Below, one piece after another: positions 1 to 26,108 of a stretch of 26,108 nucleotides of DNA. Every line of letters starts with the position of its first letter. Within the stretch, counting starts at the first letter, position 1. Under the pieces are notes generated by a model that was given only the letters and a program-made list of their open reading frames with translations, searched no databases and was not told the DNA's origin. The position numbers were made by a program, and so were the translations under genes. Location of the stretch: positions 1 through 26,108 of the IMG/VR virus record IMGVR_UViG_3300032605_000121. One strand, given 5' to 3'. This stretch comes from a virus.

Positions 1-1
1 G

Positions 2-295
2 CCGGAATACACACCACCATCAACTTGCCCAGCGCCAACTGCTCTCGGCACAGTCACCTACACGGTAGACACAGTTGCTCCGTTCGCAATCTACGCGTGG
101 AACCCATCCGCGCCGAACGCCAATGGCGACCCATTCTGGTTCCAGCCTCACGACCTTGAAGGCAATCCTTGGACTGACCACGCTACCGCTCTAGCATTCG
201 CTCAATCATGGATTAATGAACACTTCCCAGCACAAAACAACATCACGGTTACTGGTAACGCTGTTGGAAGCGTTACGCCACCTGCCTCTGAATAA
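2..295 (+). CDS. Virion/tail-associated protein, C-terminal part (5' truncated)
   Basis: An open frame enters from the left edge and ends at TAA 293-295, giving 97 residues with no start in the window. The sequence is rich in Pro, Asn and aromatic residues and has no family signature I recognise. Its last residues (NNITVTGNAVGSVTPP) match the unit that is repeated 18 times in the next gene, so the two proteins probably share a beta-rich module. The next gene starts 16 bases later behind an AAGGAGAA ribosome-binding site, so both are likely in one late transcript. A tail or baseplate role is inferred only from position and composition. Confidence 0.6.
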   Translation, partial: PEYTPPSTCPAPTALGTVTYTVDTVAPFAIYAWNPSAPNANGDPFWFQPHDLEGNPWTDHATALAFAQSWINEHFPAQNNITVTGNAVGSVTPPASE

Positions 296-311
296 GTAAA
301 GGAGAACCGAG

Positions 312-1709
312 ATGCTCGGTGCGAACTATTTAGGTGCGCCGTATCTCGGTCAGGCTTACGACGAACCGCCACTAAAGGGAATCGGTACAGGAACCATAAC
401 GGTAACTGGTACCGCTACTGGTAACGCTTACTTACCAGGTTATGCGTCCGGCTCCGCTTCCGTAACTGGTACCGCTACTGGTAAGGCGTATGAACCGGCT
501 ACAGCGTCCGGTGTAATCACCGTCACTGGTGTCGCCACAGGAACAGCGTACGAACCCGCAACCGCGAGCGGAACAGCGGATACCGAAGGTTACGCTATTG
601 GTACTGCCTTCCTACCCGGAGTGGCGAGTGGCTCCGCGACTGTTCAAGGAACCGCTACTGCGACGACGTTCCTTCCAGCGCGTGCTTCCGGCTCCGGCGA
701 CGTTGAAGGTAGAGCGACTGGTTCAGCGTTCCTCCCTGCTTCCGGTTCAGGAACTGCCGACGTTGAAGGTTCCGCTTCCGGTTCCGCGTTCCTTCCTTCA
801 ACTGGCTCCGGCACTATTACCGTTACTGGTTCCGCGATTGGTTCGGCTGCCCTCTACGCAACCGCTAACGGAACTGTCACCGTAACTGGAGTTGCGACTG
901 GTTCAGCGTTCCTTCCGGGTTCCGGTTCCGGCTCAATGTCGGTATACGGTTCGGCGACTGGAATCGCGTACGAACCTGGAACGGCACAAGGTTCAGCGAA
1001 CGTAATCGGTACTGCGGTCGGTGTCATCTCTCACAGCGCGACTGGTTCAGGTTCAGCAACTGTTACCGGCCACGCGACCGGACTCGTAATCGTTCCTGGA
1101 ACTGGCTCCGGTTCAGCGACGGTTACTGGTCGCTCCACCGGACAAGCGTTCCTCCCAGGAGTGGCGAGTGGGCAGGTATCAGTTTCGGGTAGCGCGACTG
1201 CGAGCATCACAATCCCAGTAGCCGGATACGGCACCGTGACCATCGTCGGAAGTGCCTCCGGGAACGCGTATCTCCCTGCCCAAGCGAGCGGAACCGTCAC
1301 AACGACAGGTCACGCCACCGGAAACGCGTATGAACCGGCTTTCGGAGCAGGACTTGGCACAATCACCGGAAACGCAACCGCTACAATCATCATTCCGGGC
1401 TACGGAATCGCAACCGTGAACGTTACCGGCCAATCCCAGGGTGAGGCCTTCCTACCGGCTTCTGGAGGCCTTACAGCCGAAGTAGTCGGATTGGCCGTTG
1501 GAAAGTACATATCTCCGACTCATCCTGGCACCGTAACCGGAAATTTCGCTACGGCGAGGGTTCGGGGCGTTTGGAGGGTAGGTTCCGTTGAGGCTGACAC
1601 GCGTCTTGTCTCTAGCGTTCGTGGCGCTTGGAAAGTAGCATCTGTTGAGGGGGATTACGTAACTGCGAAGGTTCGCGGAAGTGTCGAAATATTGGTAGAG
1701 GAAGAGTAA
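312..1709 (+). CDS. Repeat-built structural protein, 18 x 20-residue beta repeats
   Basis: 465 residues. After a short N-terminal segment (LGANYLGAPYLGQ), residues about 27-386 form 18 consecutive units of exactly 20 residues with the pattern G-[ST]-hydrophobic-x-V-x-G-x-A-[TS]-G-x-A-[FY]-[LE]-P-x-x-[AG]-S. A degenerate unit follows, then two shorter repeats around VRGxW+V.SVE. Alternating small, Thr/Val and Gly residues indicate short beta strands joined by turns, as in a beta-solenoid or stacked fibre. It lies between a virion-like gene and another small beta-rich protein, so a tail fibre, tail-surface or capsid-decoration role is likely but unproven. AAGGAGAA lies just upstream of the ATG. 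Overlapping ORFs in other frames arise from the repeated DNA. Confidence 0.85.
   Translation: MLGANYLGAPYLGQAYDEPPLKGIGTGTITVTGTATGNAYLPGYASGSASVTGTATGKAYEPATASGVITVTGVATGTAYEPATASGTADTEGYAIGTAFLPGVASGSATVQGTATATTFLPARASGSGDVEGRATGSAFLPASGSGTADVEGSASGSAFLPSTGSGTITVTGSAIGSAALYATANGTVTVTGVATGSAFLPGSGSGSMSVYGSATGIAYEPGTAQGSANVIGTAVGVISHSATGSGSATVTGHATGLVIVPGTGSGSATVTGRSTGQAFLPGVASGQVSVSGSATASITIPVAGYGTVTIVGSASGNAYLPAQASGTVTTTGHATGNAYEPAFGAGLGTITGNATATIIIPGYGIATVNVTGQSQGEAFLPASGGLTAEVVGLAVGKYISPTHPGTVTGNFATARVRGVWRVGSVEADTRLVSSVRGAWKVASVEGDYVTAKVRGSVEILVEEE
390..1469 (+). repeat. 18 tandem 60-bp coding repeats
   Basis: The DNA for the 20-residue units repeats with a 60-bp period and no visible indels. 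Units are diverged at DNA level but keep stretches such as GGTTCAGCGTTCCT and ACTGGTTCCG. Exact period with point divergence suggests old unequal-crossover expansion followed by selection on the protein fold. Such an array could change copy number between relatives. Confidence 0.9.
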
Positions 1710-1711
1710 CC

Positions 1712-2053
1712 ATGTCTTACACAATCATTGAAGGAAGCACAATCCGCTTCTACACCAGTTCACCGTTCACCAGTATCAACGGAACTGTAGTCAATCCGGA
1801 CAACGTTACGTTCTCGTTTGAAATCCAAGGACAGACTCCGGTGGAATATACGTGGGTCAACCCAACTGGCGACGTTACCGGAACAATCATCAACACGGCG
1901 ACTGGTTACTTCCAGTGCGACATCTCAACCGACGGACTTCCTGGGGTATGGAACTGGCAGTGGGCTTGCTTCCCTTCGTCCGGCATTGACACAACAAACA
2001 CGGCAGTAGTAACGGAAGGCGACGTAACCGTTTCGCCTACATCTGTTAGTTAG
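1712..2053 (+). CDS. Small beta-rich virion-associated protein
   Basis: 113 residues, starting 2 bases after the stop of the repeat protein, so the two are almost certainly translated from one message. The GAGGAAGAG at the end of the preceding gene can serve as its ribosome-binding site. The sequence alternates hydrophobic and Thr/Ser residues and carries WVNPTGDVTGTI...GYFQCDI...PGVWNWQWAC, which resembles Ig-like or BppU-like modules of small phage tail proteins. No catalytic residues or membrane segment are visible. It is the last gene of the left-hand structural block. The tail assignment is inference from fold-like pattern and position. Confidence 0.7.
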   Translation: MSYTIIEGSTIRFYTSSPFTSINGTVVNPDNVTFSFEIQGQTPVEYTWVNPTGDVTGTIINTATGYFQCDISTDGLPGVWNWQWACFPSSGIDTTNTAVVTEGDVTVSPTSVS

Positions 2054-2082
2054 TTGTTTATAAAGTCTCCTAGAACTACAAT
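2054..2082 (+). promoter_or_regulatory. Candidate sigma70-type promoter
   Basis: TTGTTT (2054-2059) and TACAAT (2077-2082) are separated by exactly 17 bp and lie just after the stop at 2053. The next gene begins at 2110 behind GGAGGAAGAAAGGGAG. The element differs from the three repeated early promoters and lacks their inverted repeat, so it may serve the phosphoesterase/lysis block separately. Confidence 0.45.
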
Positions 2083-2109
2083 CTTTCATGGAGGAAGAAA
2101 GGGAGATGT

Positions 2110-2343
2110 ATGTCGGATATTGACCTAACTGAGTTCTATGACATTGAACCGGCGTTGTGCAAAATTGCCAAGACGTTAAACACAATCAGTACGGAAGACA
2201 AAGAGAAGTTTGAAGCAGCCATGTTGGAGCCAACGATTACGGTGGTGGCACTTACGAAATGGCTATCCGTGAAGAAGTCAGACAAGGTAGCGGAGTCCAC
2301 TGTACGCAAGCACCGTCGCCAAGAGTGTTCTTGTTATGGTTGA
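2110..2343 (+). CDS. Small HTH-like DNA-binding protein paired with phosphoesterase
   Basis: 77 residues. The C-terminal half (EPTITVVALTKWL...KVAESTVRKHRRQECSC) resembles small phage helix-turn-helix proteins that end in an HRR-x-x-C-x-C motif and often precede a metallophosphoesterase. The purine-rich GGAGGAAGAAAGGGAG precedes the ATG. Its last 8 bases overlap the start of the phosphoesterase gene, so translation is probably coupled and the two may act together. Whether it binds DNA as a regulator or helps target the phosphoesterase cannot be told from sequence. Confidence 0.75.
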   Translation: MSDIDLTEFYDIEPALCKIAKTLNTISTEDKEKFEAAMLEPTITVVALTKWLSVKKSDKVAESTVRKHRRQECSCYG

Positions 2344-3538
2344 TTTGTCTGAGTTCAAAAGGGAACAGAGGCATAAGCAGGTTCACCCTACTGGTTGGGA
2401 ACCTTCACTTCAGTGGGACGGAAGTAAAGGAACTATTACCGCTTGTCTGAGCGACGAACCGGACGACGCAGTATGGAGTGAACTAATCGCTGATTGGGGC
2501 CTCGACCCTACACGTACGCAGGTCGTTGACGGAACCTTACAGATTCGGGCCTGGGATGCTAACAAGAACGGTGAAATCGTTCGGATGAAGTATTACCGAG
2601 CGACCATCGCTCCGCGTACTTCCACCGTAGACCGTGCCGATATTGAGTCGCTTTGCAAAGAAGTGATGAAGCGGAAGCCTCCCCGAAACTTACCGAAGTA
2701 CGAGAAGGAATCAGCGTTCCTGGTTATCCTGAGCGACTGGCAGTTGGGTAAGTCAGAAGGTGGCGGAACGGAAGCAACAGCACAACGTATTCTTGACGCA
2801 TGTGACGCATCTTTGCAACGCTACCGCGAACTCATCAAGATGGGCCGACGTATTTCTCACGTCTATTTAATCGGACTTGGTGACCTCGTAGAATCCTGCG
2901 ACGGACACTACTCAATGCAGACGTACCAAGCAGACTTGTCTGACCGCGAGCAAGACCGTCTGGCCCGACGCTTAATCATGTACGTCATTGACGCGTTCGT
3001 TGATACTGGATGTCATATCACGGCGATGGGCGTTCCAGGTAATCACGGCGAGAACCGTAGGAACGGAAAGGCTTTCACGGATTGGCTTGACAACCGCGAC
3101 TACTCCGCGTTTGAAACGGTAGCGGAAATCCTTCAAGCAGCGCCGGAGCGTTACGCGAACGTCAGTATCCCGGTAAACGCCATCAACGCCGACGACCTCA
3201 CCATGACCCTCGACCTCTGCGGAGTGCCGGTCGCGTTCGCACACGGACACCAGTTCCGCTCAGGAACGAACAGCCAAGCGAAGATTGAATCCTGGTGGAA
3301 GGGTCAAGCACTTGGACGTACTAAAGTCAGCGACGCGGAGATTCTGTTCTGCGGCCACCTTCACCACTTCGTAATCTCCGAAGGAACAGGGCGCACGGTC
3401 ATTCAAGTTCCGGCGATGGACGGTGGAAGTAAGTGGTTCACTTCAACGTCCGGCTCAAGTTCACCTGCCGGAATGGTCACGGTACTCGTAGGCGAAGGTG
3501 TCGGTGTTCGTGGCTGGTCTGACCTACTGATAGTGTAA
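2336..3538 (+). CDS. Calcineurin-like metallophosphoesterase
   Basis: 400 residues. The core begins near residue 128 and shows the metal-binding motifs in order: LSDWQLG (D134, with Gln136 where the family usually has His), GLGDLVE (G182-D183), GVPGNHGE (G235-N236-H237), AHGHQF (H303, H305) and CGHLHH (G340-H343). This is the two-metal phosphoesterase fold shared by Mre11/SbcD-like nucleases and phosphatases. The first ~125 residues are phage-specific and unassigned. It starts inside the preceding HTH gene (8-base overlap). Likely roles are nuclease or end-processing, or nucleotide phosphatase; the sequence does not decide. Confidence 0.9.
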   Translation: MVDLSEFKREQRHKQVHPTGWEPSLQWDGSKGTITACLSDEPDDAVWSELIADWGLDPTRTQVVDGTLQIRAWDANKNGEIVRMKYYRATIAPRTSTVDRADIESLCKEVMKRKPPRNLPKYEKESAFLVILSDWQLGKSEGGGTEATAQRILDACDASLQRYRELIKMGRRISHVYLIGLGDLVESCDGHYSMQTYQADLSDREQDRLARRLIMYVIDAFVDTGCHITAMGVPGNHGENRRNGKAFTDWLDNRDYSAFETVAEILQAAPERYANVSIPVNAINADDLTMTLDLCGVPVAFAHGHQFRSGTNSQAKIESWWKGQALGRTKVSDAEILFCGHLHHFVISEGTGRTVIQVPAMDGGSKWFTSTSGSSSPAGMVTVLVGEGVGVRGWSDLLIV

Positions 3539-3541
3539 GAC

Positions 3542-3558
3542 CGTTGGACAATCCAACG
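3542..3558 (+). other. Perfect 7-bp hairpin after phosphoesterase gene
   Basis: CGTTGGA-CAA-TCCAACG lies 3 bases after the stop codon of the phosphoesterase gene. The stem is perfect with a 3-nt loop. No U-run follows, so it is a poor intrinsic terminator; it may be an mRNA 3'-end or processing structure, or a protein site. Confidence 0.5.
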
Positions 3559-3596
3559 AAACATCAACACACTACGTGCGTTGGTACTCAATACTT

Positions 3597-3677
3597 ATGA
3601 AGTGGGAATTACGCACCGTCGGGAGATGGGGCTTGGTTCTCGCGACTGCGGTACTATGGTTCTATGAACTTGACTAA
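3597..3677 (+). CDS. 26-residue single-span membrane peptide (tentative)
   Basis: ATG 3597 opens a 26-codon frame with a charged start (MKWELRTVGR) and a hydrophobic stretch (WGLVLATAVLWFY). Its 3' end overlaps the start of the holin-like gene by 14 bases in another frame. Position and one membrane span would suit a small lysis regulator or antiholin-like peptide, or merely an upstream ORF that couples translation into the holin gene. No clear ribosome-binding site precedes it, so it may not be expressed. Confidence 0.3.
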   Translation: MKWELRTVGRWGLVLATAVLWFYELD

Positions 3678-3951
3678 CCAAGACCGCAACATCATTCGTA
3701 CTCTCGCACCAGCCGTTGTTGGTGCTGTCGTGACTTACGTGGCAAAGGTGTACGCGAGCCTTGACGCAACGGAACAGGCAATCGTGTTCCCTGTCGCTAC
3801 GACTTCTTACTACACCGTAATCCGTTTCCTCGAAGAGAAGTTCCCGAAGGCTTCGTGGTTGCTCGGATGCTTACCAGTAAAGGCTGCTGATGAGACCCTT
3901 GCAACGCCAGAGGTATCTGTTCCCACTGCTTCCGAAGAGCCAGCGAAATAA
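3664..3951 (+). CDS. Holin-like membrane protein
   Basis: 95 residues. An N-terminal hydrophobic segment (APAVVGAVVTYVAKVYASL, about 14-33) is followed by a second, weaker one (IVFPVATTSYYTVIRF), then the segment RFLEEKFPKASWLLG typical of small actinophage membrane proteins annotated as holins. The hydrophilic tail is rich in Pro, Glu and Ser. It sits directly before a cell-wall-type hydrolase, the usual holin-endolysin order. No good ribosome-binding site is visible, and coupling to the short overlapping upstream ORF is possible. Pore function is inferred. Confidence 0.7.
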   Translation: MNLTNQDRNIIRTLAPAVVGAVVTYVAKVYASLDATEQAIVFPVATTSYYTVIRFLEEKFPKASWLLGCLPVKAADETLATPEVSVPTASEEPAK

Positions 3952-3960
3952 GTTACGTTC

Positions 3961-4458
3961 GTGGAGGCGCAGGTTGGTGACCTGGTTTTCGCGCACACGG
4001 ACGGAGTAATCGGTAAGGCTATTCGTTTTGGTGAACGACTTCGTTGGAGGAAAGGTTCCTACTGGAACCACGTCGCGATAGTAAGCAGGATAGAAGACGG
4101 AATCGCTTACGTCATACAAGCGGAACCTTCCGGCGTAACTGATGACAAGTCATTAAGTAGCCTCGGAGAATACTTCCTCGTCGAATGTCCGGTCACCAAG
4201 ACCGCTCAAGTAATTGACTTCGCGCGCGCGCAGGTAGGTTCGCATTACGGATTCTGGTCAATCCTTTCCTGCGTCTTCGACATCGTTACATGGGATTGGG
4301 TTCCTTCCATCCGTCGCGACGATACGTGGATATGCAGTGCGCTCGTCGCTGAAGCGTTACGTTACGGAGGCTGGCTCCACGACTGGGGTGACATCTACAC
4401 CGTTACTCCGGCTCAACTCTTCCAAGCATTGGTCATGGACTTCGGCCCGATGTGCTAA
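3961..4458 (+). CDS. YiiX/NlpC-P60-like papain-fold hydrolase, candidate endolysin
   Basis: 165 residues from a GTG start. The order of residues is that of the circularly permuted NlpC/P60 (YiiX/YebB) group: GDLVFAHTDG at the N-terminus, His37 in WNHVAIV, an acidic residue in VIQAEPSG (E55), and the probable nucleophile Cys125 in DTWICSALVAEALRYGG near the C-terminus. Members cleave amide or ester bonds, often in peptidoglycan or lipids. It lies between the holin-like gene and a terminator, so it is the best endolysin candidate here, though it has no wall-binding domain and no signal peptide. Absence of a clear Shine-Dalgarno makes the GTG start less certain. Confidence 0.75.
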   Translation: MEAQVGDLVFAHTDGVIGKAIRFGERLRWRKGSYWNHVAIVSRIEDGIAYVIQAEPSGVTDDKSLSSLGEYFLVECPVTKTAQVIDFARAQVGSHYGFWSILSCVFDIVTWDWVPSIRRDDTWICSALVAEALRYGGWLHDWGDIYTVTPAQLFQALVMDFGPMC

Positions 4459-4497
4459 TCTGTTTTCAGTTGCGACCCCATCTTCGCAACCTCCACG

Positions 4498-4536
4498 GAA
4501 AGCCTCCTTACGTTTGAAACGCGTAGGGAGGCTTTC
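4498..4536 (+). terminator. Strong intrinsic terminator after lysis block
   Basis: A 15-bp stem (4498-4512 with 4522-4536, one T-G wobble) surrounds a 9-nt loop; the outer part is GAAAGCCTCC/GGAGGCTTTC. T-rich DNA (CTGCTTTGTATTTC) follows. It separates the hydrolase gene from the first early promoter at 4600 and so insulates late-type from early transcription. Confidence 0.85.
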
Positions 4537-4599
4537 TGCTTTGTATTTCACCTGATAGAGAACGTTAAAAAAAGTTTCCAAAATATTCGTAAAAATGAC

Positions 4600-4628
4600 T
4601 TGACCGGCGAGCGGTCACGGTGTAGACT
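4600..4628 (+). promoter_or_regulatory. Early promoter P1 with operator-like inverted repeat
   Basis: TTGACC (4600-4605), a 17-bp spacer, then TAGACT (4623-4628). TGACCG (4601-4606) and CGGTCA (4612-4617) form a perfect inverted repeat with a GCGAG centre, overlapping the -35 box. A-rich tracts with AAAATATTCGTAAAAATGA lie directly upstream, like an UP element. The same module occurs at 9361 and 14520. A repressor or activator bound to the repeat would control the promoter. Confidence 0.85.
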
Positions 4629-4633
4629 GTTCT

Positions 4634-4662
4634 TGTTCCGGTGAAGTGCAGTAATCGGTTCA
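4634..4662 (+). ncRNA. 5'-leader stem-loop, copy 1
   Basis: Arms TGTTCCG (4634-4640) and CGGTTCA (4656-4662) pair around the 15-nt loop GTGAAGTGCAGTAAT, with two U-U mismatches inside the stem. It begins 5 bases after the -10 box, so it would form the extreme 5' end of the transcript. The AGGAGG ribosome-binding site starts in the last base of the stem. The loop is conserved at 9403 and 14561. Confidence 0.65.
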
Positions 4663-4675
4663 GGAGGAAGTGAAG

Positions 4676-4834
4676 ATGGCTGATGTGAAGATGACTGAAG
4701 AGCAGTACGAAGAAATGCTCTCAACCCTCGAAGGCAGGGCTGAGTTGGCTGGCCGTACGGTGAAGCAGCAAGCGAAATACGAGTTGGCAATGCTGAAGGC
4801 TCGTCGCACCTTGATGCGTGGAGGTCGCAACTAA
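4676..4834 (+). CDS. Small charged protein, first gene of early unit 1
   Basis: 52 residues. AGGAGG followed by an 8-base spacer precedes the ATG, an optimal site. The sequence is mainly helical and charged (EEQYEEMLSTLEGRAELAGR...ELAMLKARRTLMR), with no membrane segment, Cys pair or known motif. The stop overlaps the next start (TAATG). As the first gene after a strong early promoter it may act soon after infection, for example on a host target, but nothing in the sequence proves this. Confidence 0.75.
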   Translation: MADVKMTEEQYEEMLSTLEGRAELAGRTVKQQAKYELAMLKARRTLMRGGRN

Positions 4835-4971
4835 TGGAGCGCGTAACTATCTCAACGGTTGAACTAACCGCTTTCTATGCGGAACTCGACTCGCTCAACG
4901 GTGCCGAGCGCACCAACCGTTCATTCGAAATTGCCGAGCGTATCGCTCAATTAATCAAGGAGGGGAAGTAA
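4834..4971 (+). CDS. Small hypothetical early protein
   Basis: 45 residues, joined to its neighbours by TAATG overlaps at both ends, so it is translated by coupling within early unit 1. The composition is helical and charged (TVELTAFYAELDSLNGAERTNRSFEIAERIAQLIKEG), consistent with a small helical bundle or adaptor. I recognise no family. GGAG lies about 12 bases before the start, inside the end of the preceding gene. Confidence 0.7.
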   Translation: MERVTISTVELTAFYAELDSLNGAERTNRSFEIAERIAQLIKEGK

Positions 4972-5294
4972 TGACTACCGTAACTATTCGCAAAGAATTC
5001 AAGAAGGACGAATTGTTTGAGTTCTCTTGTGACTCTTACTACGTCAGTATGATTCCGGGAGTTGCGAAAGCGACTTGGAATCGCGCAAAAACCGCTTTGA
5101 AAATTACAGAACACTACACCAACCACACTTACATTGTCACCGAACGTCACCTCGCAGAAGCGTTGAGTCAACTCATTTTAGAGAACGCTTGTCACTGCGG
5201 AGAGCCAATAACGCTTAACACAGACAACTGGGATTCTTGTGTTGCAATCATGTTGCTTGAAACGGTATCCAACTGGACAAGAAAGGGGGAATGA
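4971..5294 (+). CDS. Hypothetical early protein
   Basis: 107 residues. AAGGAGGGG precedes the ATG, which overlaps the preceding stop. The N-terminal half looks beta-rich (TTVTIRKEFKKDELFEFSCDSYYVSMIPG), with TYIVTERHLAEALSQLI in the middle and a CHCGEPITL segment near residue 75. The single CxC pair is not enough for a zinc ribbon. No family recognised. It is part of early unit 1, with a downstream neighbour 2 bases away. Confidence 0.7.
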   Translation: MTTVTIRKEFKKDELFEFSCDSYYVSMIPGVAKATWNRAKTALKITEHYTNHTYIVTERHLAEALSQLILENACHCGEPITLNTDNWDSCVAIMLLETVSNWTRKGE

Positions 5295-5296
5295 GA

Positions 5297-5485
5297 ATGA
5301 CCACCAATAACGGAATCAGAGTCGTTGTATTCAACCCGACTCAGCAGGAGACGTTGGCAACGTGCGGTCACGATGACCTGATGGGTTATTTCGCAGGTCA
5401 GCCCTGCGCGAAGTGTGTACGTGTCAATCACTTGAAGGCAGTACGTGGAGCATCCGCGAGTAGCAAAACAAAAAGGGGGAAGTAA
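5297..5485 (+). CDS. Small protein with possible Cys/His metal site
   Basis: 62 residues from ATG 5297. An in-frame ATG at 5291 also exists, but the AAAGGGGGA site ends at 5290 and gives proper spacing only to 5297. The segment TCGHDDLMGYFAGQPCAKC contains Cys-x-His and Cys-x-x-Cys and may bind zinc, followed by a basic tail (SSKTKRGK) that could touch nucleic acid. The stop overlaps the next start. A small zinc-ribbon-type early protein of unknown role. Confidence 0.65.
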   Translation: MTTNNGIRVVVFNPTQQETLATCGHDDLMGYFAGQPCAKCVRVNHLKAVRGASASSKTKRGK

Positions 5486-5940
5486 TGATGGAAGTAGTAG
5501 AGCCAGAAGTAATGGTAAGTGAACTAGATGGAATGTTTATAGCGTCTTCAGTCGAGTTCATCAACGGAAGAGCAATATGCGCAAACATCTACCCAATGGT
5601 GACTACGCCAGGATACAGATTGACATGTGCGGTGGCCCACAACATGGAGTTGGTTGCCGACTGGAGCCATGAGTACGAAACAATCTGGACAGCAATCTCT
5701 GACTACAAAGAATGGTTCGTTGATTACGTCCGGATGTCAGAACGAGAAGACGAGGAGGTGAACAAACTAGAAGAAAGCATTACGTTGTGGCTTACGAGAG
5801 ATGAAGCGGAAGTGTTGTCAAGCGTTCTTCGCAGCGTACCGTTTTACGATTACGCGCATCACGGTGCAGGAGCGGAAGAAATGATTGACTCCGTACTTCA
5901 ATCACTCAACGCAGAAATATCAAAAGAAGGAGAAAGTTGA
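5485..5940 (+). CDS. Hypothetical acidic early protein
   Basis: 151 residues, rich in Glu and Asp. The start may be ATG 5485 (TAATG overlap) or ATG 5488, which is better spaced from AAGGGGGA. The N-terminal part looks beta-rich, the middle has aromatic residues (DWSHEYETIWTAISDYKEWF), and the C-terminal part contains WLTRDEAEVLSSVLRSVPFYDY, a helical pattern. No family recognised. It overlaps the next TTG start by 4 bases. Confidence 0.7.
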   Translation: MMEVVEPEVMVSELDGMFIASSVEFINGRAICANIYPMVTTPGYRLTCAVAHNMELVADWSHEYETIWTAISDYKEWFVDYVRMSEREDEEVNKLEESITLWLTRDEAEVLSSVLRSVPFYDYAHHGAGAEEMIDSVLQSLNAEISKEGES

Positions 5941-6119
5941 ACAGACATCTATACAAACTGAAGGACTACGAGTTGAAGGGAAGACTCAAGGAGTATCTGA
6001 AGCAAGCGCGGAAAGACGGGATGTCTTACCGGACTATCGCTCAGGAATTATCTGGCTACGGAACGCCCGTCGGCAGAACAGCAGTGGAAAACTGGTGTAA
6101 AGAAATGAAACTTAAGTAA
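5937..6119 (+). CDS. Small HTH DNA-binding protein (TTG start)
   Basis: 60 residues. The start is TTG, overlapping the preceding stop (TTGA), behind AAGGAG with short spacing; no ATG lies near. The C-terminal half (KDGMSYRTIAQELSGYGTPVGRTAVENWCKEMKLK) fits a resolvase/transposase-type helix-turn-helix, with a turn at GYGTPVGRT. A basic N-terminal helix precedes it. It is a candidate regulator of the repeated early operators because it is encoded in the first early unit, but the target is unknown. Confidence 0.75.
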   Translation: MNRHLYKLKDYELKGRLKEYLKQARKDGMSYRTIAQELSGYGTPVGRTAVENWCKEMKLK

Positions 6120-6128
6120 GGAGAAGCA

Positions 6129-6662
6129 ATGGGGTTCAACCTACAAGATTACGAGCCGGTGGAAGACCGACTCCGCAGGTTCTGGAGTGATTATCCGGAA
6201 GGTCGCGTGGAGACACGACTCATCCGCGCTACTGATGACCAGTTCATAGTCAAGTCGTTCATCTACAAAAACTACTCGGACGAGAAGCCTTGGGCAACTG
6301 GTTACGCGGAAGAGCGCGTTGACCCGAACCCGAAGCGCGTGAACTTCGCGAGTGCTTTGGAGAACTGCGAGACGAGTTCGTTGGGTAGGTGCCTTGCGAA
6401 CGCTGGGTACTCAACGAAGGGGAAGCGACCCAGCCGTGAAGAGATGGGAAAAGTTCAGCGAGCAACGGCAGTGACCGCGAAGTTGTCACCACAACAGACC
6501 GTCCTGAAGGCTGCGCTCACCGAGCGATTCCCAGAAGACCCGATGGAACGGAAGGCATACATGGAGTCCGTCCTTGAACGTGAAGTTCGCGGATACGACG
6601 ACGTGCTTCCTGAAGAAGTTGGTGTCCTCATCAACTCCCTCGCCACGGAAGCAGCCAACTAA
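6129..6662 (+). CDS. Putative ssDNA-annealing (Erf/Sak-like) DNA-metabolism protein
   Basis: 177 residues behind AAGGAGAAGCA. The central segment (NFASALENCETSSLGRCLANAGY, then KGKRPSREEMGKV) matches the signature (EN-x-ETS-x-x-GRALA-x-x-G) of a phage family often placed with single-strand annealing or recombination functions. The N-terminal part (IRATDDQFIVKSFIYKN) looks like a beta sheet. A Pro/Glu-rich helical C-terminus follows. The setting, just before an RHH protein and SSB and in the same region as a YqaJ exonuclease, suits a recombination pair. The biochemical role is inferred by pattern; a DNA-binding accessory protein is the alternative. Confidence 0.6.
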   Translation: MGFNLQDYEPVEDRLRRFWSDYPEGRVETRLIRATDDQFIVKSFIYKNYSDEKPWATGYAEERVDPNPKRVNFASALENCETSSLGRCLANAGYSTKGKRPSREEMGKVQRATAVTAKLSPQQTVLKAALTERFPEDPMERKAYMESVLEREVRGYDDVLPEEVGVLINSLATEAAN

Positions 6663-6817
6663 TGCAGATGGTTGAAATGGTAGAAGTGTTCCTGCCTCTT
6701 GAGATTAGCCAGGAACTCAAAGAAGTAGCATTGGAAGTTAATCTCAGCCAGCAACAAGTGATTAGGAAGTCCCTACTTCACTATTTCGGATACATCCGGG
6801 GAGAAGTAAATGAGTAG
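6662..6817 (+). CDS. Ribbon-helix-helix protein
   Basis: 51 residues, starting by TAATG overlap with the preceding stop and overlapping the SSB start by 8 bases. The segment VEVFLPLEISQELKEVALEVNLSQQQVIRKSLLHYFGYI has the RHH layout: a beta strand, helix A, a turn with NLSQQQ, then helix B ending in aromatic residues. RHH dimers bind short repeats in DNA, so it is another candidate for the TGACCG/CGGTCA operators. Confidence 0.7.
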   Translation: MQMVEMVEVFLPLEISQELKEVALEVNLSQQQVIRKSLLHYFGYIRGEVNE

Positions 6818-7238
6818 CAATACAAACCTAGTGGGTAACGTAACGCGTGACCCTGAACTGAAGTTCATGAACAACGGACAGGCGCAGTGTCGCTTGGGCA
6901 TCGCGGTGAACCGACGTTGGCAAAACAAGCAGACGCAGGAGTGGGAGGAGCGCACTTCGTTCTTCACGGTAATCGCGTATGGCAAGTTGGGCGAGAACGT
7001 CGCGAACTGCGTTAACAAGGGAACTCGCGTCAACGTATCCGGTCGCTTGGAGCAGCGAACCTGGGATAAAGAAGACGGAACTAAGGGAGACATCACGGAA
7101 GTAATCGCTGATGACATCGCGGTATCGTTGTCTTTCGCAACGGTTCAGGTATTCCGTGCTGACGCTGGCGTTCGCGTGACAGGTAACGCTTCCGGAACGG
7201 TAGTTCCGCAGTACTCAACAGTAGAGGAGGCCTTCTAA
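6810..7238 (+). CDS. ssb: Single-stranded DNA-binding protein
   Basis: 142 residues with a bacterial-type OB fold: NLVGNVTRDPELKF at the N-terminus, CRLGIAVNRRWQNK, ERTSFFTVIAYGKLGENVANCVNKGTRVNVSGRL in the core. It coats ssDNA during replication and recombination. The tail is short and ends in EEAF, a weak version of the acidic partner-binding tip (DDIPF in bacteria), so contacts with host partners may differ. The start lies inside the RHH gene and its stop overlaps the next ATG (TAATG). Confidence 0.95.
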   Translation: MSSNTNLVGNVTRDPELKFMNNGQAQCRLGIAVNRRWQNKQTQEWEERTSFFTVIAYGKLGENVANCVNKGTRVNVSGRLEQRTWDKEDGTKGDITEVIADDIAVSLSFATVQVFRADAGVRVTGNASGTVVPQYSTVEEAF

Positions 7239-7498
7239 TGGCAGAGAACGTTTACAGCGAGACGGTTCAAACAATCATTGACGGATTAATTCAGCGTCGT
7301 GGCGACTCAGAGATTACGGCCGACGAAGCGAAGACGCTTTACGGTGGAGAAGATTCAACGACCGTGAAAGAACTGGAGAGCAACCAACTGGTTCAGGTCG
7401 CGCTATTGGAAGCGTACGCGCTCATGGAAGAGATGGACGCGTACTTGGACAGTATCCAGCAAGCGAAGCCGAACCGAGAAACACGCCGGAAGAAGTGA
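7238..7498 (+). CDS. Hypothetical acidic helical protein
   Basis: 86 residues, starting by TAATG overlap with ssb and ending by a GTGA overlap with whiB, with GGAGG just upstream. The body is helical and acidic (ETVQTIIDGLIQRR...QVALLEAYALMEEMDAYLDSIQQ), and the tail is basic (NRETRRKK). No family recognised. Strict coupling to SSB suggests a DNA-replication accessory, but this is position only. Confidence 0.75.
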   Translation: MAENVYSETVQTIIDGLIQRRGDSEITADEAKTLYGGEDSTTVKELESNQLVQVALLEAYALMEEMDAYLDSIQQAKPNRETRRKK

Positions 7499-7779
7499 CG
7501 GAAGACTGGCGCAGTAGAGCCTCATGCAGGAAGTCCGACGTTAAAGATTTCTACGCTCACGAGAAGGAAGTAAGGAAACCTGTTCCGGAACACGTGAAGG
7601 CTCTCTGCGGCCAGTGTCCGGTTGGTGACGATTGCTTTGAGTACGCCATCCTCTACGAGGACTACGGATTCTGGGCAGGTACGACTGCGAAGGAGCGTCG
7701 GGAGATGCGCCGACAAGTCGGACTGAAGATTAGGAGAGTTGAGGTAAGGTTGCGACCTCAGCAAAATGATGGGAAGTAA
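7495..7779 (+). CDS. WhiB-family iron-sulfur transcription factor
   Basis: 94 residues from a GTG start that overlaps the preceding stop. Four cysteines in the WhiB order C11-x26-C38-x2-C41-x5-C47 should bind a [4Fe-4S] cluster (ASCRKSD, ALCGQCPVGDDCFEYA). GFWAGTTAKERREMRR is the WhiB turn plus C-terminal basic segment (usually GVWGG...ERR), with Ala in place of one Gly. The family is limited to actinobacteria and their phages. WhiB proteins act with the host primary sigma factor to tune promoters; a phage copy such as mycobacteriophage WhiBTM4 can alter host gene expression. Here it may redirect RNA polymerase to phage promoters. Confidence 0.92.
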   Translation: MTEDWRSRASCRKSDVKDFYAHEKEVRKPVPEHVKALCGQCPVGDDCFEYAILYEDYGFWAGTTAKERREMRRQVGLKIRRVEVRLRPQQNDGK

Positions 7780-8250
7780 ATGAGTATCTTTGTAATGAAC
7801 CACGTATGGTCGCTTGACCTTCCGCCTACTACTAAGTACGTAGCGGTTGCACTCGCTGACCACGCGCACGACGACGGATTGGAAGCGCGTCCTTCGCAGG
7901 ATTACCTGAGCCGTAAGACCGGCATATCAGTTCGTCACGTCCGACGTTGCTTGCACGATTTGGTCGAGCGACGTGTCATCTACGTGGAGCGACCTGCTGC
8001 TCGCGGACGTTGCACCGTGTACGGATTTACACCTCCGGAGGGAGGATTTGGAAGGTCACTGGAGCCGGTCAAGAATACCAATGGGCGGTCATCTGGTTCC
8101 AATGGGCGGTCATCTGGAACCGTTTGGGCGGTCACCCACGACCCTCTAATCATTAATAACCGTAATGATAAAAAAGCGATTTCTTATTCAGACGATGTTC
8201 GTCGGCAAACAATCACGGACATTCGAGCGTTACTCCGTCCTTCCAGTTAG
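7780..8250 (+). CDS. Winged-helix replication initiator-like protein
   Basis: 156 residues, starting 1 base after whiB. Residues about 5-85 (HVWSLDLPPTTKYVAVALADHAHDDG...PSQDYLSRKTGISVRHVRRCLHDLVERRVIYVERP) match the HTH_36-type winged helix at the N-terminus of phage replisome organisers. A repeat-coded linker (NGRSSGSNGRSSG) follows, encoded by the origin-like DNA repeats, then a short C-terminal part. It probably binds these repeats and recruits the host helicase loader, as lambda O does. It could instead be only a regulator. Confidence 0.75.
   Translation: MSIFVMNHVWSLDLPPTTKYVAVALADHAHDDGLEARPSQDYLSRKTGISVRHVRRCLHDLVERRVIYVERPAARGRCTVYGFTPPEGGFGRSLEPVKNTNGRSSGSNGRSSGTVWAVTHDPLIINNRNDKKAISYSDDVRRQTITDIRALLRPSS
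8066..8190. other. Candidate replication origin inside the initiator gene
   Basis: CGGTCA occurs in direct orientation at 8066, 8086, 8107 and 8129, spaced 20, 21 and 22 bp, about two helical turns. Two of the copies lie in an identical 19-mer, CCAATGGGCGGTCATCTGG (8078-8096 and 8099-8117); the third extended copy (8119-8137) is degenerate. An AT-rich stretch at about 8145-8190 follows, suitable as an unwinding element. Iterons plus AT-rich DNA within an initiator gene is the layout of ori-lambda in gene O. Confidence 0.6.
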
Positions 8251-8267
8251 TTCGCTATCGTGGAGGA

Positions 8268-8618
8268 ATGGCCAAAGCAACGATTGACGCGCCGGAACCA
8301 CCACTTCCTCAACTCGTCAACCTTCTTCTTGAACTACAACTCACGCGAAGGTCTATCTACATCAAGCGCGCTCAGAACGAGATACATATCGCTCCGTCTC
8401 CTGACGCTCGGTTACTTGAACGGATTCAAGACTACTTCGACGAACTCAAGTACCTACTCCCTGGGTTCTGCGATTCGTGTCAGGACTGGAGTATCCGAAG
8501 GTGGGAAGCGTTCTGGGGAGCGCATCCGCATTTCTGTGGGAGTTGCCTTCAACAGGCAGTTAGAATATTTGACAGGGAGAACCGATGGCCAGAAACGGAG
8601 ATACCAGACTCATTATGA
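8268..8618 (+). CDS. Small protein with two CxxC pairs (zinc-ribbon-like)
   Basis: 116 residues; TGGAGGA lies just before ATG 8268. A longer overlapping ORF from 8260 in another frame is disfavoured because its start overlaps the ribosome-binding site. The N-terminal helical part (PPLPQLVNLLLELQLTRRSIYIKRAQ) is followed by LPGFCDSCQDW and HPHFCGSCLQQA, two CxxC pairs likely to share one zinc. It may bind nucleic acid or a protein partner. It overlaps the HNH gene by 34 bases. Confidence 0.7.
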   Translation: MAKATIDAPEPPLPQLVNLLLELQLTRRSIYIKRAQNEIHIAPSPDARLLERIQDYFDELKYLLPGFCDSCQDWSIRRWEAFWGAHPHFCGSCLQQAVRIFDRENRWPETEIPDSL

Positions 8619-8995
8619 AGCGTACGAGAATCAACCCGATGTCAAATAAGCGCAGGTCGCAGTTGATGGAGCGTACTGAAACTCGTATGGCTGTGTTCGA
8701 GCGTTCATCACGTTGCGAAGCAAACATTGAACCGCTCTGCTCGTATCACGCTACGGACGTTCACGAAATCAAGACTCGTGCGCGCGGAGGTTCCATCACT
8801 GATGTAAACAACTGTCTTGCTTTGTGTCGTGCTTGCCATCGCTTCATCACGGATAATCCTGCTTGGGCGTTGGAGCATGGATACGTTGTTCACAGTTGGG
8901 CTGGGGAGGCGGAGATGCTGGCAGCGTCTCGCGCGCGTAGAGATTGGCTCTACGGGTATGACACCGTCTTCATTAATGACTCCGAACAACTTTAA
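8585..8995 (+). CDS. HNH endonuclease
   Basis: 136 residues (an internal ATG at 8615 is possible). The core runs from about residue 40 to 90: C44 and C52 (SSRCEANIEPLC), the catalytic His in DVHEIKTRARGG (H60), Asn in DVNN, and CRACH (C81, C84, H85), so the zinc-braced beta-beta-alpha metal fold is complete. The family includes homing endonucleases and phage packaging or replication nucleases. Here it sits among replication and repair genes away from the terminase, so a DNA-processing role is more likely than packaging. It overlaps the next gene by 20 bases. Confidence 0.88.
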   Translation: MARNGDTRLIMKRTRINPMSNKRRSQLMERTETRMAVFERSSRCEANIEPLCSYHATDVHEIKTRARGGSITDVNNCLALCRACHRFITDNPAWALEHGYVVHSWAGEAEMLAASRARRDWLYGYDTVFINDSEQL

Positions 8996-9347
8996 ACTGA
9001 AGCCACCTGAAGAGAAGTTCTACGACGAACTTGAGAAGGACTTCCAGAAGCGAGTAGTTAGGTTCGCTCGCGACAACGGATGGCGTGTCTACTCGGTTCC
9101 TGATTCACGTCGTGCGACGTTGACCGGATACCCCGACTTAACGATGTACCGCGTCGAAGACGACCGTCTCATCTTCGCGGAACTGAAGCGTGAGGATGGC
9201 AAGTTACGCGCTGAACAAATCGCGGTCATTGCAGAACTCAGCAAAATCAGTGAGTCCGGAGCCTTCGAAGTGGTGGTCTGGCGACCCTCAATGTGGGAAG
9301 AAATAGTAAATACCCTGATAAGGACTCACAAAAAAAATCCAAAATAA
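8976..9347 (+). CDS. VRR-NUC domain nuclease
   Basis: 123 residues from ATG 8976; an in-frame ATG at 8958 is an alternative, and neither has a strong ribosome-binding site. The segment GYPDLTMYRVEDDRLIFAELKREDGKLRAEQ carries the VRR-NUC catalytic set: D54 in PDL, E69-x-K71, and Q81, within the PD-(D/E)xK fold. Stand-alone phage VRR-NUC proteins are thought to cut branched DNA such as Holliday junctions. It follows the HNH gene and is the last gene before early promoter P2. Confidence 0.88.
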   Translation: MTPNNFKLKPPEEKFYDELEKDFQKRVVRFARDNGWRVYSVPDSRRATLTGYPDLTMYRVEDDRLIFAELKREDGKLRAEQIAVIAELSKISESGAFEVVVWRPSMWEEIVNTLIRTHKKNPK

Positions 9348-9360
9348 TTCCTAAAATGAC

Positions 9361-9389
9361 TTGACCGGCAAGCGGTCAGGATGTAAGGT
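9361..9389 (+). promoter_or_regulatory. Early promoter P2 with operator-like inverted repeat
   Basis: TTGACC (9361-9366), 17-bp spacer, TAAGGT (9384-9389). TGACCG (9362-9367) and CGGTCA (9373-9378) flank GCAAG. The upstream A-rich tract, AAAATAATTCCTAAAATGA, matches P1 and P3. The centre differs at one base from the other copies while both half-sites are unchanged, as expected if a dimeric protein reads the half-sites. Confidence 0.85.
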
Positions 9390-9395
9390 TGTTCA

Positions 9396-9424
9396 CGTGG
9401 AGGTGAAGCGAAGTAGGCTCCACG
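9396..9424 (+). ncRNA. 5'-leader stem-loop, copy 2 (perfect stem)
   Basis: CGTGGAG (9396-9402) pairs perfectly with CTCCACG (9418-9424) around the 15-nt loop GTGAAGCGAAGTAGG. It starts 6 bases after the -10 box and its last base begins the GAGGAGG ribosome-binding site. The stem sequence differs fully from copy 1 while pairing and loop are kept, which argues for a selected RNA structure. Confidence 0.7.
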
Positions 9425-9437
9425 AGGAGGTTCCGTG

Positions 9438-10184
9438 ATGGGAACGATTACCGCAGTTACAGTCAAGAAGACCGTTAAGAAGTACTACGCCAACGAATCG
9501 TTGCAGATTGTTGACACTCGTTCAATCGGCCACAAGACCGGGGAGAACTGGTTGGTTGAGTGCGTCAACGCCGACCACCAAGAACTCACCGATTACTTCA
9601 TCCTTCTGTCAGAGGCCAGCGAGTTCGCGAACGAAGTTCGTTGCCCTGAGTGCAAGGCTGAGCGCGAACAGTCTGAACGCAATTACGAAATCCAGCGAAT
9701 CGGTTTCTCACTTGCCGAAGCAATGAACTACTCAATGAACGCTGAGTTCGTGTTCACCAACGGAAGCCACTACTCAACCACCGGAGAGTGGGGCGGAGCG
9801 CACGAAATCATCTTGAACTTCGGCGTTGAGACTCACTCAGGATTCGACAAAGTTAACTACTACGGCCCGAAAGTTTCGGGAGAACTCCGTACCTCAGTCA
9901 ACCCTGATGGAACTCCAGTTCTCACGTGGGCGATTAGTAAGTGGGACGAAGGACGGTACGGGGACTTCGAGACTTTCGACAACTTGGAAGATTTCAAGGC
10001 AGCAATGTTTAGCAAGATGGAAATCGTTGAAGCGCAGTTCACCGTTGAAAACACTGAGTTCATTGAGAGCCAAATCGAAAAACTCGGCGAACTTGGTCTG
10101 GGTCTTTCTGAGATTAACGAAGTGGTTAACGACTACATCAAGAAGATTAACGCTTCAGTTCAGGCACGAAAGGAAGGTAAGTAA
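9438..10184 (+). CDS. Hypothetical protein, first gene of early unit 2
   Basis: 248 residues from ATG 9438, 7 bases after GAGGAGG; a GTG at 9435 is too close. The N-terminal third has WLVECVNADHQELTDYF and later a CxxC (RCPECKAEREQSERNYE), the middle is rich in aromatic and Gly residues (NGSHYSTTGEWGGAHEIILNFG), and the C-terminal third is helical (IESQIEKLGELGLGLSEINEVVNDYIKKI). No family recognised. Early position and size suggest a takeover or DNA-metabolism function. Confidence 0.75.
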   Translation: MGTITAVTVKKTVKKYYANESLQIVDTRSIGHKTGENWLVECVNADHQELTDYFILLSEASEFANEVRCPECKAEREQSERNYEIQRIGFSLAEAMNYSMNAEFVFTNGSHYSTTGEWGGAHEIILNFGVETHSGFDKVNYYGPKVSGELRTSVNPDGTPVLTWAISKWDEGRYGDFETFDNLEDFKAAMFSKMEIVEAQFTVENTEFIESQIEKLGELGLGLSEINEVVNDYIKKINASVQARKEGK

Positions 10185-10399
10185 TGTCGTTGCCAACTAT
10201 CGGCGGATTCAGCGTTATTGACAACTACGATTTGTCAGAAGACGGTGAGCAGGTTATCTACTGCGCTCCCTGCTTCATTGACAACTATCACTTCGAGGCC
10301 CAAGAAGTTCTTAACGAGTTGGGAACTGACTTCATCTTCTTGGCCCTTGATGACGAACCGAAACTGTTCTGCTCAAACTGCGGAAGGGGAGTGAACTGA
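10184..10399 (+). CDS. Small protein with two cysteine pairs
   Basis: 71 residues, coupled to both neighbours by TAATG and TGATG overlaps. CAPC (residues about 28-31) and a C-terminal CSNCGRG pair could coordinate one zinc ion; the second resembles a zinc-ribbon knuckle. The rest is acidic and hydrophobic. It may be a small zinc adaptor that binds protein or nucleic acid; no named family. Confidence 0.7.
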   Translation: MSLPTIGGFSVIDNYDLSEDGEQVIYCAPCFIDNYHFEAQEVLNELGTDFIFLALDDEPKLFCSNCGRGVN

Positions 10400-10629
10400 T
10401 GGAACTCGACATCAACAAAGAACAATTCGCTGGCCTCACTTCAGAGCCTCAGAACGGTTGGCTGAAGCGTTCCGCGCACGACGAGTACGACAGGGGAACG
10501 TTCTACGGAACCTTCTACCTGAGCGAAGGAACCGTCATCCAGGTTCGCAAGAACGGAACCGAGCGGAAGTTGTGCCACGTGTTCTGGGTGGACTCTTTCA
10601 AGCCAGCAACAGATGACTGGAGCGAATGA
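10399..10629 (+). CDS. Hypothetical small early protein
   Basis: 76 residues with one-base stop/start overlap upstream (TGATG) and a 4-base overlap downstream. The sequence looks like a small beta barrel or sheet (RGTFYGTFYLSEGTVIQVRKNG, then LCHVFWVDSFKPATDDW). No catalytic motif or membrane segment. No family recognised. GGAAGGGGAGTG supplies the ribosome-binding site. Confidence 0.7.
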   Translation: MELDINKEQFAGLTSEPQNGWLKRSAHDEYDRGTFYGTFYLSEGTVIQVRKNGTERKLCHVFWVDSFKPATDDWSE

Positions 10630-11171
10630 TGAGCGCCTACTTAGTTCACGAAGACACCATTGCGTTGCTCGCTTCAATCGGCGCTTACTGGAGGACCGGC
10701 CCTCACGTTGGAGGCCTCTATGTCTACGCGACGGAATACCCAATCGCGTTGACAGAAGACACGCCAGCGTTCGACATCTTCAATCACGATGACGAAGAGC
10801 AGATGTATCGGTTCCACTATGGCGCGCAATCATTTGAGGATTTGAAGAGAGAACTCTACGCTGGCAATGTTGTCAGTTTGCAGACACGCTATCCTGACGA
10901 TTGGGCCGACTTGGTTCACTATGAGGCAAGGCAATTTAAAGAGGCAAGGCCTGTCTACAAAGATGAAGTTACTTTCGGTGAAGTTCTTGGAGCGTTACGT
11001 TGCTACGAGTACCAGTCATGTGAAACCAATGGTTATGAAACTTCTTTCACTAAATCATTGGTCAACGCGCTAACTAAAAAAGTAATAGACATCTACTCAG
11101 ACGGATGGGAGTTCAAGAGAAATCCAGACGCACCTATCCGAATCTCGTTGTCGGATTTGGCGAAATCATGA
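10626..11171 (+). CDS. Conserved phage protein with YQSCE motif
   Basis: 181 residues (start ATG 10626 or the adjacent ATG 10629). The C-terminal half contains LRCYEYQSCETNGYETSFTKSLVNALTKKVI, where the segment [CY]-x-YQSCE-x-x-x-[WY]-x-x-S recurs in an uncharacterised family common in actinophage early regions. The middle has NVVSLQTRYPDDW. Function is unknown. It ends in an ATGA overlap with the next gene. Confidence 0.75.
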   Translation: MMSAYLVHEDTIALLASIGAYWRTGPHVGGLYVYATEYPIALTEDTPAFDIFNHDDEEQMYRFHYGAQSFEDLKRELYAGNVVSLQTRYPDDWADLVHYEARQFKEARPVYKDEVTFGEVLGALRCYEYQSCETNGYETSFTKSLVNALTKKVIDIYSDGWEFKRNPDAPIRISLSDLAKS

Positions 11172-11488
11172 CGACTCTCTTCGAGATGTATGATGTAGTC
11201 GTAGAGAAGAACGCAACGCTCTACGAGAAGTTCCTTGCATTTCACGAAGCGAACCCGAAGGTGTACCAACGTCTTTACGAGTTGTCTATGCAGATGAAGG
11301 CTCGTGGTCATAAAAAAATTGGCATCGCAATGTTGTTCGAGCGCATGAGATGGGAGTGGTATGAGAAGACCACCGATGTCTCCGGCTACAAACTCAACAA
11401 CAATCACAAAGCGTATTACGCGCGTTTGTTGATGGAGTCACCTGAACTGGTTGGCTTCTTCGATGTCCGGAGCATTGGAGATATGTGA
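11168..11488 (+). CDS. Conserved phage protein (FLAFHEANPKVY family), unknown function
   Basis: 106 residues from ATG 11168, which overlaps the preceding stop (ATGA); the longer frame from 11105 reads into the upstream gene and is unlikely. The sequence YEKFLAFHEANPKVYQRL...GHKKIGIAMLFERMRWEW...GYKLNNNHKAYYARLLMESPELVGFF fits a widespread phage and prophage family with conserved F-x-x-FH-x-x-NP and KLNNN..-x-YAR motifs. It is all-helical in appearance and often lies near replication or nuclease genes. No activity is known to me. Confidence 0.8.
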   Translation: MTTLFEMYDVVVEKNATLYEKFLAFHEANPKVYQRLYELSMQMKARGHKKIGIAMLFERMRWEWYEKTTDVSGYKLNNNHKAYYARLLMESPELVGFFDVRSIGDM

Positions 11489-11829
11489 TACGTCACTTGT
11501 TTGCACTAGGACTTGTCGTTTCACTGCACTCACACGCGGAAATCCATTCGATTGCCAAGCCCATACCGCTAGTAAATCCGGCAGTAATGGCGAAGTGGTT
11601 GAAGGTGAACCTCTGCGAAGAGGGAGGGAAATGGCATGTCAGGGGAGCGGTTTACTCTGGAGGTCTCGGAATCACGGAAACGAACTGGATGAAGTTCGGT
11701 GGGTGGAAGTTCTCTGCGGAGTATGCAGCGACTCCGGAGCAACAAGTGTATATCGCTGAGAAAATTGAGCAGTCGGCAGGATTGGCAGGATACGTTCCTG
11801 ACCAGTACGGATGTGGAAAGGGTTGGTAA
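11485..11829 (+). CDS. Rpf-like secreted muralytic transglycosylase
   Basis: 114 residues from GTG 11485 (GTGA overlap; GGAG a few bases upstream). A short basic start and hydrophobic stretch (MIRHLFALGLVVSLHSHAE) look like a signal peptide. The domain (about 37-110) matches resuscitation-promoting factor: WLKVNLCEEGGKWHVRGAVYSGGLGI, then NWMKFGG, EQQVYIAEKI and a final Cys. E45 corresponds to the catalytic Glu after C44; C44 and C110 probably form the conserved disulphide. Rpf enzymes cleave peptidoglycan glycan strands in actinobacteria. It lies in an early unit, not with the lysis genes. Confidence 0.85.
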   Translation: MIRHLFALGLVVSLHSHAEIHSIAKPIPLVNPAVMAKWLKVNLCEEGGKWHVRGAVYSGGLGITETNWMKFGGWKFSAEYAATPEQQVYIAEKIEQSAGLAGYVPDQYGCGKGW

Positions 11830-11831
11830 AG

Positions 11832-12158
11832 ATGGATGAGTTCGAGAAAGTAATCGAGGAGATGAAGGCACTCCACGATAGGAAGCGTTCCGACTACGGA
11901 AAGAAGGAAGACCCTTTCTCTAACGTTAGAGCCAGCGAAGATTTCGGCGTTGAAGGTTGGGTCGGCGCGTTAATCCGCGCGAACGACAAGATGCGTCGCT
12001 TGCAAGCAGCAGCGAGAGGAAGCACTCTCGTTAACGAAGGAGTTGAAGACTCGCTCATTGATATGGCGGTCTACTCGGCAATCGCACTCGCGCTGTACCG
12101 ACAGGTTACAAAGCGAAACGAAATAGTCAAACAGGCTATGGAATCTGAAGTAAAATAA
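11832..12158 (+). CDS. DUF1599 / nucleotide-modification-associated (Nmad1) protein
   Basis: 108 residues from ATG 11832, with the GAAAGGG of the preceding gene's end as a weak ribosome-binding site. The segment LHDRKRSDYGKKEDPFSNVRASEDFGVEGWVGALIRANDKMRRLQ...NEGVEDSLIDMAVYSAIALALY matches DUF1599, an all-alpha MazG/NTPase-like family also named nucleotide modification associated domain 1. Conserved acidic residues (E, D-x-x-D) suit metal and nucleotide-phosphate binding. A role in handling unusual nucleotides would fit the dioxygenase/glycosyltransferase cassette downstream, but Nmad1 also occurs alone. Confidence 0.78.
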   Translation: MDEFEKVIEEMKALHDRKRSDYGKKEDPFSNVRASEDFGVEGWVGALIRANDKMRRLQAAARGSTLVNEGVEDSLIDMAVYSAIALALYRQVTKRNEIVKQAMESEVK

Positions 12159-12177
12159 ATAACAGGAGGAAATGAAG

Positions 12178-13197
12178 ATGGAAATGGAATACGAAGTAAT
12201 CGCTGACGTGTCAGGCATGTCGCACGAAGAATGGTTGAATTTACGTTCAACAGGTATCGGTGGAAGTGACACCGGAGCAATCTACGGAGAGTCGTACTAC
12301 ACGTCACCGTATTCGTTGTGGGCGCAGAAGTCAGGGCGCGAGCAACGTTCAACCGAAACGAACGAAGCAATGGAGTGGGGAAACATCCTCGAAGACATCG
12401 TTGCTGCGAAGTTCGCGAAGGAGTACGAGTACGCAGTAGTGAAGTGGCCAGTCATGCTACGGAGTAAGAGCAATCCGTTCATGTTGGCGAACCTTGACTT
12501 CTTGATAGTGACTCCGAGTGAACAGTTCCCTGCTGGGAAGGTAACGCTCTGGCCGGAACTAACCGAGCCGGAAGGTGCTAACGCGATTCTTGAAATCAAG
12601 ACAACCGGAATCGTCGGTAAGGGTTCCGCTCAGTTATGGGAAGACGACCACGTTCCGCGCGCGTACGAGTTGCAAGGACTCCACTACGCCACCGTCCTTG
12701 GGTTCGAGCAAGTAGTGTTCGCTGCTCTCGTTGCCGGTCAAGGTCTCGTCGTTCGCGGACGAGTGTATGGAGAGAACGAGATGAAGGACTGCGTTGAGAA
12801 GGAGACGAAGTTCTGGAATCACGTCAAGAGCGGTATCGCGCCAGACCTTGACGGAAGCGACAGCACCGCGACGACGTTGACGAAGATGTACCCAGAGCCG
12901 GTTGAAGGTAAGACGGTGGAAGCCGACGACTTCATCTACGAAACATTCCAGTCGTTCGTGGAAGCCAAGAAGCAAGCGGACGTAGCGGAGAAACGCCTCA
13001 AGGAACTGAAGGCTCACTTGCAGAACGCCATTGGTGAGGCAGAAGCACTTACGCGTGACGGTCAAGTAATCATCACGTACAAGCGCACGAAAGACTCACG
13101 AGTGTTCGACGCTGACGCGCTCAAGGAAGCAGACCCCGAAGTTTACGAACGCTACACAAAAGTTCGCCCAGGATACCGAGTAATGAGGATTAAGTAA
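12178..13197 (+). CDS. YqaJ-type (lambda Exo/RecE-like) recombination exonuclease
   Basis: 339 residues from ATG 12178; AGGAGG with an 8-base spacer to this ATG copies the spacing at the early unit leaders, while ATG 12172 is only 2 bases from it. YqaJ motifs: EEWLNLRSTGIGGSDTGAIYG at the N-terminus, EWGNILEDIV (Glu), NLDFLI (Asp), ILEIKTT (E-x-K) and ELQGLHYATVLG (Gln). The C-terminal third adds a helical segment and YKRTKDSRVF...KVRPGYRVMRI, as in other actinophage exonucleases. It resects dsDNA ends 5'-3' and should pair with the annealing-like protein at 6129. Confidence 0.92.
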   Translation: MEMEYEVIADVSGMSHEEWLNLRSTGIGGSDTGAIYGESYYTSPYSLWAQKSGREQRSTETNEAMEWGNILEDIVAAKFAKEYEYAVVKWPVMLRSKSNPFMLANLDFLIVTPSEQFPAGKVTLWPELTEPEGANAILEIKTTGIVGKGSAQLWEDDHVPRAYELQGLHYATVLGFEQVVFAALVAGQGLVVRGRVYGENEMKDCVEKETKFWNHVKSGIAPDLDGSDSTATTLTKMYPEPVEGKTVEADDFIYETFQSFVEAKKQADVAEKRLKELKAHLQNAIGEAEALTRDGQVIITYKRTKDSRVFDADALKEADPEVYERYTKVRPGYRVMRIK

Positions 13198-13646
13198 TGC
13201 ACTATTCAATCGCTGTAGTAGTACCGTCCGAAACTAACGCGGAACTTTGGGTCGAACAGATTCTTGAGAAGCACAAATATAACAGGTGGGATTGGTACGT
13301 CATTGGTGGACGTTGGAATAACTACTTTCAACTCCATGACGGAACAGAGTGTAACGTCGCGCGAGTAGGAGACATTGACTGGGCAGGAATGTCTGAACGT
13401 AATGCGTTACTCGCTGCGGAACGTTGGGATAACCAAGCATACCGTAGGTGGATAACTGAAACGCGCGAGCAATACATCTGGGAATGTTCACGGCAAGTTC
13501 CGTTCGGGATTGTTGATGCCAAGGGAGTTTGGTTGGACTGGTACGAGTTCGCGGAAGACCTTGACGGGTGGATACCTGCCTTTGAAGATGTGCTTGACGA
13601 GTTCAGTGAAGACGACCTACTCGTCTTAGTGGACGTACACAACTGA
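13197..13646 (+). CDS. Hypothetical protein with WYVIGGRW motif
   Basis: 149 residues, starting by TAATG overlap with the exonuclease. The N-terminal motif KYNRWDWYVIGGRWNNYF is shared by an uncharacterised phage family with a conserved W-x-x-GGRW segment. The middle is rich in Arg and Trp (RWDNQAYRRWITETREQYIWEC) and the C-terminus is acidic (FEDVLDEFSEDDLLVLVDVHN). No catalytic motif I can name. Confidence 0.75.
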   Translation: MHYSIAVVVPSETNAELWVEQILEKHKYNRWDWYVIGGRWNNYFQLHDGTECNVARVGDIDWAGMSERNALLAAERWDNQAYRRWITETREQYIWECSRQVPFGIVDAKGVWLDWYEFAEDLDGWIPAFEDVLDEFSEDDLLVLVDVHN

Positions 13647-13647
13647 C

Positions 13648-13818
13648 ATGACGCCCGACCAAAGCAGAACCAGTATGACCCCCGACTGCACTCATATTTA
13701 TTCGTGGAATGTGTACGTCATCATCCAAAAGGATGATGGGAAAGTTCTTAATTTCAAGATTCCAAACGAGGAACAACACCGTTGCAATTACTGCCCCAAA
13801 TGCGGAGAAGAACTATGA
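13648..13818 (+). CDS. 56-residue zinc-ribbon-like micro-protein (micro-ORF 1 of 6)
   Basis: Starts one base after the preceding gene and ends in an ATGA overlap with the next. The C-terminal CNYCPKCGEEL holds CxxC-x-x-C and the early Cys14/His16 could complete a metal site. An internal ATG at 13675 (MTPDCTHIYSW) is an alternative start; the 33-bp repeat spans it. It is the first of six overlapping micro-genes. Function unknown. Confidence 0.6.
   Translation: MTPDQSRTSMTPDCTHIYSWNVYVIIQKDDGKVLNFKIPNEEQHRCNYCPKCGEEL
13654..13686 (+). repeat. 33-bp start-associated repeat, copy A
   Basis: This stretch (CCCGACCAAAGCAGAACC...) matches 14264-14296 at 28 of 33 positions with no gap. In both copies an ATG lies at the same place, followed by codons for M-[TN]-P-[DE]. 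The two copies are read in different frames upstream of that ATG, so similarity is kept at DNA level rather than protein level. Confidence 0.65.
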
Positions 13819-13955
13819 CGCCCGAAGAACCCTTTGACGACTTTGATGAGTTTGTGAAGCATCACCAAATCAAGGATGAAGAGATGGGTGCAGCCTTCGC
13901 AGCATGGCTATCTCAGTTAGGGTGGGACGGAGACTTTGAAAAGGTGGAAGAATGA
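13815..13955 (+). CDS. 46-residue acidic micro-protein (micro-ORF 2 of 6)
   Basis: ATGA overlaps join it to both neighbours. Acidic and helical (EEPFDDFDEFVKHHQIKDEE, then AFAAWLSQLGWDGDFEKVEE). No Cys, no membrane span and no known family. Coding status rests on the unbroken overlap chain and sensible composition. Confidence 0.55.
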   Translation: MTPEEPFDDFDEFVKHHQIKDEEMGAAFAAWLSQLGWDGDFEKVEE

Positions 13956-14101
13956 ACGCTGATGAACGCCAAGCCCTACAAGAAAAGCACCAGCCTCAAC
14001 CGCACACGGAATGGTTTCCGGTGTGCGCCACCTGCATCACCCAATCACCCTGCGACGTAATCAAGGTACTGGACGAACTAGAGAGAGTGCTAGCCATATG
14101 A
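13952..14101 (+). CDS. 49-residue micro-protein with three cysteines (micro-ORF 3 of 6)
   Basis: Starts and ends in ATGA overlaps. The segment WFPVCATCITQSPCDVIK carries CxxC and a third Cys, with upstream His residues, so a small zinc site is plausible. The end is helical and acidic (VLDELERVLAI). Function unknown. Confidence 0.55.
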   Translation: MNADERQALQEKHQPQPHTEWFPVCATCITQSPCDVIKVLDELERVLAI

Positions 14102-14169
14102 GCGTACTTTTCGCAGTAGCAATGACGTTGGTGGCAGTAACTGCCCTAAATAATATGAGGAAACGATGA
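14098..14169 (+). CDS. 23-residue membrane micro-protein (micro-ORF 4 of 6)
   Basis: A very short frame between two ATGA overlaps. It is almost entirely one hydrophobic span (LFAVAMTLVAVTAL) with a basic tail (NNMRKR), an inside-facing anchor arrangement. It may be a real membrane peptide or a translational bridge. Confidence 0.45.
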   Translation: MSVLFAVAMTLVAVTALNNMRKR

Positions 14170-14288
14170 GAGCACGTTGCCAACACTGCGGTAAGAAAAT
14201 CCGACTGACCCCATCAGGGCGCATTTGGTATCACAAACGAAGCAAGGCCATATTCTGCAAGGTCCCGACCAAGGCAGAGCCAGAATGA
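14166..14288 (+). CDS. 40-residue basic zinc-knuckle-like micro-protein (micro-ORF 5 of 6)
   Basis: ATGA overlaps at both ends. RCQHCGKKIRLTPSG followed by IWYHKRSKAIFCK gives CxxC...H...C, a possible zinc site in a strongly basic protein that might bind nucleic acid. AGGAAACG precedes the ATG. Function unknown. Confidence 0.55.
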   Translation: MRARCQHCGKKIRLTPSGRIWYHKRSKAIFCKVPTKAEPE

Positions 14289-14296
14289 ACCCCGAA
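14264..14296 (+). repeat. 33-bp start-associated repeat, copy B
   Basis: Partner of 13654-13686, with five substitutions. Here the internal ATG (14285) is the start of micro-ORF 6. It could be a relic of micro-gene duplication or a shared translation or RNA signal. Confidence 0.65.
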
Positions 14297-14467
14297 GCAA
14301 TCCAAAAGTTGATTGACTTGCACTACTACGTTGAGTGCGAGTGCGGTAAGGACTGTTACCCTCAATCGTGCGAAGAGTGCGGAGAGGAATGGCCCTGCAC
14401 AGAGTTGGGTCGGCTACAACTGTTGAAGGCCATTGAATACCCGAAGATAAAGGGAGTGTATAAATAA
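14285..14467 (+). CDS. 60-residue cysteine-rich micro-protein (micro-ORF 6 of 6)
   Basis: ATG 14285 overlaps the preceding stop; the longer frame from 14225 reads into micro-ORF 5 and lacks support. CECGKDCYPQSCEECGEEWPC holds six cysteines within about 20 residues, enough for one or two metal sites. It closes the micro-gene chain just before early promoter P3. Confidence 0.65.
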   Translation: MNPEAIQKLIDLHYYVECECGKDCYPQSCEECGEEWPCTELGRLQLLKAIEYPKIKGVYK

Positions 14468-14519
14468 AGTCCTTATATTGCTCGGTTTGTAGGAACTAAA
14501 AATAATTCCAGAAAATGAC

Positions 14520-14548
14520 TTGACCGGCGAGCGGTCACGGTGTAAAGT
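14520..14548 (+). promoter_or_regulatory. Early promoter P3 with operator-like inverted repeat
   Basis: TTGACC (14520-14525), 17-bp spacer, TAAAGT (14543-14548). TGACCG (14521-14526) and CGGTCA (14532-14537) flank GCGAG exactly as at P1. The upstream AAAAATAATTCCAGAAAATGA tract again matches. It drives the unit beginning at 14596 and perhaps the modification cassette beyond. Confidence 0.85.
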
Positions 14549-14552
14549 AGTT

Positions 14553-14583
14553 CTGTTGGGGTGAAGTGAAGTAACTCTGGCAG
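14553..14583 (+). ncRNA. 5'-leader stem-loop, copy 3
   Basis: CTGTTGGG (14553-14560) pairs with TCTGGCAG (14576-14583) using G-U wobbles, leaving the 15-nt loop GTGAAGTGAAGTAAC. It starts 4 bases after the -10 box. The 3' arm overlaps the AGGAGG ribosome-binding site by two bases, so stem stability could affect translation. Confidence 0.6.
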
Positions 14584-14595
14584 GAGGAATTAAAG

Positions 14596-14907
14596 ATGGA
14601 AGCAGTCAAGAATTGTGAAGAAGTCATCAAGGAATCAATGAAGTTGGAGTGGTCATTTACAAGCGACAACAAAGTTGCTCTCGGTCACGACGAGCAGGGT
14701 CTCGCTGTTTCAATCCACAAGATGTACGACCTTGACTCATTCACGTTCAAGTTTCACGCTTGGACTTATGGTCCTTACCAGACCGCAGGACTCTTTGACT
14801 CAATGGTTGAAGGCATGAAGTCATTCGGATTCTCAACGGAACCAACTCCAGAATACTTCGAAGCGGTTGCTGCCGAGCGTAAGAACTTGGGACTGGAGGT
14901 GAACTAA
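14596..14907 (+). CDS. Hypothetical protein, first gene of early unit 3
   Basis: 103 residues with AGGAGG and an 8-base spacer, the same arrangement as in unit 1. The centre is beta-rich (LAVSIHKMYDLDSFTFKFHAWTYGPYQTAGLF) and the C-terminal part helical (EYFEAVAAERKNLGLEVN). No known motif. Its promoter and leader suggest early, strong expression. The stop overlaps the next ATG. Confidence 0.75.
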   Translation: MEAVKNCEEVIKESMKLEWSFTSDNKVALGHDEQGLAVSIHKMYDLDSFTFKFHAWTYGPYQTAGLFDSMVEGMKSFGFSTEPTPEYFEAVAAERKNLGLEVN

Positions 14908-15083
14908 TGGCTAAGTTTATTATCAAAGACTGGATGGGAAACATCTTGTTCAAGGGGAAGACCTTTAAATCTTTTGAAGATGGCTGGTCTCACATTTACG
15001 AGAACGACCCCGAACCCGAAGAAGGTACGCCTGAATGGGTGGACGGTTGGTACGACGATTACTACGTCGAGGAGGTGAACTAA
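14907..15083 (+). CDS. 58-residue acidic, tryptophan-rich protein
   Basis: TAATG overlaps join both neighbours and GGAGG lies a few bases upstream. The N-terminal part is beta-like (AKFIIKDWMGNILFKGKTF), followed by a strongly acidic region with several Trp and Tyr (NDPEPEEGTPEWVDGWYDD). Acidic small early proteins can mimic DNA, but this is only a possibility. No family recognised. Confidence 0.65.
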   Translation: MAKFIIKDWMGNILFKGKTFKSFEDGWSHIYENDPEPEEGTPEWVDGWYDDYYVEEVN

Positions 15084-15166
15084 TGGTTGCTTTCGGCTAC
15101 ATCTTTGAAGGCATGGTTATCATGTGCATTGTCGGACTCGTGCGTTTCCTATGGCAGACGCGGTAA
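15083..15166 (+). CDS. 27-residue membrane micro-protein
   Basis: Starts by TAATG overlap behind GAGGAGG. The whole protein is one hydrophobic helix (FGYIFEGMVIMCIVGLVRFLW) with a basic end (QTR). Good coupling and ribosome-binding site support expression. It may anchor in the host membrane; role unknown. Confidence 0.6.
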   Translation: MVAFGYIFEGMVIMCIVGLVRFLWQTR

Positions 15167-15175
15167 CCTCGTTGC

Positions 15176-15658
15176 ATGACCTGCGTCGTGGCCCTCGTAA
15201 CTCAAGGAGGCTCTTACATCGGGAGCGACTCCATCACAGTTGAGGAGTCAGGACTGTACGGATTGGCTCTTTCGCCAAAGGTCGCTCGGTTCAAGAATAC
15301 GCTGGTCGGGTTCGCTGGCTCGTGGAAGGTAGGTCAAGAAGCGTTCCGCCTACTTTCCACGATGGCCAACCCGTTGCCGGAACTGTTCATTAAGCGGTTC
15401 AAGACGGAATACAACAACTGGGCAATCTTGATGGTGAGCGAAGGAAGAGTGTACGAAGTCAATGAGGATATGGCGATTGTTGAAGTCCGGCCTTCGAAGG
15501 AAGGAACCTACGCTTCCATCGGCACCGGCGCAGCAGTCGCTCTCGGCTCCCTTTACACCGACCACATAGACAAGTCCAGCGTCATGACAGCGTTACGCGC
15601 AGCCGAAGCACACGTTGCTTCTGTGAGGCGACCCTTCACCGTTCTAGAGATACAATAA
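15176..15658 (+). CDS. Proteasome/HslV-like Ntn hydrolase
   Basis: 160 residues. MTCVVALV, YIGSDSITV, SPKVARF, LVGFAGSWKVGQ and IGTGAAVALGSLY follow the order of proteasome beta-type Ntn hydrolases, and VRRPFTVLEI ends the protein as in related phage proteins. Removal of Met1 would expose Thr; with it as residue 1, Asp17 (GSD) and Lys34 (PKV) line up with the proteasome Thr1/Asp17/Lys33 triad. Such enzymes cleave peptide or amide bonds, usually in rings. No unfoldase gene is visible nearby. Substrate unknown: host protein turnover or a capsid-related cleavage are possible. Confidence 0.82.
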   Translation: MTCVVALVTQGGSYIGSDSITVEESGLYGLALSPKVARFKNTLVGFAGSWKVGQEAFRLLSTMANPLPELFIKRFKTEYNNWAILMVSEGRVYEVNEDMAIVEVRPSKEGTYASIGTGAAVALGSLYTDHIDKSSVMTALRAAEAHVASVRRPFTVLEIQ

Positions 15659-15664
15659 GAACGA

Positions 15665-15678
15665 GCGACAAAAGTCGC
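15665..15678 (+). other. Small hairpin before the ParB-like gene
   Basis: GCGAC-AAAA-GTCGC lies between the Ntn hydrolase stop and the ribosome-binding site AAGGAAGAAGGGG. A 5-bp stem with no U-run is too weak to terminate; it may mark an mRNA processing point. Confidence 0.35.
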
Positions 15679-15691
15679 AAGGAAGAAGGGG

Positions 15692-15694
15692 ATG
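15692..15694 (+). promoter_or_regulatory. Double ATG start of ParB-like gene
   Basis: ATG 15692 is followed directly by ATG 15695. GAAGAAGGGG ends right before the first, so the second gives slightly better spacing. The difference is one Met and does not affect the domain. Confidence 0.4.
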
Positions 15695-16294
15695 ATGCTA
15701 GACATCCAGAACGTACAACTCGGAACACTCATACCGCACCCTAAAAATGTGCGACAAGGAGACATCGGCGCAATCGCTGAGAGTCTTCGTATCCATGGTC
15801 AGTACCGACCAATCGTCGTGCAGAAGTCCACGAACTACATCCTCGCCGGTAACCACACGTGGAAGGCAGCGCGCTCTCTCGGGTGGAACAACATTGCCGT
15901 TACGTTCATTGACGTGGACGACGAGCAAGCAGCGAGGATACTGCTCGTGGACAACCGTGCCAACGACCTGGCAACTTACGACGATGAGAGTCTCGCGAAA
16001 CTACTGAAGGAACTCGCTCACACGGAAGCGTCTCTTGAAGGTACCGGATTCGATGGCGACGACCTCGATGACCTGCTGTTCAGATTAGAGGGCTCATCAG
16101 GAACATTGAACGCTGGCGTTAGTGCGACCGAACGTCTTGAAGCATTTGAGGCTCGCGGAATTCGCTCCGTTGTTCTTCCATTCCCAGAAGAGCAGTACGG
16201 CGAGATGATTGAACTGCTTCAGAAATTGCGTAACGTAACCGGAGTAGACAACAACAGCGACGCGGTATTCGGCTTCCTTCAAGAGAACCTATGA
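15692..16294 (+). CDS. ParB-like nuclease-domain protein
   Basis: 200 residues. The N-terminal ParB/Srx-type domain (about 1-100) shows IPHPKNVRQGDIGAIAESLRIHGQYRPIVV, then YILAGNHTWKAARSLGW and DDEQAARILLVDNRAND. The AGNHTWKAA motif (versus GERRxRA in true ParB) is typical of phage ParB-like proteins found with terminase or DNA-modification genes. The domain can bind CTP and DNA. The C-terminal half has no known motif. Its stop overlaps the dioxygenase start by 4 bases, tying it to the modification cassette; in TET/JBP phage cassettes ParB-like proteins are common partners. Confidence 0.88.
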   Translation: MMLDIQNVQLGTLIPHPKNVRQGDIGAIAESLRIHGQYRPIVVQKSTNYILAGNHTWKAARSLGWNNIAVTFIDVDDEQAARILLVDNRANDLATYDDESLAKLLKELAHTEASLEGTGFDGDDLDDLLFRLEGSSGTLNAGVSATERLEAFEARGIRSVVLPFPEEQYGEMIELLQKLRNVTGVDNNSDAVFGFLQENL

Positions 16295-17100
16295 GAATCA
16301 TTGAAGTCACCAAGCACGATTGGGAACGTCGTGACCGTACTCACAAAGCGCCGGAGATGGTTGGCGTGGATGAAGCGGTGAAACTCATTGACGCGGATAC
16401 CGGCGTAACCATAGCGTTCCAGCAGTTACTACCGGAGAGCGCGCAGGAGTTGAAGCGGAGACTCACGCGCTACTTACGCTTTGAGGTTAAGTACGACAGC
16501 GCGAAATCAAAGACCGGGGCAGCACGTTTGTCAGGTATGAACTACGAGAGCCGTGTGTTCGGGTATACCGCTCCTCAACCACTGCGACGTCGCTATGGCG
16601 TATCTGACGCGTCCTTCAACGTTAAAGAGCCGGAGGCCTTCCGCTTACTGGAGGAGTTCACCAAGATTGCCTGGGATACGTTCTGTGAGGCTGCACCGGA
16701 GAAGGCAGAAGAACACCTGGCTCATACGACAGAAGTTCATTCCGACTGGCGCATCGCTGGCGCACCGTTCACTTCAGGCATCATCAATAACACTGCCGCA
16801 CTTCCGTACCACAAAGACTCCATGAACATTAAGGGAACGTGGAACAACATGCTCGGAATAAAAGGAGGCGTAACCGGAGGCGGATTGCACTTACCTGAGT
16901 ACGACGTTTGCTTCGGAATCCCTGATGGGAGCATCTCTGGGTTCGACGGACAAGCAGCGTGGCACGGAGTAACGCCACTCGTGAAGAAGCACAACGACTC
17001 CTACCGATTCACAATCGTTTGGTACACGAAGGCAGGAATCGTCGGCCGAGGTTCAAGGGAAGAGGAAGTCATGGCAGCGAAGTTGCGAGCCACCAAGTAA
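16291..17100 (+). CDS. TET/JBP-like 2-oxoglutarate/Fe(II) dioxygenase
   Basis: 269 residues. The C-terminal double-stranded beta-helix has the metal triad H174-x-D176 (LPYHKDSMN) and H225 (QAAWHGVTPL), with R239 (SYRFTIVWYT) placed to bind 2-oxoglutarate. The segment NMLGIKGGVTGGGLHLPEYDVCFGIPDGSISGFDGQ resembles TET/JBP enzymes of phages. These oxidise the 5-methyl group of 5-methylcytosine (TET) or thymine (JBP) in DNA. ParB-like upstream and two glycosyltransferase-like genes downstream form the usual base-hypermodification neighbourhood. Which base is oxidised cannot be read from sequence; no DNA methyltransferase lies in the window. Another small-molecule or protein hydroxylase is the alternative. 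Confidence 0.78.
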   Translation: MRIIEVTKHDWERRDRTHKAPEMVGVDEAVKLIDADTGVTIAFQQLLPESAQELKRRLTRYLRFEVKYDSAKSKTGAARLSGMNYESRVFGYTAPQPLRRRYGVSDASFNVKEPEAFRLLEEFTKIAWDTFCEAAPEKAEEHLAHTTEVHSDWRIAGAPFTSGIINNTAALPYHKDSMNIKGTWNNMLGIKGGVTGGGLHLPEYDVCFGIPDGSISGFDGQAAWHGVTPLVKKHNDSYRFTIVWYTKAGIVGRGSREEEVMAAKLRATK

Positions 17101-17102
17101 TC

Positions 17103-18002
17103 ATGCGAATCGGATACCGCCGATTGGTGGATGTTAAAGGCTGGCCTGAAACACGCAACGCCATCCTTTCTGCGCTGATTGAGCGTGGTCACGAAATCAT
17201 CCTCTTGAGCCAACTTTCGGAAGGAACTTATCCGGACTCCTGTTTAACGGAGGGCGAATACGACATCTTGATGCTTGAGTTCGGTAGCGCAAATACGCTC
17301 ATGTTCGCCAAAGCGTGGGAAGCCAGCCTGAAGTTAGTGAAAGAACACAAAGGCCCAATCATCTACATAAACGATGACCCCGACCTTCATTGGTCAAAAT
17401 CACAAAGCGAAAAGTTGTTCCAAGATGAGGACTGGTCACGTTGGACTTTCGCATTTAACGCCATCGACCTATCCGCTGTCCGGAAGATGTTTCACATCCC
17501 AACAGAAGCGAAGGTAGTGGAGTTCCCAATGAAGTCTCTGTTCAAACGACTTCCTTTCGCTGACGGCGAGATAGACAAAGCCATCTATTACGGCAAACCG
17601 AAAGCAAGGGAAAAGATGATTCAGGCTTTCTACACAACCAAACGCCTCGCCATCGCCGGAGTTCAAAAGCAATACGAGCCGTTGGGCCTTTCAGTCCTGC
17701 CGGTTCCGGAGTTCAATAACCGAGGCTTCTTGTATCGCCAGTATTGGGCTTCGCTGGCTTTATTCGACAGCCGTCACGCCAAAATAGGATTTCGCACCGG
17801 CAGGGCCTACCATTCGGTCCTAAACGGCGTTCCTGCGCTTGCACCAGTGGGCAATGAAGGGTTGGGTTGGGTTAACCAGTTGCGAGGCTTAGAGGACTTT
17901 CTAGGCTTCTTTGATGAGAGCAGGGAATACCGCAGAGCGTTATTGGAGCAGCAGCAAAGAGATGCTTTCCCAGACGTTGATTGGGAGTCGTTAAGCCTGT
18001 GA
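17103..18002 (+). CDS. GT-B-like glycosyltransferase (putative)
   Basis: 299 residues from ATG 17103, 2 bases after the dioxygenase stop; the frame's extension to 16959 lies inside the dioxygenase gene. The N-terminus has a Rossmann-like pattern (GYRRLVDVKGWPETRNAILSALIERGHEIILLSQL). The C-terminal half holds KIGFRTGRAYHSVLNGVPALAPVGNEGLGWV, like the donor-binding region of GT-B enzymes, followed by a terminal helix. If active it would add a sugar to the hydroxymethyl base made by the dioxygenase. The lack of a clear E-x7-E pair keeps this tentative. Confidence 0.6.
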   Translation: MRIGYRRLVDVKGWPETRNAILSALIERGHEIILLSQLSEGTYPDSCLTEGEYDILMLEFGSANTLMFAKAWEASLKLVKEHKGPIIYINDDPDLHWSKSQSEKLFQDEDWSRWTFAFNAIDLSAVRKMFHIPTEAKVVEFPMKSLFKRLPFADGEIDKAIYYGKPKAREKMIQAFYTTKRLAIAGVQKQYEPLGLSVLPVPEFNNRGFLYRQYWASLALFDSRHAKIGFRTGRAYHSVLNGVPALAPVGNEGLGWVNQLRGLEDFLGFFDESREYRRALLEQQQRDAFPDVDWESLSL

Positions 18003-18391
18003 TTGGTTACGACCTAGATGGAGTTCTGGCCTCGGAGCCAAAAGACAAAGTCGCTTCGGCTAAATGGTTCGCCAATTGCGAGCCGTTGCTTCTGCCGACT
18101 GAACCGTTCATTGCGATTACCGCTCGGCGTAGTACCAAAGCCAACAAACAGGCAACATACGCTTGGCTTCACAAACATTACGCAGATTTGTGCCAAGGTG
18201 TAGCGATGATGGACTTCGTTGGAAACGTCAAAGACATTATGGAATACAAGGCCAGCGTAGTTCAATACTACAAACTGACGGATTACACAGACAACAACCT
18301 CAACTGGCTAAACGGAATGAAGCCTCTATGCGAAGCGAGACTTTGGCATTGGCGCAAGGGAATGGAAAGTCCTGTGTTATTGGAGAGGTGA
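17999..18391 (+). CDS. HAD-like hydrolase in the modification cassette
   Basis: 130 residues from GTG 17999, overlapping the preceding stop (GTGA). Motif I is GYDLDGVLA (D5 nucleophile, D7), motif II the Thr in AITARRS, then candidate Lys in YKASVVQYYKL and an acidic TDYTDNN, in the order of HAD phosphatases. It is short and has little cap domain. It could dephosphorylate a sugar-nucleotide or nucleotide by-product, or be a polynucleotide-type phosphatase. The substrate is unknown. Confidence 0.68.
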   Translation: MIGYDLDGVLASEPKDKVASAKWFANCEPLLLPTEPFIAITARRSTKANKQATYAWLHKHYADLCQGVAMMDFVGNVKDIMEYKASVVQYYKLTDYTDNNLNWLNGMKPLCEARLWHWRKGMESPVLLER

Positions 18392-18411
18392 GGATTGTGG
18401 ATTCGCTATTA

Positions 18412-18425
18412 TCGTTAAATAACGA
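18412..18425. promoter_or_regulatory. 14-bp palindrome in intergenic gap
   Basis: TCGTTA-AA-TAACGA lies in the 72-bp gap before the glycosyltransferase gene, the only sizeable gap in the modification cassette. The 2-base centre is too small for a good RNA loop, so a protein-binding site is more likely than a hairpin. No convincing promoter boxes adjoin it. Confidence 0.35.
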
Positions 18426-18463
18426 GCAAGGCCATTAACCAAATAATTTCAGGGGAGAACGTT

Positions 18464-19273
18464 ATGAGAGTATTCGTATTCACTTACGACCGATTCGACA
18501 GCATTACAACTTCAGGACTACTTGAGGCTGAGGGCATCGACCACATCGTGTTATGCCACACGGAAGAGCAGCGACAAGGATTCATAGACGGCGGAAGGGT
18601 CAATCCTGAACGGATAATCGTCACAAATCAGCCGAAGGGTCTGGCGTACAACAGAAATTATGCGCTGGAAATGATGGAAGAAGGCGAATGGGCGATGTTC
18701 CTCGTGGACGACCTAAAGGACGTAACCGAACTTCGTAACTATGACCGAGCCACATCTCCGTTGCCAATCACGATGGCGAATCAAAAGATGTATAAAGAAC
18801 GCTTTGACACACCACTCACGATGGAAAAGTTCCTGATGAGAGCGGAGGAGTTGTCCAAAGTCTGTGACCGGAATAACTGCTACCTCGGCGGATGGGCTGG
18901 AATCGACAACCCAATCTTCAGATGCGACCACTACAAGACCAACGTTCTTGCCGATGGACGAGCCTGGATTGTCAAGAAATCACACTTACGCTTCGATGAA
19001 GGAGCGCAGATGATTGATGACCTCTGCTGGACGGCTCAAAACATAAAGGAGTTCGGCATCGTCATCGTGGACTTATGGATTCTCCCTGACTGCCGTCGTT
19101 ACTCCAAAGGTGGCTTCGGAAGCATTGAAGACCGTATGGAGCAGAAGATACGTGAAGCCGGACACCTTGTCCGCACATACCCAGAGTTCATTCAGGTTAA
19201 AGAGAAGACCGGATGGGTCTATGGAGCGCACGTCGTGCTTCGTCAGATGAGAAACAAACCCAAGATACGCTAG
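18464..19273 (+). CDS. TET-associated-type glycosyltransferase (GT-A-like)
   Basis: 269 residues; AGGGGAG precedes the ATG. The N-terminal half follows a GT-A pattern: VFVFTYDRFDSITTSGLLEAEGIDHIVLCHTEEQ, then GLAYNRNYAL (N63-R64-N65) and MFLVDDLKDVTEL, where D82-D83 fits the metal-binding DxD position. The [AY]-x-x-RN and DD motifs are those of TET-associated glycosyltransferases (TAGT) of phage hypermodification cassettes. It would glycosylate an oxidised base in phage DNA. The next gene, the small terminase, starts 4 bases later, so modification and packaging may be co-transcribed. Confidence 0.75.
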   Translation: MRVFVFTYDRFDSITTSGLLEAEGIDHIVLCHTEEQRQGFIDGGRVNPERIIVTNQPKGLAYNRNYALEMMEEGEWAMFLVDDLKDVTELRNYDRATSPLPITMANQKMYKERFDTPLTMEKFLMRAEELSKVCDRNNCYLGGWAGIDNPIFRCDHYKTNVLADGRAWIVKKSHLRFDEGAQMIDDLCWTAQNIKEFGIVIVDLWILPDCRRYSKGGFGSIEDRMEQKIREAGHLVRTYPEFIQVKEKTGWVYGAHVVLRQMRNKPKIR

Positions 19274-19277
19274 AACT

Positions 19278-19748
19278 ATGGCGAATAGAAATCCAGACCC
19301 CGAACTGCTAGAAAAGGAACGTCAAGTTCTTGAACTACGCAGAGCCGGTGCGACCTATGACGAGATTGCCAGAGCGACTGGATACGCCACTCCACAAGGC
19401 GCATACCTAGCCTACGGCCGTGCGCTCAAGAGAACGCTGACGAACGCCGGTTCTGAGGAACTACGTGAGATGGAACTCGACAGGCTCGACAGACTCCAAC
19501 GAGCAGTCTGGCCAAAGGCACTCAACGGCGAGTATCCTGCTGTGGACAGAGTGTTGAAAATAATGAACCAACGAGCGCAGTATCTTGGTTTGTACGCTCC
19601 GACGAAGATGCAGGTGGAGGCCACCGTCTATGACACAGGAACAATCGAGTCCGAAGTCGCCCGACTCCGACTCATCCTTGAGAACCATAGCAGCGTCACG
19701 GATTCTTTGGGAGAAGGAACTAGCACGGCCGGAGCAATTACCGAGTGA
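19278..19748 (+). CDS. terS: Terminase small subunit
   Basis: 156 residues. The N-terminal HTH (LELRRAGATYDEIARATGYATPQGAYLAYGRALKR) is followed by ELREMELDRLDRLQRAVWPKALNGEYPAVDRVLKIMNQRAQYLGLYAP, the helical oligomerisation region common in actinophage small terminases. It recognises phage DNA and loads the large subunit. The gene begins right after the glycosyltransferase and its 3' end overlaps the large-subunit frame by 119 bases. Confidence 0.88.
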   Translation: MANRNPDPELLEKERQVLELRRAGATYDEIARATGYATPQGAYLAYGRALKRTLTNAGSEELREMELDRLDRLQRAVWPKALNGEYPAVDRVLKIMNQRAQYLGLYAPTKMQVEATVYDTGTIESEVARLRLILENHSSVTDSLGEGTSTAGAITE

Positions 19749-20994
19749 AGAGAAAGATTGGAACGTTTATCTGTATCTTGCTGGTCGTGGTGCAGGTAAG
19801 ACGCGCACTGCTGCGGAATGGGTTGCTTGGCAGTCCGTTAGATTTCCTAATACCAGGTGGGCGGTTGTGGCAGCAACGTTCGGTGACGTACGCGACACCT
19901 GCGCCGAAGGTGAGTCGGGTCTTGTAAACATTCTCAGACGCTACGGCGTACTGAAGCATTACAACCGTTCAATGGGTGAGATGAAACTCACCAACGGTTC
20001 GCTCATAAAGATGTTCTCCGCTGACGAGCCAGACCGTTTACGTGGCCCTCAGTTTCACGGAGCCTGGTGCGACGAGTTGGCAGCCTGGCGTTACCCGGAG
20101 ACGTACGAACAGTTGCAGTTCACGCTCCGTCTTGGTGACAATCCGCAGACCATCATTACTACAACGCCTCAGCCGAAGAAACTGATTAAAGAACTTGTCG
20201 CCAACGAGAGGGGAACGGTACGCGTAGTACGTGGTTCCACGTTCGACAACGCAGCAAACCTGCCATCAGCAGCACTTGACCAACTCCGCGCCAGATACGA
20301 AGGAACTCGCCTTGGTCGTCAGGAACTTTACGCGGAAGTGTTGGAAGATACTCCCGGCGCTCTATGGACAATGGACAGCATTGACGCTACGCGAGTCAAG
20401 CAACTACCGGACATGGTGCGCGTCGTTGTAGCGATTGACCCAGCAGCAACCAGTAACGAGATGTCGGACGAGACAGGAATCGTTGTTGTCGGGAAAGGAG
20501 TGGACGGACGCGGTTACGTGCTCGCTGACCGGAGTTGTCGCTTGTCTCCTGCTGGATGGGCGCGTCGAGCGATTGAGGCTTACGACGAGTTTGAGGCCAG
20601 CCGTATCATCGGTGAAACGAACATGGGCGGAGAGATGATTGAAACCATCATCCACCAGATACGCGGAAACATTCCGTATCGTGGTGTAGTAGCCAAGCGC
20701 GGAAAGGTACTGCGCGCCGAACCAGTCGCTGCGCTCTACGAGCAGGGAAGGATTAGCCATCATGGAACGTTCCCTGAGTTGGAAGAGCAGATGACGACAT
20801 GGGTCGCAGACCAGTCCGACTACTCACCCGACAGATTGGACGCGCTCGTTCATGGCTTCGCTTCATTGGACATTGGTATTGGTGCTTCCGCCGACCGCTA
20901 CTTCAACGCCATCGCTCCGTTGTGTCAGAAGTGCGACATGCCTAACGCTGAAGGCCTTTCGCTTTGCTCGCACTGCGGTTCAACACTACAATAA
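19630..20994 (+). CDS. terL: Terminase large subunit with C-terminal zinc ribbon
   Basis: 454 residues if started at ATG 19630; TTG 19585 or TTG 19678 are alternatives. ATPase: Walker A AGRGAGKTRT (about 51-60), Walker B-like GAWCDELAAW (about 145-153), coupling motif TTTPQPKK. RNase H-like nuclease: VVVAIDPAATSNEMSDETGIVVVG (about 262-286), an ETNMGGEM segment, and a later PDRLDALVHG with a further acidic residue. It pumps DNA into the prohead and cuts concatemers. Oddly the last residues form C432-x2-C435-x10-C446-x2-C449, a zinc ribbon absent from most TerL proteins. Confidence 0.95.
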   Translation: MTQEQSSPKSPDSDSSLRTIAASRILWEKELARPEQLPSEEKDWNVYLYLAGRGAGKTRTAAEWVAWQSVRFPNTRWAVVAATFGDVRDTCAEGESGLVNILRRYGVLKHYNRSMGEMKLTNGSLIKMFSADEPDRLRGPQFHGAWCDELAAWRYPETYEQLQFTLRLGDNPQTIITTTPQPKKLIKELVANERGTVRVVRGSTFDNAANLPSAALDQLRARYEGTRLGRQELYAEVLEDTPGALWTMDSIDATRVKQLPDMVRVVVAIDPAATSNEMSDETGIVVVGKGVDGRGYVLADRSCRLSPAGWARRAIEAYDEFEASRIIGETNMGGEMIETIIHQIRGNIPYRGVVAKRGKVLRAEPVAALYEQGRISHHGTFPELEEQMTTWVADQSDYSPDRLDALVHGFASLDIGIGASADRYFNAIAPLCQKCDMPNAEGLSLCSHCGSTLQ

Positions 20995-21016
20995 AACAAT
21001 CTAACGAAGAGGGATA

Positions 21017-23896
21017 ATGGCTCTATTCAGTCGCAAAAAGAACGAAGACGCTCTCGTTAAGAGAATCGCCGAAGAGGTAATCAAGGCGAGCGGAAACAAC
21101 ATGGGAATGACACCTTACGGTGGAACCGGATACGCGACTACTTCAGCAGCAATGCCTTCACAGATGATGCAGTCTCCCGGCAGTGGTGGACAAGGACTGC
21201 TTCAGTCACCAGGAACCCAAGCCAATCCGCTTCCGCGCTTCTCCTACGATTTCGGGGCTCAGTTAGGCCCATCAGCACCGTTCCTACCTGCTCCCTTAGA
21301 CCCCGTATTTGACGATTCTGGACGTGCGCTTCCTCGTTTGTGGGAATACCCCGTCGCGTGGAACCTTGACCTCAATATGCAGTCAACACCGTGGACGGTA
21401 CTGCGTTCAATGGCTGACCAGATTGACATCATCCACCGTTGCATTGAAATCAAAATTTCTGAAATCACCAAGATGGAATGGTCGTTCGACGTAGAGGACG
21501 CAACCATCTTCCAGATGATGTCTGAGCAGAACGTCTCTCACGCTAAAGCAGCCAAGATTGCTCGCGAACTGTACGACGAGAAGATTGTTGAACTCCGAAA
21601 GTTCTGGGAGAACCCGTACCCAACACTCGGACGTACGTTCACTGAGTGGATGACTGAGTTCCTATGGCAACACTTCGTGTTCGACGGAACGCCGGTATAT
21701 CCTCGCTACAATTTGGGTAAGAACGTAATCGGCTTTGAAATCATTGACGCTCCTACCATCAAGGTTCTCCTGGACAATCGTGGCGCTGTTCCTGCTCCAC
21801 CGGCTCCTGCATACCAACAGATTCTTTGGGGATTTCCACGAGGCGAGTATCAAAGTTCACCGGAGAGCGACGGAGAGTTCTTCTCGGGAGAAGGTAAGGC
21901 TGGCGAATACATGCGCGACCAGTTGGCCTACTTTGTTCGCAACCGTCGTACGTGGTCACCTTACGGATTTAGTTGTGTAGAAGAAGCAGTTCCTAGCGCC
22001 ACGATTTATTTGGAACGCCAGATGTGGATGAAATCGGAATACTCCAACGGTTCCGCGCCTATGGCTTTCTTCGAGACGGACTCCGACGAAATGGAACCAA
22101 CGCGTCTTGCTGCATGGGAACGCGTGTTCAACGACAAGATGTCCGGTCAGACTGGCGAGCGTCACAAGATGAAAGTGCTTCCACGCGGATTCAAGCCAAC
22201 GTTCGCTCCGACCATTGACGAGCGTTACAAGACGGACTACGACAACTTCCTCATCCTGCGTATCGCCACAATCTTCGGCGTATCGCCATCAACTCTGGGC
22301 ATCATCCCACGTAGCGGTCTTGGTGGAGCAGGTGAGCGTGAAGGTGAAGCACAACAGGCACTCACCACGTCTCAGAAACCATTGGAATCGTTCCTCGTTG
22401 AGACAATCAACACGCTGTCACGCCGGTTCCTCGGAGCGGACAAGAACATCACGTTCCACTTTGACGACGACAACGACAACATCGCCACTCTGAACGCTAA
22501 GTCGACGGCCTACCAGACTTCGCTCTACTCCGGTCAGATGACCATGAACGACGTACGCGGTGAACTCGGTATGCCTCTGTACGACATGCCGGAAGCAGAC
22601 GAACCGTTCATCCTCGGTGCTGGCGGTAGTCCGGTCTTCCTTAAGGGATTGCTGGAAGTCAACGAATCTGGTGAAACAGTAGAACAGAAGGGAACGGAAG
22701 CGACTGATGACGAAATGGATTCTGGGGCCGGAAGTAGCGGTAACGTCAGCGAAGAAAGCAAAGACGCGGAAGGCTCGAAAGGCAAAGGTAGCCAGGGCAA
22801 AGACAGCGAAGGCAAAGGTTCACAGAACGTCGGTGAAAGCAAAGCGTCGTCGTCTGACGTAGATGACGCGGAGAAGTCTGTAAGCAGGGAAGAAATCCGG
22901 GAGTTCTCGCGCTTCGTAAAATCACGACACAAGAACGGCAAGTGGAGGGCGTTTGACTTCGTTACCATTCCGGAAGAAGTTGCTGACAAGTTGAACGAGC
23001 AGGGATACTTCATCGTCAAGGGAGTTACTCCCATGCCGGAAAGCGTTTACGACTGGGCTGCGAGTTATCTGAACAGCGAGATAACTGATACCCCAAAAGG
23101 TTTGCTTACTAAGCGAGCGTTAAGCGACGTTCCTGGAATCAAGCACAAGTTGATGGTGGAGAAACATTACGCTCCCATCATTGAGCAGGCTCTCGCTAAC
23201 AGCATTACCGGAGTTGAAGCAGCGATTAAACAGGCTATGGAGTCTTCCAACAAGGCAGCCGACGACGACCTTTCCGCAGCACGATTAGCCGTTGCTCAGA
23301 ACATCAAGGTGGATACGCTTCCACTACAGAAGTCGCTGGAGCAGATGGCTCTCGACTCAGGGTTCGTTGGAAGTGCTTACGCGGTGAGAGAAATGGGCGA
23401 CGGAGCCTCCCTCGTATCGGACTTGTCGAAGGCATCGGTGAACTTTGACTGGGATTCATGGGAACCTGGCAATCCACTAGCAGCGTCAATGATTACCGAA
23501 GGACGTATGCTCAACGTCCTCAACGGAACGAAAGCAACAGCCAACGGAATCGGTAAAACCACCACTAAGAGAATCACCAACGCAATCGTCAACGGAATCA
23601 GCGCCGGTGACCCAGCGAAGTCAATCGCCAAGGACATCAACGCAATCATCCAAGACCCTCAGCGCGCCATGACCATCGCGGTTACTGAAACGAACTACGC
23701 GTACAACTCAGCAGCAGTAGACCAGTACGCAGCGTCCGGACTTACTCAGTTCGAGTGGTTCGCGTATGACGACGGATTGACGTGCGAAGTGTGCTTAGAT
23801 GAAGAGAGTGCAAATCCTCACGACCTATCCGACGACGTTCCACCGGCTCATCCGAATTGCCGATGCACTGTTCTCGCTGTAATCTCTAGTAACTAA
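21017..23896 (+). CDS. Portal-MuF fusion protein
   Basis: 959 residues, about twice a normal portal. Residues about 100-550 are portal-like: VAWNLDLNMQSTPWTVLRSMADQIDIIHRCIEIKISEITKMEW, a middle wing region, and DYDNFLILRIATIFGVSPSTLGIIPRSGLGGAGEREGEAQQ with the clip/stem. A low-complexity Ser/Gly/Lys/Glu linker (about 560-620) leads to a MuF/SPP1 gp7-like domain ending in TNYAYNSAAVDQY..GLTQFEWFAYDDGLTCEVC...PPAHPNCRC. The portal ring is the DNA gate; MuF domains are minor head proteins inside the capsid. The fusion fixes MuF at 12 copies. The GAGGGATA site precedes the ATG. Confidence 0.93.
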   Translation: MALFSRKKNEDALVKRIAEEVIKASGNNMGMTPYGGTGYATTSAAMPSQMMQSPGSGGQGLLQSPGTQANPLPRFSYDFGAQLGPSAPFLPAPLDPVFDDSGRALPRLWEYPVAWNLDLNMQSTPWTVLRSMADQIDIIHRCIEIKISEITKMEWSFDVEDATIFQMMSEQNVSHAKAAKIARELYDEKIVELRKFWENPYPTLGRTFTEWMTEFLWQHFVFDGTPVYPRYNLGKNVIGFEIIDAPTIKVLLDNRGAVPAPPAPAYQQILWGFPRGEYQSSPESDGEFFSGEGKAGEYMRDQLAYFVRNRRTWSPYGFSCVEEAVPSATIYLERQMWMKSEYSNGSAPMAFFETDSDEMEPTRLAAWERVFNDKMSGQTGERHKMKVLPRGFKPTFAPTIDERYKTDYDNFLILRIATIFGVSPSTLGIIPRSGLGGAGEREGEAQQALTTSQKPLESFLVETINTLSRRFLGADKNITFHFDDDNDNIATLNAKSTAYQTSLYSGQMTMNDVRGELGMPLYDMPEADEPFILGAGGSPVFLKGLLEVNESGETVEQKGTEATDDEMDSGAGSSGNVSEESKDAEGSKGKGSQGKDSEGKGSQNVGESKASSSDVDDAEKSVSREEIREFSRFVKSRHKNGKWRAFDFVTIPEEVADKLNEQGYFIVKGVTPMPESVYDWAASYLNSEITDTPKGLLTKRALSDVPGIKHKLMVEKHYAPIIEQALANSITGVEAAIKQAMESSNKAADDDLSAARLAVAQNIKVDTLPLQKSLEQMALDSGFVGSAYAVREMGDGASLVSDLSKASVNFDWDSWEPGNPLAASMITEGRMLNVLNGTKATANGIGKTTTKRITNAIVNGISAGDPAKSIAKDINAIIQDPQRAMTIAVTETNYAYNSAAVDQYAASGLTQFEWFAYDDGLTCEVCLDEESANPHDLSDDVPPAHPNCRCTVLAVISSN

Positions 23897-23914
23897 CAGA
23901 GGAGTATTTCAACA

Positions 23915-25564
23915 ATGACTCAAGACATCACTTACGTTGGCTTTGGTGACATAACCTGCAAGCGCGGAGACGATGGTGCTCTGTTCGTTTACGGTAAAGC
24001 AACTGGCCCAGACCTCGACCTCGACCAGCAAATCTGCGACCCTGACTGGTTGAAGACTGCAATGCCACAGTGGTTGGCTACTGGTGCGAACGTTCGTGAG
24101 ATGCACAATTCCATCGCAGCCGGTATCGGTCTTGAACTGAACGCTGACGGAGAAGACTGGTATTTGAAGTCAGAAGTAGTGGACGACAACACCGCACGTA
24201 AGGTGGAGAAGAAAGTCTTGAAGGGGTACTCCATCGGTATCAAACAAGCACGAATCGTTAAGGACGAGAAGGCTCCTAACGGCCGTATCGTCGGTGGACA
24301 GATTGTTGAAGTGTCGCTCGTAGACCGTCCAGCCAACCCAACCGCAACCGTAGAGATTGCCAAGGCAGTAGGCGAGAACCTTGAACTCGTTAAGGGCATT
24401 GACCTGGAGCCACTCATTCCGAACACTCAGCAGAGCCACGCAGACTCAGCCAACATCAACCAAGAGTTGAACATCGTTGATGTCCCTGCTGCTAAGGACT
24501 CGGACGACCCATACCCAGCAGTAACGCTTTGCCCTGCTTGCTCCGGTACCGGCGTTCAGGCCGACACCAACGACGCTTGTCCTGTTTGCGATGGCTCCGG
24601 TAAGCACCCCGAAGTATGGCCAATGAACCCTGAAGCGGAACAGTTGTTTGACGAACTGAACCAGGAAGGCGAAAGTGGCAAGGGAGCAGACGCGGAAGTC
24701 GAGAAGAAGGACTACTCCGACAAGCAGCGTCAGAACTTGGCTGACAAGGGTCAAGCAATGCCCGACGGTTCTTACCCAATCAAGACCGTAGGCGACTTGA
24801 AGAAAGCCATCCAAGCGTTCGGACGCGCTAAGGACAAGGCCAAGACCAAGGCACACATCAAGGCTCGCGCCGAAGCACTCGGAAAGGAAGACCTGCTTCC
24901 TGAGAGTTGGAAGGCAGTTGACGCAGACGTTGTTAAGGAGATGGAGCACGACCCTGACGACCTCGCAGCAGTGCGTCAGTCTCTCATCAACCTCATTAAG
25001 GCCGAACTCGACGAGATGGCCAGTGGAGAAGAGAACGAAGTATGCGACATCTACCAGTTGACTCAGGCTCTCGAACTGTTCCTCTGCTGGTGGGAACACG
25101 AAGCAGACGAGAACGAAACGACTAACCCATTTACAACCACTACAACAGGAGACGACACGATGGCCTACATTGGACTCGGAGTATCAGCAGACCTTATTAA
25201 GTCAGCGAGCGCAGAAGACGCAAGCGAAGACACCAAGACCGAACTACGGAACGAGATTCGCAAGGCTCTCGGAGTAGATGAGGAGATTGCCATTTACAAG
25301 ACGGCACTCGCAGAACAGCAAGAGAGTGTGCAAGCACTAAAGGCTGCGCTGGAAGAGGTACGTGAGATGGCTACGCCCGGAGGACCCGTTCTTCGAGCAA
25401 CACAGGCACAGGCATCTAAGGCTGCCGACGCTGAACGACTGCAAGCGGAAGCAGCACGCTACAAGCGTCTGGCAAGCGAAGTAGTTGACCCATCCATGAA
25501 GGCTGGATACTTGGCCAAGGCTGCGAGCGCAGTAGCCGACGCTGAGCGAATCCTTCGCAACTAA
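23915..25564 (+). CDS. Prohead protease-scaffold polyprotein with DnaJ-like zinc finger
   Basis: 549 residues behind AGAGGAG. The N-terminal protease (about 1-150) has the HK97 gp4/S78 arrangement: H64 (REMHNS), S106 (KGYSIGIK), E132 (IVEVSLVDRPANP). Next comes CPACSGTGVQ...CPVCDGSGK (about 206-230), two CxxCxGxG units like the DnaJ central zinc finger. Then a DUF6582-type segment (YSDKQRQNLADKGQAMPDGSYPI...KAHIKARAEALGKEDLLPESW), an acidic helical part, a Thr-rich linker and a coiled-coil scaffold. It cleaves scaffold and capsid N-termini during maturation. The major capsid gene follows 23 bases later. Confidence 0.88.
   Translation: MTQDITYVGFGDITCKRGDDGALFVYGKATGPDLDLDQQICDPDWLKTAMPQWLATGANVREMHNSIAAGIGLELNADGEDWYLKSEVVDDNTARKVEKKVLKGYSIGIKQARIVKDEKAPNGRIVGGQIVEVSLVDRPANPTATVEIAKAVGENLELVKGIDLEPLIPNTQQSHADSANINQELNIVDVPAAKDSDDPYPAVTLCPACSGTGVQADTNDACPVCDGSGKHPEVWPMNPEAEQLFDELNQEGESGKGADAEVEKKDYSDKQRQNLADKGQAMPDGSYPIKTVGDLKKAIQAFGRAKDKAKTKAHIKARAEALGKEDLLPESWKAVDADVVKEMEHDPDDLAAVRQSLINLIKAELDEMASGEENEVCDIYQLTQALELFLCWWEHEADENETTNPFTTTTTGDDTMAYIGLGVSADLIKSASAEDASEDTKTELRNEIRKALGVDEEIAIYKTALAEQQESVQALKAALEEVREMATPGGPVLRATQAQASKAADAERLQAEAARYKRLASEVVDPSMKAGYLAKAASAVADAERILRN
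25160..25564 (+). CDS. Nested in-frame scaffold protein (internal start)
   Basis: ATG 25160 is codon 416 of the protease gene and has its own AGGAG (25147-25151) with an 8-base spacer, matching this phage's best start sites. Translation from it gives 134 residues: a short start (AYIGLGVSADLIKSA), then a long coiled coil (ELRNEIRKALGVDEEIAIYKTALAEQQESVQALKAALEEVREM) and Ala-rich helices. The Thr-rich segment just before (about residues 403-412) is a natural linker. This is the layout of lambda C/Nu3, where the scaffold is made in excess from an internal start. Confidence 0.6.
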   Translation: MAYIGLGVSADLIKSASAEDASEDTKTELRNEIRKALGVDEEIAIYKTALAEQQESVQALKAALEEVREMATPGGPVLRATQAQASKAADAERLQAEAARYKRLASEVVDPSMKAGYLAKAASAVADAERILRN

Positions 25565-25587
25565 CCACAACCTCAAAGGAAATTCAA

Positions 25588-26108
25588 ATGGCACTTACTG
25601 CCCCATCCATTGACGAACTATTTGGCGGACTCCCAGCCGAACAGCGTCTTGACCGTTTCGAGGCTTACAAGTCTGCAATGAGCGTTTGCCACCAGGCTGC
25701 TCGTAGCGGTGCTTACTCGTTCAACGGTGCAACCATCCAGAAGAACACCACAGTCGCAGACCGTGTTGGTGAACTCAAGGACATCGTAACCAAGGGTCTT
25801 TCAGCAGAACAGATTTCTTCAATCACGACTGCCCTCGACACAGTTCAGAGCGTTACTAAGGCTAGCCCTGAGTGGACACTTACTAACCCTCTTAACAACT
25901 CAACTTCAGGTGTAACTGGTCTTGTTCCTTACGACCTTGAGCCAGCACTTGCACTGCTCGTACCTCGCTCATTCATTCTCCGTAACAGCGTTAGCCGTAT
26001 CGGTGGAATTGGTCAGGCATACGAGTTCCGTCGTATCCTCGGTGTAACGAACTCAAACACTGGTGGCGTACCAAACATGAGTACGTTCTTCAACCCAACT
26101 GGCACAAC
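25588..26108 (+). CDS. HK97-fold major capsid protein (3' truncated)
   Basis: The first 173 codons are present; the frame is open at the right edge. AAAGGAAA precedes the ATG. The N-terminal ~100 residues (DELFGGLPAEQRLDRFEAYKSAMSVCHQAARSGAY...) look like a helical delta-domain that the protease would remove. The mature part starts near TNPLNNSTSGVTGLVPYDLEPALALLVPRSFILRNSVSRIGGIGQAYEFRRI, a pattern seen in HK97-type capsid proteins of actinophages. Position after portal and protease supports the call strongly. Confidence 0.88.
   Translation, partial: MALTAPSIDELFGGLPAEQRLDRFEAYKSAMSVCHQAARSGAYSFNGATIQKNTTVADRVGELKDIVTKGLSAEQISSITTALDTVQSVTKASPEWTLTNPLNNSTSGVTGLVPYDLEPALALLVPRSFILRNSVSRIGGIGQAYEFRRILGVTNSNTGGVPNMSTFFNPTGT

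Follow-up and report, generated by a model that had tools for sequence, protein, structure and literature searches.

A promoter-linked candidate RNA hairpin at the predicted 5′ end of probably early phage operons

Known leader hairpins and the three copies in the window

Stem-loops of the ompA/papA type at the 5′ end of mRNAs are said to stabilize the message, in work reportedly by Emory in 1992, Bouvet and Belasco in 1992, and Bricker and Belasco in 1999. T4-type phages reportedly carry PeSL (promoter early stem-loop) cassettes, a subject linked to Arbiol in 2010 and Comeau in 2014. In the lambda boxB/N system, a hairpin with differing loop types is present in early leaders. In phage leaders, to our knowledge, covariation has seldom established a conserved RNA structure, and none was described for phages of the present kind in the open-access literature searched. 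If the hairpin presented here protects or selects early phage mRNA, it could give hosts with few genetic tools a portable expression part and act as bait for a host factor that reads 5′ ends. It bears different loops on one scaffold, so whether the loop confers specificity is directly testable.

The window is the whole stretch of 26,108 nucleotides analyzed, from virus record IMGVR_UViG_3300032605_000121. Three units of promoter, hairpin, and AGGAGG Shine–Dalgarno sequence (SD), noticed in the original prediction, were confirmed at 4600–4667, 9361–9430, and 14520–14587 (Table 1). The loop cores of all three fit GAAGYGMAGTA. The 15-nt loop consensus proposed earlier has to be narrowed to a conserved core of 11 nt (GAAGYVMAGUA), flanked by Y and a base that is not obliged to pair. 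The stems had been described as unlike in sequence yet pairing. They do pair, but imperfectly in copy 1, which has five of seven pairs and two U·U mismatches.

Table 1. Features of the three promoter–hairpin units in the window.
Feature	Position	Strand	Details
Copy 1 promoter	4600..4628	+	−35 TTGACC 4600–4605, 17-nt spacer, −10 TAGACT 4623–4628
Copy 1 palindrome	4601–4617		TGACCG-N5-CGGTCA; overlaps −35
Copy 1 hairpin	4635..4661	+	loop core GAAGTGCAGTA 4643–4653; two U·U stem mismatches; 32.8 bits
Copy 1 SD	4662..4667	+	AGGAGG; directly adjoins stem
First gene behind copy 1	4676..4834	+	52 aa; sole Pfam match is under the curated cut-off
Copy 2 promoter	9361..9389	+	−35 TTGACC 9361–9366, 17-nt spacer, −10 TAAGGT 9384–9389
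Copy 2 palindrome	9362–9378		TGACCG-N5-CGGTCA
Copy 2 hairpin	9397..9423	+	loop core GAAGCGAAGTA 9405–9415; 36.6 bits
Copy 2 SD	9425..9430	+	AGGAGG; 1 nt past stem
First gene behind copy 2	9435..10184	+	249 aa; no PHROGs or Pfam match at E 0.01
Copy 3 promoter	14520..14548	+	−35 TTGACC 14520–14525, 17-nt spacer, −10 TAAAGT 14543–14548
Copy 3 palindrome	14521–14537		TGACCG-N5-CGGTCA
Copy 3 hairpin	14555..14581	+	loop core GAAGTGAAGTA 14563–14573; 38.1 bits
Copy 3 SD	14582..14587	+	AGGAGG; directly adjoins stem
First gene behind copy 3	14596..14907	+	103 aa; no PHROGs or Pfam match at E 0.01

To judge from the titles on 5′-terminal stem-loops stabilizing E. coli mRNA that are cited in PMC3997798, the hairpin resembles the ompA/papA-type stabilizers in its place at the extreme 5′ end (predicted here) with the SD downstream. 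Unlike them, it recurs as a family among phages, with as many as three copies in a record, its loop is conserved or exchanged, and its promoter phasing is nearly fixed; stabilization is what we infer for it. With the T4-type PeSLs it shares repeated early promoter and stem-loop units in phage genomes, as described in PMC4503421. A σ70-type promoter stands beside a repeated stem-loop in all three window copies, and the operons are probably early, judging from the genes behind the promoters. PeSLs are termed promoter–terminator motifs, whereas the hairpins here are followed by an SD and lack a T tract; the missing T tract led us to reject a terminator. No terminator-like site was found on the + strand at the three window hairpins, and the terminator feature of PeSLs is absent there.

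PMC3203893 and PMC12699233 describe the SAS of cluster K mycobacteriophages as a conserved element just before start codons, to which ESAS adds an inverted repeat. The sequence of SAS/ESAS is different, the elements lie at many gene starts, and ESAS repeats have a consensus for each subcluster, whereas the group-1 stems share none. The SAS 13-mer GGGATAGGAGCCC has no match in the window with up to two mismatches. The resemblance to cluster K suggested earlier thus holds for position and not for sequence. The lambda boxB is likewise a leader hairpin with different loop types; the hairpin here differs in adjoining the SD, and no boxA-like match was found near the three window hairpins.

A search of the window with model R1 gave 32.8 to 38.1 bits for the three copies and 9.1 bits for the next place, and the search of eight related records gave 14 copies of at least 31.8 bits, with the next best at 14.1; both searches favor the known copies because these or their duplicates built the model. 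No further copy turned up in the window or in the eight records. Matches to the loop alone (19 in the window with up to three mismatches, 12.6 expected) are not significant, as 7 of 100 shuffles were as high. Short fragments of copies 1 and 3 fold better than shuffles (z −2.9 and −3.5, respectively), and that of copy 2 folds no better (z −0.7; 50 of 200 as good). In the 64-nt leader, the predicted hairpin probability is 0.98 for copy 3, 0.77 for copy 2, and 0.15 for copy 1. A consensus promoter scan was at chance level (9 found, 9.8 expected); it lists copies 1 and 3 and omits copy 2.

Stem covariation and promoter phasing

Twelve distinct copies (three from the window and nine from relatives) were compared. 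All eight stem pairs show double-sided changes. The covariation score is 0.782, compared with a shuffled mean of 0.262 and at most 0.197 in slid registers, and 81.3 % of cells are paired (55.9 % when shuffled). In a whole-arm exchange test, 71 of 84 pairs were observed, and the maximum among 100,000 trials was 69. In group 2, a clade of small phages, at least 41 sequences were retrieved with a search pattern free of any stem requirement. Here 89.6 % of cells are paired compared with 83.4 % in shuffles, and the covariation score of 0.344 (0.240 shuffled) was reached by none of 500 shuffles. By two other measures, pairs with a double change and further pair types, this group does not exceed its shuffles.

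The wobble pairs are asymmetric. The 12 unfiltered copies contain 12 G–U and one A–C. Fifteen filtered copies outside group 2 contain 16 G–U and no A–C, and the group-2 hairpins (41 among the matches listed) contain 55 and 6; the filter left out matches with fewer than five of seven pairs and scored G–U as a pair and A–C not, which favors G–U. This cut-off removed none of the GGGAGC matches, all of which had at least five pairs. Three chance matches (L011, L050, and L196, with 5, 5, and 6 pairs) were removed by hand, and an edge filter dropped from the wobble counts a true copy, L018 (at 13145; four of seven pairs in register, eight with a bulge), which is included in the leader-folding, 3′-arm, and −10 spacing analyses. 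The sets labeled g1 in all four of these counts include L232. The excess of G–U over A–C points to sense RNA. The original prediction had compared three stems of a single genome, held that pairing seems to be selected, and proposed a covariance test on related phages. Covariation in the relatives (weaker in the second clade) and the wobble asymmetry go beyond that comparison and support the claim. As far as sequence comparison can tell, the stem is under selection to pair, as sense RNA.

The hairpin is tied to a promoter. A scan whose pattern asked for neither a promoter nor a stem found 12 well-paired places, all 12 with a promoter, while none of the 16 poorly paired places had one (Fisher p 3e−8, repeated hairpin copies included). 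The distance from the −10 to the loop core is 12 to 17 nt (mode 14–15) in 16 copies, among which the promoters of L153 and L232 are doubtful and the spacing of window copy 3 was measured through its duplicate L004. Stem position 8 is G or A in 13 of the 16. In the small phages, the promoter spacer is 17 nt at 45 of 45 loci, and the gap from the −10 to the stem is 7 nt in 39, 6 nt in five, and 8 nt in one; the arm starts and the CANNNT form of the −10 were chosen after these loci had been viewed. The SD lies 7 to 12 nt from the loop core. Since the distance from the −10 to the hairpin is near fixed, the first mRNA nucleotides are predicted to lie in or beside the base pairs of the stem base. 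This phasing supports the earlier placement of the hairpin at the very 5′ end, beside the SD.

Loop types in relatives and the probable host

Group 2 has the same loop and layout, and one further contig shows them weakly; the figures for group 2 cover the matches listed only, and its true size is larger. GAAG and AGUA are invariant across the 12 founding copies. The loop varies at position 7 (A or C) and at position 6 (A, C, or G, with T in two variants). Close relatives bear other loops on a hairpin at the same place. Among 80 loci reached through a neighboring protein (the best 80 of 403 relatives), 45 retain promoter, 5′ hairpin, and SD, and only 10 have the GAAG–AGUA loop type; the counts from the pattern stage of this search hold among the matches listed. 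On a protein tree, nine loop types (classes assigned by eye) need 12 changes, where the least possible is 8 and the shuffled mean is 30; they are strongly clustered. The GAAG–AGUA type needs six changes, at least three of them forced by starred branches. Judged on these sequences, the loop is less conserved than pairing and position. This reverses the outcome that would speak against the hairpin, linear sequence kept and pairing lost: relatives lose the loop sequence and keep the hairpin in place.

These phages probably infect Actinobacteria, as suggested by WhiB for group 1 and by distant terminase relatives for group 2. A host element or prophage remnant was considered and rejected, as a pattern scan of genome contigs gave nine matches, all with at most four of seven pairs. 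In 396 actinobacterial genomes (those in the same phylum as a Streptomyces genome, under stricter filters), 12 matches at E≤0.05 were obtained and none was convincing. Eleven, judged by eye, lack the combination of promoter, loop, and SD; the twelfth, L239, has no loop match within one mismatch. In the named phages Pontimonas phage phiPsal1 (whole) and Actinomycetia phage DSL-LC01 (first 50 kb), the best model score was 16.8 bits, antisense in a gene. Megablast of window bases 1–25000 against phages gave nothing, blastn of one group-2 leader gave four 19-nt matches, and the relatives found by protein searches against phages are all below 60 % identity. A known RNA family was likewise rejected: Rfam 15 has no match at gathering score in the window, and six loci searched at E up to 2 gave only two miRNA matches, far under gathering.

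Possible roles of the hairpin

We consider the chances about even that this is a promoter-linked, 5′-terminal leader element of probably early phage operons that shields the 5′ end and frees the SD. Its most likely role would be to seal early mRNA at the 5′ end, protecting it from decay, while leaving the SD free. A closed end would shield the triphosphate from pyrophosphohydrolase and 5′-end-dependent nucleases, and a 3′ arm locked in the hairpin would be kept off the SD; we infer that long-lived, well-translated messages would result. This reading is supported by the drop in predicted SD access when the 5′ arm is removed in silico (values below). B. subtilis RppH requires at least two unpaired 5′ nucleotides, according to PMC3997798. 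Against the reading, in 7 of the 16 leaders outside group 2 the predicted hairpin probability stays under 0.5, and its mean in group 2 is 0.44; the energy model behind these values disregards non-canonical loop pairs. Protection, loop binding, and gating of translation had all been proposed earlier. Protection with a free SD fits best, loop binding is possible, and gating is strongly suggested only in the small-phage clade.

Gating would take the form of a two-state switch in which the 3′ arm has two alternative partners, the 5′ arm, which leaves the SD free, and the SD itself, which is then closed. We regard this model as rather unlikely. When the 5′ arm is removed in silico, mean predicted SD access falls from 0.35 to 0.03 in 41 group-2 leaders among the matches listed, and from 0.66 to 0.50 in 16 leaders outside group 2. 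Compared with shuffled versions, the real 3′ arm is the better at closing the SD in 40 of the 41 group-2 leaders and 13 of the 16 others; in the small phages the 5′ arm is usually a copy of the SD, both reading GGGAG. The predicted alternative closing fold is strong in group 2; elsewhere the effect is weak, except in window copies 2 and 3. Against a switch, L254, L275, L280, and L287 keep the hairpin although their 5′ arm is not an SD copy, and there is no known ligand.

The loop could instead be a specificity tag for a trans-acting factor (a host protein or small RNA), with the stem merely presenting it and the loop types marking different specificities, much as boxB loops give different specificities for lambda N proteins. 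This is a tentative reading. The unchanged GAAG and AGUA of the founding copies, the return of the same loop in the second clade and one further contig, and discrete loop types with forced changes on the protein tree speak for it. The otherwise strong clustering of loop types speaks against it, as does the lack of a convincing copy in the actinobacterial genomes. The variation at loop positions 6 and 7 means that no single antisense partner pairs with the loop. ORF clustering for a shared RNA binder encoded by the phages gave two clusters common to group 2 and any group-1 record: a Sak-like protein, and a short membrane-like protein that a single group-1 record carries. Just one family of phage proteins links group 2 with several group-1 records (blastp E 1e−4, contigs partly incomplete), which also weighs against this reading. 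Still more doubtful is that the loops are exchangeable identity tags, each type read in the infected cell by its own factor that picks out, protects, or activates the messages of the phage itself, in which case phages would diversify loops while retaining the hairpin.

HK022 put and lambda nut are transcription-level elements acting on RNA polymerase. By analogy, the hairpin might modify the polymerase just after initiation, as its position at the predicted transcript start and the promoter beside every well-paired copy of the scan would allow. We consider this very unlikely: the hairpin is tied to the SD, boxA-like matches in the window are below chance (17, 20.3 expected), and 12 terminator-like sites compare with 15.4 expected in 4300–20000. 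A motif acting as DNA, such as an operator or a downstream promoter element, with an inverted repeat that only resembles a hairpin is scarcely credible. DNA palindromes do lie in the promoters just upstream, but the group-1 stem covaries without a common arm sequence and accepts G–U and rarely A–C.

Under the preferred reading, 5′-end protection with a free SD, the conserved GAAGYVMAGUA loop is probably a compact cap, one of several that the hairpin could carry. It may also bind a host factor, because phage proteins common to both clades are nearly absent at the blastp level. Against this reading, a purely physical hairpin has no need of an 11-nt loop kept across clades. The letters GAA…AGUA equal the G-bulged (loop E/sarcin–ricin) consensus, in which GAA stands opposite AGUA between paired ends. 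They fit in 57 distinct copies, though the search patterns fixed those letters. The 16 loop-closing pairs outside group 2 comprise 11 that are C–G, U–A, or U–G, three C·A, and two C·C.

Covariation and pairing of the stem

The window, a 26,108-base record of a tailed phage, carries phage genes for SSB, YqaJ recombinase, Tet_JBP, terminase, portal and protease. Some IMG sample numbers suggest freshwater as a possible habitat. Each of its three promoters (TTGACC, 17 nt, TANNNT) is followed by a hairpin and then by AGGAGG. We read them as early promoters because recombination and replication-like genes lie downstream.

Coordinates of features in the window
Feature	Position	Remark
Terminator-like site	4496-4538	upstream of first promoter
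Promoters of copies 1, 2, 3	from 4600, 9361, 14520	
Palindrome TGACCG-N5-CGGTCA	4601-4617, 9362-9378, 14521-14537	overlaps -35 in each promoter
Sak-like protein gene	6129-6659	PHROGs: unknown function; also in contig L232
WhiB transcription factor gene	7495-7779	actinophage mark
ParB_N-like and Tet_JBP protein genes	15692-17100	adjoining

A YqaJ search and pattern scans of IMG/VR yielded further copies, and 12 distinct hairpins (3 from the window, 9 from relatives) could be aligned without gaps. The stem arms have no common sequence, yet 71 of 84 positions are paired; whole-arm exchange reached at most 69 in 100,000 trials. Paired cells amount to 81.3%, against 55.9% in shuffled sets and 30 to 50% in slid registers. 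All eight stem pairs show double changes, and the covariation score is 0.782 (0.262 when shuffled). Arm exchange and covariation thus support the original prediction that pairing itself is selected in stems of differing sequence. The covariance-model search of related phages that it had proposed was run over the full length of eight related records, with a model built from these 12 hairpins. It gave 14 copies scoring 31.8 bits or more, all of them founding copies or their duplicates, and the runner-up reached 14.1 bits; the result therefore means only that the eight records hold no further strong copy.

The same loop occurs in a second clade of many small-phage contigs of up to about 16 kb (group 2; group 1 is the window and related records). 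The GC content is 0.48-0.49 in the four contigs examined, the stems are of the GGGAGC/GYTCYC type, and the Shine-Dalgarno sequence (SD) is CGGGAG. Their terminase has relatives mainly in Mycobacterium, Gordonia, and Arthrobacter phages, all below 60% identity. For 41 distinct members among the matches listed, 89.6% of cells are paired (83.4% shuffled), with a covariation score of 0.344 (0.240 shuffled, at most 0.170 slid). Two pairs show double changes, in 14 and 8 cells; as many such pairs arise in 429 of 500 shuffles, because the 5' arm is nearly invariant. C-G closes the loop in 39 of the 41. Counts of G-U against A-C were 12 to 1 in the 12 copies, 16 to 0 in a filtered set of 15, and 55 to 6 in the 41 group-2 hairpins, an excess suggesting that it is the sense RNA that pairs.

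One contig outside this clade, L232, also has the loop; it reads GGTGTTGGC-GAAGCACAGTA-GTCAACA, then AAGGAGG, and scores only 20.3 bits. Two protein clusters are common to both groups: the protein that we take to be Sak-like, and a short membrane-like protein (in one group-1 record).

Position of the hairpin and access to the SD

A scan for the loop and AGGAGG at a fixed distance, with promoter and stem absent from the pattern, found 28 places in 26 stretches. A promoter is present at 12 of 12 places with 6 or 7 of 7 pairs and at 0 of 16 with five or fewer (Fisher p 3.3e-8, the rows including the same sequence from different contigs on both sides). The 12 well-paired places represent eight distinct hairpins by eye, mostly known before.

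In the small phages the promoter spacer is 17 nt in 45 of 45 (16-18 permitted in the pattern), and the distance from the -10 to the start of the 5' arm is 7 nt in 39, 6 nt in five, and 8 nt in one. In the 16 copies outside group 2 (L153 and L232 uncertain), the -10 and the loop core lie 12 to 17 nt apart, most often 14 to 15, and 13 copies have a purine (G or A) at stem position 8. Transcription initiates 7 to 8 nt downstream of the -10; given this spacing, the first mRNA nucleotide is predicted to lie at or beside the stem base. Relative to the loop core, the SD starts 7 to 9 nt downstream outside group 2 and 10 to 12 nt downstream in group 2.

In 64-nt leaders, the predicted hairpin probability is 0.15 for copy 1, 0.77 for copy 2, and 0.98 for copy 3 (folded as its duplicate, L004); means are 0.54 for 16 leaders and 0.44 for 41 group-2 leaders. 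The hairpin is the best fold of shorter fragments (z -2.9, -0.7, and -3.5 for copies 1, 2, and 3). Removing the 5' arm lowers mean predicted SD access from 0.66 to 0.50 (16 leaders) and from 0.35 to 0.03 (41 group-2 leaders). In 13 of the 16 and 40 of the 41, the SD is closed less by shuffled 3' arms than by the natural one. Together these predictions make a two-state leader plausible in group 2. In four small phages (L254, L275, L280, L287) the hairpin is kept and the 5' arm is no longer an SD copy; the constant element is therefore the hairpin, not the alternative fold.

The loop letters GAA...AGUA match the G-bulged consensus, and such a loop would form a compact cap; this is a lead. In the most likely mode of action, a hairpin reaching from the first nucleotide to just upstream of the SD would slow 5'-end decay and would keep its own 3' arm off the SD. 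For E. coli and B. subtilis, which are different hosts, passages of PMC3997798 describe pyrophosphohydrolase and 5'-end-dependent decay as hampered by paired 5' ends.

Loop exchange among relatives

We fetched 80 loci (best 80 of 403) via the Sak-like protein, irrespective of the hairpin. Of the 11 matches that the covariance model gave at E<=1, ten are judged real from their context. The arrangement TT-17-CANNNT-(6 to 8)-hairpin-GGGAG-start is found in 45 of these best 80 loci, and 43 of the 45 fall in the 46 nearest relatives (L248-L293). There, L254 has the same leader by eye with a different 5' arm; L273 and L283 are misses, with 288 and 56 nt of upstream sequence present. The remaining 32 loci (L294-L327 minus L299 and L302) have no such leader within 700 nt, some being nearly without upstream sequence; this is weak evidence, since the group-1 leader sits 1.4 to 2.2 kb upstream of the Sak-like gene.

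By eye, the loops fall into GAAGYVMAGUA and near variants (10), CGAACG types (11), a long structured loop (8), CGACAAG (5), CAACAAA types (5), GUNGU (3), GUCC (2), and AGACA (1). The predicted invariance of the loop holds in the pattern-found copies, where it is imposed, the search patterns having fixed the eight invariant letters; it fails in close relatives, namely L271 and L291 (GAAACACAGUA) and those with other loop types. Mapped on a quickly built protein tree (46 rows), the nine loop types need 12 changes, against a minimum of 8 and a mean of 30 after shuffling; the types are therefore mostly inherited. The GAAG-AGUA type needs six changes, at least three of them forced by starred branches. 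Each change may be a gain or a loss, and recombination between leader and protein gene is possible.

Many of L248-L293 have, by eye, a short membrane-like protein gene between leader and Sak-like gene. Many small-phage promoters there also carry TGTCRG directly after the -35 and an unusual CANNNT -10, possibly a further operator or the mark of a special sigma factor.

Known systems and neighboring features

boxB hairpins carry different loops, and the likeness to them lies in that idea. A search of Rfam gave no match. The layout resembles that of PeSL cassettes, but PeSLs are promoter-terminator motifs according to a title cited in PMC4503421. The likeness to cluster K start-associated sequences had been predicted with a different sequence and place; judged from sections of PMC3203893 and PMC12699233, the sequence does differ, but the place is alike. 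The phage leader RNAs manA and wcaG, as outlined in Weinberg 2010 (PMC2864571), are of another kind.

Some relatives have other half-sites in the same palindrome layout, TGTCCG-N5-CGGACA (L153) and TGGCTG-N5-CAGCCA (L006); no promoter palindrome was found in L232 or L233. Such changing half-sites are as expected for a phage repressor of shifting specificity. Parts of PMC10202952 take WhiB as an actinophage mark. The ParB_N-like and Tet_JBP oxygenase domain pair may indicate modified phage DNA. The first genes after the hairpins in L026, L038, L046, L233, and window copy 3 start M-D/N/E-A-V, hinting that the cassette recombines together with the gene start.

Follow-up and report, generated by a model that had tools for sequence, protein, structure and literature searches.

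The five genes at 15692-19273 of the DNA analysed here, a 26,108-bp virus record that we call the window, form a real cassette that is very probably a gene set for DNA-base hypermodification. The overall explanation to which we give slightly better than even credence is that the cassette hypermodifies polymerised DNA and that the modified base, most likely thymine, is glycosylated. An earlier note on this DNA had proposed that a cassette next to the terminase, with genes for a TET-type dioxygenase and a TAGT glycosyltransferase among its members, serves hypermodification, and this is upheld by profile matches, invariant catalytic residues, synteny and a structural model of the TAGT. The gene coordinates given earlier were correct, and all the cassette genes are found at these positions, followed by the two terminase genes:

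15692-16294, + strand: ParB-like protein, 200 aa (PF02195, 1.7e-9; phrog_723, 1.9e-45; synteny with TET)
16291-17100, + strand: TET/JBP-family 2OG-Fe(II) dioxygenase, 269 aa (PF12851, 1.5e-9; TET2 alignment)
17103-18002, + strand: orphan, GT-B-like by eye only, 299 aa (motifs alone)
17981-18391, + strand: orphan HAD-like hydrolase, 136 aa (DLDG, TAR and DYTDN motifs by eye)
18464-19273, + strand: TAGT, GT-A-fold glycosyltransferase, 269 aa (phrog_842, 1.5e-9; fold model)
19278-19748, + strand, context: terminase small subunit, TerS (phrog_645, 1.7e-32; synteny before TerL in relatives)
19630-20994, + strand, context: terminase large subunit, TerL (PF03237, 1.3e-25; PF17289, 2.1e-16)

That the genes are mostly overlapping, as had been said, is a fair description, since neighbouring genes overlap or adjoin at three of the four junctions within the cassette. 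The ParB and TET genes overlap by 4 nt, the GT-B-like gene has an in-frame ATG at 17103, 2 nt past the TET stop (17100), and the HAD-like gene, which has a TTG start, overlaps the GT-B-like gene by 22 nt. The TAGT gene has a 72-nt gap 5' of its start and a good Shine-Dalgarno sequence, and 4 nt separate it from TerS. Codon-usage scores likewise speak for the frames as annotated in all the cassette genes. Many viral contigs and also actinophages in culture show the order ParB-TET-(slot)-terminase again, which is therefore not due to chance. The adjacency to the terminase, from which modification shortly before packaging had been proposed, is kept in many relatives and is not evidence of when modification would take place; it is synteny alone that favours a pre-packaging timing, and Arthrobacter phage Lilmac1015 does not have its cassette beside a terminase. 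A WhiB gene in the window (PF02467, 1.1e-14) and the presence of TET homologues in actinophages point to an actinobacterial host for this phage. The family matched by TerS, phrog_645, carries the name RNase E. Immediately 5' of the cassette, at 15176-15658, there is an HslV-like protein (phrog_1040, 1.1e-11) that is kept 5' of ParB in L001, L002 and L013. Elsewhere in the window, Portal and Mu-F-like domains are fused in one 959-aa protein (21017-23896), whereas in L002 the Mu-F part has an ORF of its own, and a 465-aa protein with repeated GSGTATVTG-like units (312-1709) is tail-fibre-like.

The N-terminal domain of the window ParB matches PF02195 above the cut-off, and its N17, G51, N86 and L99 are invariant in 77 homologues. 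ParB is a near-constant partner of TET: of the 84 loci that show the upstream side, 73 have the ParB gene directly 5' of TET. The window TET scores 37.7 bits against PF12851, for which the curated cut-off is 34.9, and when the TET profile was compared with the PDB it matched human TET2 (4nm6/5d9y, E 1.5e-5). From the TET2 alignment and conservation in the family, the Fe ligands are H174, D176 and H225, the 2OG-binding residue is R239, and Y245 and the pocket residue N179 are also assigned. We assembled 92 different TET proteins, taken from cultured phages and from viral contigs; the HxD motif is present in all 92, and the third His, the Arg and the Tyr in all 91 that cover those positions. The pocket Asn of TET2 is likewise retained. 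Family and active site being established, the window dioxygenase is predicted to act on a 5-methylpyrimidine in DNA, probably thymine or 5mC. The residue at the position of TET2 H1904 was tried as a substrate marker and rejected: it varies among K, L, R, V, I and A, and it cannot separate substrates because Lys is found both in the window TET and in that of L038, which has a C5-methyltransferase (C5-MT) beside the cassette. RefSeq and PHROGs list actinophage homologues of the window TET, and phrog_6059, under the name 'queuine tRNA-ribosyltransferase', an apparent misannotation. In L016 a second 2OG-Fe(II) oxygenase (3910-4812; PF13640, 6.2e-15) lies between TET and TAGT, which suggests that oxidation goes one step further there.

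The assignment of the TAGT to PF20691 is indirect. The window protein scores 18.1 bits, below the cut-off of 27.5, and its homologues in L035 and L091 pass the cut-off; an iterative profile seeded with these two retrieves the window TAGT at 4.2e-67, and it is through them that it would belong to the family. R10, D82-D83, N149 and D186 are invariant in an alignment of 40 homologues. The AF2 model built from this alignment has a pLDDT of 93.7, and the best PDB match of the model in Foldseek is TarP, a GT-A enzyme (E 2.3e-5, probability 1.00). The model thus predicts a GT-A fold, and glycosylation would be its reaction. TAGT is found near TET in dozens of loci, and in L013, L024 and L033 it comes straight after TET with no GT-B gene and nothing in between, which suggests that TAGT is probably able to start the decoration, working directly on the hydroxymethyl base. 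A pattern scan of bacterial genomes, which is insensitive, gave no TAGT.

The ParB, TET/JBP and TAGT identities given in the earlier note have held, whereas its GT-B and HAD labels are motif readings, which are plausible. The GT-B-like protein had no match in Pfam, PHROG, NCBIfam, the PDB, phages or plasmids, and among viral contigs it was found only in an identical phage, L001. Its AF2 model from the single sequence has a pLDDT of 47.5, and Foldseek with this model gave meaningless aldolase/lyase barrels at a TM of about 0.25. Compared with the four other slot proteins read as GT-B (L029, L032, L044 and L050), it showed no similarity (probability 1.4%). The HAD-like protein has a single, weak family match, phrog_415 (polynucleotide kinase, 0.0065); no match was found in phages, and among the fetched loci it is present only in the identical phage. 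Since the slot varies around the closest relatives of the window in the manner of a recombination point, the GT-B-like and HAD-like pair is, judging from these loci, an insertion particular to this lineage, in a slot whose content can be exchanged. It had been suggested earlier that two glycosyltransferase folds mean a two-step or disaccharide decoration. This is plausible and has a precedent in the TAGT of T6 (PMC13216743), but the GT-B label is from motifs only and near relatives use TAGT without GT-B. As TAGT probably modifies the hydroxymethyl base directly, the extra pair would act additionally or at another position.

What occupies the slot that follows TET and precedes the terminase was compared over 86 loci. 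Of these, 48 have TAGT and neither kinase nor ADDT, 24 have kinase and/or ADDT but no TAGT, 4 have both kinds, 4 have another family read as GT-B, and the remaining 6 have none of these. With profiles built from relatives, no base kinase and no ADDT/aGPT-PPlase gene was found in the window. The clearest exchange is between L031 and L033, which are 96% identical in ParB, 93% in TET, 92% in TerS and 96% in TerL; one has a PF18751 kinase in the slot and the other has TAGT. This swap suggests that the slot kinase and TAGT both act on the TET product. The closest relative of the window TET is in L002 (84%) and that of its TAGT is in L013 (86%), and the slot near the window looks like a recombination point in these sequences; it holds a GP88 gene in L002, nothing in L013, a vWA gene in L014 and the second oxygenase in L016. 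The GP88 gene of L002 (PF17338) occupies the tailoring slot at 4240-4932, and in the window's own phage a GP88 homologue (67% identical) follows the major capsid gene (L011, 9137-9859). Kinases of this kind and pyrophosphorylase-type genes have been linked with thymidine hypermodification (PMC11955845). As a marker for thymine only, ADDT was weakened by L051 and L065, which have kinase and ADDT and also carry a C5-MT. The product of gp3 of Mycobacterium phage Nigel (L004, 1786-2382), which is annotated as the terminase small subunit, matches the P-loop nucleotide kinase PF18751 at 2.9e-72 and is probably a base kinase of the modification cassette.

Whether the phage has its own methylase could be followed over its whole genome. 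Two contigs, L134 and L012, have overlaps of 100% identity with the window. From L134 the sequence runs on into L133 (100% over 2,404 bp), whose final 839 bp are 97.7% identical to L136, and L136 leads back to the window with a 92% match to positions 1-233. The genome thereby closes as a circle of about 40.7 kb, with closing contigs drawn from a population and about 385 bp covered only by the relative L136; L133 has structural and tail genes as read by eye. In the window and the closing contigs, the whole of this genome, there was no match to PF00145 (C5-MT), PF01555 or PF00303, the thymidylate-synthase family that would serve a hydroxymethylated-dUMP route. The earlier view that the base is methylated first therefore finds no phage C5-MT behind it, though the host could supply 5mC. 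C5-MT was also absent from the seven complete actinophage genomes with TET, from the searched records of the window's TET sub-clade (L002, L013, L024-L027, L029-L033) and from 89-kb and 156-kb contigs with TET and TAGT. The PF00145 search does work, as it finds C5-MT in 11 of 115 records, related contigs included. Both arrangements thus occur in the family, and the window phage belongs with those that encode no methylase of their own.

The lack of a phage C5-MT in the closed genome makes thymine likelier than 5mC, and, with neither a methylase nor a thymidylate-synthase-family enzyme, direct oxidation of thymine in DNA would be the simplest route. We therefore favour thymine to 5hmU to glycosyl-5hmU, as in base J, over 5mC to 5hmC, although the records with C5-MT mean that the substrate may yet be 5mC. 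What weakens the thymine reading is that in two of those records C5-MT directly precedes ParB-TET-TAGT, with 17 bp between it and ParB in L015 and 159 bp in L038, and that the T6 TAGT works on glucosyl-hmC (PMC13216743). The same cassette could use 5mC made by a host C5-MT, or by one encoded in the roughly 385 bp or in a population variant, to give glycosylated 5hmC, and we consider this possible though distinctly the less likely case. The retained pocket Asn of TET2, the position of L035, L036 and L038 in the window's wider TET clade and the reported oxidation of 5mC by the phage TETs so far characterised speak for it; the methylase-free genomes and contigs described above speak against it, and dependence on a host methylase would restrict modification to the host's sites. 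It is improbable that TET acts on DNA while the sugars added by TAGT and the GT-B-like protein go to virion proteins or onto the host surface. Some ParB-TET loci do have neither TAGT nor kinase and the GT-B-like protein is an orphan, but most TAGT loci have TAGT directly after TET, TAGT alternates with base kinases in that slot, and the TAGT of T6 acts on DNA (PMC13216743). Slightly less probable still is a dioxygenase that targets a small molecule or a protein with no DNA modification at all. The 2OG-Fe(II) enzymes are diverse and no biochemistry was found for this family member; against this stand the PF12851 score, the TET2 alignment, the near-constant pairing with ParB and the alternating DNA-base tailoring genes.

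For glycosylated thymine, the following sequence of events may be proposed. The TET/JBP enzyme would act on a pyrimidine that is part of DNA, most likely thymine, and hydroxylate its 5-methyl group to give 5-hydroxymethyluracil, and ParB may load or direct TET on the DNA. The TAGT, with its modelled GT-A fold, would then add a sugar on the new hydroxyl to give a base-J-like glycosyl-5hmU. The inserted GT-B-like protein and HAD-like phosphatase might alter this decoration, for example by a second sugar or by phosphate trimming, which is the weakest of the steps. The likely benefit would be resistance to host nucleases. In its fullest form the proposal is one of base-J-type DNA: thymine would be hydroxylated by a ParB-guided TET and glycosylated by TAGT, and a HAD phosphatase and a glycosyltransferase of an unrecognised family would build a second, new decoration. 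In this form it is speculative, and we think it rather unlikely.

Phage TET genes have so far been known mainly as 5mC oxidisers. The closed TET and TAGT genome without a methylase, the same lack in actinophages and the swap turn the choice between thymine and 5mC into a question that cultured phages can answer directly. Were thymine the substrate, the logic of trypanosome base J would extend to phages. No demonstration in a phage of thymine hydroxylation in DNA followed by sugar addition was found; if the base-J-type reading is true, this would be the first prokaryotic DNA thymine hydroxylase feeding glycosylation, as far as we found. New DNA-tailoring enzymes may also be sought in the exchangeable slot. 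The cassette type itself is known, and new here are the way the genes are combined, a closed genome that lacks a methylase, the clean kinase/TAGT swap and the orphan pair.

Among known systems, the phage TETs assayed by Burke et al. 2021 (PNAS e2026742118) reportedly act on 5mC. Those systems are reported to have TET and glycosyltransferases in one cluster like the window but to be defined by a co-occurring C5-MT, which the window phage lacks. T-even phages produce hmC at the nucleotide level. Their two-step glycosylation uses a GT-A TAGT family as in the window, possibly paired here too with a GT-B enzyme; in T6 a GT-B alpha-GT acts first and TAGT then adds the second glucose (PMC13216743). 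The TAGT there works on a base that already carries glucose, whereas relatives of the window use TAGT without any GT-B. For phage TET clusters as a cassette type, PMC11347163 and PMC12730594 cite the work of Burke et al. 2021. In kinetoplastid base J, JBP hydroxylates thymine and glucosylation follows (PMC12730594), which is the same chemistry as proposed for the window, a thymine in DNA being hydroxylated and then given a sugar, although this pathway is eukaryotic and its glucosyltransferase differs from the window TAGT. Mycobacterium phage Nigel, Gordonia phage CaiB, Microbacterium phage Matzah and Rhodococcus phage Tonitrus, for the last of which a thymine hypermodification system has been proposed (PMC11955845), likewise have a ParB-TET pair near the terminase, and their complete genomes, like that of the window phage, are without C5-MT. 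Their TETs, however, are only 30-36% identical to that of the window, and their slot holds a kinase and/or ADDT where the window has the GT-B-like, HAD and TAGT genes. In the cultured Arthrobacter phage Lilmac1015 the cassette is away from the terminase and has no GT-B or HAD gene, unlike the window. A gene annotated as glucosaminyl deacetylase (L005, 8700-9290) follows TET and TAGT there, hinting that its DNA sugar is N-acetylglucosamine. In this phage, which has the order ParB-TET-glycosyltransferase-deacetylase, a TAGT-family gene follows TET and there is no C5-MT, as in the window.
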